From the NCBI RefSeq assembly GCF_900142515.1, contig NZ_FRBC01000017.1:1-64000 (forward strand): DNA of 64,000 nt. The letters are read 5' to 3'. This stretch comes from Pseudoselenomonas ruminantium (GTDB lineage: Bacteria; Bacillota; Negativicutes; Selenomonadales; Selenomonadaceae). Numbering within the stretch: the stretch's first letter is position 1; each line of letters begins with the position of its first letter. Both the position numbers and the translations under genes were made by a program. Shown in pieces: positions 1-64,000 of the stretch. The notes under the pieces were generated by a model, which worked only from the letters and a program-made list of their open reading frames with translations, had not been told where the DNA came from and did no database searches.

Positions 1-252
1 AAGCTGACCGATAGTTCTTAGCATCTGGTCATTCTTTTTCTTCAGGTCGTCCTCCTTCCTCTGAACGGCCTTACGCTCAGAGTCTGCTCCAAAGGCGAGA
101 TGGGCATTCTGTAGGAACTCCTGCTTCCATTTTCTGACCATGTTTGGATTCAGGCCGTTTTCAGAGCAGATTACATTGAATTCCTTGTCACCTTGAAGAA
201 TCGACAGGACGATCTTGGTCTTGAATTCAGCAGTGTACTTTTTTCTTGGCAT
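1..252 (-). CDS. IS3-family transposase OrfA (partial, runs off left edge)
   Basis: Reading leftward from an ATG at 252, the frame is open for 84 codons to the window edge. It starts MPRKKYTAEFKTKIVLSI, the usual start of IS3/IS911 OrfA proteins (HTH_Tnp_1), followed by a helix-turn-helix (near residues 25-48, 'SENGLNPNMVRKWKQEF') and a lysine/glutamate-rich helix that should be the leucine-zipper dimerisation segment. A GGAGG lies 8 bases before the ATG. OrfA binds the element ends and, by frameshift with OrfB, makes the active transposase; OrfB would lie outside the window. The element sits just beyond the clpC terminator, so it does not interrupt a gene here. Confidence 0.85.
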   Translation of the reverse strand, partial: MPRKKYTAEFKTKIVLSILQGDKEFNVICSENGLNPNMVRKWKQEFLQNAHLAFGADSERKAVQRKEDDLKKKNDQMLRTIGQL

Positions 253-311
253 GATGGCAACCTCCAATTTTCGTTACCTATACTATATCATGCACTCTTA
301 AAATTTTCAGT

Positions 312-334
312 ACTGGTCTGAATTCATGGGCCCA
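312..334 (-). repeat. Candidate terminal inverted repeat of the IS3-like element
   Basis: Upstream of orfA, the minus strand from 334 reads TGGGCCCATGAATTCAGACC, beginning with the TG typical of IS3-family ends, and the sequence outside becomes very AT-rich. The other end is outside the window, so the repeat cannot be paired. The rest of 253-406 is non-coding. Confidence 0.3.
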
Positions 335-406
335 TTATATAATATTGTAAAGTTTATTCTATATTTAAATACATTTTTCCAGCTTTTCACTCGACACACC
401 AATCAT

Positions 407-443
407 AAAAAAAGAGACGGAGCCGGAAAACCAGCCCCGCCTC
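407..443 (-). terminator. Rho-independent terminator of the ctsR-clpC operon
   Basis: On the minus strand a 13-bp GC-rich stem (with G-U pairs) and a 4-base loop is followed by a run of T's (plus-strand A's at 407-413). It lies about 150 bases past the clpC stop. Nothing else recognisable is found between 444 and 595. Confidence 0.85.
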
Positions 444-595
444 ACTAAAGCGGATCTTATAGTTCGGGTAACGCCATCTACCTGTTCATGTTCTTTCTTA
501 TAAGCCTTATTATACTTCGTCCCAACCACACAATGGCCCAGAAGAAGTTGACGATAAAATTCCACAGCCACCCGCCTGGGCCTTGCGAGGTGAGT

Positions 596-3094
596 TTATT
601 GCGGGACATTTACAGACTCCCTGCCTCTCAACGGCTGTTTGGCCTTCTTGGAAAAATCCAATTCTGAGCCACACTTGCGTACGCAGACGGTATCCCCCGC
701 CTTGAACTTGCCAGCTAACAGCAATTCGGCGATCTCATCTTCGACCATTTTCTGGATGGCCCGTTTCAGGGGACGTGCGCCAAACTTGAAATCCGTGCCG
801 GCCTCCACCAGTTTGCCCCGGGCAGAAGGACTGATTTCCAGCTGGATATCCTTTTCCTGCAAGCGTTTTTTTACATCCTGCAGCAAAATATCCACGATCT
901 TGCTCAAATCCCGGCGCCCCAAGGGACGGAATACCAGCTGTTCATCTACGCGATTCAGGAATTCTGGCTTGAAGATATGTTTCACCGCATTCAAGACACG
1001 TTTTTCAGCGGCTTTTTCCTCATCAGCCTGTTCATTTTTTGTATTCACAGCAAATCCCATGGTGCCAGTGCTCTTCTTCAGCAGGTTAGCACCCGCATTG
1101 GATGTCATGATGATCACGCTGTTGCGGAAATCCACCGTCCGCCCCTGCCCATCTGTAAGACGTCCATCATCCAGCACCTGCAGGAGCAGATTAAACACAT
1201 CCGGATGTGCCTTTTCAATCTCATCCAACAAAATGATGGAATAAGGCCGGCGGCGCACAGCATCCGTGAGCTGTCCACCTTCCTGATAGCCCACATATCC
1301 CGGAGGAGCACCTACCATACGGGAAACCGTATGCTTTTCCATATACTCGCTCATATCGAAACGGATGATTGCTTCCTCCGAACCGAAAAGCGCATCAGCC
1401 AGTGTCTTAGCCAACTCGGTCTTGCCGACACCTGTAGGCCCCAAAAACAAAAACGATCCAATGGGACGTCTGGGGTCCTTAAGACCTGAGCGGGCACGAC
1501 GGATGGCCTTGGATACGGCTTTGACAGCATCCCCCTGTCCAATCACCCGCTTGCCCAAAATCTTCTCGAGCTTCAACAGCCGTGCCGATTCCGAAGCAGC
1601 CAACTGACTCACAGGAATACCTGTCCATTGGGAAGTCACCGCCGCAATGTCCTCCGCGGTCACAGTGATATGGTTTTGCCCCTTTTTGTTCCAATCCCGG
1701 CGGGTATCATCCAGTTCTTCCTTGAGCTGCTGTGCTTTATCCCGGATACTGGCCGCTTTCTCATAGTCCTGAGCCGTGATGGCCGCTTCTTTTTCAATCA
1801 GCAGCTGCTGAAGTCTATCCCGCAATTCCTGTAATTTTGCGGTAGGCGCCACTTGTCCCATCCGTACCTTGGAAGCAGCTTCATCCATCAGGTCAATGGC
1901 CTTATCCGGCAGGAATCTATCCGAGATATAACGCTGGGACAGGCGCACCGCCGCTTTTACAGCTTCATCTTCGATTGTCGCCCGGTGGAATTCCTCATAT
2001 TTGCTGCGCAATCCATAAAGAATCTTCTCTGCATCTTCCATATTCGGCTCTTCCACCATGATTGGCTGAAAACGGCGGGATAGTGCTGCATCCTTTTCGA
2101 GATACTTCTTGTATTCATCCAGAGTAGTAGCACCGATAATCTGAATTTCACCACGGGACAATGCCGGTTTCAGGATGTTGGCAGCATCCAATGCCCCCTC
2201 ACCAGCACCAGCGCCAACCAGCGTATGCATTTCATCGATGAAGAGAATGATATTGCCGGTCCGCCTGATCTCTTCAATCACACCCTTCAGCCGTTCTTCA
2301 AATTCACCACGATACTTCGCACCAGCGACCAGTGAAGCCATAGACAGCGATACTACCTGCTTATCCTGCAGCATATAAGGCACTGTGCCATCCACAATAC
2401 ACTGCGCCAAACCTTCAGCAATGGCCGTTTTTCCCACGCCTGGCTCTCCCAGGAGCACCGGATTGTTTTTGGTCCGGCGGGACAGGATCTGAATGACCCG
2501 TTGAATTTCCGTCTTCCGGCCTATGACAGGATCCAGTTGTCCATCCAAGGCAGACTTGTTGAGATTCCGTCCATATTTCTTCAACAGCGGTGTACCTTCC
2601 CGCGAATGACGACCCCGATGGCTCTCCGCCATAAGACATTCTCCTTCAGGATGTTGGCCGTCCATTCTGTCCATGATTTCATCCTGCAGAGCATCCGGAT
2701 TGATTCCCATCAGCTCCAGGACCTCCATAGCCGCACCTTCGGTTTCTTCCAGCAAGCTCAGCAAGATATGCTCGGTACCAATGTAGCTATGTCCCAGCCC
2801 CTGCGCTTCCTCAAAAGCGCCCTCCAAAACCCGCTTGGCTCGCGGTGTATAGTAAGGATTATCCGAGGGATACTCTGCCTCCCGGGACACAATGCGCTGC
2901 ACCTGTGTCATCACTTTTTCAAAGCTCATGCCCATAGCGCCCATTGCCTTGGCTGCCAGCCCCTCTTTCTCATGGAGCAATCCCAGCAGGATATGTTCCG
3001 TCCCAACGTAATCCTGCGCCAGATCCCTTGCCGCATATTGGGCAAACTCAATCGCCTTGATTGCCGTATTGGTAAAATGATTACGATATTCCAT
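596..3094 (-). CDS. clpC: ClpC, AAA+ unfoldase of the Clp protease
   Basis: 832 residues, the normal ClpC length. Seen: two N-terminal Clp repeats (residues 1-145), D1 with Walker A GEPGVGKT at 216-223 and a DEMHTL Walker B, a UVR-containing coiled middle region ('[21 protein letters not shown]'), and D2 with GPTGVGKT near 560 followed by the ClpB D2-small domain. The family unfolds substrates, including arginine-phosphorylated proteins, and feeds them to ClpP. ATG start with GGAGG 7 bases upstream; only two bases separate it from the mcsB stop. Last gene of ctsR-mcsA-mcsB-clpC, so expected to be under CtsR control. Confidence 0.97.
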
Positions 3095-3096
3095 AG

Positions 3097-4176
3097 TTAT
3101 TCCTCCAGGCTTACCTGATTTTCCTCGATAAGCCTTCGCACATGCTGTGCCCGCAAGCGATCCACTTCCGTCTTGGACAGATTCTCATTGGCAGCCAGAT
3201 TCTGCAGGAAGCTGGTGCGGGTGCTAAGCAGTAATTGGCCATAGCATTCCGGTGCCAACCCACGGATCAGCTTCAGATCCATCCCTAACCGCAGGCGGGA
3301 TAAAAGTTCCAAAACTTCTTTCTCAGACAGCAGACGTGCATGCGATAACGTGCCATAAGCTCGCCACACTTCATCTTCAAGCCGCTCTTTCATATAGAGT
3401 GCCAAAGCCTTTCGTGCCCGCCGTTCATGCGCTACAATTTCCGTCACAGCCCCTCGCAGGTTGTCGATAAGCTCCTGTTCCGAGTAACCCAAAGTCAGCT
3501 GGTTGGCAATCTGGAACAGGCAGCCAGGCTGTTCTTTTTCATCCCCGAACAGCGGGCGCACAGCCAACCCCAGCTGCGGAGATATATTGATGATGCTGCT
3601 GACATTGCGGGTAAAGACCAATCCTGGCAGATGCAGGAGCACTGCCGCCCGCAATCCTGTCCCCAGATTGGTCGGACTGGAAGTAAGATACCCCATCTTT
3701 TCATCAAAAGCTATATCCAGCTTGCTCTCTAGTAGGTCGTCGATGGAAAAAGCACGCTTCAACGGCCCTGCCAGGTCAAGTCCTGCCGTTACACATTGAA
3801 TGCGAATATGGTCCTCTTCATTGACCATCAAACTGGTCTTTTGGCTTGCTCCCAGATAAACCGCACGATGCTGGGGAGTCTTCAGCATTTTTTCACTGAT
3901 CAGCTGTTTCTCACGCAAGACTTCCCGCTGCAGAGCAGAAAGTTTTTCCATTTCTACACCTTGCAACGCTTCGCCCGCCACTGTCTGTACTGCAGGAATC
4001 ACCGCAGCCAGACGATTCTCCACGGTCTGCAGTTCATAAAGGTCCGCCCGATTTGGAAAAGGCAGGTCCTGCAGATTACGGGATAACAGGATTCGGCTTG
4101 CCAGTACCACATCACTATCCGCACCAGCCTGCTGCAGCCAGCTCAGACGACTATCCTGTAAAACTCTTTCAAGCAT
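3097..4176 (-). CDS. mcsB: McsB, protein-arginine kinase
   Basis: 359 residues, homologous to ATP:guanido phosphotransferases over the full length ('VLASRILLSRNL' near 24, 'NEEDHIRIQ' near 120, 'TNLGTGLRAAVLLHLP' near 170). McsB phosphorylates arginines on CtsR and on misfolded proteins, marking them for ClpC-ClpP. Strong AAGGAGG before the ATG; the start overlaps the mcsA stop by 8 bases, which fits translational coupling with its activator McsA. Confidence 0.96.
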   Translation of the reverse strand: MLERVLQDSRLSWLQQAGADSDVVLASRILLSRNLQDLPFPNRADLYELQTVENRLAAVIPAVQTVAGEALQGVEMEKLSALQREVLREKQLISEKMLKTPQHRAVYLGASQKTSLMVNEEDHIRIQCVTAGLDLAGPLKRAFSIDDLLESKLDIAFDEKMGYLTSSPTNLGTGLRAAVLLHLPGLVFTRNVSSIINISPQLGLAVRPLFGDEKEQPGCLFQIANQLTLGYSEQELIDNLRGAVTEIVAHERRARKALALYMKERLEDEVWRAYGTLSHARLLSEKEVLELLSRLRLGMDLKLIRGLAPECYGQLLLSTRTSFLQNLAANENLSKTEVDRLRAQHVRRLIEENQVSLEE

Positions 4177-4723
4177 TTTCCCTGCCTCCTTCCTTGGCGG
4201 CCAGTTCCTGTTTCATTGCCCGCACCTTGTCCCTTATTTCTGCGGCCTTTTCATATTCTTCCTTCTCCACGCAAGTCTTCAACTCCTGCTGCAAGAGAAC
4301 AATATTTTGTTTCAATTCCAGCGTACCGCCACTGCGATGGGGAATTTTCCCCCGATGGACGCTGGAGCCATGTATACGTCTGAGCATAGGTTCCAGCTGG
4401 CCGCGAAAAGTTGCATAACAAGCAGCGCAACCAATCTTGCCCTGCTGGCTGAAGTCACGGTAGCTCATACCACAACGCGGACAAACCAGCTCTCCCGCTG
4501 TATTCTGCGCCGGATCCTCATCTGCAGGGTTGACATTCGCACTGTTGAAGATTCCCCGCAGGAAATCATCGACCGACACATGACGCCGCTCCTGTGGTAT
4601 CCCTGTAAACTCACGATAACCTGCAGCACAGGACTCGCAAAGGTTCTTCTCCACCCGCCCATTAGGGCCAATCTGGGTGATATGCACCACTGCTTCGTGG
4701 CGTCCGCAATCATCACATAACAT
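4169..4723 (-). CDS. mcsA: McsA, zinc-finger activator of McsB
   Basis: 184 residues. Cysteine pairs CDDC (residues 3-6) with CESC (near 29-32), and a second set CPRCG...CAAC near 81-100, are the zinc-binding pairs expected of McsA. A UVR motif ('CVEKEEYEKAAEIRDKVRAMKQEL') closes the protein. McsA activates the McsB kinase and bridges to ClpC. ATG start with AAGGGGG upstream; sits 12 bases after ctsR and overlaps mcsB. Confidence 0.95.
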   Translation of the reverse strand: MLCDDCGRHEAVVHITQIGPNGRVEKNLCESCAAGYREFTGIPQERRHVSVDDFLRGIFNSANVNPADEDPAQNTAGELVCPRCGMSYRDFSQQGKIGCAACYATFRGQLEPMLRRIHGSSVHRGKIPHRSGGTLELKQNIVLLQQELKTCVEKEEYEKAAEIRDKVRAMKQELAAKEGGRENA

Positions 4724-4735
4724 AACCGTTCCCCC

Positions 4736-5188
4736 TTACGAGAAATTTTCCAAGGTCAGCAGCATCGTCTTGAGCATCCGTACCCGCTCTTTGTCGATAA
4801 TGGTTTCCGACTGGAAGATCGATACAACGAACTGCATCATCAGCGATGCCTCACGCGCTGTCACCATCTCATGCTGCAAGAGATATTTGATCATGGACTG
4901 CACCACCGGCAGTTCTGTGTCCGGCTTGATGGATGCCAGCATGTCCTCATAGACCATATTCTTGACCGGCACCTGCACAATGCGGATAAATCCACCCAAT
5001 CCACGGCGCGATTCCACTACAAACCCCTTGTCCTGGGTAAAACGGGTGGACAGCACATAGCTGATCTGCGAAGGCGCACAGGAAATCTCGTCGGCGATAT
5101 CCGTGCGCCGCAGTTCCACTTTGCCATCCTGCTGAGTGGCCAGCTGCCGTAAAATATAGGCTTCAATCAAATCGGCAATATTGCTCAC
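4736..5188 (-). CDS. ctsR: CtsR, heat-shock repressor
   Basis: 150 residues from the GTG at 5188 (MSNIADLIEAYIL, the family-typical N-terminus). That start has AAGG 8 bases upstream, whereas the ATG at 5194 and GTG at 5197 sit directly on the Shine-Dalgarno and are unlikely. The winged HTH ('RRTDIADEISCAPSQISYVLSTRF') and the beta-wing glycines ('ESRRGLGGFIRI') that read the operator are intact. The C-terminal domain is the McsB/ClpC contact region. Dimeric repressor of clp genes, autoregulated. Confidence 0.95.
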   Translation of the reverse strand: MSNIADLIEAYILRQLATQQDGKVELRRTDIADEISCAPSQISYVLSTRFTQDKGFVVESRRGLGGFIRIVQVPVKNMVYEDMLASIKPDTELPVVQSMIKYLLQHEMVTAREASLMMQFVVSIFQSETIIDKERVRMLKTMLLTLENFS

Positions 5189-5218
5189 TTTCATCACCTT
5201 CTATAAAATAAATTACAA

Positions 5219-5269
5219 TTGACCATTTGACTTTTATTCTATTATATTTGTTTTTTTGACTTTTGGCAA
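5219..5269 (-). promoter_or_regulatory. ctsR operon promoter with CtsR-box-like heptads
   Basis: On the minus strand: -35 TTGCCA (5264-5269), 17-bp spacer, -10 TATAAT (5241-5246). GTCAAA heptads, the half-site of the CtsR operator, occur inside the spacer (about 5256-5262) and twice downstream of the -10 (about 5219-5232). The last two are closer together than the usual 10-bp phase of a CtsR box. Promoter geometry is seen; CtsR binding is inference. Confidence 0.75.
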
Positions 5270-5270
5270 G

Positions 5271-5303
5271 AAAAAACTGACTTGTCAAATTGACAAGTCA
5301 GTC
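5271..5303 (-). terminator. Terminator after the metal-binding lipoprotein gene
   Basis: A near-perfect palindrome (13-base arms around one central base, 5277-5303) is followed on the minus strand by a T run (5271-5276). It ends transcription from the znuA-like gene before the ctsR promoter. Its core (GTCAAATTGACAAGTCAG) is almost the same as palindromes near 27.77 and 29.0 kb. Confidence 0.85.
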
Positions 5304-5308
5304 CGCAA

Positions 5309-6202
5309 TCACTGCAATGCTTCTTTCAGCACGGCCATATTCTTTTTCATGGTATCGATATAAGCATCCATAGCGCTTTCATTGGCTTCACCAGTCACCA
5401 CCGGATCAAGCTGGTAGATCTTAGCACCGGTTTCCCGGGCGATGGTCTCAGCTGCTGCTGGAGAATACTGCGGTTCCGTGAAGAGCACCTTTGCCGTCAG
5501 GCCATTGACCTGCTTGATGGTATCTTCCAATTCCTGCGGCGTCGGCTCCGTGCCCGGCTCCCGCTCAACGACGCTGACAATATTCAGCTTGAATTCTTTT
5601 GCCAGATACGGGAAAGCTTCATGGAAAGTAACGATATCCTTATGAGGCAGGTTGTCGAGATTCTCGTGCATTTCCTTCTTGAGCGCTTCCAGTTTCATGC
5701 AATAATCCAGCGCGTTCTGACGGTATGCATCTTTATGTGCCGGATCAGCCTCGCAAAGCCCTGCTGTAATGGCTTTGACCTGCGCAATCGCATACGTCAC
5801 GGACAGCCACACATGCGGATTTTCCTCATCACCGTTCTTGAGCAGGTTGATATCCTTATAATTGGAAGCCTCAATGGTCTTCATCTTCGGATTCTGCTTG
5901 GCAGCCTTTTCCAAGAAGCTTTCCATGCCAGCACCATTGACCACGAATACATCTGCGCTTTCCAGCGTCTTCATATCCTCGGTAGTCAGCTGATAATCAT
6001 GCAGGCAGCCGGTCTGCGGCTTGGTCATATTGACCACTTTCACTCCGTCTACCCCTTTGGTGATGTTCAGCACATCAATATACATGGGATAGAACGACGT
6101 GACAATCGTGAATTCCTTCTTGTCCTGCCCTGCCGGTCCTCCACAGCCAACCATAGTCAGACATAATAAAACAACTGATAATATACCCATCAACTTCTTC
6201 AA
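5309..6202 (-). CDS. Metal (zinc/manganese) ABC-transporter substrate-binding lipoprotein, ZnuA-like
   Basis: 297 residues from a TTG at 6202 that has GGGAGGAG 8 bases upstream; this gives a compact signal peptide with lipobox LTMVGC. An upstream ATG at 6253 has no ribosome site and would spoil the signal. Cluster A-I family: metal-ligand regions 'TGCLHDYQL', 'ENPHVWLS', 'VTFHEAFPYLAKEF' and 'LFTEPQY' are all visible. It would capture Zn2+ or Mn2+ outside the membrane and deliver it to a permease. No permease or ATPase gene is adjacent, so it must work with components encoded elsewhere. No convincing Zur box was seen upstream. Confidence 0.88.
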   Translation of the reverse strand: MKKLMGILSVVLLCLTMVGCGGPAGQDKKEFTIVTSFYPMYIDVLNITKGVDGVKVVNMTKPQTGCLHDYQLTTEDMKTLESADVFVVNGAGMESFLEKAAKQNPKMKTIEASNYKDINLLKNGDEENPHVWLSVTYAIAQVKAITAGLCEADPAHKDAYRQNALDYCMKLEALKKEMHENLDNLPHKDIVTFHEAFPYLAKEFKLNIVSVVEREPGTEPTPQELEDTIKQVNGLTAKVLFTEPQYSPAAAETIARETGAKIYQLDPVVTGEANESAMDAYIDTMKKNMAVLKEALQ

Positions 6203-6326
6203 AGCAAACACTCCTCCCTTAGAGAAAGCAACTGTAACATGAGAACAGGTCACATTTTACAGTCGTTTGCCTGATATGTCAAGTTAATTGAGTAAGATTA
6301 TCAGTTGCATATCTGTTCATATGTGA

Positions 6327-6644
6327 TCAACGACGCTTCTTTTCCCGCTGCAGGCGGCGTTCATGGAGCTCCGCACACTTCTCCACGATGAGCCGCACCA
6401 CCCAGGAAGGCGGCCGGGAGGCGTCTTTATGAAACCACATCTCCACCGTACGGCTAGGAGCCCCCAATAGCTTTTCGCAGTCCCTGGGAGTGATTCCCCA
6501 AAGTTCCCGCATCAGCTTCATGGGCTCATCGGCGCAGGCTATGCGGTCAAGTTCCGCCGCTTTCTTCAGCTCTTCCACATCTACATTAAAACCAGTCTTA
6601 CGCTGGAACCAGTTGGGAATATCTTCACGGGTAACCTTAGGCAT
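6327..6644 (-). CDS. Small HTH-containing protein, function unknown
   Basis: 105 residues, ATG with AAGGAGG 6 bases before. Residues about 42-88 ('MRELWGITPRDCEKLLGAPSRTVEMW...RPPSWVVRLI') look like the helix-turn-helix of small XRE-type antitoxin/regulator proteins; the tail is basic (RRLQREKKRR). It lies 17 bases after coaBC on the same strand and may be cotranscribed. Probable DNA-binding protein; target unknown. Confidence 0.7.
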   Translation of the reverse strand: MPKVTREDIPNWFQRKTGFNVDVEELKKAAELDRIACADEPMKLMRELWGITPRDCEKLLGAPSRTVEMWFHKDASRPPSWVVRLIVEKCAELHERRLQREKKRR

Positions 6645-6661
6645 AGCGCGCCTCCTTTGTT

Positions 6662-7861
6662 TTAAGACAGGATCCCTGCCACCTTTTCCAATATAACCTT
6701 GGCCAATTCAGCCTTCGCCATCAGCGGGTATTTTTCTGCGCGGCCATCCCGGAAATAAAGCTGGACGCGATTGTTGTCCACGGCAAAGCCAGCATCCTTG
6801 GATGAAACATCATTCGCGACGATGAAATCCAGATTCTTTTTCGTCAGTTTCTTTTTGGCATATTCCTCCACATTGCAGGTTTCTGCCGCAAAACCTACGA
6901 GGACCTGCTGCTGTTTTTGCTGGCCCAGCCCGAACAAAATATCGGGATTGCGTTCCAGATGCAGCACCAGTTCATCATCGCTCTTCTTGATCTTATCTGC
7001 CGCTACATTCTTCGGCCGATAATCAGCCACTGCCGCCGACATGATGACCGCATCAGCTTCGCCATATTCGGCTTCGACAGCAGCCTGCATCTCCCGTGCG
7101 GTCTGAATGCGCACCGTCCGCACGCCTGCGGGATTGGGCAGATTGCTGGGCCCGGACACCAGCAAGACCTCTGCCCCCTGCCGAGCTGCTTCAGCGGCAA
7201 TAGCATAGCCCATCTTGCCCGTAGAACGGTTGCCCAAATAACGCACCGGGTCTAAAGGCTCTATCGTCCCGCCGGCCGTCACAATGATTCTCCGCCCCTG
7301 CAAAGGCTGCTCCCTGGTCATGAAATCCATGACTTCCTGTACAATCTGCACAGGTTCCGGAAGCCGGCCCTTGCCCTCGATACCGCAGGCCAGATGGCCG
7401 GAAGCCGGCTCTATCAACTGCATGCCCCGGCGCCTGAGTTCTGCCATATTCCCCTGGGTAACGGGATTCTCATACATATTGGTGTTCATGGCTGGCGCCA
7501 ACATTACAGGCGCCTTGGTTGCCAACACGGTGGTGGTCAGCATATCATCCGCAATCCCTGCAGCAATCTTGGCGATGATGTTCGCCGTTGCCGGAGCGAT
7601 CAGCACCAAATCCGCCAGCGTAGCCAGCGCGATATGCTCCACATTGAAGTTTGTGACCTTAGCCCACATATCCACAGATACGGGCTGTCCCGTGATTTCT
7701 CGGAAGGTCAGCTCGGTGACAAATTCCGTGGCCTCACGGGTCATGATCACATGGACTTCTGCTCCTGCCTTGCGGAGACGGGAGGCAATCTCCACCGCCT
7801 TATAGGCGGCAATGCCTCCCGTCACTCCCAAAACAATTTTCTTGCCTGTCAAAGCGCCCAT
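6662..7861 (-). CDS. coaBC: CoaBC, phosphopantothenoylcysteine decarboxylase / phosphopantothenate-cysteine ligase
   Basis: 399 residues, bifunctional length. The N-terminal flavoprotein half carries 'GVTGGIAAYKA' and the decarboxylase active-site segments 'APAMNTNMYENP' and 'GHLACGIEGKGRL'. The C-terminal ligase half starts near 188 with 'RRIIVTAGGTIEPLDPVRYLGNRSTGKMG'. It carries out two consecutive steps of coenzyme A synthesis. Starts one base past the rpoZ stop; same transcript as gmk-rpoZ. Confidence 0.97.
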   Translation of the reverse strand: MGALTGKKIVLGVTGGIAAYKAVEIASRLRKAGAEVHVIMTREATEFVTELTFREITGQPVSVDMWAKVTNFNVEHIALATLADLVLIAPATANIIAKIAAGIADDMLTTTVLATKAPVMLAPAMNTNMYENPVTQGNMAELRRRGMQLIEPASGHLACGIEGKGRLPEPVQIVQEVMDFMTREQPLQGRRIIVTAGGTIEPLDPVRYLGNRSTGKMGYAIAAEAARQGAEVLLVSGPSNLPNPAGVRTVRIQTAREMQAAVEAEYGEADAVIMSAAVADYRPKNVAADKIKKSDDELVLHLERNPDILFGLGQQKQQQVLVGFAAETCNVEEYAKKKLTKKNLDFIVANDVSSKDAGFAVDNNRVQLYFRDGRAEKYPLMAKAELAKVILEKVAGILS

Positions 7862-7862
7862 C

Positions 7863-8099
7863 TTACAGATCAGCCTTGGAAATCTTGTAGGCGATCTTGC
7901 CTTCGGCGATTTCTTCTAAAGCATTGGTAACATCTTTCGTGGACTTCATCTCGATTTCCTTGAGTTCTTCACCATCCACCAGCTGACGGGCACGCTTGGA
8001 AGCGCATACCACCAGACCATAACGGCTGTCCACGCGGGACATCAATTTATCCGTAGATGGATTCACCATGCTCATTTCCGGTTTGCTCATTACTTTCAT
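7863..8099 (-). CDS. rpoZ: RNA polymerase omega subunit
   Basis: 78 residues. The omega core 'NPSTDKLMSRVDSRYGLVVCASKRARQL' and 'VTNALEEIAEGKI' are clear. Promotes assembly and stability of RNA polymerase. The ATG shares its A with the gmk stop (TAATG), the usual gmk-rpoZ junction of Firmicutes. Confidence 0.95.
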   Translation of the reverse strand: MKVMSKPEMSMVNPSTDKLMSRVDSRYGLVVCASKRARQLVDGEELKEIEMKSTKDVTNALEEIAEGKIAYKISKADL

Positions 8100-8701
8100 T
8101 ACTCTGCCAACTCCTCAAATATGTTCTGATTTTTATCTACACGGCAATGTTCAGCGGTACGGATTGCCATAATGCGCTGCACAGCATTCTTGACCGTATC
8201 ATTTACCACTACATAGCCATATTTCTTGCCATCTTCAATTTCCTTCCGGGCAGACCCCATGCGCTTCTGCAGGGATTCTTCCGTTTCGGAACCACGGCCC
8301 CGTATACGGCGCTCCAACTCAGCCAGCGAAGGCGGGACCAGGAAAATAAACAATCCTGCCGGGCATTTTTTCATGACATTCAGTGCCCCCTGGGTATCGA
8401 TCTCCAACAGGATATCCTCTCCCTCAGCCAAACGCTCTTCAATCTTTGCCAAGGGGGTACCATAGTAGTTGCCATAAACATTGGCATATTCCAAAAAGCC
8501 ACCCTCAGCAATTTTCTTCTCAAAGTCAGCCTTATCCATGAAATAGTAATTCTTACCATCGACTTCGCCTGCCCGCGGCTGACGGGTAGTCGCAGAAATA
8601 GAATAGGCCAGATCTTCAGCCTGGCTCAACAATTCACTGCAAACAGTACCCTTGCCCGTTCCCGATGGGCCGGAAACGACAATCAATAATCCTTTACTCA
8701 T
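8099..8701 (-). CDS. gmk: Guanylate kinase
   Basis: 200 residues. P-loop 'SGPSGTGKGT' at 9-18; GMP-binding 'YSISATTRQPRAGEVDGKNYYF'; lid 'GRGSETEESLQKRM'. Phosphorylates GMP/dGMP with ATP. ATG with GAGGAA upstream, directly after the remA stop. Confidence 0.97.
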   Translation of the reverse strand: MSKGLLIVVSGPSGTGKGTVCSELLSQAEDLAYSISATTRQPRAGEVDGKNYYFMDKADFEKKIAEGGFLEYANVYGNYYGTPLAKIEERLAEGEDILLEIDTQGALNVMKKCPAGLFIFLVPPSLAELERRIRGRGSETEESLQKRMGSARKEIEDGKKYGYVVVNDTVKNAVQRIMAIRTAEHCRVDKNQNIFEELAE

Positions 8702-8986
8702 TTATTCCTCGTCTTCTTTCTCTTTCTCTACCTTCGCATCATCCACATCATCTTCAACCCGATGCGCTACCGTTTCTGGCTGCACGGCCGAGAGGATCAC
8801 ATGATCGCTGTCCATGATGATAACCGCCCGCGTACGGCGTCCATAGGTAGCATCAATAAGCCGTTCCCCATCCCTGGCTTCCTGAATGATACGCTTGATG
8901 GGTGCCGATTCCGGACTGACAATGGCCACAATACGATTGGCCGATACAATATTACCAAAGCCGATATTGATGAGTTTGATATCCAT
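8702..8986 (-). CDS. remA: RemA/DUF370 family DNA-binding regulator
   Basis: 94 residues from the ATG at 8986 ([27 protein letters not shown], typical family start) with AAGGGGAG 6 bases before; an upstream in-frame extension to 9043 is not needed. In Bacillus RemA activates matrix and osmoprotection genes. This copy has a charged acidic/lysine tail ('[16 protein letters not shown]'). Position between yicC and gmk is conserved in Firmicutes. Function in this organism not established. Confidence 0.88.
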
Positions 8987-8999
8987 CAGTATCTCCCCT

Positions 9000-9881
9000 T
9001 TACTCGATATTTTGCACCTGCTCACGAATCTTTTCGATTTCACTTTTCATATCTACCACTAGCTGCGCAGCCTCTTTATTATTGGCTTTCGAGCCTATGG
9101 TATTGGTTTCCCGATTGAATTCCTGGATAAGGAAATCCAGCTTGCGGCCTACGGGTTCCTCTGCCTCCATGATCTGCCGGAATTGGCTGATATGGCTGGC
9201 CAGACGCACGATTTCCTCCGTATAGTTTACCCGGTCAGCAAACAAAGCCGTCTCCTGAATGATCCGCGTTTCATCCATTTCCTTGCCAGAAAATGCCTCT
9301 GCCAATACCGCCTGCAAATGCTGACGCCGTTCCTCCACGATAACAGGAGAAAGCTCTATCAGCTGCTGGCGCATATCCTCCAGCAAAGCCAGACGTTTAA
9401 GGAAATCCTCGGCAATATGTGCCCCTTCCCGCTGCCGCATGCTATCAAACGTCATAGCCGCTTGATCTACAGCCTCAAGAAGCACTGGCAGCATATCGTC
9501 CAGTTCCGCGGTCTGTTCCACCTGCAACACCTCAGGAAAACCGGCAAACAGCGCTGCATCATCCGGGCGGGGAATATGCAGGGTATCACTAAGCTCATTC
9601 AATGCGGCCTGATAAGCCAATGCCAGCCCCTTATCCACGCGGATACTGCTTTTCGTCTCCCGCTTATCCTGGAAATTGATGAAGATATCCACCTTGCCCC
9701 GGGCCGCTGTCTGACGGATCATCTTCCGCAGACGTTCTTCCCATTGTCCCAGTTGACGAGGCATATGAAAATTCACCTCAAAGAACCGCTGATTGACTGC
9801 TTTCAATTCTACAGTCACCTTATAGGCATCATTTTCTGCCACAGCAGCCCCGAAACCGGTCATACTCTTTAACATAATCAT
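9000..9881 (-). CDS. yicC: YicC-family endoribonuclease
   Basis: 293 residues. Family N-terminus 'LKSMTGFG' and C-terminus with '[19 protein letters not shown]' and '[19 protein letters not shown]'. YicC proteins are reported to be endoribonucleases involved in small-RNA turnover in E. coli. The start overlaps the dapF stop by four bases (ATGA). Confidence 0.93.
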
Positions 9882-10723
9882 GCCTCGCGATCCGTCAGTT
9901 CACCCTGGAAAACCAACTCAGCTGGTCCTGTCATGAACACATGGTTGTTCTCTGCCCAATGAATCAGAAGTTTTCCACCATCAAGCTCTACTTCAGCTTC
10001 TTTGTCCAGCTTACCATTCAGAATACCTGCCACCACGGTAGCACAAGAGCCCGTACCACAGGCCAGCGTCACCGCAGCCCCACGTTCCCAGACGCGCATC
10101 CGCACATGCTGGCGGTCCTTTATCTCCACGAATTCCGTATTCGTTTTACGCGGGAAAAGCTCATGGGATTCAAACTTACTGCCCAATTCATAAATAGGAA
10201 AAGCCTCTGCATCTTCCACAAAGATGACACAGTGAGGATTTCCCATCGATACAGCAGTAAAATGGTATTCCTTTCCCGCTACTGTCATGGACTGATCGAT
10301 CACTTTTTGACCATCAAAGCCAATCACCGGGATTTCCTCACCCAAAAGATGCGGCTCTCCCATATCTACCTTGATGCCTTTGATCGTATCGTCCTCCAGG
10401 ACAATCTCCGGGACAAGAATCCCCGCCCCCGTCTCTACCGTGAAACGGGTCTTTTTCGTCAGGCCAAAGTCATAAAGATAACGGGCAAAACAACGGATGC
10501 CATTGCCACACATCTCAGCCTCACTGCCATCCGTATTAAAGATCCGCATACGAAAGTCCGCTTTATCAGAAGGCAGTACCACTAAGATTCCGTCCGCCCC
10601 GACACCATAATGACGGTCACAGACCTCGCGGGCCAAAGCAGCATAATCCTGAATCTCATCCTGCAAGCAGTCAAACAACACAAAATCATTGCCACAACCC
10701 TGCCACTTCGTAAATTTCTTCAT
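9878..10723 (-). CDS. dapF: Diaminopimelate epimerase
   Basis: 281 residues from the ATG at 10723 (a GTG three bases further upstream is as well spaced from AGGAGG). Both catalytic cysteines are present in their motifs: 'EMCGNGIRCFARY' and 'LACGTGSCA'. Converts LL- to meso-diaminopimelate for lysine and peptidoglycan. First gene of a dapF-yicC-remA-gmk-rpoZ-coaBC run. Confidence 0.96.
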   Translation of the reverse strand: MKKFTKWQGCGNDFVLFDCLQDEIQDYAALAREVCDRHYGVGADGILVVLPSDKADFRMRIFNTDGSEAEMCGNGIRCFARYLYDFGLTKKTRFTVETGAGILVPEIVLEDDTIKGIKVDMGEPHLLGEEIPVIGFDGQKVIDQSMTVAGKEYHFTAVSMGNPHCVIFVEDAEAFPIYELGSKFESHELFPRKTNTEFVEIKDRQHVRMRVWERGAAVTLACGTGSCATVVAGILNGKLDKEAEVELDGGKLLIHWAENNHVFMTGPAELVFQGELTDREA

Positions 10724-10830
10724 CACAATTCCTGCCTCCTGTCTATTTCGATATCTACACTATAATACCTGCATTTCTGTAAATTTTCAAGGTTTTTCTC
10801 ACAATTTCACCCTTTTAAGGTGTCCTCCAC

Positions 10831-12132
10831 TTATACAGAAATCTGCAACAGCAGGAACAGCACCAGTCCAATACCAGCCCCGACAATAGATCCATTCATG
10901 CGGATCCAGAGCAGATCCGGTTCTACCTTGTCATAGACCAAGCGATTCAATTGCTCATCCGTCAAACCAGAAAGCACATTTTTCACGATTACCCCCACGA
11001 GATTCTGGGCATGAAGTGCTGACCGAGCGATAACATCAAACAGGAAAGAACTCACGCTTTTACGCAGAGCCTCATCCTCTTCCATGAGTTGTAATGTCTT
11101 CTGATATTCCATACGAACCATGTCTTCCAAATAAGAACGCAATGCCGGCATGTGCTCAGCCAAAGGATCTACATCCATCGCCCGATCCTGCAGGAAGTGT
11201 TGCCGCAGATTGTCAAAGATCTGTTCCAGCGCAGGTTCCAAAGGCATGTCGCGCAAGAGGCTGTCTTTCAGTTCATGTACCAGCTGATGGAATTCCGGCT
11301 CGTTGTTGAGTTCCGCAGATTTTTCATAAAAAAGCTCCAGCAGGGATTTCTGCACAGGAGAATCATCCAGCGCCAGCTCATCCAATATGGTCAGGAGCTG
11401 TTTCTGTATAAGCTCCGCCGCTTCTCCATAGTTCACCAGATCCACTGCCTGCAAAGCAAAAGATGCCAGCTTAGCCCAAGGATTATCCACAGTCTTCTCT
11501 TCTTCATAAGCTTCCAGCATCTGTTGCAGGGCCTTGCGGGTTTCCTCGGTGCTGGCCTGCTTATGCCAATACTGAGCCAGCCGCCTGACAAAAGCCTTAT
11601 CCTTGCCAGTCTGTTGCAGCCAATTCCCCCAAAGGGCAAAAAAATCTTCCGGCTCAATGGTATTCAAGGCTTCACGGGCCTTAGCAGCCAGCACCGCCGA
11701 ATGCTTGCCAGCTTCCTGATTGATCAGGAAGTCCCGCAGATAATTCACCAATTGCATGACTAACCTGTTTTCCGTGTCCGGTTCCCGCAGCCAGCCCATC
11801 AGCATGGGCAGGATATGCAGCTTTTCCAGATGACGGAAGATCTTGCGCTTGGAGAAAAATTCTTTCTGCACCAACGTAACCGAAGCCTGAATAAAGGCGT
11901 CCCGACGGCGTGGCAGGATGGCAGTATGATAAGGGAACCCCAACGGCTTGCGGAACAGAGCTGTAACGGCAAACCAATCCGCAGCCCCTCCCACCAGCGC
12001 TGCTTCACTGGCAAAGAGCAGAGCCTCGGCTAAAATACTGCCTTTATACTGCAAATGCAACACCAAAGCCGCTAAAAAAAGAATCAGCACCAACAGCAAG
12101 GTCTTATCGGCCTTATTCAGCTTTCTATCCAT
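10831..12132 (-). CDS. DUF445 membrane protein (second of a tandem pair)
   Basis: 433 residues from the ATG at 12132, which overlaps the previous stop (TGATG) and has AAAGGA upstream. N-terminal transmembrane helix near 12-30 followed by the DUF445 signature 'ALVGGAADWFAVTALFRKPLG...HTAILPRRRDAF', a long helical soluble part, and a C-terminal membrane segment 'IRMNGSIVGAGIGLVLFLLL'. DUF445 proteins are widespread; their function is unknown. Same architecture as the neighbour at 12132-13358, so probably an old duplication. Confidence 0.9.
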   Translation of the reverse strand: MDRKLNKADKTLLLVLILFLAALVLHLQYKGSILAEALLFASEAALVGGAADWFAVTALFRKPLGFPYHTAILPRRRDAFIQASVTLVQKEFFSKRKIFRHLEKLHILPMLMGWLREPDTENRLVMQLVNYLRDFLINQEAGKHSAVLAAKAREALNTIEPEDFFALWGNWLQQTGKDKAFVRRLAQYWHKQASTEETRKALQQMLEAYEEEKTVDNPWAKLASFALQAVDLVNYGEAAELIQKQLLTILDELALDDSPVQKSLLELFYEKSAELNNEPEFHQLVHELKDSLLRDMPLEPALEQIFDNLRQHFLQDRAMDVDPLAEHMPALRSYLEDMVRMEYQKTLQLMEEDEALRKSVSSFLFDVIARSALHAQNLVGVIVKNVLSGLTDEQLNRLVYDKVEPDLLWIRMNGSIVGAGIGLVLFLLLQISV

Positions 12133-13358
12133 CAGCCCCACATCCTTTCAGCCAGTGCAATGATGATATAAAGCCCCATTCCAGCCAAAGCCCCGACAAT
12201 GGCACCATTTATGCGGATCATCTGCAGGTCATCCTGTACCTTATCCTCTACAAATGCCACTAATTCATCATCGGAAAACTCGTTCAGCCGTTCCCGGATC
12301 AGACCAGGTATCAGCGCATGATGTTTGACAAGCTCTGCCTGCAAGAAAGCCTTGACCATGCCATCAAACTTCGCCTGCCAGACCGCAGACTTGATATATT
12401 CATCAATACGTTCATCTGTATAAGCATTGACCTGCTCCAGCCAAAAAGGATGCTCTCCCTTGAGATTGGCCTCCATCCAGCGGGCCAGATATTCCGCAAA
12501 ATCGATATGCTCCAGCAACTGTTCCTTGCGATCGATCAGGATATCTTTCAACCGCTCATCCTGACTAAGACTGATCAGCATTGCCATCAAACCGGATTTG
12601 AGGATCTCGTGGTCCTGCCCACTGCGCCACAAAGTGATCTTTGCCTTTATGCGCTCCATCAGCAGAGCGAGTATTTTCTCATCACTAAGGCCCAGCGAGG
12701 CAAGGATCAAAGCTCGCCCTGCCGAATCCTTTTCGTAATTTTCCCGCAAGGTCCGAATATGGGATAAAATGACATTCTGCAAGGCCGGAGACAGGAGCAT
12801 CTGTTCTCCCACCAGCAACATGCTGCCCAACAACCTGTCACTATGTTTATTCATCGCCAAAAGCCGCAGGACTTCCGGCAGGATATCCTCCAGCGGGAAA
12901 CTGCTAAGGCCCTGCTTGATGGCCGGCATCAGATCCCGGGCGATGCGCTCAGAATCCAACCCATTCACAGCCTTGAGCAGCACACTATTCACGACTTCAT
13001 GTACTTTCTCCCGCCCCCCCCGATGAATAAAATATTCAGCCAGCAATGTGCCCGTATTCTGTTTCTCCAGCACACGCATGATATTGTCTGTACTTAAAAG
13101 GTCTTCACTGGCAAACGTTACCAGTGCTTCCATAATCCTGGCACGATTGCGCCGCAAAATATCGGTACGATAGGAAATTCCCAAGGGACGATGAAAAATG
13201 GCGGTCACGGCAAACCAATCTGCCAGACCGCCAATAGTTGCCGCCAAAAATCCATGATGCACCATGCCGCCAGGGAAACTCCCCGTCAGCTCCATAGTCC
13301 CCAGAAAACCTGCCGCACTAATACCTAAGGCCAGATTGGCTTTGTTTTTTTTCTGCAA
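12132..13358 (-). CDS. DUF445 membrane protein (first of a tandem pair)
   Basis: 408 residues from a TTG at 13358 with GAGGTG six bases before. Signature 'GGLADWFAVTAIFHRPLG...RTDILRRNRARIM' and C-terminal 'IRINGAIVGALAGMGLYIIIAL'. Function unknown. A run of eight G's lies in the coding strand near 13015-13022 ('HRGGRE'), a possible slippage site. Follows galU by 27 bases and is translationally coupled to the second DUF445 gene. Confidence 0.9.
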   Translation of the reverse strand: MQKKNKANLALGISAAGFLGTMELTGSFPGGMVHHGFLAATIGGLADWFAVTAIFHRPLGISYRTDILRRNRARIMEALVTFASEDLLSTDNIMRVLEKQNTGTLLAEYFIHRGGREKVHEVVNSVLLKAVNGLDSERIARDLMPAIKQGLSSFPLEDILPEVLRLLAMNKHSDRLLGSMLLVGEQMLLSPALQNVILSHIRTLRENYEKDSAGRALILASLGLSDEKILALLMERIKAKITLWRSGQDHEILKSGLMAMLISLSQDERLKDILIDRKEQLLEHIDFAEYLARWMEANLKGEHPFWLEQVNAYTDERIDEYIKSAVWQAKFDGMVKAFLQAELVKHHALIPGLIRERLNEFSDDELVAFVEDKVQDDLQMIRINGAIVGALAGMGLYIIIALAERMWG

Positions 13359-13385
13359 GAATCACACCTCAGATTCATCAGATCT

Positions 13386-14261
13386 TCAGAAGCTCTTCGT
13401 CAAATCCTTTAAATAAGTTTTAAACGCACCGCCTAAATCTTCACGGCGCAGGGCAAACTCTACCGTAGCTTTCAGGAAGCCAAGCTTATCGCCCACATCA
13501 TAACGCTTGCCCTCAAAATCATACGCATAAACTGCATCCTGCCGAGCCAGTACCTTCAAAGCATCCGTCAGCTGGATCTCGCCACCTTTACCGGGCTCTG
13601 TCTTAGCCAGGATCTCGAAGATTTCCGACTTAATAATATAACGGCCCAAAACGGCCATACGGCTGGGAGCTTCTTCCTGGGCAGGTTTTTCTATCATATC
13701 CGAAACACGCATCAGACGGCTGTTATCGGTCTGCGTCCCCGCTACGATACCATAGGAAGACACTTTATCTTCCGGCACATTCTGGCACCCCAAAACCGAT
13801 CCGCCAGTAGCCTCGTAGATATCAATAAGCTGTGCCAAGGCCGGCTTTTGCGGGTTGTATACCACATCATCGCCCAGAAGTACCGCGAATGGCTCATTTT
13901 CCATAAACGAACGGGCACAAAGGATTGCATCACCTAACCCCCGCATATAACGCTGACGGATGTAATGAACATTGATGTCCGCTGTCTCCAGGACCTTCTG
14001 CAGGAGATCATTCTTGCCCTTCTTCTTCAGCTCCATTTCCAATGCTGGCGCACTGTCAAAATGATCTTCTATCGCACGTTTCCCGTGTCCGCTGATAATC
14101 AGGATATCTTCAATCCCACTGGCTTTAGCCTCTTCGACAATGTACTGAATGGTTGGTTTATCCACAATCGGCAGCATTTCCTTAGGCGTCGCCTTTGTCG
14201 CGGGCAGGAATCTTGTCCCAAAACCAGCCGCCGGAATCACTGCTTTTCTAATCTTCTTCAT
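13386..14261 (-). CDS. galU: UTP-glucose-1-phosphate uridylyltransferase
   Basis: 291 residues. 'IPAAGFGTRFLPATKATPKEMLPIVDKP' nucleotide-binding start, 'YIRQRYMRGLGDAILCA', 'VLLGDDVV' metal site and 'GKGGEIQLTDAL' near the end are all present. Makes UDP-glucose for polysaccharides and cell-envelope sugars. ATG with AGGGG upstream; probably first gene of a transcript with the DUF445 pair. Confidence 0.96.
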   Translation of the reverse strand: MKKIRKAVIPAAGFGTRFLPATKATPKEMLPIVDKPTIQYIVEEAKASGIEDILIISGHGKRAIEDHFDSAPALEMELKKKGKNDLLQKVLETADINVHYIRQRYMRGLGDAILCARSFMENEPFAVLLGDDVVYNPQKPALAQLIDIYEATGGSVLGCQNVPEDKVSSYGIVAGTQTDNSRLMRVSDMIEKPAQEEAPSRMAVLGRYIIKSEIFEILAKTEPGKGGEIQLTDALKVLARQDAVYAYDFEGKRYDVGDKLGFLKATVEFALRREDLGGAFKTYLKDLTKSF

Positions 14262-14336
14262 ACTAAAAATCCCCTAACTATAATTTATTTCCCATTTCTA
14301 TATTATACACAAAAATATCAAATCCTGCCAACCTTA

Positions 14337-14813
14337 TCAGAATACAGTCCATAACACCAGCAATACAGCCAGTAACAGCTTCCCACTTACGGCCAGCATG
14401 GTGACATAATTCCAGGCAGACTTCACATCATCAAAACTCTCCACCAAAATAGCCGACACATCTGCGTCTTCTGACTTCAGATCGCGGTAACGATAGACAT
14501 CCCGCCCTGCATCGATAAACAGCGCTGCTATCGACAGACAAAATACCACCAATTGCCAGGGACGCAATTCCACGTATTGATAAGTAAGGAAAAAGCCCAC
14601 ACAATCAAACAGCAATAACAATACACCAATAATCATAAACATACGCGTAATGGACTCTCCAGAGAAAAAATTCCCCAAAGACTCAATCTCATCCCGCTTT
14701 TCCTTATATTCATCAGTCTCAGCTTCTGTCCCCAAGCGATCCATGATGATTTTCATGGATGAGCAATTACTCAACAACCAAAAAAAGGCATAACATTGGA
14801 TCGTTAACATCAT
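14337..14813 (-). CDS. Small membrane protein, unknown
   Basis: 158 residues. Three or four predicted membrane segments: an N-terminal one ('LTIQCYAFFWLL'), 'MFMIIGVLLLLFDCVGFFLTYQYV', 'WQLVVFCLSIAALFIDAG', and 'LAVSGKLLLAVLLVLWTVF' at the C-terminus, with an acidic loop between the last two. No family recognised. Overlaps the upstream UPF0158 gene by an ATGA, so likely cotranslated. Confidence 0.75.
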   Translation of the reverse strand: MMLTIQCYAFFWLLSNCSSMKIIMDRLGTEAETDEYKEKRDEIESLGNFFSGESITRMFMIIGVLLLLFDCVGFFLTYQYVELRPWQLVVFCLSIAALFIDAGRDVYRYRDLKSEDADVSAILVESFDDVKSAWNYVTMLAVSGKLLLAVLLVLWTVF

Positions 14814-15223
14814 TTCTCCTCATACGCCAGAGCATTCTCTTCACAATAGTCCCGAGCAACAGCCACGAAATACTCCTGCTGAAACGATTCCCAAGCTGCT
14901 TTCAAAAAAAGGCGTTTTACCTGCTGACGGAACTTCATCTGCGCTCCCGGTTGTTTCAACACGGCCAACAAGCGTTCCTTGATTTCCTCGTTCTGTGCCT
15001 GCGCAAAGCTTTCCATTAAGTTATGCTCTTCACTATCCACTGCATTCGGCAGGGGAATATAATGTTCCCAATCGTCTTCAATCTCAAAGACATGATCGAG
15101 GACCTCTTCTTCTCCCAAATCATCTTTCATGATGATGACCCGCCCACTGGCAATATCGATATATCCCTGATGCATATCGGACTGGGACAACGCCCGGGCC
15201 AATTCCTGTAAGTTCACTTTCAT
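14810..15223 (-). CDS. UPF0158 family protein
   Basis: 137 residues. 'GYIDIASGRVIIM...DDWEHYIPLPNAVDSEEHNLMESFA' is the pattern of UPF0158 proteins, small soluble acidic proteins of unknown function. ATG with GGAGG 12 bases upstream (long spacing). Confidence 0.75.
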   Translation of the reverse strand: MKVNLQELARALSQSDMHQGYIDIASGRVIIMKDDLGEEEVLDHVFEIEDDWEHYIPLPNAVDSEEHNLMESFAQAQNEEIKERLLAVLKQPGAQMKFRQQVKRLFLKAAWESFQQEYFVAVARDYCEENALAYEEK

Positions 15224-15255
15224 CTATTAAAAATACCTCCGTTCATAACGTATAT

Positions 15256-15594
15256 CTATTTTCTATCATTTGACAGCAAAATGCAAGGGCCGCTATCCCG
15301 CAGTTTTCCAATCTCCGCCCGCTGGCTCTCGATATGTTCCACTGCTGCCTTTATGTCGCCCTCCTCCAGAAGTGCATAAAGCATCCGGTAATGGTGACGC
15401 AGATCATGACGAAGTATTCTGGTATTCTCAATGCTTTGCTGAACAATAGTCGTTTCTCTTTCCAAAGCCTCCAGCCGAAGACGCAAAAGATTATTGATTT
15501 GCTCCTGCTGCAAACGTCCACGTGCCTCCCGAAACAGCAGGAAATAAACCACGAACAATTGTGTAAAGGTTATCAATAAGGCAATGAGAAGCAT
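15256..15594 (-). CDS. Kinase fragment: membrane helix plus H-box domain, no ATPase domain
   Basis: 112 residues from the ATG at 15594 (GGGGG 7 bases before; it overlaps the upstream kinase stop as TAATG). One transmembrane helix (residues 1-21), a coiled coil, then an H-box 'RILRHDLRHHYRMLYALLEEGDIKAAVEHI' as in GHKL kinases of the AgrC/LytTR group. The protein ends about 25 residues later, exactly where the ATP-binding domain would begin. The kinase directly upstream has the ATP-binding domain but no such histidine. Either a degraded paralogue or a separate phospho-acceptor subunit. Confidence 0.75.
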   Translation of the reverse strand: MLLIALLITFTQLFVVYFLLFREARGRLQQEQINNLLRLRLEALERETTIVQQSIENTRILRHDLRHHYRMLYALLEEGDIKAAVEHIESQRAEIGKLRDSGPCILLSNDRK

Positions 15595-16913
15595 TATTTT
15601 CCCCCTTCCCAATAGATAAACAGTCGCACTTGTCCCCTTTCCTGGGAAAAATCCACATACCCATCATATTTAGCCAAAAAATTCTTCAACGAAAGCGTAC
15701 CAATACCATGTCCTGCCTGGGCATGTTTCGTTTCAGGCAGGCCATCATCGCCCAATCGCAATTCCTTGACACAGGAATTGACGATTTCCAACACACATTG
15801 ACGTCCATTATGCTGCAACACAATAGAGAGTTCAGGCTTAGGACTGCCTGCACATGCCTGAATGGCATTTTCCAGGAGATTGGATAGCAGCACTGCCAGA
15901 TCATTCTCATCGGTAGCCAAAGTCTTCGGCAGATTGATCTTTTGCCTTACCGTGATCCCTTGTGCCTCCGCCCGCCGCAGATATAACGATATCGCTGCAT
16001 TGACAATCGGTGAATTGCAATAGGAACGGATACTCACCGTAGCTAATAACTGTTCCTGCCCCGCAATGAACTTTTTTGCTGCTGCCACATCCCCGCGGTT
16101 CAACAACATTTGCAACGTTTCATAACGGGACAACAGGTTTTCCTGCATCTTTTCCGCCTGAATCTTATTGTCCTGAATAAGTTTTTGATATTCCTCCAGA
16201 TAAACGATTTCCCGTTCCATGATCTCTCCATTATGGCGATCCATTTCCCTGTCGTAAAAACGACGGGCAGCCACGATGATGTAACGATAAGCAAAGACGA
16301 AACCAATCAACAGGCACAAACGGGAAATGCGCTCCGCCCAAGTATGCCATAACTGGCCGTCAGCGATCAGTACGATATGCCCCGAAAGCATGATGATCGG
16401 CAACAGCGCGATATAGATCCCCACAGGCTGATGCAGCAAAAAAGCCTGATCTGGCAGAACGCGGCTAAAAAAGCGCCATTCTATGGGCAGAAGAAGAACG
16501 AACCACATCAGGTACAACAAGGGATGAATAAAAATAATCGTCTGTTCGGCCTCGTTAGACATAAATACCGTTACAGCAATATTGCTCCAGTTATGGGTGA
16601 TAAAGCTCCACAAAGCCACCATCCCCAGGACAAATACATGCGAAAGCAGCCGTCCCGGAAGTGCCCGGACAAAGATAATCATATAAGGTATCCAGCCCAG
16701 CATCAGTACAGCTTTATAAGTACCAGTCACCAGACCGGTACTCCAGAACAGCCCCCAATATATAAACAGGCTCACACCGCTCCAAGTAACAAATTTACGC
16801 CATAACGACCAGACTTCCCCTTCATTCATCTGATCACGGAAGGCCAAAAAACGCAGATAAGCGCCTGCCAGCTGCAGAAACACAACGGCAGCGCAAAAAA
16901 TCAGCACAGTCAA
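15594..16913 (-). CDS. GHKL-type sensor kinase lacking the usual phospho-acceptor histidine
   Basis: 439 residues from a TTG at 16913, chosen because AGGGAGAGG lies 7 bases upstream; the ATG at 16964 has no ribosome site and a TATAAT promoter box overlaps its first codons. About six to seven transmembrane segments, a coiled coil, then a GHKL ATPase (N-box 'LLSNLLENAIQAC', G-box 'GHGIGTLSLKNF'). Where relatives have RHDxRHH, this protein has 'AEKMQENLLSRYETLQ', with no histidine. Family role: sense a signal and phosphorylate a LytTR regulator, here the divergent gene at 17100. Possibly works with the H-box protein encoded next. Confidence 0.85.
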   Translation of the reverse strand: MTVLIFCAAVVFLQLAGAYLRFLAFRDQMNEGEVWSLWRKFVTWSGVSLFIYWGLFWSTGLVTGTYKAVLMLGWIPYMIIFVRALPGRLLSHVFVLGMVALWSFITHNWSNIAVTVFMSNEAEQTIIFIHPLLYLMWFVLLLPIEWRFFSRVLPDQAFLLHQPVGIYIALLPIIMLSGHIVLIADGQLWHTWAERISRLCLLIGFVFAYRYIIVAARRFYDREMDRHNGEIMEREIVYLEEYQKLIQDNKIQAEKMQENLLSRYETLQMLLNRGDVAAAKKFIAGQEQLLATVSIRSYCNSPIVNAAISLYLRRAEAQGITVRQKINLPKTLATDENDLAVLLSNLLENAIQACAGSPKPELSIVLQHNGRQCVLEIVNSCVKELRLGDDGLPETKHAQAGHGIGTLSLKNFLAKYDGYVDFSQERGQVRLFIYWEGGK

Positions 16914-16949
16914 GCACAGCCCTCTCCCTTCCCCAACAATCCTATCATG

Positions 16950-17008
16950 ATTATACAATATCATACAATCGAAATCATCACTTTTGGGAAAAAGTCGTCA
17001 CTTTTTGG
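16950..17008 (-). promoter_or_regulatory. Kinase-operon promoter with LytTR-type direct repeats
   Basis: The minus strand has TATAAT (16950-16955) but a poor -35. Two direct repeats, TCATCACTTTTGG (16975-16987) and TCGTCACTTTTTGG (16995-17008), are 20 bp apart, two helical turns, the spacing at which LytTR dimers bind. The proximal copy covers the -35 region, as for an activator site. Sequence seen; binding inferred. Confidence 0.6.
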
Positions 17009-17099
17009 TATCGTATAGAAATCCGCATTATTTTATGGTATTTTAGATATATAGCCAATTATGTGTATTGACTGAAAATAAGGCAAAAGAGGTGTTCAC

Positions 17100-17828
17100 A
17101 TGAAAATCGCCATTGTTGATGACCAAATGTCCGATCTGCTGTCAGCAGAATCCCACTTGCTGAAATATGTACGGGAAACCCATCCCGGAATCCTGGGACG
17201 TTTGCGCATTGAAACCTTCTCATCAGGAGAAGAATTTCTCGAATCCTTTGAGCCAGGCAAATTCGCTCTGATTCTCCTCGACATCTACATGGGTTCCATG
17301 ACCGGATTGGAAACAGCCGAGGCCATACGCCTGCAGGACGAAAAAGTTCCCATCATGTTTCTGACGACCAGTGCAGAACATATTTTAGAAGGGTATCGGG
17401 TATTTGCAGCAGGATATTTCATCAAGCCGCTGGCCAGCAATGCTGCTGAGTTTGCCCGCAGCTTTGAACACGTATTGCCAGAACTCCTGGCTCAGGAAAA
17501 AGATATCAGCATACCTGTTGCAGGTGAAAATGTCGATATCCCCTTCCGCAATATCGTCTATGTGGATATCAACGATCAACATACCCTGCGTCTGCATCTG
17601 GCAGAATCAGAAGTGAACACACTGCTCCCCTATGCCAACTGCTCGGAAATCCTCCTGCAAGACAATCGCTTCCTTGAATGTCACCACCGCATAATCCTCA
17701 ATATGGATTACGTGAGCCTGATGGACAAGGACGAGTTCATTCTGAAGGATGGTTCCAAGATTCCCATCAGCCAGCGACGCAAACGGGATGCAAAAGTCTC
17801 CTATATGAGTTATCTGGCACATCGCTGA
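17100..17828 (+). CDS. LytTR-family response regulator
   Basis: 242 residues. Receiver domain with acidic pair D7-D8, phospho-acceptor D61 ('LILLDIYMG'), a threonine in 'MFLTTSA' and lysine in 'YFIKPL'; C-terminal LytTR DNA-binding domain (about 140-242, 'FRNIVYVDIND', 'FLECHHRIILNMDYV', 'ILKDGSKIPISQRRKRD'). ATG with AGAGGTG upstream. Divergent from the kinase genes, from which it is separated by the shared regulatory region. Probably regulates that operon and itself; other targets unknown. Confidence 0.93.
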   Translation: MKIAIVDDQMSDLLSAESHLLKYVRETHPGILGRLRIETFSSGEEFLESFEPGKFALILLDIYMGSMTGLETAEAIRLQDEKVPIMFLTTSAEHILEGYRVFAAGYFIKPLASNAAEFARSFEHVLPELLAQEKDISIPVAGENVDIPFRNIVYVDINDQHTLRLHLAESEVNTLLPYANCSEILLQDNRFLECHHRIILNMDYVSLMDKDEFILKDGSKIPISQRRKRDAKVSYMSYLAHR

Positions 17829-17840
17829 ATGGTAAAAACA

Positions 17841-17885
17841 AGGCTGTGAAAAGGTATCCAACACTTTTTCACAGCCCTATTTTTG
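17841..17885. terminator. Bidirectional terminator
   Basis: Stem AGGCTGTGAAAA / TTTTTCACAGCC with T-rich sequence on both sides. Serves the convergent response regulator (plus) and the glyoxalase-like gene (minus). Confidence 0.85.
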
Positions 17886-18257
17886 TTACAGATTCAACAC
17901 CGGCGGCAAAATCTCCAACCAGTACCCATCCGGGTCAACGATAAAATAAATTCCCATCGCTTCATTCTCATAACAGATACAGCCCATCTGCTCATGTTTC
18001 TTATGGGCTGCCGCAAAATCTTCCGTGCGAAAGGCAAGATGGAACTCATTATCCCCCAGATTATACGGCTCCTTACGATCTGCCAGCCAGGTCAGTTCCA
18101 ATTCATGAGCGCTCCCCTGCGCATCACCCAAAAAGACGATTATAAATCCCTCGCCATTGATGCGGCGAACTTCTTTGAGACCTAATGCATCTTGATAAAA
18201 CTTTATGCTGCGGTCCAAATCCAACACATTGAAATTGTTATGCGCAAACTTAAACAT
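17886..18257 (-). CDS. Glyoxalase I / lactoylglutathione lyase family protein
   Basis: 123 residues from the ATG at 18257 (MFKFAHNNFNVLDLDRS), with AAGGTGG 9 bases before. Vicinal-oxygen-chelate fold: 'FAHNNFNVLDLDRSIKFYQDALGL', 'ELELTWL', 'HLAFRTEDFAAAHKKHEQMGC', 'YFIVDPDGYWLEI'. Metal ligands H6, E56, H76 and the C-terminal E are in place. Likely converts methylglyoxal hemithioacetal, although the thiol cofactor of this organism is unknown; a related dioxygenase role is possible. Confidence 0.85.
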   Translation of the reverse strand: MFKFAHNNFNVLDLDRSIKFYQDALGLKEVRRINGEGFIIVFLGDAQGSAHELELTWLADRKEPYNLGDNEFHLAFRTEDFAAAHKKHEQMGCICYENEAMGIYFIVDPDGYWLEILPPVLNL

Positions 18258-18338
18258 AGCTACCATCCACCTTTCCAAAATCATGAAACCGATAACCATA
18301 TTATACCGCAACAATTTTAACTTTACCAAATAAAAATT

Positions 18339-19298
18339 TTAGGCAATCACCTTATTGGCCCGCATAACAGCCTGAACGCTCTCCGCACTCTTCTTCAGCA
18401 GCTCCAGCTCATCAGCTGGCAAATTCAGCGGAATACGCTTCTCCACACCATGTCTGCCGATAATGCTGGGCAAAGACAGCGCCACATCCGTCAAACCATA
18501 TTCTCCCTGGAAGGGCATAGATACCGGCAGGACTGCATGTTCATCGAAAAGCACCGCCTTGGCCAAACGGCATGCTCCCATAGCAATCCCCGTATTGGTC
18601 CACCCCTTGGACTGCAGGACATCATAAGCTGTGTTTACCACTTCCTGCGCGATCTCCTGACAATTCATTTCCTTATCATGATCATAGAAATCATCCAGGC
18701 TTGCCAAAGGCACACCACCAATATTCACCGTGCTCCAAGCCGGGAATGCCGAATTGCCATGCTCACCCAGCATATATCCCTGCACATCCGCTGCATCCAC
18801 ATGGTAATGTCTGCCGATAATGCTTTTGAGCCGCATGGTTTCCAGTGTAGTTCCCGTACCGAACAAGCGTCCAGCCGGATAGTCAAATTCCGTAGCCGCT
18901 ACATAGGTAGTGATATCCAGCGGATTGGTAATCATGATAAATACAGCCTCGCGGGTGTATTTCGTCACTTCCCCCATGACCTCACGGATAACCGCTATGT
19001 TTTCTTTGGCCAGCGTAAGTCTGTCCATCTTTTGTCCCGGCAAGATGCTGGGGCCAGCGTCACAGATGATTACGTCAGCGTCCCGGCATTCTTCAAAACC
19101 GCCAGAATGGACATGAATTCCCGGAACGTAACTGCAAGACAGCGAATGCACTGCATCCAGAGCCTCTCCATGTGCCACTCCCGGCTTGATATCAATGCAG
19201 GCAATATCTGCAGCCAGTTGGCAGGCAATAGCCCGTGCCAGCACAGCCGAACCTACATGACCTAATCCAATGATTGCTAATTTGTGTGGCTTAAACAC
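18339..19298 (-). CDS. L-lactate/2-hydroxyacid dehydrogenase family protein with unusual active site
   Basis: 319 residues from a GTG with AAGGGG 10 bases upstream. Rossmann start 'IIGLGHVGSAVL' and 'IACIDIK'; 'ITNPLDITTY'; catalytic histidine in 'LGEHGNSAFPAWS'; substrate arginine in 'LETMRLKSI'. Odd points: the Asp that pairs with the His in LDH/MDH is Glu here (LET for LDT), and the mobile loop ('DAGPSILPGQKMDRLTL') has two extra residues and neither the LDH glutamine nor the MDH arginine. That suggests another 2-oxoacid, as in L-2-hydroxyisocaproate dehydrogenases. NAD dependence is inferred from the acidic residue after beta-2. Confidence 0.8.
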   Translation of the reverse strand: MFKPHKLAIIGLGHVGSAVLARAIACQLAADIACIDIKPGVAHGEALDAVHSLSCSYVPGIHVHSGGFEECRDADVIICDAGPSILPGQKMDRLTLAKENIAVIREVMGEVTKYTREAVFIMITNPLDITTYVAATEFDYPAGRLFGTGTTLETMRLKSIIGRHYHVDAADVQGYMLGEHGNSAFPAWSTVNIGGVPLASLDDFYDHDKEMNCQEIAQEVVNTAYDVLQSKGWTNTGIAMGACRLAKAVLFDEHAVLPVSMPFQGEYGLTDVALSLPSIIGRHGVEKRIPLNLPADELELLKKSAESVQAVMRANKVIA

Positions 19299-19391
19299 TG
19301 TAACATATCCCCTTTATATAAAGTATTTCCGTAAATTACATTTACAAGTTTACAGTATACACCCTTTATTCAATATTTACAACATTACACA

Positions 19392-19426
19392 ATAAAAAGA
19401 CCATAACAAAATATATTGTCATGGTC
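19392..19426 (-). terminator. Terminator of the L,D-transpeptidase gene
   Basis: Stem GACCATGACA / TGTTATGGTC followed by TTTTTATT on the minus strand, 17 bases past the stop at 19443. Confidence 0.85.
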
Positions 19427-19442
19427 TCAAAATCATTTGTTT

Positions 19443-20156
19443 TCAGAAAGTGCCACCTAAATTTTCCAGAGAATCAATCACAACCACACAGCCCGGTTTT
19501 ACATGCTGCATGACAAAAAGCATCTTCTCCTTAGGAATCGCTACGCACCCGCCAGTATAAGGCTTCCTGGGATCCAGGCAATGAAGGAACAACGCCGACC
19601 CCTTTCCTGGTACGCAATCCGCGTTATACCCCATATTGAGTACATATATATAATGGGGATCATAATCCACCAGATGCTCACTGGCTTCTTTATTCAGCCC
19701 AGGCACCTGCCGAATGTCTACCAGCTGATTGTATTTCATGCCCGGGCGCTCATCCCCGGACCAATATTGATTCTCATCCACCTGTATATAAGGGATTGCA
19801 CAGCCAGGATCCGGTGCTATTCCCAAAGCGGCATCAAATTTGAATACGCCTACCGGTGTCTTGCCATCGCCTTCCCTTTCTTTTCCCAGGCCATTCCTCC
19901 CCATAAAACCAGGCGTAGTCATAAGCTGTTCCCATTTGCCCTTGTCATTTTTCTCATGCATGGAAACCCAGGCTGTTGTTTTATCAAAACCTGCCACTAT
20001 GAACATCTGTTCCGCATCTTTGGCAGCAGGCAATTTCTGGATCCATTCCGGCGTTGCCTTGGGCGGTGCATCTGGCAAAGCTGCTTCCGCCGCCTGCATT
20101 CCGTTCAGGAACACACAGCTTAACAACAGACACATAATCAAAAACCACTTGCGCAT
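19443..20156 (-). CDS. L,D-transpeptidase family protein (YkuD domain)
   Basis: 237 residues. Signal peptide (residues 1-25, cleavage near QAAEAA), then a YkuD-type catalytic domain ending in 'ALFLHCLDPRKPYTGGCVAIPKEKM', which carries the His and catalytic Cys of the S/T-x-GC motif. Such enzymes cross-link peptidoglycan or attach proteins; the 'ErfK/YbiS' subgroup also includes secreted proteins of unclear role. ATG with GGGAGG; single-gene transcript closed by its own terminator. Confidence 0.88.
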   Translation of the reverse strand: MRKWFLIMCLLLSCVFLNGMQAAEAALPDAPPKATPEWIQKLPAAKDAEQMFIVAGFDKTTAWVSMHEKNDKGKWEQLMTTPGFMGRNGLGKEREGDGKTPVGVFKFDAALGIAPDPGCAIPYIQVDENQYWSGDERPGMKYNQLVDIRQVPGLNKEASEHLVDYDPHYIYVLNMGYNADCVPGKGSALFLHCLDPRKPYTGGCVAIPKEKMLFVMQHVKPGCVVVIDSLENLGGTF

Positions 20157-20374
20157 AATAATCCTCCCATCATTTGAAAAAAAATGCCTTCATGATTATA
20201 TATGCTAAATTTCGTCAAATGTCAGAAAAATCCTGCTCTCCAATCACTTTATAGCTTGGATTTCCGTTTCCACAACACAAAAGCATCTACTAAGGCTCCA
20301 TCTTCATAGCATGCCGTTGCATCTAAAAAAACATCATAACATTTCCATAGGAAGAACAAGCAATTCCTGCTTTT

Positions 20375-20533
20375 TTATAGAATAGACATTCCAACCAGTA
20401 TCTGAGCACCCAAACCTGCAAAGAACCATCCCATAGCCTTCATTTTGCTGTGAGAACACATATAAGAATCATAACCTATGCAAATATCAACAATGAGCGG
20501 CAAAATAAATAATACAACATATAGAGCTTCCAT
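20375..20533 (-). CDS. 52-residue membrane protein, unknown
   Basis: ATG at 20533 with a strong GAGGAGG 9 bases upstream, TAA at 20375-20377. The translation starts MEALYVVLFILPLIVDICIG and ends GLGAQILVGMSIL, giving two hydrophobic helices with a short polar loop (YDSYMCSHSKMKAM) between. Too short for most gene finders. Not recognised; could be a small membrane regulator or a type I toxin-like peptide. Between it and the L,D-transpeptidase gene (20157-20374), and from 20534 to 20674, no other gene is seen. Confidence 0.6.
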   Translation of the reverse strand: MEALYVVLFILPLIVDICIGYDSYMCSHSKMKAMGWFFAGLGAQILVGMSIL

Positions 20534-20674
20534 CGTCAGCTTCCTCCTCTATTAACCAGAAATCCAAGCTATGACTTCCTTATTCGTCATATGATTCTTC
20601 AATCCCTGCCAGATTATTATGTATACATAATAACAATTTTATGATTATTATTTTTTATTGCCATACCCAAAACA

Positions 20675-20709
20675 AGCGGCTGATTCGTCAAAATAGCCGA
20701 TCAGCCGCT
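20675..20709 (-). terminator. Terminator after the soluble chemoreceptor gene
   Basis: Ten-bp stem AGCGGCTGAT / ATCAGCCGCT with a 15-base loop, followed on the minus strand by TTGTTTT. Weak T tract but correctly placed 44 bases after the stop. Confidence 0.7.
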
Positions 20710-20752
20710 CACCATAAACCTGTCATTGTTTTTGTTCCTGAAGCCCGGCCAT

Positions 20753-21769
20753 TCAGTGGCGCTCTTTCATCAACCACTTGACCTGACGCAGGAAGTCAAT
20801 CATACTGCAGGCAATCACATTCTTCTCACTCATCAGTTCTTTCAAGCCATTGATATTCTGGCGCATCGAATTGACCAAGCCGCTCACCGACCCTGCACCA
20901 TCCGCCACGGAATCCATCATACTACTGGTTTTATGAATCCCCGCCACAATCCGATGGCTATAGTCTCCCACGCTCTCTGTACTCTTGGTGACATCATCGA
21001 AGCTCTTCTGTACCCGACTGACAAATTCTGCATTCTCCACCGTTTTTTGCCGGGTCTGATCTATCGCCTGACTCATCTCTGCTATAGATTGATACAACGC
21101 ATTGATATTCGTATCAATCCCCTCAACCAGCCCCTTGGTTGATGCTGCCAGCTCCCGAATATTTTCCGCCACGATACTGAACCCCCGGCCAGCCTCACCA
21201 GCCCGTGCCGCTTCAATGGACGCGTTGAGGGACAGCAGATTCGTACGCGTGGCAATACCTTCAATACCTTCGGACATCTTCTTTATATTGGCAAATTTCC
21301 CTTCTACCTCCTGGAATACAGCTGTAATATCATCCAGCTTCCCCTCAATCTCCTGCATCTTATCCGCCAGAACCCCTACACCTTTCCCCGCATCAGTGAC
21401 CACAGACCGCGAATCATCCATAATCGTCGAGATATTCTGGGCATAGTCCTCCAATTCGTTGAAATGCTCGTTGAGGTAAGTAAAATCCTCATTTACCTGA
21501 CCAATCCCCGTATAGGTTTCCTGCATCTTACGGACATACTCAGCAATACCTGCTTCAGCCCGGGTAAGTTCATTCATGCGCTCATCCAGATAGTCTATAC
21601 CATAGGCGATCTGCTGCGCACCTTGTTCTTTCTGTGTCTGTCCCCCGACAGCCGCCATTCCTGTCTTCGGCTGCATCGGCTGCGCAGTTTTCATGCCCTG
21701 TTGCTTCTTTTCTTCCGCTCGCTGATTATAAAGCGGTTCTTTTTTTCTGCCGAAATCAAAGATTCCCAT
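20753..21769 (-). CDS. Soluble methyl-accepting chemotaxis-type signalling protein
   Basis: 338 residues from the ATG at 21769 ([17 protein letters not shown] 5 bases upstream). No transmembrane segment. A Q/K-rich N-terminus leads into a long coiled coil with the signalling hairpin '[44 protein letters not shown]', the tip that contacts CheA and CheW. It has no sensing domain of its own. It lies 10 bases after a FIST-domain sensor gene, so the FIST protein may supply the ligand signal. The hairpin reads [20 protein letters not shown], slightly shifted from the canonical [16 protein letters not shown]. Confidence 0.88.
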
Positions 21770-21779
21770 GACACGCTCC

Positions 21780-22892
21780 TTATTCAAAAACAGCGACAAT
21801 CATCGTCTGATTGAAATGTTGCTCATAGATCTGCTCTCCGTATCCGCCCCAGCCGATATACTCACCCAGCACGGTTCCCATACTGCAAAAGAATTCATTC
21901 GCGTAGCCCTCAGCTTCAAAAAGCAGCGTCCGTGCCAGACAATTGACCATAATGGACAGTGCCGGATGTGGAACCTCCTGCCTGATCAGCTGCATGGTTT
22001 CACGGTTGACCTGCCGGTAATCATCCGGCTGCAACATGACAATCTGATCATTTTCATAAATCCGCGCATGATATTTCATAGTGCGTCGATCCGAATCCAT
22101 ATCGTCATTAGCAATAATATACATATCCTTGCCGATGATCCGTCCTACAGGATTGCTATCCAAAAAGTTCCGATCCATCTGCGCAGTAGAAAGGCCATGC
22201 ATCTTTGCCTCCATCTCAGAAGCCGGATTCCCATCATAGGCCATGACTTTGCGATTGAATGCATCTACCTTCGTGGCCGTCAGTGGCTCACAGATTGGTT
22301 TATAGATATTTTCACGATAAAGATGAATACTCCCGCCAAGATTCCGAATCAGGACAAAGACACTCGCCTTGTCGTAAACCTGACCATTCAACGATACCAA
22401 GGTCTGTTCTGCCAGGCCCCTGTCTCCGGCAGTTCCCCCAAAGACAGCAATATGCTCCTTGCGCAGCACAGAATTCAGCACAGCCAGCACGGATTCCTCG
22501 CAGGATATAAGGCCATTCGTCGCTGTCAGGCAAATGGTATCATCCGCACGATGTGTCCCCAACTTCCGGACAGCCTCCTGCACACGGCCCACGTATTTCA
22601 GCGGACAGCGGTCAGCCTCTTCCAGCACATTTCCAACACATTCGATACCGCTTTCAATAGCCAGGACTTCCAATGTATCATGAAAGATTCCTGCATTCGA
22701 AAAAGCCGCAATAGAAGTTGTCCCCATGACAATGCTATTGGGGAACCGATTTTGCATCTTCTTTGCCGTTTCCGCAAAAGCAGATACAGTAGTCGTAAAC
22801 CAAACAAACTTTGCTCCCGTCATTTTCTGGCAAGCCTGGCTGATGGCATTGTCCACCGGCACTGCCTGACTGCGTCCGATTTTATATTCCAT
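21780..22892 (-). CDS. FIST-domain sensor protein (FIST_N plus FIST_C)
   Basis: 370 residues. FIST_N (about 30-215: '[11 protein letters not shown]', '[17 protein letters not shown]', '[11 protein letters not shown]...[10 protein letters not shown]') and FIST_C (about 215-350, ending '[28 protein letters not shown]'). FIST domains are intracellular sensory modules thought to bind small ligands such as amino acids. ATG with AGGAGA upstream; first gene of a two-gene transcript with the soluble chemoreceptor. Confidence 0.88.
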
Positions 22893-23049
22893 GACATTCT
22901 CCTATTATCGCCCACAACTATACAGACTAGTTCGACTATTCTTTTGCTTTTTCCTGCTATCTATCAACAAAAATTTCGCATACTATTTTCGCATACACAA
23001 CAACCTCGACTTTAATACAATTGGCATCCAAAAATTTCCCCATCATCAC

Positions 23050-23083
23050 AAAAACAGCCCCTGGCACATGCCTGAGGCTGTTC
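23050..23083 (-). terminator. Terminator after queA
   Basis: Stem AACAGCC(T)CAGG / CCAGGGGCTGTT then TTTTG on the minus strand, 9 bases past the queA stop. The rest of 22893-23049 is AT-rich and holds no gene; it should contain the promoter of the FIST gene. Confidence 0.8.
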
Positions 23084-23091
23084 TGTTTGTC

Positions 23092-24192
23092 TTATTCCGT
23101 TACAGCAGACTGATGGGATTCTTCCAAGGCCTTCAATTCCTCCGTGCGTTCAGCCAGCGGCTGTTTTGCCTTCAAGAACATGGCATCGCCAAAACTGAAG
23201 AAGCGATATTTCATCTCTACAGCCTTCTTGTAAGCTTCCAGCACGAATTCACGACCGGCAAAGGCGCTGATGAGCATGATCAGCGTGGACTTGGGCAGGT
23301 GGAAGTTCGTGATGATGGCATCCACGATCTTGAAATCGTAGCCGGGATAGATGAAAATCTGCGTCCAGCCGCTCTTGGCGGAGATTTCACCCACGCCATC
23401 AGCTGCCGATTCCAATGTGCGGATGCTCGTGGTGCCCACGGCGATCACGCGATGCCCGGCCTTTTTCGTCTCCATGATGAGCTTGGCCGTTTCTTCGGGC
23501 ACATTGTAGAACTCCTTATGCATATCGTGTTTCTGAATATCTTCGACATTCACCGGACGGAAAGTCCCCAGCCCGACATGCAGGGTGACAAACCCCAGAT
23601 TGACGCCCATATCCTTGAGTTCCTGCATCTGCTCCTTCGTGAAGTGCAGGCCGGCAGTAGGTGCGGCCGCAGAACCCTGTTCCCGGTTGTACACCGTCTG
23701 ATAGCGTTCCTTATCCTCCAGTTTTTCGTGGATATAGGGCGGCAGCGGCGTTTCGCCCAAACGGTCGAGGATTTCCTCGAAGATGCCTTCATACTGGAAT
23801 TCCACAATGCGACCACCGAAGTCCGTATGGTCCGTGACCACACAGCTGAGCTCATCACTGAAATTGATCTTGTGGCCAGGTCTGGCCTTTTTCCCCGGTT
23901 TTACGAGGGTTTCCCAATGGTTGCTGTCAATGCGGCGCAGCAGGAACACTTCCACCTTGCCCCCGGTCTGGTCGCGATGGCCGATAAGGCGGGCCGGCAT
24001 TACGCGGGTATCATTGAAAATCAGTGTATCCCCTGGCTCCACATATTCCTTGAGGTCATAGAAATGACGATGCTCCATGGTCTTCTCCACAGGGTCCAGC
24101 ACCATCAGCCGGGAGGAATTGCGCGGCTCCACAGGTACCTGCGCAATGCGCTCCTCAGGCAGTTCATAATCAAAATCCGAAAGTAATAACAT
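23092..24192 (-). CDS. queA: tRNA preQ1(34) S-adenosylmethionine ribosyltransferase-isomerase
   Basis: 366 residues, usual length is about 340-350. '[15 protein letters not shown]', 'NSSRLMVLD', '[15 protein letters not shown]', 'PPYI', '[10 protein letters not shown]' and '[10 protein letters not shown]' are hallmark blocks. Transfers the ribosyl part of SAM to preQ1 in tRNA, giving epoxyqueuosine. queH, whose product reduces epoxyqueuosine, is two genes upstream, so the last two queuosine steps share this operon. Confidence 0.97.
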
Positions 24193-24207
24193 AATCCAAT
24201 CCTTCTA

Positions 24208-25380
24208 TCAATAAAGTTTCTTCAATTCCGCACCACGATAATAATGTTGCAGAATCCGTTTATAATCCCAATGCTCACTGTCCGCATAAGCCTTGGCGCC
24301 ATGCTGGGACATGCCCAGGCCATGCCCCCAGCCATACCCTTTGATGACCACGGCATTATGGTTGATGCTCATGCCAAAAAGCGTGCTCTTCAGCCCCAGC
24401 ATACTGCGCAAATCATTGCCCGTCATGCTGGCTTTGCCGCCTTTGCCCACAAAGGTCACGGACTTGACCCGGCCGGACATGGTGCGGTCTTTGGCCGCTT
24501 TTCCCACCTTCAGCGGCGAAAGCTCGATTTTCTTCAATTCGCCGATATTCTTGCCCCGCTTGGCCAGAAGCTCGCTGAACTTCGCAGCAGCAATGGTCTT
24601 TTCCCAAGGGCTGGTTTCCGTGCGCAGTTCCTTAGCTGCCCGCAGACAGTCAATGCGGCTGCCCCAGACGTCCTCGCTGTTCTCCGTCATGCCGCCGGAG
24701 TCCGTATGGAAAAGCGCATCCACCAAGGCGCCCTGACTTTGCAATACCTCACCATACGTTGCCTTGATGGCCTGATTGGCCGCTGCCCGCTCCGCTTTGA
24801 CACCGCTGTACTGCTGGCAGTGCGTGGTGGCACAGACATCAAAGCCCTCCTTGGCATGGCGCTTGCGCTGGCGCAGCGCATAAGTGCGGGCCGCCACCGC
24901 CTGTGCCTTCACGGCCTCCTGATCCCATTCAGCAGGCATTTCCTCGGGCACCACGCCCTGCAGATATTCTTCCACCGTCACCCGGTTGATCAGGTGCAGG
25001 CCGGCTTTACGCGGCACCAGACGCAATACCCCGCAATAAGACTTATTGTCATAGGTACTGATGAGTTTTGCCAGATTGCGCTCATCAGCTACCGTGAGTT
25101 CCAAAGTGGCCGCATCCGCGTGCTTGAGCTTCCTGCCATTGAGCTCCCAGCCTGTCCCCGCGAAAGTCAGCGTAACAAACTCTCCAGCCTTGCCCTGCCA
25201 GACAACTTTCTTGTTATCCAGCCGCTTCAAGACCACAGGCATATTTCCTGACAGGCGCAGGGTTGTCCCTTTCGTGCCCAGAGAAACCAGCAACTCCGGC
25301 TGCCAGGCCGCTTCGGCCCCCCCCGCCGAGCCCAGCAGTAACAAACACATCATACAGATTGCCAGCAACCGTTTTTTCAT
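24208..25380 (-). CDS. spoIID: SpoIID/LytB-domain protein
   Basis: 390 residues. Signal peptide (1-24, 'LLLLGSAGGAEAAW'). SpoIID core from about 140: 'VEEYLQGVVPEEMPAEWDQEAVKAQAVAARTYAL', 'TDSGGMTENSEDVWG', and the C-terminal 'GYGWGHGLGMSQHGAKAYA'. SpoIID enzymes are lytic transglycosylases acting on denuded glycan in engulfment; in non-sporulating Negativicutes the role is unclear. The signal peptide contains a G8 tract (25317-25324). ATGA overlap with queH. Confidence 0.92.
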   Translation of the reverse strand: MKKRLLAICMMCLLLLGSAGGAEAAWQPELLVSLGTKGTTLRLSGNMPVVLKRLDNKKVVWQGKAGEFVTLTFAGTGWELNGRKLKHADAATLELTVADERNLAKLISTYDNKSYCGVLRLVPRKAGLHLINRVTVEEYLQGVVPEEMPAEWDQEAVKAQAVAARTYALRQRKRHAKEGFDVCATTHCQQYSGVKAERAAANQAIKATYGEVLQSQGALVDALFHTDSGGMTENSEDVWGSRIDCLRAAKELRTETSPWEKTIAAAKFSELLAKRGKNIGELKKIELSPLKVGKAAKDRTMSGRVKSVTFVGKGGKASMTGNDLRSMLGLKSTLFGMSINHNAVVIKGYGWGHGLGMSQHGAKAYADSEHWDYKRILQHYYRGAELKKLY

Positions 25381-26006
25381 CCCTGCGCCTCCAGTTCCCG
25401 GGCCTTGGCCTCTGCCTCCAAACGAGCCCGCTTCTTCGCCTTGTTGTCCTTCTTGCGCTGCTTGCGGATGGCCTTGCTGTACCGCTCCTCCTCGCTGAAG
25501 ATACAGCCACAGTAAGGCTGGCGATAAAGTTCCAACTCCTGGCTGATATCAATGCCCTCCTGCCAGCCGGGCCGGAAATCCTCATAATAGAACTGCACGC
25601 CATATTGCGCCGCAAACCGCTCAGCCGTGCACTTCATCAAATCATGCTGCTGGTAGATGCTGTAAAACAGCGTGGACGTAAAGGCGTCAAAACCATGTTC
25701 CGCCGCAAACCGCGCCGCCTCTTCCAGCCGCCAGGTATAACACATGGTGCACCGGCCGTTGGGCATGGCTTCAGCAGGCAAAGCCTGCTTCAGGAAATCC
25801 CGCAAGCGGTAATTCTCATCGGCGAAAAACTCCATGCCGACTTTTTCCGCAAACTCCCGGGCGGTATTCAGTCGCGCCTCCCATTCCTTATACGGATGGA
25901 TGTTGGGATTGAAGAAATAGCCCACCGGCTCAATGCCGTCCTCCCGGAGTTTTTTCACGGGATAGCAGGAACAGGGACCGCAACACATATGTAATAGTAA
26001 CTTCAT
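25377..26006 (-). CDS. queH: Epoxyqueuosine reductase QueH
   Basis: 209 residues. 'LLHMCCGPCSCYPVKKL' (Cys 8, 9, 12 region) and 'MPNGRCTMCYTWRLEEAA', 'YCGCIFSEEERY' give the conserved cysteines of QueH (DUF208), which hold an iron-sulfur cluster and a second metal. Performs the last step of queuosine synthesis without cobalamin, unlike QueG. ATG with AGGAG; basic low-complexity tail. Same transcript as ruvB and queA. Confidence 0.95.
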   Translation of the reverse strand: MKLLLHMCCGPCSCYPVKKLREDGIEPVGYFFNPNIHPYKEWEARLNTAREFAEKVGMEFFADENYRLRDFLKQALPAEAMPNGRCTMCYTWRLEEAARFAAEHGFDAFTSTLFYSIYQQHDLMKCTAERFAAQYGVQFYYEDFRPGWQEGIDISQELELYRQPYCGCIFSEEERYSKAIRKQRKKDNKAKKRARLEAEAKARELEAQG

Positions 26007-26015
26007 AATAATCTC

Positions 26016-27044
26016 CTATTCCGGATAGGCAATGCCCAGATGCTCATAACCGGCCTTGGTCACCACACGGCCCCGGGGCGTACGGTTGATGAAGCCCAAC
26101 TGTATGAGGAACGGCTCAAACACATCCTCCACCGTATCCGTGCTCTCGCTGATGGCCGCCGCCAGCGTATCAAGGCCCACCGGCCCGCCGCCGAACTTCT
26201 TGATCATGGTCAGAAGCATCCGCCTGTCCGTATGGTCAAGACCAGCCTTGTCCACTTCCAGCAAGGACAGTGCCTTGTCCGCAATTTCGTCGGTGATAAC
26301 ATCCCTGCCCTCATACTGTGCCACATCCCGCACCCGCTTCAGCAGGCGATTGGCAATACGCGGGGTTCCCCGGGAACGGCGGGCGATTTCCATAGCCCCT
26401 TTATCCTCGATGGGAATCTCCAAGATTTCCGCAGCCCGCTTCACAATGGTCACCAAAGCCTCCGGCGTGTAATACTCCAGACGGGAGATGATGCCAAAGC
26501 GGTCACGCAGCGGTGCCGCCAGTGAACCGGCCTTGGTCGTCGCCCCAATCAGCGTAAACGGCGCAATATCCAGACGGATGGAACGGGCACTGGGCCCTTT
26601 GCCGATGATGATATCCAGGGCAAAATCTTCCATGGCAGAATAGAGCACTTCCTCCACACTGCGGGACAAGCGATGGATTTCGTCGATAAAGAGCACATCA
26701 TGCTCCTGCAGATTGGTCAAAAGTGCCGCCAAATCCCCCTGCCGTTCGATGGCCGGCCCCGAGGTCTGACGGAAATTCACGCCCATCTCATTGGCAATGA
26801 TACCCGCCAGCGTAGTCTTGCCTAGCCCCGGCGGCCCATAGAGTAAAACATGATCCAGAGCATCCCCGCGGTTCATGGCCGCCTGAATGAAAATCTCCAG
26901 ATTCTTCTTGGCCTTGTCCTGACCAATGTATTCATTTAACTTACGGGGGCGCAGGCTGTACTGCCAATCGTCCATCCGCTGCTCATCCATAGCCACGATA
27001 CGGCCATCATCAATATCCATGTCGTAAAAATCTTCTTCAGCCAA
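26016..27044 (-). CDS. ruvB: RuvB, Holliday-junction branch-migration ATPase
   Basis: 342 residues from a TTG at 27044 with GGAGGG 7 bases upstream. '[19 protein letters not shown]', Walker A '[10 protein letters not shown]', Walker B 'LFIDEIHRL', sensor 'IGATTKAG' and C-terminal winged helix '[25 protein letters not shown]...[10 protein letters not shown]'. Motor that moves Holliday junctions with RuvA. Confidence 0.97.
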
Positions 27045-27059
27045 GCCTCAGCCCTCCTG

Positions 27060-27662
27060 TTAAAATTTATTCAGCTGCTTCAAGGCCAGCTTGATGATCT
27101 CTTCCGTAGTCTTGCACTTGGTGGCCTTCTTGAGCACCGGTGCAATCTCTGCCTGGCTGTAGCCCAGAGCAACCAACGCCGCCTGTGCCTCGCTGACGAT
27201 ATCATCGCCCAGCGGGCCTTCCATATCCAGCGTCAGAACTTCTTCCGCATCATCGCCAGCGGCAAAGCCAACTTTGTCCTTGAGTTCCAGAATCAGCCGC
27301 TCCGCCGATTTCTTGCCAATGCCCGGCAATTTCGTCAAAACAGTAGCCTGCTTGTTCTGGATAGCCTTGCAAAGACTCTCCACCGTGATAGCCGACAGGA
27401 TTCCCAGCGCCACCTTCGGCCCGATGCCCGAGACGCCAATCAGCAGCTGGAAAACATCATATTCCTCTTCACTGGCAAAACCATAAAGCGTAATGCCATC
27501 CTGATAGACATTCATATAGGTAAAGAGCCGGGCCTCTTCCTTCAGCCGCAGCTTGTTGCGCGTAGCCCCCGCCACAAACACCCGATATCCTACACCATTC
27601 ACATCCAGCAGGCAGTAGTCGGTCTTCAGCACCGCCACCTGCCCCCGCAAAAATCCAATCAT
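27060..27662 (-). CDS. ruvA: RuvA, Holliday-junction DNA-binding subunit
   Basis: 200 residues from the ATG at 27662 (MIGFLRGQVAVLK), GGAG 8 bases before. OB-fold, two helix-hairpin-helix motifs ('LIGVSGIGPKVALGIL' and 'LTKLPGIGKKSAERLILELKDK') and the C-terminal RuvB-binding domain ('EAQAALVALGYSQAEI'). ruvC, often next to ruvA, is not found upstream, where the accessory island begins instead. Confidence 0.96.
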   Translation of the reverse strand: MIGFLRGQVAVLKTDYCLLDVNGVGYRVFVAGATRNKLRLKEEARLFTYMNVYQDGITLYGFASEEEYDVFQLLIGVSGIGPKVALGILSAITVESLCKAIQNKQATVLTKLPGIGKKSAERLILELKDKVGFAAGDDAEEVLTLDMEGPLGDDIVSEAQAALVALGYSQAEIAPVLKKATKCKTTEEIIKLALKQLNKF

Positions 27663-27721
27663 CGAAAGCACTCCAATAGTCAAAAGAAACTTATAACCTT
27701 ATAAGTATACCACGAAGGACA

Positions 27722-27757
27722 AGGGGCTGACTAGTCAAAATTGACCAGTCAGCCCCT
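27722..27757. repeat. Long hairpin between ruvA and the toxin-antitoxin gene
   Basis: AGGGGCTGACT and AGTCAGCCCCT form a strong stem around further complementary GTCAA/TTGAC bases. On the minus strand it follows the mntA-hepT stop but lacks a good T run, so it may be an RNA-stabilising or weak termination structure. Its CTGAC..GTCAA/TTGAC..GTCAG pattern recurs at 5277, 27762 and 28992. Confidence 0.7.
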
Positions 27758-27792
27758 ACTCTTGACACGTCAAATTGACATGTCAGATTCCA
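27741..27792. repeat. Direct repeat copy 1 (3' end of the HepT-domain gene)
   Basis: TTGACCAGTCA, ten bases, then 31 bases that are identical to 28992-29022. The 31-base part spans the last codons and stop of the toxin-antitoxin gene. Copy 2 is at 28972-29022; the two copies bracket the gene. Confidence 0.85.
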
Positions 27793-28501
27793 AGCGTCGC
27801 TGTACTTCCGCATCCCATGCCAGTAATAACGATGCATATTTATCTTTGATAAGCTGATAAACTTCCAAAGCCGTTGACTCATTGTAAGTATGCGCTGATA
27901 AATTACGCTTTTCCTGCATATCCAGCCAAGCCTCTGCGTCAGCTATCATGCCCTGCTTCCAGCCTTCACGTATACTGGAGCGAGGGCTGCTGGCCTCAAT
28001 ACCTTCGTAGTCAAGACATGCCTTCATCAGCTTCCAAGCTAACTCAAAGCAGAACTCAAAGCGCTGAATTGTAGCATCCAGATACATATCATCAGCATCA
28101 GGTTCCTTGGAAAGTGCCACCTGCAAACGCATCAAAGCACGATGATAATCTTCTTTTTTGGCTTCTATCTGAATTCTCGTCATAAGTGATGTCCCTCCTG
28201 CACTGCTAAAAATCAGCTTACCATCCCTGTCTATAGCCTGTTTCAACTTTTCATTGGTCTGACGCTTATAATCAATAATGTCAAAGGTATACGGAAGGCT
28301 GCTATCCTCAAAGGCTATCGACAATTTCGTAATAGCATCCGCATTCCCATAGACAGCTAAATCCACATCAGATGAAATCCGAGCATCACCACGTGCCCGA
28401 GAACCAAACAATTTTACCCATTCCAGCATGCCTGAATGCTTTTGAAGTATTTTCAATATTTCCTGCCAAAATCTAATTTTTATAGTATATAACGTATCCA
28501 C
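27770..28501 (-). CDS. Fused MntA-HepT: nucleotidyltransferase antitoxin plus HEPN toxin
   Basis: 243 residues from a GTG at 28501 (GAGGG 10 bases upstream; an ATG at 28531 lacks a ribosome site). Residues 1-105: minimal nucleotidyltransferase with GSRARGD (33-39) and SDVDL (44-48). Residues 107-243: HEPN domain (HI0074-like) with the HepT motif R199-x4-H204-x-Y206. Separate mntA and hepT genes form a toxin-antitoxin pair in which MntA adds AMP to the HepT tyrosine and silences its RNase. Here the two are in one frame, but a perfect ribosome site lies before Met107, so free HepT could also be made. Confidence 0.88.
   Translation of the reverse strand: MDTLYTIKIRFWQEILKILQKHSGMLEWVKLFGSRARGDARISSDVDLAVYGNADAITKLSIAFEDSSLPYTFDIIDYKRQTNEKLKQAIDRDGKLIFSSAGGTSLMTRIQIEAKKEDYHRALMRLQVALSKEPDADDMYLDATIQRFEFCFELAWKLMKACLDYEGIEASSPRSSIREGWKQGMIADAEAWLDMQEKRNLSAHTYNESTALEVYQLIKDKYASLLLAWDAEVQRRLESDMSI
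28181..28198 (-). promoter_or_regulatory. Internal ribosome-binding site before the HepT domain
   Basis: GGAGGG (28193-28198) is 9 bases upstream of an in-frame ATG (28181-28183) exactly at the junction of the two domains. This is the relic or active start of a separate hepT cistron. Confidence 0.75.
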
Positions 28502-28664
28502 GACAAATCTACCCTCACCACGAACATTCATCCATACAACTATTTTCTACTAAAGGTCCACATGCCATCCTCATTTGAATTTTTCTCGCAGACACACCTC
28601 CAGGCGTGCAAGCACATGCTCTGGAATAAGACTTTTAAACATACTATCTTCATTCTCTACATAC

Positions 28665-28693
28665 AAAAGAAAGGCACCAGACAGTCTGGTGCC
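28665..28693 (-). terminator. Terminator downstream of the BREX operon
   Basis: Perfect 9-bp stem GGCACCAGA / TCTGGTGCC with a 3-base loop followed by TTTCTTTT on the minus strand. First good terminator after the cysteine desulfurase stop at 29074, about 380 bases earlier in the transcript. Confidence 0.75.
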
Positions 28694-29073
28694 ACAAGTT
28701 CCAAAAAGAGCGGTTTTATGCTGGCTGTCAGCCTAAGCACCCTTGCGAGTGCCTGTTGTCGCCGGTATATTAAGTCCCCGGCGCGGACTTGCCTTATCTC
28801 CCTGGCATGGGCTCAATGCCCTTACGAGCATCTATAAGTCTCAGCATTTAACCTGCCTGAGCACAGTACAGCTTTTACGTGCCGCTACACGGAGCTTTTG
28901 CTCACTCATATTATACATGATGATATTCTCCATAGCAATATCTGCCTGATAATTTTCATACCCCACAAATTTTGACCAGTCAACACTTCATTTGACACGT
29001 CAAATTGACATGTCAGATTCCAGCGACACTAAACATCCCCATTCCACATCAAAGATTATACTACATATTAAAT
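28694..29073. other. Non-coding or decayed stretch between the BREX operon and mntA-hepT
   Basis: The minus-strand frames hold only short fragments (one of 35 codons ending SEQKLRVAARKSCTVLRQVKC, another of 32 codons), broken by stops, which look like remains of a gene. The span 28992-29022 is a copy of the hepT 3' end. 28502-28664 likewise holds no recognisable gene. Higher GC patches near 28740-28830 differ from the AT-rich BREX genes. Confidence 0.5.
28972..29022. repeat. Direct repeat copy 2 (decayed hepT 3' end)
   Basis: Positions 28992-29022 are identical to 27762-27792, preceded by TTGACCAGTCA as in copy 1. On the other side (to about 29060) similarity to the HepT-coding strand continues at a lower level, with stops in frame. 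It therefore looks like the tail of a second, lost copy of the gene. Confidence 0.7.
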
Positions 29074-30201
29074 TCAGACACATATTTTAGCTATTTCCCT
29101 AGCAACAATCAAGGCATCACCTATTGTATTGTCAGCAGAAAAACTTATCCTAACAGTTCCCACTGCATATTCCATCGGAATATGCAATGCTTTTATAACG
29201 CTTGATAATTCCATATCACGTGAATTACAAGCCGATCCCGTCGCAATGGCTATTCCCAGTAAATCAAGACGATTTACAATCATCTCTCCATTAGCATTCT
29301 TTATTGACAAGCTGATTGTTCCTTCAACATTTGATTCAGCCTTATTAACTATGCAATCAATATTCGCTTCTCGTACAGCATATAGAAAAGCTTGTCTTAC
29401 TTTTGCAATATGCTCCCTATCGCTTTGCATGTTCTTGCAACTGAGTTCCAATGCTTTCGCCATACCTACAATGCCAGCAATATTTTCTGTTCCTGCTCGC
29501 ATGCCATTTTCTTGACCGCCGCCATAAATCAATGGTGCTATCTTTATACCATTGCGCACATACAAAAATCCCATTCCCTTAGGCCCATGAAACTTGTGCG
29601 CAGAAGCAGATAGCATATCAACATGCAGATCATTAACATCAATAGGAATATGCCCCATAGCCTGTACTGCATCTGTGTGAAAACATGCATTTACCTTATG
29701 CGCCTGCACTGCCATTTCTTTTATTGGCTGCACAGAACCAATTTCATTGTTCACTAGCATAATTGAGACAATCGATGGTAAATTCAGTTCATGCAATGAT
29801 GCTTCGTATGCCTGATGATTAACAATGCCAGTATGGCTAACTGGTAATCTTATAACTGTGCAACCTCTACTTTCCAAGAATGTACAAGTATTTAATATAG
29901 CATGATGTTCAATCTGGCTCGTGATGATGCTGACCGGATTCTTATGTGCTGCAACAAAACCTTTCAATGCCCAATTATCAGCCTCACTCCCGCAAGAAGT
30001 AAAGTAAATCTCTTCCGGCAATGCACCGATTTTTGATGCAATTGTTTCTCGTGCATTCTTGATTTGACGGCGGATTTTGGTTGCCTGTCGATAAAGTGCT
30101 GATGGATTGTAAAAGTCATCGACAAAATATGTACGCATTATTTCAGCAACTTCCGGATACATCGCTGTTGTCGCTGCATTATCCGCATAAATATTATATT
30201 T
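29074..30201 (-). CDS. Cysteine desulfurase (NifS/IscS/DndA-type) of the BREX operon
   Basis: 375 residues from a GTG at 30201 (MKYNIYADNAATTAMYPEV) with GGGG 5 bases upstream; the in-frame extension to 30231 would overlap the previous gene. PLP lysine in 'SASAHKFHGPKGMGFLYV', 'HTDAVQAMGHIPI', 'GSEADNWALKG', 'NNEIGSVQPIKE', and the catalytic cysteine loop 'IATGSACNSRDMELSSV'. Releases sulfur from cysteine as a protein persulfide. Last gene of the BREX-like operon, AT-rich like its neighbours; likely sulfur donor for BrxP, as DndA/IscS is for DndC (inference). Confidence 0.9.
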   Translation of the reverse strand, partial: KYNIYADNAATTAMYPEVAEIMRTYFVDDFYNPSALYRQATKIRRQIKNARETIASKIGALPEEIYFTSCGSEADNWALKGFVAAHKNPVSIITSQIEHHAILNTCTFLESRGCTVIRLPVSHTGIVNHQAYEASLHELNLPSIVSIMLVNNEIGSVQPIKEMAVQAHKVNACFHTDAVQAMGHIPIDVNDLHVDMLSASAHKFHGPKGMGFLYVRNGIKIAPLIYGGGQENGMRAGTENIAGIVGMAKALELSCKNMQSDREHIAKVRQAFLYAVREANIDCIVNKAESNVEGTISLSIKNANGEMIVNRLDLLGIAIATGSACNSRDMELSSVIKALHIPMEYAVGTVRISFSADNTIGDALIVAREIAKICV

Positions 30202-30223
30202 CACAAAATCCCCTACCCTAAAT

Positions 30224-30421
30224 TTAGTCAAACAAGGTGCAACCTTGTTCTTTAAATTCTTCTATCTTATCCTGCAAATCTTCTACTGATACCTCTAAAT
30301 AATCCGCCAAACAATCCATACAGTAATATTCCGTTACAGATTCACCTAATAGCTTTTTATTGACACCAATCTCATCCTTAGATAGACTTTCTTTACCACA
30401 GCCAATGCAAACAATATTCAT
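30224..30421 (-). CDS. Small zinc-ribbon-like protein in the BREX operon
   Basis: 65 residues from ATG 30421 (a GTG at 30430, overlapping the brxL stop, is the alternative). Two cysteine pairs, CIGCGK near residue 5 and CMDC near 34, are spaced as a zinc ribbon, followed by an acidic helix 'EVSVEDLQDKIEEFKEQGC'. No family recognised. Sits tightly between brxL and the desulfurase; may be a partner or scaffold of either. Confidence 0.75.
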   Translation of the reverse strand: MNIVCIGCGKESLSKDEIGVNKKLLGESVTEYYCMDCLADYLEVSVEDLQDKIEEFKEQGCTLFD

Positions 30422-30426
30422 AATAT

Positions 30427-31887
30427 TCACAACTCATTCACCGTTATATCTGGTATAGATTTACCTCTAAACTCATCATCTAATAAACCCAATTGATATT
30501 TTATTATTTCACGCATATATCTCGCTGGATCTAGACAATATTTCTTAAAGTCACGAGCCGATATATCCTCTGCCTCTCTTACATGCGGGAATAACAGTTT
30601 CAAAAAACCTGTTGCAATCCTCTTTATAGCCTCTGTATCTCTAGTATCTGCCTTTTCCGGTACATTGGTTCTAGCATCCACAATCATGCGATAGCTCGAA
30701 TCGTCGCGCAATGCATGCATAATCGAAGAAAAATATTCAGAATTCAAACTCCATCCTTCAATTTTCAGGTCATCGTTCATACGTGGCAAATCCCAACCTT
30801 TTAGGAAACCATGGAATCGATCTATCAAAGCACTCTCATGAAACACTTCTGGTAATTCCTGAAAAACATTCTCTCTTACATCAGCTTTCATCAAATCTGA
30901 CGAAATATTCCCCAACAATACAATACCTGCATCCGCTGCACCTTCATGATTACCAACAGTATACTTACCGTTTTCCATGTAACCTTTCAATGCACCACGC
31001 ATTTCATCAACATCAGAAAAATGTATCGTTTGTACTTCATCAAGTGCAACATAATCATGCCCAAAAACCAAACCTTCTGAGCGTCGGGCAATATCATAGA
31101 ACATACGTGCCCTTGACATGGTTCCACCTGAAGATAACCATCCATACCGACTTACGGAACCAAACAAATATGATTTACCAGTTCCCTTAGGTGCTAATTC
31201 AATTAGATTTAAACGTTTCTCGACAAACGGAAGCAATCTTGTTATCATTGACAATTTCTGCTTTTCATCCCGATAGCCGGCAGCATTATAATCCATTGCT
31301 CCTAAGATAATGTCAATCCACTCTTCTAGCGAAAATGCAGCACGAGCATCCTTAAACTCGTCTAGATCTACAACGTACGGACAGAAATCTTTAAAGCTAG
31401 TCAATTTAATCTTTCCTGGTTCTTGTTTGCTGATTGGTGGCTGATAGCCAAGCTCTACAATCCCCCAGTTTTCCTCTGACTTTAACAATGCCTCACTACA
31501 TTCAGACCATACATTTGCAGGAATAGTAGTATCTTTATAACGCAAATTAAAATCAGGCAACGAAAAAGATATCTGTTGAGTCTTTATATCAATATCAACA
31601 GAGATTTTTGCCAAGAATTTTACTCGTTCATTCTCATGAATAACTCTATTCTTTATTGACTTCCAGTCTTCTGCCTTCGGAATGAATTTACGAATAAATT
31701 CTACTACATCTTCTACTTCAATATCTCCATTGTCATCCTGGAATCTTTTCAAAACCCAATCACGCATAAAAGAAGGAAGTTTAAATGATGAAATGAAACT
31801 ATTCTTTTTTAAGTCTTTATACACAACCATTTCATCGAAATAATCTTTTAGTTTTTCTGCAAACTCATCTGACGTATAATCAACCAC
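30427..31887 (-). CDS. brxL: BrxL-like AAA+ protein, short form without Lon protease domain
   Basis: 486 residues from a GTG at 31887 with GGAGGG 7 bases upstream. N-terminal BrxL domain ('LKDYFDEMVVYKDLKK'), AAA+ with Walker A 'LAPKGTGKSYLF' (231-242), 'SRYGWLSSGGTMSRARMFYDIARRSEGLVFGHDYVALDEV' (Walker B), 'GNISSDL', arginine region 'ALIDRFHGFLKGW', and lid 'AIKRIATGFLKLLFPH'. Classical BrxL (about 650-700 residues) continues into a Lon-like protease with Ser/Lys; that part is absent here. BrxL forms DNA-bound rings in BREX defence. Stop overlaps or abuts the zinc-ribbon gene. Confidence 0.88.
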   Translation of the reverse strand: MVDYTSDEFAEKLKDYFDEMVVYKDLKKNSFISSFKLPSFMRDWVLKRFQDDNGDIEVEDVVEFIRKFIPKAEDWKSIKNRVIHENERVKFLAKISVDIDIKTQQISFSLPDFNLRYKDTTIPANVWSECSEALLKSEENWGIVELGYQPPISKQEPGKIKLTSFKDFCPYVVDLDEFKDARAAFSLEEWIDIILGAMDYNAAGYRDEKQKLSMITRLLPFVEKRLNLIELAPKGTGKSYLFGSVSRYGWLSSGGTMSRARMFYDIARRSEGLVFGHDYVALDEVQTIHFSDVDEMRGALKGYMENGKYTVGNHEGAADAGIVLLGNISSDLMKADVRENVFQELPEVFHESALIDRFHGFLKGWDLPRMNDDLKIEGWSLNSEYFSSIMHALRDDSSYRMIVDARTNVPEKADTRDTEAIKRIATGFLKLLFPHVREAEDISARDFKKYCLDPARYMREIIKYQLGLLDDEFRGKSIPDITVNEL

Positions 31888-31900
31888 CTAAACACCCTCC

Positions 31901-34216
31901 TCAAAATCCAAGATCTACTTCATGAGTTTTCTTTTTAATCTCAAATTCCAATTCTATACCAGTAGCCTTATTATCTTCATATATCTCAGCTGTATATCTA
32001 TTTTTACGTTTTATATCATCCAAATCGAATTCAGCATGTTTATTATCCACAGTCAATCTACCCACATAGAATTTATTTTTTATACGTAACTGCGGCTTAT
32101 GCATGGGCATATTGCAGAAAAGAATGATTTTTGTCTTCTCATTATGTTTATGTTCAATAACATCATTTTCAAACACATAAGTCAATCTATTAGGTTTAGT
32201 TGTTATAGCAATTATTGGAACTAACACCTCCTCCAGTGAAGCGCCACCATGGACTTCCACTTCAGCTTTATGGCCACCCTTAAAACGTTCATAATTAGCC
32301 AAAACGGCATATCCATTTTCGTAAGTTGCAAAAGGTATTTGTGGATCACTATCCGCTGGACAACATCTACCACTATGTCTGCCTTTTTCTTCTAATTCAA
32401 TCGTAGCATTCTCTGTTTCGTTTATAACAGCCAATCTGCTGGCGCCATGATCTGAAAAAACCACTGCACGTTTGATAACTCCTTGAGATAACTTTACTCG
32501 AATATCCTTAAGCACTTCATCTATAACAGCCAATTCATCTAATAAGTGAATCGGTTGTTTTACTTTTTCATAATCATAATAGTTTACACCATGCTTTATT
32601 TCATCTAAATCTTTAGTAACTCTACATGTATTTTGAAAGAAATCATCAAAATCTTTATTCAAGCTAGTTATAGATGGTAAATCACAATGTGCAACACGTA
32701 TTTCGGCAATCAAACCGTACTCTTTACACTTATTTTTTATATAAGAAAGATACTCCACCCCTAGCGCATCAACAAAATAAGGCATTGCATCACGACATTG
32801 AAGATTTTTCAACGTCGCCAATCTCGTTAATATACGATTATAAGGACGTTTTTCTGCGATATCATTCACTTCTAGCAAAAAATCATCTGTTATCTTATTT
32901 GATATTTTCTGTTTCTTATATTCAGAGAAATAATCCGTCAACATTCCTGCTAATCCAGCATCATCTATTTGGATAATCCCTTCATTGAATACATATGTAT
33001 CCATATAAAGATTAACTTGTGGAAGATTCGTCTCCAAAATATAGTTAAATTCTTTACGGCTATACTCATAATAGCTAAGCCATTTCATAGAACAAATTTG
33101 CTCATCATGGGTACGATTTGTCAAATAGAAAATAGCTTTGCGCCCTTTTTGCCCAACCTCATTGCAAAATTGTGATGACAATTTTGGATTGTCTTTTATC
33201 TTTTCTAGAAGTTTTTTTCGTTCCTCATAGTATTGTCTAAAATTGCTATCATCCACATCTATACTTAGTATCGAAAAATATAACGATCTCTCTAAATCCA
33301 ACTGATTCTTTATATCACTTGCAGCTATGTTAAGATAGGAATTATCTGTTCCCATAACTTTAATTGCCAACCAATAAAGCCACAAAGTATACTCATCATT
33401 AGATTGTAATACGTCACCTATACAAATCTCTAAATCTAAAACCTTAAATTCTTCTGCAACAATTTTCCCAAAATTATTTTCTTCTAACTTACACTTCAAC
33501 CATTGCCATTGAAGCTCAGTTCCATTTTCTTCCACAACACAGCTACTAAAAGCAGGAAATTTTTTGCAAATAATATCAAAGCTACCAGGACCTTGATTCA
33601 CACTATATACGGCTCGTCGAAACAATGCAGCCGAATATGTAGTTACCATAGACATCGTTAAACTATCTTTGATGGATTCATTTGTCATCTGTTCCAATGC
33701 TGACAATAATTCCCCAACGCCATCATAAAGCTTACCTTTTGCGTAATTTGCATTACGTTCAATAATGATTTGTGGTAAAGGATTGCAACTGTTTCCTAAA
33801 AATATAATTCTTCGCTTTAATCGAATATCTTGTTTGCATTTTTGGTGCAGATAATCACGGCAATGCATCAACAATATAACAGTATGTTCACGACATGTTT
33901 CATTTACTGCTCTATCCAAATATTCCTCTAAAAAAATCTGACTATGCAACATGCAAGCTTGGGATAAACCCACTAAAACATGAACGCCATCTGAAAACGC
34001 ATTATTATACGCACGTTCAACATCTGGTATAGAACCATCCTTACAATAATTTGAAACATAAATAAACTTCTTTGCAACATCAATGCGAAGTCTAGATATC
34101 AACTCATGGAATAAATCATAATCCTCTGTATCAACAATCAAAGGGAACCCCGTTGACACATTGTTACAATATGATGCGACTTCATTTATGCATTCAGCTA
34201 CATCCAGACTTCGCAT
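31901..34216 (-). CDS. pglZ: PglZ-domain protein (BREX core)
   Basis: 771 residues, ATG with AGGAG 8 bases upstream. The C-terminal half holds the alkaline-phosphatase-like PglZ domain: metal site 'AMPYFVDALGVEYL' near 490, 'RAVVFSDHGASRLAVI', and 'HGGASLEEVLVPIIAI' near 680. The N-terminal 450 residues are family-specific and helical. PglZ is the one protein shared by all BREX systems; members have nuclease/phosphodiesterase activity in some types. Third core gene of the type 4 order brxP-brxC-pglZ-brxL. Confidence 0.92.
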   Translation of the reverse strand: MRSLDVAECINEVASYCNNVSTGFPLIVDTEDYDLFHELISRLRIDVAKKFIYVSNYCKDGSIPDVERAYNNAFSDGVHVLVGLSQACMLHSQIFLEEYLDRAVNETCREHTVILLMHCRDYLHQKCKQDIRLKRRIIFLGNSCNPLPQIIIERNANYAKGKLYDGVGELLSALEQMTNESIKDSLTMSMVTTYSAALFRRAVYSVNQGPGSFDIICKKFPAFSSCVVEENGTELQWQWLKCKLEENNFGKIVAEEFKVLDLEICIGDVLQSNDEYTLWLYWLAIKVMGTDNSYLNIAASDIKNQLDLERSLYFSILSIDVDDSNFRQYYEERKKLLEKIKDNPKLSSQFCNEVGQKGRKAIFYLTNRTHDEQICSMKWLSYYEYSRKEFNYILETNLPQVNLYMDTYVFNEGIIQIDDAGLAGMLTDYFSEYKKQKISNKITDDFLLEVNDIAEKRPYNRILTRLATLKNLQCRDAMPYFVDALGVEYLSYIKNKCKEYGLIAEIRVAHCDLPSITSLNKDFDDFFQNTCRVTKDLDEIKHGVNYYDYEKVKQPIHLLDELAVIDEVLKDIRVKLSQGVIKRAVVFSDHGASRLAVINETENATIELEEKGRHSGRCCPADSDPQIPFATYENGYAVLANYERFKGGHKAEVEVHGGASLEEVLVPIIAITTKPNRLTYVFENDVIEHKHNEKTKIILFCNMPMHKPQLRIKNKFYVGRLTVDNKHAEFDLDDIKRKNRYTAEIYEDNKATGIELEFEIKKKTHEVDLGF

Positions 34217-34230
34217 TACATCATCTCCTA

Positions 34231-34260
34231 ATTATTTTTCCTTATTTTTCCTTATTTTTC
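34231..34260. repeat. Ten-base tandem repeat at the brxC-pglZ junction
   Basis: A unit reading GGAAAAATAA on the minus strand is present about three times. It contains the brxC stop codon (TAA) and lies just before the pglZ ribosome site. A change in copy number would alter the brxC tail or the spacing to pglZ. Confidence 0.8.
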
Positions 34261-37200
34261 AATATTTCAATACCAACATTTAGATTATCCGTTATAAGCT
34301 CACGCAGATAATAGCGCAAATCATTAAGTTCCAATTCATCAACAACTTTTAAAGCTTCCATAAAACCTTCGTCTCTGTATATATCACCTGCATGATTTTC
34401 CAGTAAATGTTTTACACTTTTATCTTCGAACCAATTATAAGGTGAAGTCTTAGCGTTAGATTTTAGATATGCACGAATGTCATTTACGTTACCTAAAATA
34501 ACAGCATAATCCTCCACAACACCATCCAGGAAACACTTATCTCGTTCCTGTTCACTTGCTAAACGTTCAAAAATATTACTACTTGCATCATCTGTTAAGA
34601 AATCAATTGTACGCTTAACATCTTCATCCTTAGGCGAATCATTATTAAGGATATTTAAATATGGCCTTATTCTTTGACGATCTTCATCGTTAAACATGCA
34701 TAGAATCGGCGTTTGATATTTATTTGACCATTCTCTAGGATTCTTAGTGCCAGTTTTTTCCTCCCAAAGTTTACGCATCTTCATTTTAGCTTGAGATGCT
34801 AAATATTCCTTAATTTTTCCTTCTACATAGCTATAGTATTCTGCTTTTGAATATGTAAACAAACCATCTACTAACAGTGCATAAATCTGTTTGGCATCTT
34901 CATCAGATAGTTTCTGCAAAGGAACCTTGGCAATCTCTTTAAAGTACTCAAACTGCTTATCATAAACCTCATCAAACAATTTACGAGATGTTGTTAAGGT
35001 TTCATAAAAATCATCTTTATCCTGCTCTAATAAAGTCCCAGTCTTTTTCATCTTATAGAGCATCTCAATAAACGGTTTCAATTCGCCTCTCATCTCAACA
35101 ATTGCCTCAGATGAAATATGCATCTTATGCGTACGGGCATTCCATTGAGTAACCGTTTCTCCCAGTTTGGAACTTTGTGGAAGGCTAAGATTGCTTTCAC
35201 GTATAATATTGTATTCAATGATTACACGGTCAATTTTTTCTTTTGCTGTATTAACATCCCACACCCAAGTGGCAGCATCTGCATTGAATCTTTTTCTTAC
35301 CTTTTCGATATATCTGCCATCGTCTCCTACTTCATTCGCTAGGTTAGTTAGTTCTCCATCTCGATATTGCGCTATAAACGCCAACATGCCATTTTGGCAC
35401 GCATCTGGGCTAATTACAGAAGCTAAGTCATCAGCCAAAACACTATAATCTAAGAATTTTCTTCCCAAATCATTGGCAATTGCGCTCTCATCTACTCCGC
35501 CCATATTGCCATTATTAGCCAAGCCACAATACAAGTCTATCGCTTTTTCAATTTCCGCACGCTCAGTAACCAGTTTTTCCTGCTTATCCAAAACATACTT
35601 TACGCACCACAAGGGGAAAGGTAGTTTACGTAATTCAAGACGTACACGATCTCTTGCTTGTTCTATAGAACCACAGCACTCCGGATCGATTCCAAAGATT
35701 TTTGCCGTTGCTTTTAAGAATGCACTTTGTTCAGCACTCATAGCAACCAAGAACTCTTCCTTATATTTCTTATTTTCAATTACAGACTGATTGATGCCAT
35801 TGGCAATCATGTTTTTCATTTTGTCCGCCGTCATAGGAGTACTGGTAGATCCATTACTCCAAAAATAATCGCCTTGTGTATATTCCTTCAACAGGAAGCC
35901 AAGAACAAATGCCGTTATATTACACGGCATATAACCAAACTTAGGCTTACGCATTTCGTCGAACATATAAAGGATACTGATTCTTCCATCTTCCTTAAAT
36001 TTTTTCTCAATCATATCCTCTATTGCTAATTTTGCTTTCACTAACGGAAGAGTTTGCTTCATTGGATCTTCCCAATATTTGTCAACATGCCAAGCGCCAT
36101 TAACAACATTTTCCAAGCTAAATCTCTTATTGTTAGAATTAAATGTACCCTTCAATTCTTGATTTATACCGCATTCGGCGCCCATTGCTAACGGTCCTTT
36201 GGTAAACATGTTGTCAACAACTTCGTTTTGTTCCAGCGCATAAGGATACACACGCAAGTTCATCGACTTCAGTTCTTCTATTAGTGCATTCTTATTAGCA
36301 CAACGGAAACCGCTAATATTATCTTTATTGTATAAAGTAAAGGAACCATTCTCTACACAGGATTTCCATTCATCCAGCTTATCGGCTGCCTGCTTAGTAT
36401 ATCCTTGAGCTTGTTTTGCATCTTTCTTTAAATAATACTTCGCATATGCGGATGAAGTAACATAATCATTAAAATTTTCTTCCCCCATAATATTGGCAGA
36501 TGCATCGACAAATGTAATATCACGACACTCGTCCTTCTTCATATTCTGTTCAATTAAATCACGAATACGAGTTGCTTCCGACTCACTTTTAGCAAAAGTC
36601 AATATCACAGGGAATGTGTACGCCCAATCTTTCCTAATTATACTATTTAATGTATTAGTAAAATCATCAACAGTTGCCGTAAACACTTCCAATCGCATCT
36701 CTAATGATTTCGGTATCTTTAGGGCCGTTGTTAATGTTGCATCAAGCACTAAGTTTTTAGTTTTCTTTTCCTTGCGTATATCTTCTTGAAGCTTTTCTAT
36801 TTCATTGTTATCATTCTGACTAAGTGCAACAACATATTCTACACGATTCCCCGCCGGCCGCTTGAATAACACCTGTTTTTTCTCAAGTGCATCAGCAATA
36901 TAATGACCTTTATATTCCGGCCATCCAGACACCCCTGAAAATGCCAAATCAATATTTTGATCATTAGGTTTAAGTAATTCGACATTACCTACTCGCTGGG
37001 ATATAGCTTGTAAAAGTAAAATTACCTTAAACACGCGCTTTTCATCATCGTTAAATCGTTCATTATCTACAATATTATAAGAACCCAATATTGTTCGAAC
37101 AGTATCCGTTAATCCACTTCTACCCTGAACACAGAAAAATTCCCATAACATATCTACAGTAAGCAAGTTATGATTTGAAAGCGGGCCGACATTATCAATG

Positions 37201-38474
37201 AACCACTTAAAACTCTTTGCATCCATATCATTGCTAAGGATAAAGTCAAACATACTTCTCTGGTTCGAAGCAAATACTACAGATATGTGTTTTAATAACA
37301 GTGCAGCATAAGGATGAATAGGAACAATTTTACACAAATCTTCATCCTTCAGAAATGTTTTACTCCCCATACTATGCTTTTTAGCATCATCAACAATGAC
37401 TTGCCGTACAGAAATCAATTGATCATTCAAATCATTGGCATAGTCCTGCCATTCTTCTTCCATAATGGGATCATTATTTTTTTTCATGGCTTGCGCCATC
37501 AAACGAAAAGCCATATTTTCTGGCAATTCAATTTTAATCGGCGGCACAAAACGTCCCAGTATTTTCTTTGCATCCTCAGAACTTGCAAATAAAGATGTTG
37601 ATTCATGAGAAACAATCATAAAGAAGAAGTTAGAATCTTGACTAACCTGTACTAATGTTTGGAATCCCGTCAATGCATTACGGTTATTATGGAAATACTC
37701 CGTGAATTCATCCCAAATAAAGAGTATCGCACTTAAATGATTTTCTCGAATAATAGTACGAATCCATTCAGCCATATCCTCAGCTGACAGACGCATAGCC
37801 ATAATATCATTATCTCGTGCTACCTCTAAGAGATTGCGCATAAGCTCCATTACTTTACTTGGATTATTCTCTTTCAAGTCTGCTATAATATGATCGATGT
37901 TTTTATCCGGAAATTTCCATGCATATTTTTCATCACTTATAAGGCTAGCAAAATATGTTTTATTTGCTTCTTTTGCTTCCAGCCAATTCAAAGCTGCCAT
38001 ACGCAAAGATGACTCACCATGATTTTTTATATTATGTTTTTCTAATGCAGCAAGTATACTTTCCTGTATAGAAATAATAAGGTCATTATCCGAATGAATC
38101 GATGATGATCCAACGCGATGTATGGTAATCATATTGCCATTATTTTTATCGGCAATAATTTTATCACACAACTCTTTTTTTAGGCCATATTCATTAAAAT
38201 ATGCTTCCACTTCATCATCAGATGCTTCCAGCAGAGATTTTACCGTCAATGCTGCATGTGATTTACCAGTACCATAAGCACCTTCTACCCAAAGGGATAG
38301 ATTTTGCTTCCCCGATAAAACTGTATGTGTTTTTTCCAATAAATTTACAAAACTTTCATGCGGATAATACTGTTTCCATGATACTTTTCCTTCTTGGATA
38401 AGCTTTGCGGTTATTGCCGGATAAAATTTTTCATCTATAGAAAAATAATTTTTATATGTTGTATTCTCTCCCAT
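34242..38474 (-). CDS. brxC: BrxC/PglY-type large ATPase
   Basis: 1410 residues, typical BrxC size (about 1200-1400). N-terminal P-loop 'WVEGAYGTGKSHAAL' (62-76), Walker B-like 'AILFIWDEFTEYF' near 250, and 'SHESTSLF' as sensor. The long remainder is helical, with coiled coil near 560-600 ('NEIEKLQEDIRKEKK'). BrxC is an ATPase required in BREX, thought to act with PglZ on DNA. ATG with AAGGGG about 11 bases upstream. AT-rich; 18 bases after brxP. Confidence 0.92.
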   Translation of the reverse strand: MGENTTYKNYFSIDEKFYPAITAKLIQEGKVSWKQYYPHESFVNLLEKTHTVLSGKQNLSLWVEGAYGTGKSHAALTVKSLLEASDDEVEAYFNEYGLKKELCDKIIADKNNGNMITIHRVGSSSIHSDNDLIISIQESILAALEKHNIKNHGESSLRMAALNWLEAKEANKTYFASLISDEKYAWKFPDKNIDHIIADLKENNPSKVMELMRNLLEVARDNDIMAMRLSAEDMAEWIRTIIRENHLSAILFIWDEFTEYFHNNRNALTGFQTLVQVSQDSNFFFMIVSHESTSLFASSEDAKKILGRFVPPIKIELPENMAFRLMAQAMKKNNDPIMEEEWQDYANDLNDQLISVRQVIVDDAKKHSMGSKTFLKDEDLCKIVPIHPYAALLLKHISVVFASNQRSMFDFILSNDMDAKSFKWFIDNVGPLSNHNLLTVDMLWEFFCVQGRSGLTDTVRTILGSYNIVDNERFNDDEKRVFKVILLLQAISQRVGNVELLKPNDQNIDLAFSGVSGWPEYKGHYIADALEKKQVLFKRPAGNRVEYVVALSQNDNNEIEKLQEDIRKEKKTKNLVLDATLTTALKIPKSLEMRLEVFTATVDDFTNTLNSIIRKDWAYTFPVILTFAKSESEATRIRDLIEQNMKKDECRDITFVDASANIMGEENFNDYVTSSAYAKYYLKKDAKQAQGYTKQAADKLDEWKSCVENGSFTLYNKDNISGFRCANKNALIEELKSMNLRVYPYALEQNEVVDNMFTKGPLAMGAECGINQELKGTFNSNNKRFSLENVVNGAWHVDKYWEDPMKQTLPLVKAKLAIEDMIEKKFKEDGRISILYMFDEMRKPKFGYMPCNITAFVLGFLLKEYTQGDYFWSNGSTSTPMTADKMKNMIANGINQSVIENKKYKEEFLVAMSAEQSAFLKATAKIFGIDPECCGSIEQARDRVRLELRKLPFPLWCVKYVLDKQEKLVTERAEIEKAIDLYCGLANNGNMGGVDESAIANDLGRKFLDYSVLADDLASVISPDACQNGMLAFIAQYRDGELTNLANEVGDDGRYIEKVRKRFNADAATWVWDVNTAKEKIDRVIIEYNIIRESNLSLPQSSKLGETVTQWNARTHKMHISSEAIVEMRGELKPFIEMLYKMKKTGTLLEQDKDDFYETLTTSRKLFDEVYDKQFEYFKEIAKVPLQKLSDEDAKQIYALLVDGLFTYSKAEYYSYVEGKIKEYLASQAKMKMRKLWEEKTGTKNPREWSNKYQTPILCMFNDEDRQRIRPYLNILNNDSPKDEDVKRTIDFLTDDASSNIFERLASEQERDKCFLDGVVEDYAVILGNVNDIRAYLKSNAKTSPYNWFEDKSVKHLLENHAGDIYRDEGFMEALKVVDELELNDLRYYLRELITDNLNVGIEILKNKEK

Positions 38475-38492
38475 TACTCTCTTTTCCCCTTA

Positions 38493-40910
38493 TTATAACA
38501 GTTCCAATACATCTTGAGATTTATGCTCGCTTCGCAAAGTAATTTGATCCAAATTCAATGTAAACGTAGCTGAAATAAATGCTGGATAATTAGCACTAAG
38601 TCCGTTCAATATAGGAACCATCGTCTCACGATCAAGTCCAAATATTCTTGTAGGACTGATACCTTCACGCTCGATACTATCATCTAACAGCGTTTCCAAT
38701 GAGAATTGATACATACCATCACATGCTTCAGCAAATTTATACAAAGAGTACAATATAACTATGTCATTGGGGTTAGGCCATGACGTTCTAGCAAAGGATT
38801 TTAATTTTATCATCTCGTTGCCAGAAGCAGTAATTCTTACATCTGCATCTACCATCCCTAATACTTGCGATGTCCCCAATGGTGTTTTGACAAACATTAT
38901 TTTCAAAGCATCTGCAACATTTCGTCTCCCCAAACCTTTTGTATCATTTTCCATATCTACTGCTAGCATATCTTTTATTTCATCGGGTGTATATGCACGA
39001 TTTAGATCTAATCTTTCAATTACCCATCTAAAAGTTGGTGTATATACTATATTAGCTAAAATCAGCCCCCATAAAATATTTGCATCATTTTTCACACGTA
39101 TAATTTTCTCTGTAAATTCCGTCGGAATATTTCTTGTATATTTATCTCCATCTATATTCCTCTTGTATTCCACCATCTCAGCATCTCTTAAGAAATGAAC
39201 AAATGCATCCTTCTTCTTATTTTGAATAATTCCATCACCATCAGATAACCAAAAATCCTTACCACCTTCATAATTCAAAAATGTATCTACCCATTCTTCT
39301 CGAGTCCCAAAAGTAAAGTACCTATCCAATCCACTCATACTCTTTCCCTCCACGTTTTTGTTCTTTACTGAACTATACAACATGCAATGGTCTCTTATAT
39401 CATGACACTTAAAGCAATGTACGCATAACTCACTTATCTTAACACTACCGCTCATATCAATACAGTGCAATTTACATTCAGCTTCGCATATACCGCATCG
39501 CCTACAATAGATACTTTTTATTATTACACTTCTAAATAAAGACTTAAACTTTATAAAATCTTTTGTATTATCCTTCATAGGCAATTTAAACAAGGTAGTT
39601 TTAGGCAGCTGATTAACCATCACTGCGAATTCATTACTTTTAAACGACACTTTATATTGATCAGACGATATTTTATTTATAGCTCCGAGTGTTTTTGCCC
39701 ATTCCATCCAATTCAACTCTGGTAGATATGCTTTTATTAATAATGAACCGTTATCATCCTGTATTTCGAATTTATCTTTACCTACCTTTAATTCTCGCCC
39801 ACTTTTTCTAGTTCTCCAATATCCATTATCTATAAATTGCCGCATTTCGTTAGCATCATATTTTTTCCCACTCGTTTCTCTTATTATTTCTAGGAATTTA
39901 TCTACTTCATCTTTATATACCATTCGCTTAATATACTCATGTTTTCCCGTAGAATTAGGACATACCAAACATCCTGCACGTGAGCTTCCTTTTTTATATG
40001 CATTATTCAGTGGAAGAGAATTTGCATATATGTATAAGTATACTTCTATTGAGTTCCAATCCAAAATTGTATGACAACTGTACTGACCTTGATGTTTCTT
40101 TCCTTCACTTAAATCATCATACATACTTCGCTTCAAACTCTCTTCAGCACGGACGCCTGTAAAAGCCATACCTGTAAAAGAATCTTTTTTTATTATTTTC
40201 CTTATTAAATTTATTTGTGGAGATGTTTTATGAACACTACAGCACCATCTAATTGCAGTTGATGGTGGTCCAAAGCACCGCCAACTCTCGTCAGGAGATA
40301 ATGTAGATTTTGCCCTGTAAAATCTAACACCTTTACGTTCGTATTCTCTTTCCATATAATTTACTAGAGTATATGTATCTGAGAACTCCATTTGAGTATC
40401 ACCAAATAAAATAAAAAAGCTATCACTGGGTAATGCTTTGGCAACTATATCTGCAGCAACTATACTATCTTTTCCTCCACTAAAAGCGACATAAAAGACG
40501 TCTACTTTCCTCTTATACTTTTTATAGTAATTAAAAACTTTCTTAATAGTTTCCTGTGTTAGATTTTCTAACAAACCTGCATTTTTACTAAGCATTGCAG
40601 GAACATCAACTAACTCCAGTTTACGCTGTACTTGATCAGATTTATTTAGCACTATCAATTCTGGTTGTGTAAATAGCGATCCACCTTGTGTTTTTGCAAT
40701 CTTTTCGCCCTTATAATAATAATTGTTATTTTCCGCCCACATTATTGGATATGTTTCATCTCTAGGATAATCAAAAAACTTATCAAAACCAAGTAAATCT
40801 AATTCCCTATAATAAACAGGTCTTGCCTCCATACTCATTTTTTCTTGCTCTGGGAGTAATACAACGCCACCAGTTTCTTTATCCCACACATATTTATACA
40901 ATTCATTCAC
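38493..40910 (-). CDS. brxP: BrxP: PAPS-reductase/DndC-like protein with ferredoxin-type clusters
   Basis: 805 residues from a GTG at 40910 that overlaps the upstream gene by 8 bases. Residues 144-149 SGGKDS are the ATP-pyrophosphatase loop of PAPS reductases and of DndC. Further cysteines (C212, CC at 223-224, C279, C314-x2-C317) could hold a cluster as in DndC. Residues 469-509 contain two ferredoxin-like sets, C469/C472/C475/C479 with C483 and C496/C499/C502 with C509. The C-terminal 270 residues are uncharacterised. BrxP defines BREX type 4, which has no PglX methylase. Likely activates DNA for sulfur insertion (inference from DndC). Confidence 0.9.
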   Translation of the reverse strand: MNELYKYVWDKETGGVVLLPEQEKMSMEARPVYYRELDLLGFDKFFDYPRDETYPIMWAENNNYYYKGEKIAKTQGGSLFTQPELIVLNKSDQVQRKLELVDVPAMLSKNAGLLENLTQETIKKVFNYYKKYKRKVDVFYVAFSGGKDSIVAADIVAKALPSDSFFILFGDTQMEFSDTYTLVNYMEREYERKGVRFYRAKSTLSPDESWRCFGPPSTAIRWCCSVHKTSPQINLIRKIIKKDSFTGMAFTGVRAEESLKRSMYDDLSEGKKHQGQYSCHTILDWNSIEVYLYIYANSLPLNNAYKKGSSRAGCLVCPNSTGKHEYIKRMVYKDEVDKFLEIIRETSGKKYDANEMRQFIDNGYWRTRKSGRELKVGKDKFEIQDDNGSLLIKAYLPELNWMEWAKTLGAINKISSDQYKVSFKSNEFAVMVNQLPKTTLFKLPMKDNTKDFIKFKSLFRSVIIKSIYCRRCGICEAECKLHCIDMSGSVKISELCVHCFKCHDIRDHCMLYSSVKNKNVEGKSMSGLDRYFTFGTREEWVDTFLNYEGGKDFWLSDGDGIIQNKKKDAFVHFLRDAEMVEYKRNIDGDKYTRNIPTEFTEKIIRVKNDANILWGLILANIVYTPTFRWVIERLDLNRAYTPDEIKDMLAVDMENDTKGLGRRNVADALKIMFVKTPLGTSQVLGMVDADVRITASGNEMIKLKSFARTSWPNPNDIVILYSLYKFAEACDGMYQFSLETLLDDSIEREGISPTRIFGLDRETMVPILNGLSANYPAFISATFTLNLDQITLRSEHKSQDVLELL

Positions 40911-43632
40911 CCTTGAGTTCTTTACGTTTTATTTTTGCTTTTTCGAGGATAACATCTATCCCTTTATATGCAGCTCTTGTTATATAACCGTCTTCTTTAA
41001 GCTCTTTCAATGCTTCATCTGTTGTTTCACATTCTTTATGAAGCAGTACATCAAAAATTAAATCATCATATTCAATACTTCCTGCATCATGACGCACCAT
41101 AACACCATTAAAATCATTTTCTGAAAACGAACTATTCATCAGCTGAAATTTTTCGCTGAAGCTATATATATAACTCTCTAACAAATATCCAGTCCATCGA
41201 TAGTTTTCAACGCTAGGAAAGTTACTAATCACTGAGCTTATCAATTTTAGCGACATATACTTTCCAGTACATATATTTTCTTCTATGAACGAATCTATCT
41301 TCTTAGCATCAAATGTAATCATTGAGTCCTTGACAAATGTATCTCCATCTATTCTTACCATGCTATCATGTATTATATCATGACGAATTGGTGTATCAAT
41401 TTCCTTGGAAAACTCTTTTAATTCATCCATTGTAAATGTGTCACGTTCGGCACAAAACTCACGATACATTTTTGCTGTATCCACATAGATTTCTTTTGGT
41501 GTAATGAATTTTGCCGTAAAATTAAAATCATCTTTTAGTAAATATCCCAATGCTTTTTGAAAACAGCCATTAGAAAACTTTTCTGTATTAATTTCTACAG
41601 ATTTGCATTCGATATTAATTCTTCTTCTACATTCATCCGCTTGCAGTTGACGAGCTGGTGCATCTGCTATAGCCTCACCTATAACTCTTCTAATTTCTTT
41701 TAACTCCTCATTTGTTACAGGAAAGGTTTCTATTGCCATATAGGTGTTAGATGCTGTGTTTATAATAGATGATGTTGTTCTAACCACCTGTTTGATTTTT
41801 TCCAAAGGGATAAACCATAGTTCTTTTTCTAATTCATCATAAGTGATTTCACGTTGTACATCACGTATATAATCACGTATATTCTCATCTATCTCTACTG
41901 TACAGCCATCTTTCGTAATATGGCCAAAACCATTCACACTATACCCGTGCATGCCCCGGCGTAGTACAGGCCAAAATACATCTTCACTGTAGATGTTCAT
42001 CTGCTGTTCTATCTCATGTTTATAGTGCGGAAATACACAACTCAAATATATACACGAAAAGCCATTTTCGTATATATCATCAAAATCCTCCAATATTTTC
42101 TTCAATAACTCTTTTTGTTTTTGATTATTTTTTAACTTTCTTCTACCATTATCTTCATAAGTAATCTTCTTAATATTCTCTTCAAACACGAGTTTTTCAA
42201 TTTTTCTTCCATATTCTTGTTCAAAGAGATTCGCAAATCTATTAAAATCCAGTCTACTATTTAACTTTATCCCATTAGGGTATTCTCTTTCCATTATTTC
42301 TTGATATGGATTGTTCTCATCAACATCCACATCAAAATTATCATTATCTGTTTTTTCTGTTATTTCTTCCGTCTCATATATATTATAATCATCCTTAACA
42401 AGCTCTTTATGTTCCTCTATATTCTTTTCTGGATTAATAATTGTTTCAACTTCACTATTTTCGTTTTTCACATACCATGAAATATAAAAATCATTCGTTA
42501 GGTCATCATCATTTTTATACCCCAGTCTCTTATTAGCTTCTGTTAGTAAAATTTGAAACTCTGCATTTCGGAATCTATACATCCTTACAATGTTTTTATC
42601 TAATTGAGTTCCACCTTTTCTGCCTCTCCGTCCATCTGTTAATAGATAATCTATTTCTAAGGCATGACGATTAATCGCGCCTTTTCCGCGCGATGTATCC
42701 ATTACATAATCATGCAACTGCACATATTTTCGTAAATGCTCGTAAAATTCTTGGATCACCTCTACAATTGAGCGTCCTTTTAAGTTCACACATTCATATA
42801 TCAACCGCGCTGTCTCATATTCATCCCATTTTCTTTCCATAGGTGTAAACGATAACTCCTTTTTTTCATTACTGGAAGATTTTTCTCTTTTATATTTTTG
42901 CCGCATTAAGAATAATTTTTTATCCTGTGAAGAATAGTCTTCACCTTCAACACCTTGTCCTGCTTCCAATAACTTAAACGCATACATTTTCATGGCCAAT
43001 TCTGAAATTGTAAAAAGTGATTCTGCTTCATCGCTATATTTTCCCATGTGATATTTTTTCAATACTGCACATTCTTGACGCATAATTTCATCCCATACAG
43101 ATGAATCTATATCTTTGATAGCATAATATACATCCAGTAAATGTGCAGTTTCAATCTCATCCCAGCCCTGCATATCCTTGATAATACTATCCATTCTCGT
43201 CTTCTCTTCTAAAACATCGCTTTTCCTCTCATCTTTATCGCTTGTTCCCATAGACTGAGCCACTGTAATATCATTTGCTACATCAACTTTTTCCTGCATC
43301 CCCACATGCGATTTGGCCTCTAATAGCACATATTGAAAAGCTTCTGGATCATTTCTGTACAGTTCGATAAATGATTCCATCCATCTCGCTCCACCACTCA
43401 ATCCTTGCTTCCCACCGGTGACAATGTAATCACAATCATAAAGCTGCATGGTAATTCCTGCTACATTGCGATACGTATCATTAATCTCCATACCGCGCAT
43501 CACTGCATAACGCCTATACAAGTCTGAGAGCTTCTCAATCTCTGCCATCCATTCAGTTTTTGGCCAATCTTTTATTTTCATATATGTATCGATTAGGATT
43601 ACTCTTTCGTATTTGTCAAAAGGTACGCGCAT
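40903..43632 (-). CDS. 909-residue protein with three internal repeats, first gene of the BREX operon
   Basis: ATG at 43632 with AAGGG 9 bases upstream. Three related modules are visible: about 4-112 ('PFDKYERVILIDTYMKIKD'), 152-245 ('GWDEIETAHLLDVYYAIKD') and 263-380 ('KWDEYETARLIYECVNLKG'). Each starts W/F-D-x-[YI]-E-x-[AV]-x-L; modules 1 and 3 end with 'LYR...EFQ.LL.EA'. An acidic linker (385-455) leads to a C-terminal half with several winged-helix-like segments ('REITYDELEKELWFIPLEKIKQVV', 'DTFTMDELKEFSKEI', 'ETTDEALKELKEDGYI'). No catalytic motif seen. Not recognised as a named BREX component. Probable DNA-binding or recognition subunit, translationally coupled to brxP. Confidence 0.85.
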   Translation of the reverse strand: MRVPFDKYERVILIDTYMKIKDWPKTEWMAEIEKLSDLYRRYAVMRGMEINDTYRNVAGITMQLYDCDYIVTGGKQGLSGGARWMESFIELYRNDPEAFQYVLLEAKSHVGMQEKVDVANDITVAQSMGTSDKDERKSDVLEEKTRMDSIIKDMQGWDEIETAHLLDVYYAIKDIDSSVWDEIMRQECAVLKKYHMGKYSDEAESLFTISELAMKMYAFKLLEAGQGVEGEDYSSQDKKLFLMRQKYKREKSSSNEKKELSFTPMERKWDEYETARLIYECVNLKGRSIVEVIQEFYEHLRKYVQLHDYVMDTSRGKGAINRHALEIDYLLTDGRRGRKGGTQLDKNIVRMYRFRNAEFQILLTEANKRLGYKNDDDLTNDFYISWYVKNENSEVETIINPEKNIEEHKELVKDDYNIYETEEITEKTDNDNFDVDVDENNPYQEIMEREYPNGIKLNSRLDFNRFANLFEQEYGRKIEKLVFEENIKKITYEDNGRRKLKNNQKQKELLKKILEDFDDIYENGFSCIYLSCVFPHYKHEIEQQMNIYSEDVFWPVLRRGMHGYSVNGFGHITKDGCTVEIDENIRDYIRDVQREITYDELEKELWFIPLEKIKQVVRTTSSIINTASNTYMAIETFPVTNEELKEIRRVIGEAIADAPARQLQADECRRRINIECKSVEINTEKFSNGCFQKALGYLLKDDFNFTAKFITPKEIYVDTAKMYREFCAERDTFTMDELKEFSKEIDTPIRHDIIHDSMVRIDGDTFVKDSMITFDAKKIDSFIEENICTGKYMSLKLISSVISNFPSVENYRWTGYLLESYIYSFSEKFQLMNSSFSENDFNGVMVRHDAGSIEYDDLIFDVLLHKECETTDEALKELKEDGYITRAAYKGIDVILEKAKIKRKELKGE

Positions 43633-43641
43633 AGCAATCAT

Positions 43642-43788
43642 CCCTTGCTGGCAAAAATTTTATACTTCTTTTTATTATACTACTAACTAACGGATATCGC
43701 TAGTTTTTATTCAAACTAAATTTGCTCGTTAGTTTCAACTTATAGTGTGAGATATTCTGTATAATAGTTATTAGAGGTGATAAACATT
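43642..43788. promoter_or_regulatory. Divergent promoters and candidate XRE operator
   Basis: Minus strand: TATAAT near 43676-43681 for the BREX operon with a poor -35. Plus strand: TATAAT near 43760-43765 for the XRE gene, also with a poor -35. Between them the words CTAACTAACG, CGCTAG, AAACTAA and CGTTAGTTT form imperfect inverted repeats (AAACTAA and TTAGTTT are 9 bases apart). Likely repressor site for the XRE protein controlling both directions (inference). Confidence 0.6.
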
Positions 43789-44157
43789 ATGTCCATCGGT
43801 GACAAAATCAAAGAACGGCGCAAGGAATTAGGGATGACACAGACGGAGCTGGGGCGGCGTGTTCATAAGTCTTCGCAGGTAATCTCCAATTGGGAGCGGG
43901 GCTACACCACCGGCATTGCCGCCGAAGACTTGCAGCATCTAGCCAATGCGTTATCCACCAGCATCTCATTCTTTGTTCCTAACACCTACACTACCACCTC
44001 CCCTGTGCTGGGAACAGACAATACTTCTTCCTACGACAAGGTTCAGGAACAAAAGAAGGACAGCCGCCTAGATTCCCTTATCGCAGAATATCCCCACTTG
44101 GATGAGAAGTCCAAGGACATCATCGATGCCATTGTGGCTCTGTCCAAAAAAGAATGA
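43789..44157 (+). CDS. XRE-family transcriptional regulator
   Basis: 122 residues from the ATG at 43789 (MSIGDKIKERRKELGMTQTELG), GAGGTG 9 bases before. Helix-turn-helix at about 5-58 ('MTQTELGRRVHKSSQVISNWERGYTTGIAAEDLQHLANAL'); short C-terminal part with 'LIAEYPHLDEKSKDIIDAIVAL', common in phage-type repressors. Divergent from the BREX operon, so probably its repressor. Codon use is more GC-rich than the BREX genes. Confidence 0.92.
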   Translation: MSIGDKIKERRKELGMTQTELGRRVHKSSQVISNWERGYTTGIAAEDLQHLANALSTSISFFVPNTYTTTSPVLGTDNTSSYDKVQEQKKDSRLDSLIAEYPHLDEKSKDIIDAIVALSKKE

Positions 44158-44170
44158 CCTTCATATAAAT

Positions 44171-44212
44171 AAGGCTCCGAGCCTGCTGCTGTATCAGCTT
44201 GCTCGGAGCCTT
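44171..44212. terminator. Bidirectional terminator between XRE gene and helicase gene
   Basis: Perfect 12-bp stem AAGGCTCCGAGC / GCTCGGAGCCTT with an 18-base loop, T-rich after it on the plus strand. Separates the convergent XRE and helicase genes. Confidence 0.85.
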
Positions 44213-44216
44213 TGCC

Positions 44217-46652
44217 TTATTTTATTTTTCCCATATAGCGACGCCTGTAATAATCCATTGCCCGATAGTTCACAATATCCCGAAAATGGGCTGCGACTGC
44301 CTCATTCCTTAGATATGGTTTTAGATTTTCACAGACATGTATTGCCATGATTCCCCCTGTCTGGATAAAATCACTTTGCAAAAAACGTAAAGGCATCTTC
44401 CGAATCTTATCCAAATGCCATTTATCTGTAAGTTCCTGAAATTCCTGTTTGCTGTGCACATGGGGCAAATCCTGCCAGTTCCTGTCCTTGATAAAGAATT
44501 TTTTCCATGCTGCCAGTACATCCTCATAGGTCAGTTCTGCTTTCAGGCTGTTTTTCTCCTGCATAGCCAACAATACAGGCATTTTGTAAACTTTGGTCAT
44601 TTGCGTAGCAGCTATCTCCTGCAGAAAATCTTCTGCAATTGTCCCTACCAGCTCTTGTTCTGTTGGCGTTGCTTCCCCCAGCTCCACCAAATAGGCCAGA
44701 TAATGCTTGAACGGATTTTCCTTTGCATGTTTGAGGCATAATTCATAGACGCTTGCGGTCATATTTTCAAAAAGTTCCATACGGGACGGCCTCTTCCCTA
44801 GCAACGACTTGATCCGATAAAACTCATCCTTGATAACCTCCCGCAGACTCTGCCTGTTTTTATCCGCTTCGCGAAAGAGATCGATCAGCTGCAAGTCAAA
44901 ATCCACCCAGCAATTATCCGGATATTCATTTTCTGCTGGCTCGCCTTCCCCATAAACAGCCTGCCCTTCTCTGGAAAGCAGCCCTTTTACCATGCCGGCG
45001 TTGCGGTAATTGCCGATAAAGTCCAGCACCGTAAGGTGTGACTTTCCAGGATACAGACGCAAACCTCTCCCCAGCTGCTGCATAAACACAATGGGTGACT
45101 CCGTGGGACGCAAAAACATTACCATGTCCAAAGCAGGAATATCTATGCCTTCGTTAAACATATCCACCGCAAAGATCACCTTTAGATCACCGCGAATAAG
45201 CTGTTCCACCGCAGATTTCCTGTCATCTGTAAAAGCTCCCTGTGCATTGCTATATACCGCCACGGCTTGGATTCCCTGCTTGATAAAAAACTCTGCCATA
45301 GCTTCAGCATGTTCCCTGGTCGCACAAAATCCCAGAGCACGCTGGGATTTGTATTTCCGATAGTGGCTGACAATCTGCTTCATGCGTCGAATATTGTCTA
45401 AATAAAGGCAATTAAGGTCATGGGCTGCATAAGTCCCTGCCACCGGACGATATGGCCGATAGTCCGTATCGTCATAGATTCCATAGTAACGGAACGGCAC
45501 GAGCATTCCCCGATTGATTGCCGTGAACAGCGGCAGCTCATAGGCCACATTGTAATCGCATAATGCATATATATTACGCCCGTCCAAGCGTTCCGTAGTG
45601 GCAGTCAGCCCCAGCAAAAAACGCGGTCGGAAATAGGCCAAAATATTTCGGTATTTATTGCTGACCGCATGATGGAATTCATCCACCACAATGTAATCGA
45701 ACTGATCCATTGCAAAATAATCATCGTTCAAATATTTGACCTGACCTAAAGTTTCCACGGACGCAAAAATAACGGCCTTACCTGTCTGCTTCTGCTTGCC
45801 CGTAAAAAAGCCGTAATCCTCCAAATTTCGCACATTCCGAAAGGCTTCCGCCGCTTGGCGCAAAATTTCCTCCTGATGAGCGATAAACAGCACCGTGGCA
45901 AAGGATTGGGAATCAAAGGCTGCTAAATATGTCTTACCTATACCTGTAGCGGCATGGACGAGGGCCTTTTCGGCACCTTCCGCCCTGGTCTGTGACAGAT
46001 AATAGAGCGCTTCGATTTGCGCACCTCTCGGCCGAAAAGTATCCTGCCGCTCCTTTAACCAATCATCAAAGGAAATATTTCCCGGCTTTCGCCAATTCCT
46101 AGCATACTGCTGCAATACTTCATCATCTGCCAAAAGGGAATGATTTTGACAGATATCCTGAAACGTCTGGTAGAACGCCATATATTCCCGTTCATTTTCC
46201 CGGCTATCCAAGCAATAGTTCCATTCTACGGCCCCGCCCAGAGCACTGGCGGACAGATTTGACGAACCCACAAACAGATAACTATAGGTGTCAAAATGGA
46301 CAAAGTACGCTTTGGGATGAAAACTTCTGCCTGTATCCTGATAGAATTTCATGATTCCGGCATCCCCCAGATAGTAGCGGAACAGATACAGGGCCTGAGG
46401 TTCGGTGAGGTTGAAGTTCCTGCCTGTCAGCAAGGTGATCACTGCCCCACGCCGGACGGCAGCCATCAGCGCCGGCAAAAGCAAGCGCACACCGGATTCC
46501 CTGACATAGGCCACCATGATGTCAATACGCTTGGCCTTAGCCATGAACCGCTCCAAGGCTGGCAATAATTCCCGGCCATACTCTCCCGTAAATACAGGAA
46601 AACATTCCCCTTCAGCAGTTATGGCATTCTTTGACACAGTATGTTCAACCAT
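44217..46652 (-). CDS. PLD-nuclease/SF2 helicase fusion, probable defence protein
   Basis: 811 residues. N-terminal phospholipase-D-type nuclease domain with a single HKD-like motif 'FHPKAYFVHFDTYSYLFVGSSNLSASAL' (about 110-137), so probably dimeric. Then an SF2 helicase: 'RPRGAQIEALYYL', Walker A 'ATGIGKT', DEFH box 'IVVDEFHHAVS', 'GLTATTERLDG', motif V/VI 'FAVDMFNEGIDIP' and 'QQLGRGLRLYPGK'. The C-terminal 230 residues are DUF3427-like. Such fusions resemble restriction-type defence proteins. The start at 46652 overlaps the methyltransferase gene by 34 bases; no strong ribosome site, so coupling is likely. Confidence 0.88.
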   Translation of the reverse strand: MVEHTVSKNAITAEGECFPVFTGEYGRELLPALERFMAKAKRIDIMVAYVRESGVRLLLPALMAAVRRGAVITLLTGRNFNLTEPQALYLFRYYLGDAGIMKFYQDTGRSFHPKAYFVHFDTYSYLFVGSSNLSASALGGAVEWNYCLDSRENEREYMAFYQTFQDICQNHSLLADDEVLQQYARNWRKPGNISFDDWLKERQDTFRPRGAQIEALYYLSQTRAEGAEKALVHAATGIGKTYLAAFDSQSFATVLFIAHQEEILRQAAEAFRNVRNLEDYGFFTGKQKQTGKAVIFASVETLGQVKYLNDDYFAMDQFDYIVVDEFHHAVSNKYRNILAYFRPRFLLGLTATTERLDGRNIYALCDYNVAYELPLFTAINRGMLVPFRYYGIYDDTDYRPYRPVAGTYAAHDLNCLYLDNIRRMKQIVSHYRKYKSQRALGFCATREHAEAMAEFFIKQGIQAVAVYSNAQGAFTDDRKSAVEQLIRGDLKVIFAVDMFNEGIDIPALDMVMFLRPTESPIVFMQQLGRGLRLYPGKSHLTVLDFIGNYRNAGMVKGLLSREGQAVYGEGEPAENEYPDNCWVDFDLQLIDLFREADKNRQSLREVIKDEFYRIKSLLGKRPSRMELFENMTASVYELCLKHAKENPFKHYLAYLVELGEATPTEQELVGTIAEDFLQEIAATQMTKVYKMPVLLAMQEKNSLKAELTYEDVLAAWKKFFIKDRNWQDLPHVHSKQEFQELTDKWHLDKIRKMPLRFLQSDFIQTGGIMAIHVCENLKPYLRNEAVAAHFRDIVNYRAMDYYRRRYMGKIK

Positions 46653-47221
46653 AGCTCAGCTGACCGCCCTTCCCTCACATCTCCAGTTATCCACAGGCTC
46701 AGATTTTTCCACAGGGCAATATCTTTCGTTATGTACTGCCAGTGCGTCTCTGTCATATCCGTAAAATACCGGCCATGGCGCATACCGGAAAAATCGCCGT
46801 ATTTGAACGATGCATAGAGAATACCACCGCTATGCAGACTCATTGCCAAGTTATGCAAAACCTTACGCAAATCCGTTTCCGGCAAATGCAGCAATGAAGC
46901 ACAAGCCCAAACACCATCATAGGCATCTACTTCTGCAAAATCTGTAAAAAATTGCCTTATAACCTTCTGCCCTATATATTTTTCCGCCAGAGTTGCCAGC
47001 TCATCTGCACCATCCAAAGCCGTAACTTTATATCCCTGGGATAAAAAGTAATGGCTATCCCGCCCTGAACCACAGCCAAAATCCAGTATATGCCCGGACA
47101 CCGCTATCCTTTCCAGGAACTGTTGCTGCATATTATGAAAATCCACATCTCGTGTATTATCTGCAAATTGACGCGCATTATCATTGTAATAGGCAAGTGT
47201 TGTCTCTTGCTCCCATGCCAT
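46619..47221 (-). CDS. Class I SAM-dependent methyltransferase
   Basis: 200 residues from the ATG at 47221 with GGAG upstream (ATGs at 47230 and 47227 sit on the ribosome site). SAM site 'ILDFGCGSGRDSHYFLSQGYKVTALDGADEL'; no DNA-methylase NPPY/DPPY motif, so a small-molecule, RNA or protein substrate is more likely than DNA adenine. Closest in layout to TehB/UbiE-like enzymes. Cotranscribed and overlapping with the PLD-helicase. Confidence 0.85.
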   Translation of the reverse strand: MAWEQETTLAYYNDNARQFADNTRDVDFHNMQQQFLERIAVSGHILDFGCGSGRDSHYFLSQGYKVTALDGADELATLAEKYIGQKVIRQFFTDFAEVDAYDGVWACASLLHLPETDLRKVLHNLAMSLHSGGILYASFKYGDFSGMRHGRYFTDMTETHWQYITKDIALWKNLSLWITGDVREGRSAELWLNILCQRMP

Positions 47222-47323
47222 TCCCATCATCTCCTAACACCATTTTACCCCATTATAGCCACTAACTTCTCTCATTTATCGTTACCGTCATAAAATCACG
47301 CGTTAAATAGCCGTAACCCGAAT

Positions 47324-47363
47324 AAAAAAGGCAGTGAAGTTAATGATAACTTCACCACCTTTT
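47324..47363 (-). terminator. Terminator of the membrane chemoreceptor gene
   Basis: AAGGTGGTGAAGTTA / TAACTTCACTGCCTT stem with a 4-base loop then TTTTTTATT on the minus strand. The remainder of 47222-47323 holds no gene. Confidence 0.88.
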
Positions 47364-47423
47364 GATATGTCAGACACAATGATAATCGTCTTTTGTTTGC
47401 ATTCTTAATGCAAACGTAAACTT

Positions 47424-49394
47424 TTACAACTTGAACTGTCCTATGGCTGTCTGCATATCCGAAGCCATATTGGCCAATGCCTGCGATGCTGCGGCAATCT
47501 CTTCGTTCGATGCCGATTGTTCCTGCGTAGCTGCGGAAATTGTATGTGTATGCTCCGATGTTTTCCGGCTTATGCGGTCAATGGAATCCACTGCTGCGAC
47601 GATATTGCTTGCACCTTCTGATACCATGTTCACAGACGAGTTGATTTCATCCATCTGCTGTTTGATACCATTGACCATATTGAGGATACCTTCAAATTGT
47701 TCACCTACTTCACGGATGGCTGCAGTACCGGATTTCACTTCATCCGTACCAGCCTGCATGGCCTTTACAGCTTCATAAGTATCCTGTTGGATTGAGGAAA
47801 TACGCTGTTTGATCTGTTCCGCTGAATCCTGGGATTCAGAAGCCAGCTTGCGTACTTCTTCGGCTACCACGGCAAATCCTCGGCCGTGTTCACCAGCCCG
47901 GGCAGCCTCGATTGCTGCATTGAGCGACAACAGGTTCGTTTGCTCGGCGATAGATGAGATCGCCTCTACGATCTGACCAATCTGGGTACTGTTCTCTCCC
48001 AGTTTCTGCACAACTTCTGCGGAAGCCATCACGCTCTGCTCGATATTGCCCATACGTCTCACGGCATTTTCCATGAGCTGAGAACCTTTTTGCGCCGCCT
48101 CAGCCGTACGATTAGAGGTATCGGTGACGGTCTGTGCTTTTTGGGCCATCGCTGTTACGTCGCCATATACATCATCCACGTTCTTCTTGGCACCATCAAT
48201 ATCGCCTAACTGGGCCTCCATGCTCACCGAAACCTCACCCACGGTTTCTGCCACATGCACTGCTGCATCTGCCGATTGATGGGCATTGGCCGTCAGCTCC
48301 TCAGAAGCAGCTGCGACCTGTTCACTGGTCGTTGCCATTTTATTGATGAGCTCACGCAGATTCTTGCTCATGGTATTGAACGCTTTCGTAAGCGCACCAA
48401 TTTCATCTGCGGATTCCACTGGCAGCTGTTCCAATTTCAAATTGCCATTGGCCATCTCAACTGCATGACCTTCCAGCTTCATCACCGGCCCTGTGATCTG
48501 CCCGGCAAAAGTACGGCAAACGAAAGCAGACAACAGCAGGCCACCTAAGATAAGGGCAATGAAAATAAGTTTCAAATTCCATAATGCGGCAAATACAAAG
48601 GAACTGGACACAGAAATCCCCACCAGCCAGCCTGTGGAAGGCACCGTCTGGTAAGCAAAGATCTGATCTTCGCCGTTAATAGTGGTTTCAAAATAACCTT
48701 CACCATTTTTGACCATTTCTTCAAAATGGTTTCCCCATCCTTCAATATCTTTAAAATTTTTCATCTGTTCCCCGGCACCAGATGTAGCCAGGATGTTGCC
48801 ATTTTTTTCCATGACAATACCGGCACCTTCGCCGTGGTACTTCATCTTATTTACCTGATCTGTTATGGCATCCAAGGCGATATCCACGCAAGTAGCACCT
48901 ACGAATTTACCATCAGCCTTGACGGGAGCAGCCACTGATACAACCAGTTTCCCCGTGCTTGCAGCCACATAAGCATCCGTGAACAACACTTTGTCCTGAG
49001 CCTTAGCTTCTTTATACCAAGGACGTTGACGAGGATCGCGTTTGCCAGTCTTGTCTCCTGTATAAAACCCCATCCACCAGCCATCTTCAGTACCACCAGT
49101 CATTTCCAGGATTTCTTTATCCGAAATCGTGGTTCCTAATGTTGCCTTATTATGCATGGTGTCAAAGTCACCATTCAAACTAGTCATATAGTTGGTCGTA
49201 GCTACACCAAAAGCACGTTTTTCCCGCAGCCAGCCATCCAGCTCCATCACTTCCCGGGAAACCGTCGTTCTCAGCTCGCTATCTACGCTTTGTCGAAGTT
49301 CCCGGCTGGCCATGATATAACCAGTGATTGCTACTACTGCCATCAATAATCCCATGATTCCAGACAGCAGCATAAACTTTTGTTTTAAACTCAT
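47424..49394 (-). CDS. Methyl-accepting chemotaxis protein with dCache sensor
   Basis: 656 residues. Transmembrane helix 8-29, periplasmic dCache-type domain (about 35-270: '[28 protein letters not shown]', '[21 protein letters not shown]', '[12 protein letters not shown]', '[12 protein letters not shown]'), second helix about 275-297, HAMP about 298-350, and a signalling domain with '[38 protein letters not shown]'. Cytoplasmic membrane receptor feeding CheA; the ligand is unknown but the WY-DxRxRPWY pattern is common to dCache amino-acid sensors. Strong ribosome site; own terminator. Confidence 0.93.
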
Positions 49395-49530
49395 AAAGTC
49401 CCCCTCTTTCCATCGCCATCCTCCAGCGCCATAACCTTATACCTCATGCGGATTAATTTCGCGAAACAAAGAAAAAATTCCTTCTCCTATAGGAATTTTC
49501 TTTGCTTTATCATGCTTGCATTCATCCATG

Positions 49531-50679
49531 TCAGCTGTTTCCATATAATCCCCGCCCAACTTCACTAAGCGTGGTAAGCCCCTGCGATACTTTGCCCTTT
49601 CCATCTTCCCACATCGAGATCATTCCTCCTTGCCGGGCTAAAACATCCATTTTCTCCCGGCTGGTTCCATTCAATATCGCCTCCCGGATCTGCTGGTCAA
49701 CTACCAATAATTCCTGCAAAGCAATACGCCCTTGATAAAGCTCACGTTCCTGATCCACGCAACGGCGCACTAACCGTTGTGCCAATACCCCCGACAGGGT
49801 TGCCGCCAATAAATATGGCGGAATTCCCATTTCCAATAAGCGAAATACAGCCGCGACAGCATCCTCCGTATGCAACGTAGTCAGCAATAGATGACCAGTC
49901 AACGCTATGCGCACAGCCATCATGGCTGTTTCTTCATCGCGGATCTCCCCTAAAAGTATCCCCTGCGCATCCTGACGCAAAATCGCTTTGAGACCATTGG
50001 CATAAGTCAGCCCGGCCTGAGGATTCAATTGAATCTGATTGATTCCTTCTATATGACGTTCAATGGGATCTTCCAGCGTCAGCCAATTTTTATCTGGTTG
50101 ATTCAATTCTTGCAGCGCAGCATACAAAGTCGTACTTTTTCCGGAATTCATAGGGCCACAGACAATGATCAACCCCGAGGGGCGATGGATCAGTTCCCGG
50201 AACTTCACCTCATTCGCAGCGGTAAAGCCTAACTCACCAAGCTTTAACAAGGAACTCTGCAGATTCATCAACCGCAAGACCAGCATTTCTCCTCCAGCGA
50301 CCGGCATAGCAGACATGCGAATATCCAAATCCATCCCTTGTTCCCGAAAAACGAAACCGCCATCCTGCGGCTGCTGATGTTTGGCAATGTCCATCCCCGC
50401 CATAACCTTCAGTCTTGACACCAGCATCGGTGCCAGTTCTTCCGGCAGGCGATAAGCTAAAACCTTGAGTAAACCATCGATGCGCAAACGAAAACGCAAC
50501 GCTCCTTCACAGGGCTCAATATGCAAATCGCTGGCTCCCTGCTCAGCTGCCTGCAACAATAAAAAATTGGCCATTTGCACCATTGCAGCACTACCCTCGC
50601 CCGGCGGCCGTCTTCTGTCGGCCTGTTCCTGAAAACACTGCCTGACCAGGATACGCCAAAAAGTTTCCTCACTATGCAT
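49531..50679 (-). CDS. GspE/PilB-type secretion or pilus assembly ATPase (stand-alone)
   Basis: 382 residues, shorter than usual (about 500-560) because the N1 domain is missing. 'ASDLHIEPCEGALRFRLRIDG', Walker A 'GPMNSGKSTTLYAAL', Asp box 'TLEDPIE', Walker B 'ILLGEIRDEETA', His box 'LTGHLLLTTLHT' and 'QRLVRRC' are present. The four-cysteine zinc motif normally following is reduced to one Cys. Powers type IV pilus or type II secretion assembly. No other pilus genes in the window. ATG with AAGGA 12 bases before. Confidence 0.88.
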   Translation of the reverse strand: MHSEETFWRILVRQCFQEQADRRRPPGEGSAAMVQMANFLLLQAAEQGASDLHIEPCEGALRFRLRIDGLLKVLAYRLPEELAPMLVSRLKVMAGMDIAKHQQPQDGGFVFREQGMDLDIRMSAMPVAGGEMLVLRLMNLQSSLLKLGELGFTAANEVKFRELIHRPSGLIIVCGPMNSGKSTTLYAALQELNQPDKNWLTLEDPIERHIEGINQIQLNPQAGLTYANGLKAILRQDAQGILLGEIRDEETAMMAVRIALTGHLLLTTLHTEDAVAAVFRLLEMGIPPYLLAATLSGVLAQRLVRRCVDQERELYQGRIALQELLVVDQQIREAILNGTSREKMDVLARQGGMISMWEDGKGKVSQGLTTLSEVGRGLYGNS

Positions 50680-50749
50680 TTTATCGCTATCCTTTACTAT
50701 TTTATGCTAAATCTCATTCGTCATATGACAACGACTTTCCTGCTTATAG

Positions 50750-50945
50750 GGGCGTTTTCTTATAAGCAGCCGTGAAAAAACCATCCACTCTGCCCCCTTG
50801 GGAGGGAAGTGCGTCCACGGGACACAAAAGGGGTAACCCCTTGACCAGTCAGTTATTCACCAACTCGTCAGATGAGTTACCCCCTCTGGTCACGATGTGA
50901 CCACCGCCCCCTCAAGGGGTGGCATAAAAACGTTTTTATGGTTCC
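50750..50945. other. Structured non-coding segment with nested inverted repeats
   Basis: GC-rich stretch between the GspE-like and msrA-like genes. Seen: GGGGTAAC (50830-50837) pairing with GTTACCCC (50876-50883); TGACCAG (50842-50848) pairing with CTGGTCA (50886-50892), an interleaved order; GGTCA/TGACC around 50888-50902; a CCCCTT/AAGGGG hairpin near 50907-50919; and a perfect 18-base palindrome CATAAAAACGTTTTTATG (50923-50940). No open frame of note. May be a repeat element or a structured RNA. Confidence 0.6.
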
Positions 50946-50951
50946 CTGCAG

Positions 50952-51524
50952 TCAAAATCTTACATATGACCGCAATTTCACAAAATCAATATAGGTTTCC
51001 GTCTCAGGATGACGAGGCAGATAATCCTGATGCTCCGCCTCTGCCGGCTGAAAATGTTCCAGTGGCTGCGCTATCGCACACAGCATTCTGGCCCTTTTGG
51101 GATTGCTGTTGGGATCATTGAGCGTAAGTCCTGCGTCTCCCGCATCTGGTGCCTTGCCACGGTTCGCAATGAAGTTCATATGCAGCTGCACCTGCGGTTC
51201 ATCCTCAGCTGATGCGTAGAACACACCTGCCCGGTACATCTCCCCTCTGGCCTTCCCCTGACCATCGGGAACATAAGGATTCACCACGGCAAAAAGCAAG
51301 TCCATAAGTTTCGATAGATCCATCTTCTTGGGATCATAACTTACTTCCACCCCCATATAAGCCTTGCACTTGCCACTGGCTATATCGGCAAAATTCCCCT
51401 CGCCTTCCCCATTGATATAACCTGTGCATACCGCCATAACCCCTGGAACATGGACAAAGACTTCCTGCAGTTCATGGAAATCCCCGCCGGAAAAATAGAT
51501 TTTTTTCGTATATACGACACTCAC
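50952..51524 (-). CDS. MsrA-like protein lacking the catalytic cysteine
   Basis: 190 residues from a GTG that overlaps the meaB stop (GTGA). Full-length MsrA similarity: 'FSGGDFHELQEVFVHVPGVMAVCTGYINGEGEGNFADI', 'YMGVEVSYDPKKM', 'YRAGVFY', 'HFQPAEAEHQDYLPRHPE'. In true MsrA the active site is GCFW; here it reads GDFH, and the codon is GAT, so not selenocysteine. A cysteine is present instead in 'AVCTGY'. It may have another catalytic cysteine or a different role. Fourth gene of the mutAB-meaB operon. Confidence 0.82.
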   Translation of the reverse strand: MSVVYTKKIYFSGGDFHELQEVFVHVPGVMAVCTGYINGEGEGNFADIASGKCKAYMGVEVSYDPKKMDLSKLMDLLFAVVNPYVPDGQGKARGEMYRAGVFYASAEDEPQVQLHMNFIANRGKAPDAGDAGLTLNDPNSNPKRARMLCAIAQPLEHFQPAEAEHQDYLPRHPETETYIDFVKLRSYVRF

Positions 51525-52714
51525 CCCTTTTCCTGTTCGGGATGGAAGATATCCACCTGCCGATGGGCCGCCCGCTCCACATCAAAGAGTTTCACGAGTT
51601 CTGCCACGGCCTGGGTGGGCGAAATGGTACCATCGAGTACCGCCTCTCTGACCTCCGGCATCCTGCCCGTAATCACGGGATCTTCAAAGAACAGATTATG
51701 CAGATGCTCATCAATCATGCTGTGCATCCAATCCAACAGCTGCCCATCCCGGCGCTTGTTCCAGATTCCGCTCTTCTGGGTATTCTCCCGAAAGCCCCTG
51801 ATGACCTCCCAGAGTTCCTTAAGACCGGTCTTTTCCACCGCCGAGCACATATAGGCATGCGTGGGCCAGCCAGGGGTAGCCGGGCGGATGTATTCCAGCA
51901 TCCGCTCATACTGCCCTCTTGACACCTTGGCCTTGACGAGATTATCCCCATCGGCCTTGTTCACCACAATGGCATCGGCCAGTTCCATGATTCCCTTCTT
52001 GATTCCCTGTAATTCATCCCCGGCACCAGTGAGCACCACGAGCAGGAAAAAATCGACCATCGACCGCACGGTGGTTTCTGACTGCCCCACTCCTACGGTC
52101 TCAATGATGATGACATCATAACCTGCCGCTTCGCACATCAGCATGGTCTCCCGGCTCTTGCGGGCTACGCCCCCCAGCGTGCCCCCAGCAGGCGATGGCC
52201 GGATAAAGGCTTCCCGCCGCCGCGATAAGGTCCCCATCCGGGTCTTATCTCCCAGTATGGAGCCTTTCGTCACGGAACTTGTGGGATCGACAGTCAGGAC
52301 CGCCACCCGATGCCCCGCATCGCAGAGCATATTGCCAAAGGCCTCGATCATGGTGCTCTTGCCGGCTCCGGGCACGCCCGTGATGCCGATGCGCAGGGCG
52401 CGCCCTGTATGGGGCAACAGACGCTGCAGCACCCTTTGAGCCTTGGCAAAATGGCGGGGACTGTTGCTTTCAATCAAGGTGATGGCCCGGGAAAGCGTCA
52501 TCCTATCCCCTTGCAAGACGCCTTCCACATAGTCATCTTCGGACATGACGAGCCGCTTTTTCGGCTTCATCTTCCCGCTTTGCAAGGCAGGATTGATATT
52601 GCCCACGGTCGTGTCCTTGATTCCCTCAATGCCGCCCATCACAGAGCAGGCAAATTTATCGTTTTTCTCCTCCGGCACCCAGCTTGGCTTGCTTGTTGTG
52701 TATTTCTGTTCCAT
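51521..52714 (-). CDS. meaB: MeaB/ArgK-type GTPase, methylmalonyl-CoA mutase chaperone
   Basis: 397 residues from the ATG at 52714 (the ATG at 52717 is too near AGGAGG). Walker A 'GVPGAGKSTMIEAFG', 'VDPTSSVTKGSILGDKTRM', 'IIETVGVGQSETTV', 'VVNKADGDN'. G3E-family GTPase that loads and protects the adenosylcobalamin cofactor of the mutase. About 70 residues of extra N-terminus before the conserved region. Follows mutB after an attenuator-like hairpin pair. Confidence 0.95.
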   Translation of the reverse strand: MEQKYTTSKPSWVPEEKNDKFACSVMGGIEGIKDTTVGNINPALQSGKMKPKKRLVMSEDDYVEGVLQGDRMTLSRAITLIESNSPRHFAKAQRVLQRLLPHTGRALRIGITGVPGAGKSTMIEAFGNMLCDAGHRVAVLTVDPTSSVTKGSILGDKTRMGTLSRRREAFIRPSPAGGTLGGVARKSRETMLMCEAAGYDVIIIETVGVGQSETTVRSMVDFFLLVVLTGAGDELQGIKKGIMELADAIVVNKADGDNLVKAKVSRGQYERMLEYIRPATPGWPTHAYMCSAVEKTGLKELWEVIRGFRENTQKSGIWNKRRDGQLLDWMHSMIDEHLHNLFFEDPVITGRMPEVREAVLDGTISPTQAVAELVKLFDVERAAHRQVDIFHPEQEKG

Positions 52715-52726
52715 CATGGCCTCCTT

Positions 52727-52765
52727 AAAAAGCCTCCCCCGAGAGAGAGGCTGAAATTCAGCCTC
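52727..52765 (-). terminator. Attenuator-like overlapping hairpins between mutB and meaB
   Basis: On the minus strand the stem GAGGCTGAA/TTCAGCCTC (52747-52765) overlaps a second stem AGCCTC/GGAGGCT followed by TTTTT (52727-52752). They share 52747-52752 and cannot both form. Could reduce meaB-msrA expression relative to mutAB. Confidence 0.65.
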
Positions 52766-52773
52766 GTGCCTGT

Positions 52774-54975
52774 TTACTCCTCGGCCAGTTCTTCTTTAGC
52801 CCGATCGAGCAGCAAGTTCAAAAGCTTTATACCAGCCTCAGGGATATTGGTTCCCGGGGCAAAGATAGCTACTGCGCCGTGTTTATAGAGGTTGTCATAA
52901 TCCTGCACGGGGATGACACCGCCGATGCAGACCATGATGTCCTCACGGCCCAGTTTCTTGAGTTCGTCCACCAGCTGGGGCAGGAGGGTGTTATGCCCCG
53001 CTGCCAGTGAACTGAAGCCCACCATATGCACATCGTTATCCACAGCATCCTGTGCCGTTTCCTCCGGTGTCTGGAACAGCGGGCCCACATCAACGTCCCA
53101 GCCCATATCGGCGAAGGACGATGCAATAACTTTCTGACCGCGGTCGTGACCGTCCTGCCCCATCTTGGCTACAAAGATACGGGGACGGCGGCCGGTGAGT
53201 TCTTCGAACTCGTCAGCCATAGCCCGAGCCTTATCCAACTCGGTCTTGTCGGTGAACTCGGAAGAATAGACTCCCGAAATGGTATGTATAACCGCCTGAT
53301 AGCGGCCAGAAACCTTTTCCACAGCGTCGGAGATCTCGCCCAGCGATGCACGCACCCGGGCAGCTTCCACGGCGCATTCCAGCAGGTTGCCGTTGTCACG
53401 GCTGTCAGCTGCTTTGGTGATAGCCTCGAGAGCCCGGCGCACATCATCATCATTGCGTTCACGCCGCAATTTTTCGAGGCGTTCCACCTGTGCATTGCGC
53501 ACGGCGGTGTTGTCGATGGCCAGGATTTCCAACGGATCTTCCTTTTCGAGGCGATACTTGTTAAGGCCCACGATTGTCTCGTTGCCCGAATCGATCTGCG
53601 CCTGACGGCGTGCTGCCGCTTCCTCGATGCGCATCTTGGGCAAGCCGGTAGAGATGGCCTTGGCCATGCCCCCCAAAGCTTCGACTTCCTGAATATGCGC
53701 CCAGGCACGACGGATGATTTCGTTGGTAAGTGCCTCCACATAATAGGAACCGCCCCAGGGATCGATGATCTTGCAGACCTTGGTCTCGTCCTGAATATAA
53801 AGCTGCGTATTGCGGGCAATGCGTGCCGAGAAATCCGTCGGCAGAGCAATGGCCTCGTCCAGGGCGTTGGTATGCAGGGACTGAGTATGGCCGAGCGCCG
53901 CACCCATGGCCTCCATCGCCGTACGAGAGATATTGTTGAACGGGTCCTGTGCCGTAAGCGACCAGCCCGAAGTCTGGCAATGGGTACGAAGTGCCATAGA
54001 CTTTGGCTCCTTGGCGCCAAAGGATTTGACGATTTTCGCCCAGAGCACACGGGCCGCCCGCATCTTGGCCACTTCCATGAAGTAATTCTTGCCGATAGCC
54101 CAGAAGAAGGACAAACGCTTAGCGAAGGCATCGACCGGCAGGCCGGCATTGATACCCGTGCGGATATATTCAAGGCCATCAGCCAGCGTGTAACCCAATT
54201 CGATATCTGCCGGAGCTCCGGCCTCCTGCATATGGTAACCGGAAATGGAAATGCTGTTGAACTTCGGCATGTATTTCGTCGTGTATTCAAAGATATCGCC
54301 GATGATACGCATGGACATTTCCGGCGGATAGATATAGGTATTACGCACCATGAACTCTTTCAGGATATCGTTCTGGATGGTGCCCGCCATGATTTTCTTA
54401 TCCACGCCCTGTTCGACACCGGACTGGATAAAGAAGGCGAGAATCGGCAGCACGGCGCCGTTCATGGTCATGGATACAGACATCTGGTCAAGGGGAATCC
54501 CCGAGAACAGGATATTCATATCGAGCATGGAGCAGACCGACACGCCTGCCTTCCCCACATCGCCCACAACACGCGGATTGTCCGCATCATAGCCGCGGTG
54601 CGTCGGCAGGTCAAAGGCAATGGAGAGGCCTTTCTGGCCGGCGGCCAGGTTGCGGCGATAGAATGCATTGGATTCCTCTGCCGTGGAGAAACCGGCGTAC
54701 TGGCGTACTGTCCAAGGCCGGAACACGTACATGGTGGAGTACGGCCCACGCAAACAGGGCGGAATGCCGCTGGCAAAATCCAGATGGTTCATATGGTCGT
54801 ATTCGTCATGGTTATATAACGGCTTTACCGGAATATGTTCCATGGTGCGGCGGGTATAAGCATCGAAATCTGCACCGGCCTGAGCGCTGAAGAGTTTTTC
54901 CCACTCTTTGACGTCAGCCCCCGTAGGTTCCCGCAGGCTCATATTGGTAAAGTCAGGGTTCGTAAAGCTTCCCAT
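52774..54975 (-). CDS. mutB: Methylmalonyl-CoA mutase large (catalytic) subunit
   Basis: 733 residues. N-terminal TIM barrel with '[45 protein letters not shown]' and '[16 protein letters not shown]'; C-terminal B12 domain with the cobalt-ligand motif 'DGHDRG' near 612 and '[15 protein letters not shown]', 'CIGGVIP'. Converts succinyl-CoA and (R)-methylmalonyl-CoA, the core rearrangement of propionate formation. Start shares its A with the mutA stop (TAATG). Confidence 0.97.
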
Positions 54976-57149
54976 TATGCAATCATCCCTTTCTTCTTCT
55001 GCAGGAGCTGCAGGATCTTATAGCAGTTGGCCTTGACGGAGATATATTCATCAATGCCCGCTTCATTATAGGTTTCAAGCAAATCCTTCGGTGCTGCTCC
55101 AGCCAGGAATACCGTGGCCTCAGGCAATACCTCATGGAGCTTCGGTGCCAGCTCCGGCACGATTTCAGGATAAGTAGCATCCGTGGAGCAGATAACCACT
55201 GCATCGGCCCCGGATTCCTTGGCGGCAGCCGCCGCTTCGTCCACCGTGGGGAAACCGTTGTTGGTCAGCACCTCAAAGGCACCAACCTGCAGGAAACCCG
55301 TGGTGAAGTCCGCTCTGGCCTTGTGCTGCGGGATAGGCCCCATATTGGCCAGGAAGATCCGGACATTATCGTGATGTTCGGCCTTGTAATCCTCCGTCAG
55401 CTTACGCAAGGCTTCAAAGCGCTCACTCCAGCGATGGGGAGCAATGGCCGTGACTTCCTCACTGTTCGCCCCGGCAAAAGCCGCAGCGATCTCTGCGGTA
55501 GTTGCGCCGGCCTGAGCCGCTTCAATGGCTGCGTCAACGCTGGCAGCAGTTTTCAGCGCCGCCAGTTTCTCAGCCTTGAATGTCTCATCTATATCGGCCA
55601 GATATTCCTCTACCTGGTCCGTACGCTGTTTCTTATTCTCAGCCATATCTTCAGGACGCGGATCCAGCAGGGTTTCCGTCATATTCGGATACATGTTGTT
55701 GCCCACGATCCTGTCCTTGCGGGTTTCCGAAGCCTTGAAGCGCTCCGCGAGAATCGTGGCAATCTCACTTTGCGGATAACCTTCCTGCAGAGCTTTCAGC
55801 ATGCCGCCCTTGCCTTCGATGGCCTGGAATTCGGCCCAGATCTTTTCCTTCATCTGTTTGGTCAATGTTTCCACGGCCCAGGAACCGCCTGCCGGATCAA
55901 TGGGCTGCAACAGTCCGAATTCTTCCTGCAGGATGATCTGCACATTGCGGGCAATGCGGCGGGAGAATTCATCCCCTTTGCGGATAGGCTCATCAAAAGG
56001 CGAGCTTTCAAAGGAATCCACACCACCCACAACGCCGGAGAAGATTTCCGTAGTATTCCTAAGCATGTTGACATAGGGGTCATAGACCGTCTTGAAGAAC
56101 AGGGCCGGGCGGGCATGGATATGCATGCGCTGGGCCTCCTTGCTGCCGCCGAAGGCCTCCACGATCTGTGCCCAAAGCGGACGCAGGGCACGGAGCTTGG
56201 CAATCTGCAGGAAGAAGTTGGCTCCCATGGAGAAGCCAAACATGATCTGGCCAGCAGCTTCTTCAATCGAGAGGCCCCGTTCCAGCATAGCCCGCAGATA
56301 AGCTACAGCAGTGGCCAGAGTATAAGCCGATTCCTGCACATCATTGGCCCCACCCCGGCTATAGACATCACTGCGTACGAACACGGTCTTCAGTCCTGGA
56401 GCATTCGAAATCGCCCATTTGGCACATTGAGCCATCTCATCATAGAGGCTGGCGATGGCTTTAGTATTCTTGCCACCAGCAGTCAGCTCCCCTAAGGGAT
56501 CAGCCCCCACAATGCCCCGTACTTTCGCCAGATCCTGCCCCGAGGCCTTCAAGGCACCGGCAAACAGGGAAAGCATCGGCAAGGCCGATTCCCCGGCATA
56601 AAGGTACAGCGGATATTTATCGAGTTTCAAACCATTGAGCAAGGTGTGCATATCATCCAGAGTAGTTACCGAAACGCCCTCATCCCCAGGAGCCGCTGCT
56701 GTGCGCACATCCTGAGCCTTCAGGCTGGCACTGTCCAGCTTGATATGATAGATGGTAGAACCTTTCTCCTGCTCATGACGCAGCAGCTCATTGTTTTCTG
56801 CGGGCATGGTCTCATCACAGGCCTGCGCTATCCCCCAGGGTTTTCCCAGATATCCGCTGGGCTGGGCACCACGCAGGAAATCATCCATCCCTGGGAAGGA
56901 ATTTTTCGGCAGGATATCTTCGGTATCCTTGCGGAAATACATGGGATCAAAGGTAATGCCCTCATAGGTCTTGGTGTACATTTTTTTCTCAAAGGGCGCT
57001 CCCTTCAAGAGGGCGATACAGGCTTCCTTCCACTCCTCATAAGTGGGCGGGGTAAACTCGTCCAAAGGCACATCGGGAAAGTCTGTCTGCTGCTCGGCTT
57101 TCTTCAAGATAGCCTGCAGATCCAGCTCGCCACCGGTTTCGTTACTCAT
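54975..57149 (-). CDS. mutA: Methylmalonyl-CoA mutase small subunit
   Basis: 724 residues from the ATG at 57149, with GAGGAGG 7 bases upstream; a longer frame to 57278 would run into the terminator hairpin and is rejected. Same fold as MutB ('[26 protein letters not shown]', '[25 protein letters not shown]') but the B12 motif is replaced by '[14 protein letters not shown]', as expected for the non-catalytic subunit. First gene after the cobalamin riboswitch. Confidence 0.96.
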
Positions 57150-57181
57150 AGCACAGCCTCCTCTTTTTTTGGGATATGCAC

Positions 57182-57222
57182 AAAAAACGGCAACCTTTTC
57201 GCGAATGCAAAAAGATTGCCGT
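57182..57222 (-). terminator. Intrinsic terminator in the mutA leader (riboswitch expression platform)
   Basis: Stem ACGGCAATC..TTTT / AAAAGGTTGCCGT with an 8-base loop followed by TTTTTTG on the minus strand, 33 bases before the mutA start codon. Located after the cobalamin aptamer, so it is the likely switching element. Confidence 0.88.
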
Positions 57223-57309
57223 CTAATAATCGTGCTAACAGAACCACACGACAAAAGCCGCAGGCCTGAATACCCCACACTAGATTCAATCCCCTACCCA
57301 TCGCTCGCA

Positions 57310-57505
57310 GGCACGACTCTGAAAGAGAGTCACGGTGATGCCAGAACAGGCAGTTCTCCTGGCTCGGTTTCATCATCCTGCATCGCCTTCCCAAGGTACG
57401 CTTATCTACCCCAGTGACATATTGTGCAGGACTCCACCTTACAGTGGCGGGACCGCTCCGGCTTATACCGGATTCCCTATTAAGTCCGTAGGACACCTGT
57501 TCCCA
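57310..57505 (-). ncRNA. Cobalamin (B12) riboswitch aptamer
   Basis: Minus-strand landmarks in the right order: 'AATAGGGAAtcCGGT' after the leader helix (about 57467-57485), 'GCCACTGT' (about 57442-57450), and the B12 box 'AGCCAGGAGAACTGCC' (about 57347-57363), with closing stem ACAGG/CCTGT. A small GACTCT/AGAGTC hairpin follows at about 57316-57332. Binds adenosyl- or other cobalamins. It precedes the terminator and mutA. 57506-57611 upstream is AT-rich and should carry the promoter. Confidence 0.92.
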
Positions 57506-57611
57506 AAAATATTTAAATCTAATGCTAATATTAATACTAATTATTTCATTTGTCAAGAAAATCTGTAAATAATAAACTTTAAACAACAATACGCAAAAAC
57601 ATAATCAAAAA

Positions 57612-58166
57612 TCATTTCTTCTTCAGTTTTCCTTCAGCATTCACTTCCTGCAATCCATAGATTGCGCCTGCAAAAGCAGCTCCCATGATGCGTGTTTCAT
57701 TATCAGGCTGCTTGCGCAGCTCATTCATGCGAGCATGAAAAGAATCCTCTGCAATGGCCATATTCAGATAAATGGCCAGACTGAGCTTGTCCTGCAGATT
57801 TTGAGAAGTCAGGAACCCCGCCACTAATTTGCCGCGACGTTTTGGTTTTTCTGCCGCTGTCAGTGCATTGGAAATCGCCTGAATGATGGGATCATGGAAT
57901 TTATCCGCTACCTGCCATGCTGACATGCAGGCTTTTTTCATCTTCACGCCATCCCTGACCAGAAAGAAAATGATCAAGGCTGCCATAGCCAAGACACTCT
58001 TGTCTGCTGTATTCCGCTGATTACAGAACTCATAAAGCTCAACCGGGTCCGTATCGGTCCGCAGTCCCAGATCGATTGCCTGAGAAATATCCTCTGCGCC
58101 CACCTGAAAGAATAACCCCGCAGCCGTCATACAGCCCCGGGCACGTTCCACTGCATTTCTATCCAT
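57612..58166 (-). CDS. Unknown protein following dhaL
   Basis: 184 residues from the ATG at 58166 (GAGGTG 6 bases upstream). Helical, one hydrophobic stretch 'LAMAALIIFFLV' near 62, lysine-rich ends. The segment 'DNETRIMGAAFAGAIYGL' near the C-terminus weakly recalls the 'D-x-D-T...GA-x-AGA-x-YG' end of ADP-ribosylglycohydrolases, but the rest of that family's motifs are not obvious. It holds the place where dhaM or another partner would be expected. Function unknown. Confidence 0.7.
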   Translation of the reverse strand: MDRNAVERARGCMTAAGLFFQVGAEDISQAIDLGLRTDTDPVELYEFCNQRNTADKSVLAMAALIIFFLVRDGVKMKKACMSAWQVADKFHDPIIQAISNALTAAEKPKRRGKLVAGFLTSQNLQDKLSLAIYLNMAIAEDSFHARMNELRKQPDNETRIMGAAFAGAIYGLQEVNAEGKLKKK

Positions 58167-58196
58167 GGTTATCACCTCAGCAGATTATCTATCATC

Positions 58197-58850
58197 CTAC
58201 TCGCATTCTGCACGTCTTGCCACAGCCACCCTATACATTGATTGCAGCATCAACCAGACCGTGGTTGCCCCCGGATCCTGATGGCCGATGCTTCGCACAC
58301 CTATATAGGCAGCTCTGCCTTTGCTGGCTTGAATCGTCTTCGTATACTCTACGCCTTCTTCAGCAGCTTCAGCTCCTGCCTGAAGGATTTCGGTAAAGCC
58401 TTTTCCTTCTTCCAAAGCCTGTTGCATTGCCCTGACTGCAGGAAACAGGGCATCGAGCATCGTCTTTTCGCCTTCGCTGCTCTTACCGATATTTGCCACC
58501 CCCATGGTACCTTCCTCAAAAGCTGCCACAAGATTTGCTTCTTCCATATCGAGATTGTCAATCTCGATCATACCTGCCTGCAGATAGAATTTGCCAAACA
58601 ACGGCCCGGCCGAACCACCGATTTCCGTGATGCAACGCATGCCCACATGCCGGAGGACTTCACCCAGATGCTCTTCCGACTCTGCTAGATCCGGCAAATC
58701 CTGCAGGATAATACGGGCAAATCTGGCCATATTCGTGCCATGGTCGCCATCACCGATGACATTGTCCAAATGATTCAAGTATTCCTCATGCTCAATGATA
58801 TCCTTGCTGATAGCAGCCAGGGACTCAAGCATATATTCTTTTCCAAACAT
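58197..58850 (-). CDS. dhaL: Dihydroxyacetone kinase-type DhaL subunit
   Basis: 217 residues. ADP/Mg site 'NVIGDGDHGTNMARF' near 31-45, 'GGSAGPLFGKFYLQA', 'EEGTMGVANIGKSSEGEKTMLDAL' and 'QASKGRAAYIGVRSIGHQDPGA'. Nucleotide-binding half of the kinase; phosphorylates dihydroxyacetone or a related short ketose bound to DhaK. ATG with AGGGG; 15 bases after dhaK. Confidence 0.9.
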   Translation of the reverse strand: MFGKEYMLESLAAISKDIIEHEEYLNHLDNVIGDGDHGTNMARFARIILQDLPDLAESEEHLGEVLRHVGMRCITEIGGSAGPLFGKFYLQAGMIEIDNLDMEEANLVAAFEEGTMGVANIGKSSEGEKTMLDALFPAVRAMQQALEEGKGFTEILQAGAEAAEEGVEYTKTIQASKGRAAYIGVRSIGHQDPGATTVWLMLQSMYRVAVARRAECE

Positions 58851-58865
58851 AGCGGACGTCCCCCT

Positions 58866-59852
58866 TCAACGCCTGATGATGGGCGTTATCGCTATTGCGT
58901 CATAAAGCGCCTTCAGATGCGGATCAAGCCGCAACAGACTAATGGAAAAACCACCCATTTCCATGGAAGTCATGTAATTGCCAATCATCGTATCGTAGAT
59001 TACAATCCCCTGCTCAGCCAGGTATTCATGCACAAATTCATTGATTACATAAAGTTCCATCAGAGGAGTGCCGCCCAAGCCATTGATCAGCACTACCACT
59101 TCACTGCTCTCATAATTGCAATCCAGCAGGATGAGTTCGAGCATCTGCCGTGCCGTGTCTCTGGCATTCATCATCTCACAGCGCACAACTCCCGGCTCTC
59201 CATGCAGCCCCATGCCAATCTCCATTTCTTGCTCACCCAGTTCAAAACTGGGCTCTCCATCCGCAGGAATGATACATGGACGACAGGCAACTCCCACAGT
59301 ACGCAAACCCGCAGCTGCCCACTCCGCCACTTTCTTCACACCATAGAGATCTGTGCCCATCTCTGCCTCAGCACCGGCCAGCTTCATGATCAGCACCACA
59401 CCTGCCAAGCCTCGCCGCCCCACAGATTTATGCTTCTGCGTAGCCACATCATCGGCAATGACAACGGACTCCACTGCAATGCCTTCCATTTGTGCCAATT
59501 CCATAGCCATACGGAAATTCAGCACATCGCCGGTATAATTCACGATAATGCAGAGCACACCCGCCTCATTCTGGACCTCCTTGATTGCTTTCAATATCAT
59601 ATCGGGCGTGGGCGAAGAAAATATCTTGCCAGGAATCGCTGCATCCAGCATCCCATAACCAACATACCCGCTGGGGGCCGGCTCATGACCACTGCCACAA
59701 CCAAAAACCAGTGCTACCCTGTCCGTTTTCAGCTTCTGCCTGACCATGATATTGCAGCCCGGCAGCTGGCGGAGAATCCCCGGCTTCGACAAGGCCATTC
59801 CTCGTGCAACCTCGGCTTCCAGTTTTTCCGGTTCGTTGATGAACTTCTTCAC
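58866..59852 (-). CDS. dhaK: Dihydroxyacetone kinase-type DhaK subunit
   Basis: 328 residues from a GTG at 59852 with GAGGTG upstream. 'MKKFINEPEKLEAEVARGM', 'GCGSGHEPAPSGYVGYGMLDAA', 'GVLCIIVNYTGDVLNF', 'VGRRGLAGVVL', and the substrate-binding histidine in 'GMGLHGEPGV'. Binds the ketose covalently through that His. No dhaM (phosphoryl donor) gene here, so either the PTS partner is elsewhere or the pair uses another donor. Confidence 0.92.
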   Translation of the reverse strand: MKKFINEPEKLEAEVARGMALSKPGILRQLPGCNIMVRQKLKTDRVALVFGCGSGHEPAPSGYVGYGMLDAAIPGKIFSSPTPDMILKAIKEVQNEAGVLCIIVNYTGDVLNFRMAMELAQMEGIAVESVVIADDVATQKHKSVGRRGLAGVVLIMKLAGAEAEMGTDLYGVKKVAEWAAAGLRTVGVACRPCIIPADGEPSFELGEQEMEIGMGLHGEPGVVRCEMMNARDTARQMLELILLDCNYESSEVVVLINGLGGTPLMELYVINEFVHEYLAEQGIVIYDTMIGNYMTSMEMGGFSISLLRLDPHLKALYDAIAITPIIRR

Positions 59853-59988
59853 AGTCTCACCTCATTGTGTATATCAGACAGAATTTTATCAATGTTCATT
59901 ATTCGTGCCAGGATCTATTATTTCCTGCTTACCTGGAAGTTTTTACCCCACATCATCCCTCTCGCTTTCAAAGGAATGATGTCATAAC

Positions 59989-60022
59989 TAAAAACTGCAC
60001 ACAGCGCTTTGCCATGTGCAGT
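59989..60022 (-). terminator. Terminator of the DUF1294 gene
   Basis: ACTGCACATGG / CTGTGTGCAGT stem followed by TTTTTAG on the minus strand, 7 bases past the stop. 59853-59988 holds no recognisable gene. Confidence 0.85.
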
Positions 60023-60028
60023 ACGATT

Positions 60029-60301
60029 TCAATTAAAATGCAAGTATACCAAGCCCGCCACCTGCAATAGCAAGATGACCGGCACACCATAACGGAACTT
60101 CAAATGCCGGGTCTTGTGCCGAAAGATCTGCATAGCCAGCAAGGCCCCTATGCTTCCGCCCAACACAGCCAACAACATCAGTATCTTCTCCGGCACCCGC
60201 CAGCTGTCCATCTTGGCAAAAAGCTTATCACCGCCATAGACCACCAAGACCAATGCATTGATTATTGCTAAATACCAGTAAAATATTTCGTGCATGCTCA
60301 T
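60029..60301 (-). CDS. DUF1294 small membrane protein
   Basis: 90 residues. Three hydrophobic segments ('YWYLAIINALVLVVYGGDKLFA', 'ILMLLAVLGGSIGALLAMQIF', 'YGVPVILLLQVAGLVYL') and the family signature 'R-x-P-E-x-x-L...GGSIGALLAM-x-x-FRHKT-x-H-x-x-F'. Function unknown. ATG with AAGGA upstream. Confidence 0.88.
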   Translation of the reverse strand: MSMHEIFYWYLAIINALVLVVYGGDKLFAKMDSWRVPEKILMLLAVLGGSIGALLAMQIFRHKTRHLKFRYGVPVILLLQVAGLVYLHFN

Positions 60302-60321
60302 AATTTTATCCTTTAATATCC

Positions 60322-60528
60322 TTATCCACCAAAATAGCCAATCTGCCCAACCACATCTTTATTCTTTTCTTTGCAATCCAGGATGCGTTTATACAATCTC
60401 TTATAGTATTCCTTGTAGATCTCTTTCAAAGGACTCTCCTGAATATCTTCATAGGCTTTCTCCAAATCTGAATCTGAGTATTGATACGGATGATGCATAA
60501 CATCTACAGCTCGATGCAAGTCTTTCAT
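60322..60528 (-). CDS. Small soluble protein, unknown
   Basis: 68 residues, AGGAGG 11 bases before the ATG. Charged, tyrosine-rich helices ('SDSDLEKAYEDIQESPLKEIYKEYYKRLYKRILDCKEKN'). No family recognised. Upstream of DUF1294 on the same strand, 20 bases apart. Confidence 0.6.
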   Translation of the reverse strand: MKDLHRAVDVMHHPYQYSDSDLEKAYEDIQESPLKEIYKEYYKRLYKRILDCKEKNKDVVGQIGYFGG

Positions 60529-60652
60529 GGCGCGCTCTTCCTCCTACACAGAATACACTCTCTCCATATCTGAATTCCATATAAGCGCCAAAACTCCTGC
60601 CTGGCCATGCAAGTTCCTCATAAAATTTCTTGTAAGGACTGCACCGCCTTAT

Positions 60653-60690
60653 AAAAAAATCCCTGCACCCTCAACGACGATGCAGAGATT
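60653..60690 (-). terminator. Terminator of the RNase J gene
   Basis: Stem ATCTCTGCATC / GGTGCAGGGAT with a T7 run on the minus strand, 16 bases past the stop at 60706. Confidence 0.85.
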
Positions 60691-60705
60691 CTCATTACAT
60701 TTTTA

Positions 60706-62367
60706 TCATACTTCCTGAATGATTGGCAATATCATAGGACGACGACGGGTCTTCTCAAACAGATAACGGCCCAACGCATCGCGGACATTGGCTTTGATAG
60801 CCGCCCATTCCTTGACGCCCTCTTCTTCACAACGCTCCAAAGCCTGCTCAACCCGGGCACGGGCCTCATCCATAAGTGCTTCTGATTCACGCACATAGAC
60901 AAAACCTCTGGACACAATATCGGGGCCGCCTACTACGGTATTGGACGCTCTGTCCATAGCCACCACAATGATCAGGATACCATCCTGGGATAACTGGCGG
61001 CGATCGCGTAAGACGATATTGCCCACATCGCCGACACCCAATCCGTCTACCATAACCATGCCAGCAGTAACCTTACCAGCTACCTGCCCCTTGTCACGGG
61101 AAAATTCGAACACATAGCCGTTCTCACCCAAGAAGATATGGTCTTTCGGCATGCCCAGCTCCTGTGCCAGCTTCGCATGCTGTACCAAATGATGGTATTC
61201 ACCATGCACCGGAATAAAGAACTTCGGACGCACCAGATTGTGCATGAGTTTCAATTCCTCCCGGCTGGCATGACCGGATACATGGACTTCCTTATCCCGG
61301 CCATAGATCACATTAGCGCCAAGACGCATAAGATTATCGATGGTCTTGGATACCAATTTTTCATTGCCGGGAATCGGCGTTGCCGAAATGATAACCGTAT
61401 CATCCGGAACGATCGTGACTTTGCGGTGATCCGACAACGCCATGCGAGTCAGCGCTGACATAGGCTCACCCTGACTGCCAGTAGTGACAATAACGATTTG
61501 TTCCGGGCGATAGTTATTGATTTCATCAATATCAATTATAGTTCCTTCCGGAGCGGTAATATAACCAAGCTCCAACGATATCGTCACTACATTGACCATG
61601 CTGCGTCCCAGAATTGCCACCTTGCGCTTATAGCGTATCGCCGTGTCAATGACCTGCTGGATACGATGCACATTGGAAGAGAATGTAGCCACAATGATGC
61701 GGCTGCGTGCACCATGAAATGCCTTGTCAAAGGATGCACCCACCGTGCTCTCACTAGGGGTATGACCGGCCCGTTCGGCATTGGTGGAATCAGCCATCAT
61801 CAGCAGGACCCCTTTATTCCCCAATTCCGAGAAACGGCGGAAATCCGTCATTTTCCCGTCAATCGGCGTATAATCCAGCTTGAAGTCTCCCGTATGGACA
61901 ATCATGCCCACCGGAGTCTTGATGGATAAGCCTACCGCATCAGGTATAGAATGGTTCACGCGAATAAATCCCACGCTGAAGCAACCAACATTGATAATGT
62001 CCCCTTGCATTACCGAATGAAGATTGCTGGAATCCACTCCATTTTCCTTGAGACGACCTTCCAAAATCCCCAGCGTCAAACGGGTGCCGTAAACCGGCAC
62101 ATTGAGCTGCTTCAGGACATAGGGCAGGGCACCGATATGATCCTCGTGTCCATGAGTCAGGACAATCGCTTTGATCATCTCGCGATTTTCCAAAAGATAG
62201 CTTATATCAGGGATTACCAGATCCACGCCAAGCATATCTTCCTCGGGAAACATGAGTCCGGAATCAATTACCAGGATCTCGTCCTCTACCCGGACGACCG
62301 TCATGTTTTTCCCAATTTCCCCTAGTCCGCCCAAGGGAATAATCTGTAGTTTTTGTGCTTTTGCCAA
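60706..62367 (-). CDS. rnj: Ribonuclease J
   Basis: 553 residues from a TTG at 62367 with GGAGGTG 6 bases upstream. Metallo-beta-lactamase motifs 'THGHEDHIGAL' (71-81), 'HTGDFKLD', 'MADSTNAERAGHTPSE', beta-CASP parts 'VATFSSNVHRIQQVID', 'TTGSQGEPMSALTRMA', 'VSGHASREELKLMHNLVRPKFFIPVHGEYHHL'. 5'-3' exo- and endonuclease of mRNA and rRNA processing. Single gene with its own terminator. Confidence 0.96.
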   Translation of the reverse strand: MAKAQKLQIIPLGGLGEIGKNMTVVRVEDEILVIDSGLMFPEEDMLGVDLVIPDISYLLENREMIKAIVLTHGHEDHIGALPYVLKQLNVPVYGTRLTLGILEGRLKENGVDSSNLHSVMQGDIINVGCFSVGFIRVNHSIPDAVGLSIKTPVGMIVHTGDFKLDYTPIDGKMTDFRRFSELGNKGVLLMMADSTNAERAGHTPSESTVGASFDKAFHGARSRIIVATFSSNVHRIQQVIDTAIRYKRKVAILGRSMVNVVTISLELGYITAPEGTIIDIDEINNYRPEQIVIVTTGSQGEPMSALTRMALSDHRKVTIVPDDTVIISATPIPGNEKLVSKTIDNLMRLGANVIYGRDKEVHVSGHASREELKLMHNLVRPKFFIPVHGEYHHLVQHAKLAQELGMPKDHIFLGENGYVFEFSRDKGQVAGKVTAGMVMVDGLGVGDVGNIVLRDRRQLSQDGILIIVVAMDRASNTVVGGPDIVSRGFVYVRESEALMDEARARVEQALERCEEEGVKEWAAIKANVRDALGRYLFEKTRRRPMILPIIQEV

Positions 62368-62496
62368 AAATTACACCTCCATAATTCAGTTGTCTTCTTG
62401 CTCTTTATTGCATTTTTATTTCATTGCGTCTGCGCAATCAAAGTCCGAACAATTCATTCCTTACTATTTTATCATCCTAAATGTCATAATGCAATG

Positions 62497-62540
62497 AAAA
62501 AAAGGGACATTTCCCGCCTCAAGACGAAAAATGCCCCTTA
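62497..62540 (-). terminator. Terminator after hisIE
   Basis: AAGGGGCATTT / AAATGTCCCTT stem with a long loop followed by T7 on the minus strand, 19 bases past the hisIE stop. Confidence 0.85.
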
Positions 62541-62558
62541 TATTTGACGATTATGCCC

Positions 62559-63266
62559 TTACATTTCCGGCCTTACCCCGGTTTTACCCGTGAACTTATG
62601 ATAAGAAGCCCCTTTGCGGCGGCCCATGAGTTCATCCAGCAACTGATCAGGCGTCAGCTTGTGATAAGCCAGCAGCACCAGGCAGTGATACCAGAGATCA
62701 CCCATTTCATAGAGCACTTCCTTGCTCTTGTTGTTCTTGGAAGCAATGACGGTTTCTACAGCTTCCTCGCCCACCTTCTTGAGTATCTTATCCTGTCCCT
62801 TTTCAAAGAGATAATTCGTATAGGAACCTTCCACCGGATTAAGCTGCCGATCCTGGATCACATTGTACAGATCATTCAGCACAGTAGTCAGAGAAGTCTC
62901 TTCCTCCGGTTCAACCACCATCAGGCCTTTTTCCTTCTCCTCCACCAGCTTGCGGCCACTGAAGCAGGTATATGTACCGGTGTGGCAGGCCACGCCGGTC
63001 TGATGTACCCGGATCAGCAGGGTATCGCCATCGCAGTCATAGGAAATCTCCCGTACCTTCTGTTTGTTACCGGACTCTTCACCCTTGTTCCATAAACGCT
63101 GGCGGCTGCGGCTGTAGAACCAGGTATAGCCGGTCTCAATGGTTTTCTGCAGGGATGCAGCATTCATATAGGCCAACATCAGTACCTGACCATTCTCTTC
63201 CTGTACGATTGCCGGAACCAAGCCGTTCTCATCAAAATTAATCATGGAAATGTCAATTTCATTCAT
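62559..63266 (-). CDS. hisIE: HisIE, phosphoribosyl-AMP cyclohydrolase / phosphoribosyl-ATP pyrophosphatase
   Basis: 235 residues. HisI part (1-120): '[40 protein letters not shown]', zinc site '[27 protein letters not shown]'. HisE part (130-235): '[28 protein letters not shown]', '[12 protein letters not shown]'. Catalyses steps 2 and 3 of histidine synthesis. TGATG overlap with hisF. The tail after HisE ('[22 protein letters not shown]') is ordinary. Confidence 0.96.
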
Positions 63267-64000
63267 CAGAATCTTACCTCCACGCCCCGTGATTTTAGAT
63301 ATTCTTTAACCTGACGCACCGTAAACTGGCCATAGTGGAACACAGAAGCAGCCAGGACTGCATCCGCTTTCCCCTCTGTCAGCACATCATAAAAATGCTC
63401 CAGTTTGCCTGCACCGCCGGAAGCGATAACCGGGACATCCACCGCTTCCGAAACAGCTCTTGTCAGAGCTATATCATAACCATCCTTCGTACCGTCAGCA
63501 TCCATACTGGTCAGGAGAATCTCCCCCGCACCTAAGGCCACGGCTTTCTTTATCCATTCCAGACAATCCAGTCCCGTAGGCGTACGGCCGCCATTCACAA
63601 AAACTTCCCATTTTCCCTCGCCGCTGCGGCGGGCATCCACCGCCAGCACGATACACTGACGGCCAAATTTTTCTGCCCCCTCACGAATCAGTTCAGGATT
63701 CTTGATAGCCGCCGTATTCACGGAAACCTTGTCGGCACCAGCCTTCAGCATCCGGCGCATATCCTCCACCGTGCGGATACCGCCGCCTACGGTAAAGGGA
63801 ATGAAAACCTGGCTGGCACAATCCCGGGCCACCTGCACGATGGTATCCCGCTTGTCACTGGAAGCCGTAATATCCAGAAACACCAATTCATCGGCCCGCT
63901 CTTTGTCATAACGAGCTGCCAGCTCCACCGGATCACCGGCATCCCGCAGCCCCACAAAATTCGTACCCTTGACCACGCGTCCATCTTTGACATCCAGACA
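63266..64000 (-). CDS. hisF: HisF, imidazole glycerol phosphate synthase cyclase subunit (partial, 5' end beyond window)
   Basis: The frame is open from 64000; the first visible residues are [22 protein letters not shown], so about nine N-terminal residues (MLAKRIIPC-like) are missing. '[31 protein letters not shown]', '[13 protein letters not shown]', '[13 protein letters not shown]'. Makes imidazole glycerol phosphate and AICAR with HisH. Coupled to hisIE. Confidence 0.97.

Follow-up and report, generated by a model that had tools for sequence, protein, structure and literature searches.

By its sequence, the operon at positions 29,074 to 43,641 of the window (the whole 64,000-nucleotide stretch analyzed) is a complete type 4 BREX locus, a phage-defense system of the phosphorothioate (sulfur-marking) kind, with an ordinary core in a Selenomonas relative, and its first gene, here called gene X, is a member of an unnamed family heading more than 30 type 4 operons. 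We lean toward a model in which X is an integral modular subunit that works with BrxC and would direct the machine to DNA sites.

The seven-gene operon and its type 4 BREX core

Seven minus-strand ORFs, each open and intact, occupy the region at the coordinates originally predicted. They are also as tightly spaced or overlapping as had been proposed, with neighbor overlaps of 8, 4, and at most 8 nt and gaps of 13 to 25 nt, and are AT-richer than their flanks (G+C of 0.33 to 0.38 versus about 0.47 to 0.56 on both sides). Catalytic motifs were found in the operon proteins, and no Rfam family was detected within 27000-45000. The genes, with the regulator adjoining X, are as follows.

40903..43641, minus strand: gene X, 912 aa, which opens the operon; homologues head brxP in many loci
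38493..40910, minus strand: BrxP, 805 aa; PADLOC BrxP model, E 2.5e-228, residues 4-804
34242..38474, minus strand: BrxC ATPase, 1410 aa, with Walker motifs; PADLOC E 6.7e-226, residues 6-1406
31901..34216, minus strand: PglZ of BREX-4 type, 771 aa; NCBIfam BREX_PglZ_4 (NF033445), 498 bits
30427..31887, minus strand: BrxL, 486 aa, short form without Lon domain; PADLOC 482-aa BrxL model, E 4.8e-221
30224..30430, minus strand: zinc-ribbon protein, 68 aa, with two CxxC motifs (CxxC...CxxC); called as an ORF
29074..30231, minus strand: DndA/SspA/NifS-type cysteine desulfurase, 385 aa; PADLOC SspA 398 bits, DndA 395 bits
43777..44157, plus strand: divergent HTH_3 regulator; PF01381, 48.7 bits

Type 4 BREX was reportedly described by Goldfarb in 2015. 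Profile searches with PADLOC and NCBIfam placed all four middle genes in BREX, confirming their assignment to the type 4 set, and we regard the core as ordinary because brxP, brxC, pglZ, and brxL match type 4 models strongly. PglZ, for which the cutoff of NF033445 ('BREX-4 system phosphatase') is 140 bits, also matched PADLOC (E 4.5e-94) and DUF7864/7863/7862, with DUF7864 at its N terminus, and BrxL also matched PF13337 and PF20442. BrxP comprises a PAPS-reductase domain (PF01507, 90 bits), a Cys-rich ferredoxin-like part, and a DUF4007-like C terminus, and contains SGGKDS and Cys motifs; residues 711-803 scored 17.5 bits against DUF4007 (PF13182), under the cutoff of 27, and the full-length BrxP model spans this region. 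None of the seven ORFs matched any methylase, in agreement with the predicted lack of PglX, and a small class I methyltransferase is encoded outside the operon at 46619-47230. The type 4 BREX systems described by Rakesh and Krishnan (PMC12839542, 2026) share the brxP-brxC-pglZ-brxL order and families, the BREX-4 PglZ with a DUF7864 N terminus, the Cys-rich BrxP, the lack of an operon PglX, and the desulfurase and small zinc-finger genes.

The original prediction was of a type 4 core extended by three extra genes that could form a self-contained sulfur-based system. The first part needs amending, since the same study reports the desulfurase (255 of 457 taxa) and the small zinc-finger gene as recurrent in type 4 BREX (PMC12839542), so that both are already known companions rather than new ones, and the X core recurs as well. 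Zinc-ribbon homologues were present in many type 4 loci, and in our neighborhood check of other type 4 loci over 30 of those sampled had the X core heading brxP. We therefore rejected a local addition of these genes, as all three recur in other type 4 loci, and their absence beside every other such locus, named at the start as grounds for refuting the prediction, did not occur. The second part gained some support: the operon desulfurase, which has SAHK and GSAC motifs, is the only IscS/NifS/DndA-type homologue found in the genome, where SufS was the other strong match, and its sequence suggests that the operon may supply its own sulfur donor. The predicted setting beside other defense genes was partly borne out by a PLD/SF2 helicase gene (44217-46652) and an MNT-HEPN-like gene (27770-28531), but the remaining flanking genes looked at were housekeeping-like. 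The HTH_3 regulator, which possibly controls the operon, is matched at the equivalent position of S. ruminantium S137 by a copy with 79% identity.

Modular architecture of gene X

X combines a variable N-terminal half (residues 1-448) with a conserved C-terminal core (residues 449-903), within which we delineated the following features.

40933..42297, minus strand: X core, about six predicted tandem winged-helix units; profile of 451±8 aa from 33 proteins
43294..43641, minus strand: WxKYE domain copy 1, all-helical, N-terminal in X; AF2 pLDDT 84.6, pTM 0.80
42520..42834, minus strand: second recognizable copy of the WxKYE domain; profile E 7e-12 and 6e-10

Although X had been described as a 909-residue repeat protein, its length is 912 aa and its repeats are restricted to the N-terminal half, where segments at about residues 1-116 and 270-374 fit one profile and a middle copy is weak. 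The N-terminal modules are swapped among homologues, with the WxKYE domain also heading X in L138, L139, L140, L054, L091, L116, and L156 and with SAM-like integrase, sigma-70 region 4, or RNAP alpha-CTD domains found in others. N termini range from 6 to 992 aa across the 33 proteins, whereas the core keeps its length. Because about nine X proteins are little more than the core (N termini of 6 to 21 aa), the N-terminal modules are not required.

Whole X had no significant match in Pfam, NCBIfam, PADLOC, PHROGs, or PDB sequences. A role for X as a sulfur enzyme was rejected, as it has no such domain. AF2 modeled the core as tandem winged helices with a pLDDT of about 80 to 93, and winged-helix matches were found among PDB structures, with single units reaching Z scores of 8 to 9, a level at which such matches are common. 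For the core as a whole, no solved structure matched (best Foldseek E 2.4e-3), the full X model returned nothing under E 1e-3 from the PDB and viral models, and Foldseek gave no useful or convincing PDB match for the WxKYE domain. Like the predicted X core, DndG, SspB, BrxA, and DUF4007 are multi-winged-helix, DNA-associated defense subunits (PMC10853773, PMC12839542), but they contain three winged helices versus about six in X. No sequence similarity between them and X was detected. No DndG-, BrxA-, or SspB-like chains appeared among the structure matches listed for X, which by itself does not argue against a triple winged-helix fold of their kind.

Distribution and co-divergence of gene X

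The X core heads brxP in 26 of the 27 loci in the BrxP clade of the window, the exception (L122) being rearranged, and it precedes brxP in further clades (L057/L058 and L126-L128), with X labels clustering on the BrxP tree. These loci were sampled mainly from the phylum of the window, with class-wide scans of 1 genome around G141, 63 around G399, and 7 around G110. In most loci X is closely spaced to brxP. No large gene ahead of brxP is named in the main text of PMC12839542. X was absent from six type 4 loci (L059, L062, L063, L065, L067, and L134), indicating that it is not universal in type 4 BREX. This absence and the highly variable N terminus could suggest an independent cargo or accessory defense gene that lies before brxP by chance. 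However, all 8 strong X-core matches in a 398-genome scan adjoin brxP, X position and orientation are constant in genomes of many families, and X distances correlate as well as those of core subunits, making such an origin very improbable. The distance matrix of the X core correlated with those of BrxC (r = 0.96), PglZ (0.93), BrxP (0.92), and BrxL (0.88), equaling the values of canonical pairs.

X was the fastest-diverging protein between two Selenomonas, with identities of 56% for the X N terminus, 72% for the X core, 78% for BrxP, 83% for BrxC, and 94% for BrxL; dN/dS was of little use because synonymous sites were saturated. Scanning plasmids with the X core gave no match, and scanning phage records gave one, to a contig itself carrying X-brxP-brxC. 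Viral-contig scans with single proteins and one alignment recovered no relative, and two other alignment queries worked. The brxP-brxC gaps of 668-701 nt in L059, L060, and L062 contain broken frames and a shared protein-like motif and are therefore unlikely to hide a large intact gene.

The sigma-70 region 4 and RNAP alpha-CTD domains that X proteins of L057/L058 and L142 carry, together with complete sigma-70 factors directly before brxP in L060 and L068, would be consistent with X being an operon-specific transcription factor assembled from sigma-like and winged-helix pieces. We consider this improbable, as no RNAP-binding domain was detected in most X proteins, including that of the window, a distinct HTH regulator, divergently oriented, lies next to X both here and in S137, and X co-diverges with BrxC like a subunit.

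Possible roles of gene X in a sulfur-marking system

The desulfurase, the PAPS-reductase-like SspD, and the ATPase SspC of SspABCD resemble the desulfurase, BrxP, and BrxC of the locus, but the PADLOC scores of the latter two are far below those with BREX models (for BrxC, 59 bits with SspC versus 751 with BrxC; for BrxP, 40 with SspD versus 758 with BrxP), and Ssp lacks the PglZ and BrxL present in this operon. The X core was not seen in L069/L070, which encode a desulfurase and a distantly related BrxP homologue but neither PglZ nor BrxL. Only the desulfurase resembles a Dnd protein (DndA) well; the operon has no DndD or DndE and does not contain the DndC/DndD/DndE set.

To our knowledge, how a sulfur-marking BREX system chooses its DNA sites has not been established. 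The analysis itself shows the gene identities, their linkage, the co-divergence of the X core with BrxC and BrxP, the swapping of N termini, and a predicted winged-helix fold, which speak for the site-directing model; for this strain, we infer each chemical step as well as the docking and target choice of X. The desulfurase, possibly together with the zinc-ribbon protein, would pass cysteine sulfur to BrxP, which would activate the DNA backbone and then insert sulfur, with BrxC as the ATPase hub and PglZ and BrxL acting against unmarked phage DNA. The X core may dock with the BrxC-centered complex, with DNA, or with both, and its exchangeable N-terminal modules may tune the DNA sequence or state that is recognized. 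Points against this model include the X proteins that are little more than core, the type 4 loci lacking X, and the want of a solved structure matching the whole core; further, matrix correlation can come from shared descent without contact, and predicted DNA-binding domains already reside in the DUF4007 part of BrxP and in BrxC (PMC12839542).

X-like proteins of 958 to 1320 aa lie directly before PbeA in four PbeABCD (CxC ABC-ATPase) cassettes (L086, L088, L089, and L090), whose effector genes differ; these relatives are remote, three scoring 50 to 60 bits at first pass. HARE-HTH and RAMA are domains associated with modified DNA, and the gene before brxP carries one or the other in L064, L146, and L158. 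With no PT-synthesis genes identified alongside the Pbe cassettes, these findings would fit X as a restriction-arm sensor of invaders or modification, reading unmarked sites or phage-state DNA and licensing PglZ/BrxC while dispensable for PT marking; the X-like Pbe proteins and the HARE-HTH and RAMA domains speak for the site-directing model too. The highest matrix correlation of the X core being that with BrxC also fits such a sensor, as does the rapid divergence of X, which suits sensing of phage factors and site choice equally well. Nonetheless, X adjoins brxP, the gene of the marking enzyme, with ends often overlapping or nearly so, and it showed no known PT-binding domain, and we consider the sensor role rather unlikely, though more probable than the other alternatives.

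A broader form of the site-directing model, which we hold only tentatively, is that X represents a widespread subunit family of type 4 BREX and Pbe-type systems in which a winged-helix docking core and swappable modules set the phosphorothioate motif, much as HsdS or methylase TRDs do. If X is a conserved subunit whose N-terminal modules can be exchanged, it offers a concrete candidate for site choice that can be deleted or swapped. Its recognition as a type 4 subunit would amend the gene list used to detect such systems and, through a first gene of a common kind, would connect Pbe cassettes with type 4 BREX.

The type 4 BREX operon and its setting

Our searches confirmed the original prediction of a type 4 BREX locus on the minus strand at 29074-43641, since BrxL, PglZ, BrxC, and BrxP all scored very strongly in PADLOC, Pfam, and NCBIfam searches and PglZ was called specifically as BREX-4. 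The seven genes (from first to last, a 912-aa gene that we call X, brxP, brxC, pglZ, brxL, a zinc-ribbon gene, and a cysteine desulfurase gene) are packed tightly with every frame open. We observed the expected motifs: BrxP has SGGKDS and a Cys cluster, BrxC has Walker motifs, and PglZ has motifs resembling a metal site; the desulfurase has its PLP lysine and its GSAC cysteine, and the zinc-ribbon protein has two CxxC motifs. All seven genes recur in Selenomonas ruminantium S137 (NZ_FNJQ01000052), together with the divergent HTH gene that lies next to X in the window. As also predicted, the operon is AT-richer than its flanks (G+C of 0.33-0.38, with higher values in the surroundings).

The island sits upstream of ruvAB. 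None of the ten Selenomonas relatives examined has BREX upstream of ruvA, and the genes found there differ; in sampled genome G010, an MNT-HEPN-like gene adjoins ruvA, in common with the window. These observations suggest that this position is a variable site. Two further features lie nearby:

27762-27792 and 28992-29022: exact 31-nt direct repeat on either side of the MNT-HEPN-like gene, itself located between ruvA and the operon
44217-46652: PLD/SF2 helicase protein adjoining the operon, PADLOC "type IV methyl-directed restriction enzyme" (298 bits)

The repeat pair looks like an insertion-site trace; one copy lies near ruvA in G017, and G004, G005, G011, and G012 have none.

The locus had also been described as extended by three added genes. 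Two of these, the desulfurase and zinc-ribbon genes, are already known, as is the sulfur chemistry: PMC11931770 states, citing Yuan et al. (Nat Commun 2026;17:1717), that brxPCZL makes phosphorothioates (PT). The third, X, held up as a conserved, unnamed component of real interest that recurs before brxP and whose function we infer below. No large gene ahead of brxP appears in the main text of PMC12839542; one might be named in that paper's figures or supplements or in Yuan et al.

In the window genome, the operon desulfurase is the sole IscS/NifS-type homolog found, and the other strong desulfurase homolog is SufS in a suf cluster. Among 20 type 4 genomes, grouped by position on the contig and for which relatedness is a confounder, a further strong desulfurase homolog was absent from 6/10 with an operon-linked copy versus 0/10 without one (Fisher p 0.011). 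This pattern fits the idea, put forward in PMC12839542, that housekeeping enzymes stand in where the operon has no desulfurase.

Linkage and co-divergence of X with BREX

Searches of Pfam, NCBIfam, PADLOC, and PDB sequences gave no match to X (40903-43641, minus strand), and PHROGs gave only two weak matches of unknown function (E 0.026 and 0.12). A profile from the C-terminal half of X picked up homologs ahead of brxP in one genome after another, as well as in type 4 loci of viral contig collections. The full core was present in 32 of 48 rows of our BrxP tree, comprising all 27 of the window's own BrxP clade, L126-L128, and L057/L058; as many rows are close relatives within one family, these counts are not independent events. 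Four rows have a partial core (L129, L130, L131, and L156), in six a different large gene occupies the X spot or immediately precedes brxP, and six have no large gene there. Strict adjacency of X to brxP has few exceptions: one gene (L057, L116) or three small genes (L046) separate the two, an insertion splits brxP in L137, and X lies on the other side of brxP on the opposite strand in L122. In L119, the start chosen for brxP makes the two called frames overlap by ~150 nt. L046 (7880-12491) also has two tandem X paralogs ahead of brxP, one of which has DUF4357 at its C terminus.

In the reverse search of a 398-genome phylum sample, all eight strong core matches (E < 1e-100) were beside brxP, which in the eighth (G357) starts at the contig end. 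Since five of these eight also fed the profile or its seed set, this test addresses specificity of place, not sensitivity.

Pairwise distances of the X core correlated with those of BrxC (0.96), PglZ (0.93), BrxP (0.92), and BrxL (0.88) over 19-28 loci (Mantel p 0.001 for all four), and canonical subunit pairs gave 0.88-0.96. This co-divergence shows that X travels with the BREX system over long times; shared inheritance alone could produce these correlations. The X core is the least conserved of the set (median identity 0.23 versus 0.42 for BrxP). Between the window and S137, identity was 56% for the X N terminus, 72% for its core, and 77-94% for BrxP, BrxC, PglZ, and BrxL.

Architecture and proposed role of X

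Core length is 451+-8 aa across 33 X proteins, and the part ahead of the core spans 6-992 aa. The N-terminal parts vary in kind, including integrase-type SAM-like, sigma-70 region 4, RNAP alpha-CTD, and an all-helical WxKYE domain found in the window X and at least seven others; one L046 copy has DUF4357 C-terminal to the core. Other lineages have HARE-HTH (L064, L146) or a below-cutoff RAMA-like match (L158) in the gene preceding brxP; in L060 (10626-12107) and L068 (7977-9422), that gene, ~28 nt from brxP, is a complete sigma-70 factor with regions 1.1 to 4.

The AF2 model of X, built from 12 sequences, had a mean pLDDT of 76 (core mostly 80-93) and predicted about six repeated helical-plus-hairpin units over residues 463-835. 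By VIA-align, unit 583-638 resembled many winged helices (Zalpha, RPA32C, ScpB, and SelB; single-unit Z 8-9 over 54-57 residues) and unit 643-718 winged-helix/LOTUS-like domains (Z about 7). This small fold often yields such values, which thus support a winged helix but no specific relative. For the WxKYE domain, the model gave five helices with good confidence (pLDDT 84.6); no convincing structural match emerged, which does not show a new fold.

Weaker core matches in the 398-genome sample were larger sigma-like proteins. Four of their loci (L086, L088, L089, and L090) encode the X-like protein directly before a PbeA-PbeC-PbeD-like cassette, with PbeA and PbeC called by PADLOC in L086 and L089 and by similarity to L089 in L088 and L090. 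In L088 and L089, PbeA and PbeC flank PbeB-sized frames (61-64 aa), and unrelated genes surround the fifth weak match (L087). These Pbe-heading relatives are 958-1320 aa and sigma-like/winged-helix. Near the L089 cassette, a 735-aa gene resembles the PLD/SF2 helicase protein of the window.

X is most likely a subunit that places a BrxC-centered complex on DNA, in which the core would be the constant part and the N terminus the adjustable part; X might act in marking, in restriction, or in both. Since core-only X proteins exist, the core must suffice in some systems. Because no PT-synthesis genes were identified beside the Pbe cassettes headed by X-like proteins, a role linked to the ATPase machine seems somewhat more likely than one in sulfur chemistry.

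Other BrxP-like genes

Phage-like viral contigs (L143-L145, L147-L155, L157, and L159) encode BrxP-like PAPS reductases of ~525-578 aa that lack the DUF4007 part. Often two of these genes stand in tandem, with a 72-aa zinc-ribbon homolog encoded next; no BrxC, PglZ, or BrxL was seen on these contigs. L149 also encodes a phage helicase, exonuclease, annealing protein, endolysin, tail fiber, and reverse transcriptase. These phage-borne genes possibly serve self-marking or counter-defense. In L059, L060, and L062, the 668-701 nt separating brxP from brxC contain broken reading frames that share an "HQHFGLR.EWLELYL"-like motif, perhaps a frameshifted DUF4007-type gene.

Follow-up and report, generated by a model that had tools for sequence, protein, structure and literature searches.

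Several described components of BREX and phosphorothioation systems resemble in part the gene studied here, which we call orf909. Proteins of the DUF4007/BrxA/SspB/DndG type, as described in gkag035 and gkad1213, carry several HTH or winged-helix domains within one BREX or phosphorothioation subunit, as orf909 does; three such domains are found in that type, whereas the core of orf909 has about five winged helices and is preceded by exchangeable N-terminal modules. BREX type 4 already possesses a DUF4007, within BrxP, and the orf909 core is without profile similarity to it (hhalign P 0.8%). DndF, a component of a phosphorothioation system, also joins a conserved core to exchangeable N-terminal domains (gkad1213), but its core is a P-loop kinase with enzymatic add-ons, whereas orf909 has a core of winged helices and showed no enzyme domain. 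In the main text of gkag035, the newest BREX survey, no gene of the orf909 type appears among the type 4 parts, although the supplements or PMC12914056 may mention one. BREX-4 itself is known, but a recurring subunit with the orf909 core and a mosaic front end is, as far as the literature and the libraries consulted show, undescribed.

The window, that is, the whole stretch of 64,000 nucleotides that was analyzed, comes from a Selenomonas relative. The gene orf909 (40903..43632) is the first of an operon on the minus strand and is followed by brxP, encoding a PAPS reductase fused to DUF4007 (38493..40910; PADLOC E=2.5e-228), brxC (34242..38474; PADLOC BrxC E=6.7e-226), a BREX-4 type pglZ (31901..34216; NF033445 (BREX_PglZ_4) E=5e-149), brxL (30427..31887; PADLOC BrxL E=4.8e-221) and a DndA/SspA-like cysteine desulfurase (29074..30231). 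The components by which BREX type 4 is recognized, namely BrxP with both its domains, BrxC, the BREX-4 PglZ and BrxL, are thus all encoded in the operon of orf909, and the gene set corresponds to the make-up of this phosphorothioate-linked subtype as given in the main text of gkag035. A divergent gene on the plus strand (43777..44157) encodes a Cro/C1-type HTH protein (Pfam HTH_3 E=8e-13), a candidate regulator of the BREX operon; a 126-aa gene at locus L013 occupies the same place in the same orientation, a likeness of size and position. Two genes upstream of orf909 lies a PLD-nuclease/ResIII helicase (44217-46652, minus strand), relatives of which also adjoin orf909-like genes at L067:13417-16608 and, in a Pbe-like locus, at L079:3738-5945.

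The initial annotation had placed an uncharacterized 909-residue reading frame at the head of the BREX operon, ahead of brxP, and this gene is real. The opposite, plus strand is full of stops, and the ATG at 43632 has an AAGGG 9 nt upstream; a second in-frame ATG at 43641 (912 aa) has poorer ribosome-binding spacing. The 8-base overlap with brxP that had also been claimed holds only if brxP starts at the GTG at 40910 and becomes a 1-nt gap if it starts at the TTG at 40901. The TTG, with AAGGG upstream, is the likelier start because the homologues begin M/L-Y-x-Y; the two genes are tightly packed whichever start is used. No match to orf909 was found in Pfam, PADLOC or NCBIfam, and the Pfam and NCBIfam searches detected no sigma or other regulator domain in it, although some of its relatives do carry them. 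A single-sequence search of genome contigs returned no close relatives. Of the full-length homologues the closest comes from S. ruminantium S137; it shows 63% identity along the entire protein and lies on a 16,176-base contig within the same operon.

The C-terminal half of the protein (40918..42312, minus strand) is a conserved core, modeled by AlphaFold from 43 homologues with a mean pLDDT of 92.4 as about five tandem winged helices and a possible partial sixth at its start, the count being our own reading of the predicted secondary structure. The last of these (41092..41307, minus strand) is the most conserved and bears the signature P..W[NTS].[FY]LLESY, in which P, W and LLESY are near-invariant. 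None of the 43 core sequences matched any Pfam family, and PADLOC and NCBIfam gave only stray weak matches, including a single core that matched BrxA at only 0.0085. The best PDB matches found by Foldseek (UFL1, SelB and Dcc1) are tandem winged-helix proteins of a generic kind, all of them with low TM-scores; the relative orientation is consequently not comparable, and no function follows from them. BrxA was not among the PDB matches listed for the core, an absence that proves nothing, and PDB profile searches with the core or with the N-terminal module described below gave chance matches only. The predicted winged helices would allow DNA binding, and DNA reading by orf909 is plausible; the acidity of the core (mean pI 5.5) weighs neither strongly for this nor against it.

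To find relatives, genome contigs were scanned with a short core motif alone, W[NTS][LGK][FY]LLESY, a procedure blind to BREX; the core alignment used for the search had seven sequences. This yielded 49 loci from many bacterial phyla and one archaeon (Methanoregula). At 43 of these loci the core is followed immediately, on the same strand, by brxP sequence; L101 is counted on separate evidence, and at L128 a second copy and three small genes lie in between. The core and brxP occur together in Bacillota, Desulfobacterota, Synergistota, Spirochaetota, Bacteroidota, Chloroflexota, Planctomycetes, Thermotogae and Methanoregula. The other six loci comprise two that end at a contig edge, three with only partial cores and one (L126) with no BREX gene nearby; homologues of orf909 thus adjoin BREX genes, as had been expected, rather than occurring mostly away from them. 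At L128:9452-14063 (the same locus as L014), in a member of the Selenomonadaceae, two tandem genes of the orf909 type (824 and 685 aa) precede brxP; their cores are about 50% identical and one ends in DUF4357. When viral contigs were searched independently with the N-terminal module of orf909, BREX-4 loci were reached in four of five cases.

The association was also examined in reverse, in a 398-genome phylum sample containing 15 genomes with a strong BrxP match. The core was found directly before brxP in seven of the 15, although at L064 a gene joining the N-terminal module to an HNH nuclease intervenes, and two more (L072 and L075) have a protein that carries a front-end module B or D (below) and whose core is a distant match (hhalign P 86%, against 0.3% for a reversed control). 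At some BREX-4 loci the position of orf909 holds no recognizable homologue or is filled by a sigma-70 factor. The gene directly before brxP at L068:10627-12108 (minus strand) encodes a full sigma-70 with regions 1.1, 1.2, 2, 3 and 4, and a complete one also appears to occupy this position at L077, a locus with a broken brxP. By eye, L077:8978-10423 (plus strand) and a fragment at L074:10390-11031 (minus strand) look like relatives. In two MAGs (L087:7502-10194 and L103:2212-4932) brxP is fused, at about its residue 300, into the middle of brxC, a junction that reflects either a deletion within the operon or misassembly.

The N-terminal part of orf909 had been described as three versions of one module, and this was examined with a profile built from other proteins only, orf909 itself being left out. 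Copy 1 of this module A (residues 3-110; 43303..43626) scored 93 bits (5e-31; hhalign P 99.8) and copy 3 (residues 268-370; 42523..42831) 29.9 bits (2e-11; hhalign P 97.9%). Copy 2 (residues 157-251; 42880..43164), on the minus strand like the others, scored only 3.8 bits, with only the start of the repeat matched, and an hhalign P of about 31-34%; it became recognizable once its own relatives had been added to the profile. Control segments of orf909 gave near-zero profile scores and hhalign P values below 0.5%. AlphaFold, run on residues 1-400, predicted helices at 7-20, 25-45, 57-71, 83-94 and 96-110 in copy 1 (pLDDT about 92, good confidence), at 159-172, 177-199, 209-223 and 235-253 in copy 2, and at 271-282, 289-306, 313-331, 343-353 and 357-369 in copy 3; the two later repeats rest on a two-sequence alignment and are of lower, moderate confidence. 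The three segments are therefore predicted to share a similar topology rather than to have different folds. Copies 1 and 3 stand as repeats, and copy 2, from its helix order and the match at its start, we read as a diverged one. The wider description of orf909 as an uncharacterized, BREX-linked protein built of repeats and, in its second half, of several winged helices is likewise borne out, the winged helices by the predicted structure.

Copies 1 and 2 are acidic and copy 3 is basic, while module A is on average acidic or neutral. No convincing structural relatives of module A were detected (Z about 5 or less); Foldseek with the N-terminal half of orf909 gave no match below E 0.3. A search of a viral structure library produced no match below 1e-3. 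The Myb-type DNA-binding proteins Sap1 and Reb1 were considered and rejected, as their weak VIA matches, at Z about 4, are within noise. Module A also precedes an HNH nuclease in two proteins, L064_6162 and L136_1072 (RN..G signature and profile match), the nuclease being identified by PF01844 in L136 and read from its Cys/His pattern in L064. In contrast, the HNH catalytic motif has no match in orf909, and the N-terminal module alone is common to it and these proteins. A 246-aa protein with two copies of module A stands alone beside mutS/mutL-type genes at L015:9685-10425; its genome carries BREX-4 elsewhere, and the BREX-4 locus of L018 adjoins similar mutS/mutL-type genes, identified by eye.

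Four recurrent N-terminal modules, A to D, were defined among the relatives. They form the arrays A, AAA (orf909), AB, AD, ABB, ABD, B, BC, BBC, BCD, C, CD, D, DD, DDD and none, always N-terminal to one and the same core; proteins consisting of the core only also exist. Further front ends contain sigma70 region 4, the alpha-CTD of RNA polymerase, DUF7662 or DUF7225. A HARE-HTH and a SAM-like integrase domain were seen as well, and one C-terminus carries DUF4357. HARE-HTH, sigma70 region 4, alpha-CTD and the SAM-like integrase domain are DNA- or modification-associated domains. Comparison of loci shows N-terminal arrays exchanged, extended, cut back or missing in operons that otherwise stay the same. 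Between L080 and L089, for instance, identity is 88% in BrxP, 84% in BrxC, 86% in PglZ, 82% in BrxL and 77% in the core, and there is no detectable similarity between their front ends of 259 and 191 residues. With 77-88% identity elsewhere in these loci and unrelated front ends, the swapping must be recent. A 1156-aa protein with sigma70 region 4 (L079:6532-10002) contains the orf909 core in several incomplete copies (best domain 2e-11) and no module A. It is encoded in a Pbe/Dnd-like rather than a BREX locus, adjoined by PbeA, PbeC and a PLD-helicase resembling the one that lies upstream of orf909, so that the link to phosphorothioate-type defense persists outside BREX.

One explanation for these features is that orf909 is a transcription factor which, by binding to promoters or to RNA polymerase, would control expression of the BREX operon or of phage genes. 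Its position at the head of the operon, the sigma70 region 4 and alpha-CTD modules of some relatives, and the full sigma-70 factors that take its place 27-28 nt before brxP at L068 and L077 are all compatible with such a role. However, a separate HTH gene stands divergently just upstream, matched in size and orientation at L013; orf909 is a large protein with an acidic core, and its gene is closely coupled to brxP; and one would not expect a regulator to retain a single core before brxP in bacteria and an archaeon alike. We consider this explanation, the main rival of the reading preferred below, unlikely but possible.

A second explanation, proposed in the initial annotation, is that the tandem modules read a DNA target and so set the specificity of the system, in modification or in attack. 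The exchange of modules resembles the swapping of target-recognition domains, and several of the module types are known from other proteins as DNA-binding domains. BrxP, however, has a swapped region of its own. In close loci its central block (about residues 300-660), which takes in the stretch following the PAPS-reductase domain as well as much of DUF4007, falls into distinct alleles of 40-50% identity between flanks of 85-95%, a pattern seen in L066, in L080-L092 and in others. DUF4007 is described in the text of gkag035 as a DNA-binding unit. By partial Mantel correlation the BrxP block and the orf909 modules were found to be uncoupled (partial r -0.06, permutation p 0.84, 34 loci), and all subunits were also scanned in this way in 80-residue bins (47 in total). 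Opposite patterns of sharing were also seen in single pairs: L090 and L092 have a common front end (75%) but not a common BrxP block (41%), whereas L080 and L089 have a common BrxP block (85%) but not a common front end. Nor did the modules co-vary convincingly with any other BREX subunit when all 47 bins were allowed for; bin 241-320 of the core reached p 0.004 and a few bins elsewhere about p 0.05, values unremarkable among so many. The BrxC proteins of L080-L089 show an allele-like divergence of their own in the N-terminal part, at about residues 100-300, with 40-50% identity in some pairs and 80-97% in others.

For the marking of DNA, target specificity set by the repeats is thus unsupported, as BrxP has its own, uncoupled swapped block and the modules are dispensable in the core-only forms; taken in its broader sense, to include attack, we regard this explanation as improbable. 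From these alignments, the central block of BrxP is more likely than the orf909 modules to choose the phosphorothioate site. That the modules are merely decoys or guards against phage inhibitors, with no role in defense itself, would suit their fast turnover, their optional nature and their lack of co-variation with any other subunit, but is highly improbable given that several module types are recognizable as nucleic-acid-binding domains and that the conserved core is retained even without them.

The reading that we prefer, with a probability of roughly 45%, is that orf909 is a constant, as yet unnamed subunit of a major BREX-4 clade, serving as an adaptor or sensor with exchangeable inputs. 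It is suggested by the conservation and position of the gene, the predicted fold of the core, the swapping of the modules and their independence from BrxP. The core would dock on the BREX-4 machinery, that is, on BrxP, BrxC or the DNA held by them, alone or in combination, and the N-terminal modules, in orf909 the three copies of module A, would recognize changing features of the invader. Such recognition would then recruit or license the BREX-4 response, while the site of the phosphorothioate mark would more probably be set by the swapped block of BrxP. The inputs would be optional, since core-only proteins exist. This counts against the reading, as do the acidic or neutral average character of the core and of module A, the failure to find a convincing structural relative for module A, and the BREX-4 loci whose orf909 position shows no recognizable homologue or is taken by a sigma-70 factor. 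As the front end is not coupled to the BrxP block, it would constitute a second, independently changeable part, more likely facing outside the complex. A further and more tentative step, which we hold to be possible but doubtful, is that these two parts divide the work, the BrxP block setting the site of self-marking and the orf909 array setting the trigger of attack.

To the question of how BREX recognizes phages and what restricts them, orf909 adds a large, recurring subunit for which the present family libraries have no model. The natural module swaps can be used directly as experiments, and in the BrxP block there is a concrete candidate for what determines phosphorothioate sites. If the two-part division of work is true, self-marking and the sensing of invaders would evolve independently within one operon.
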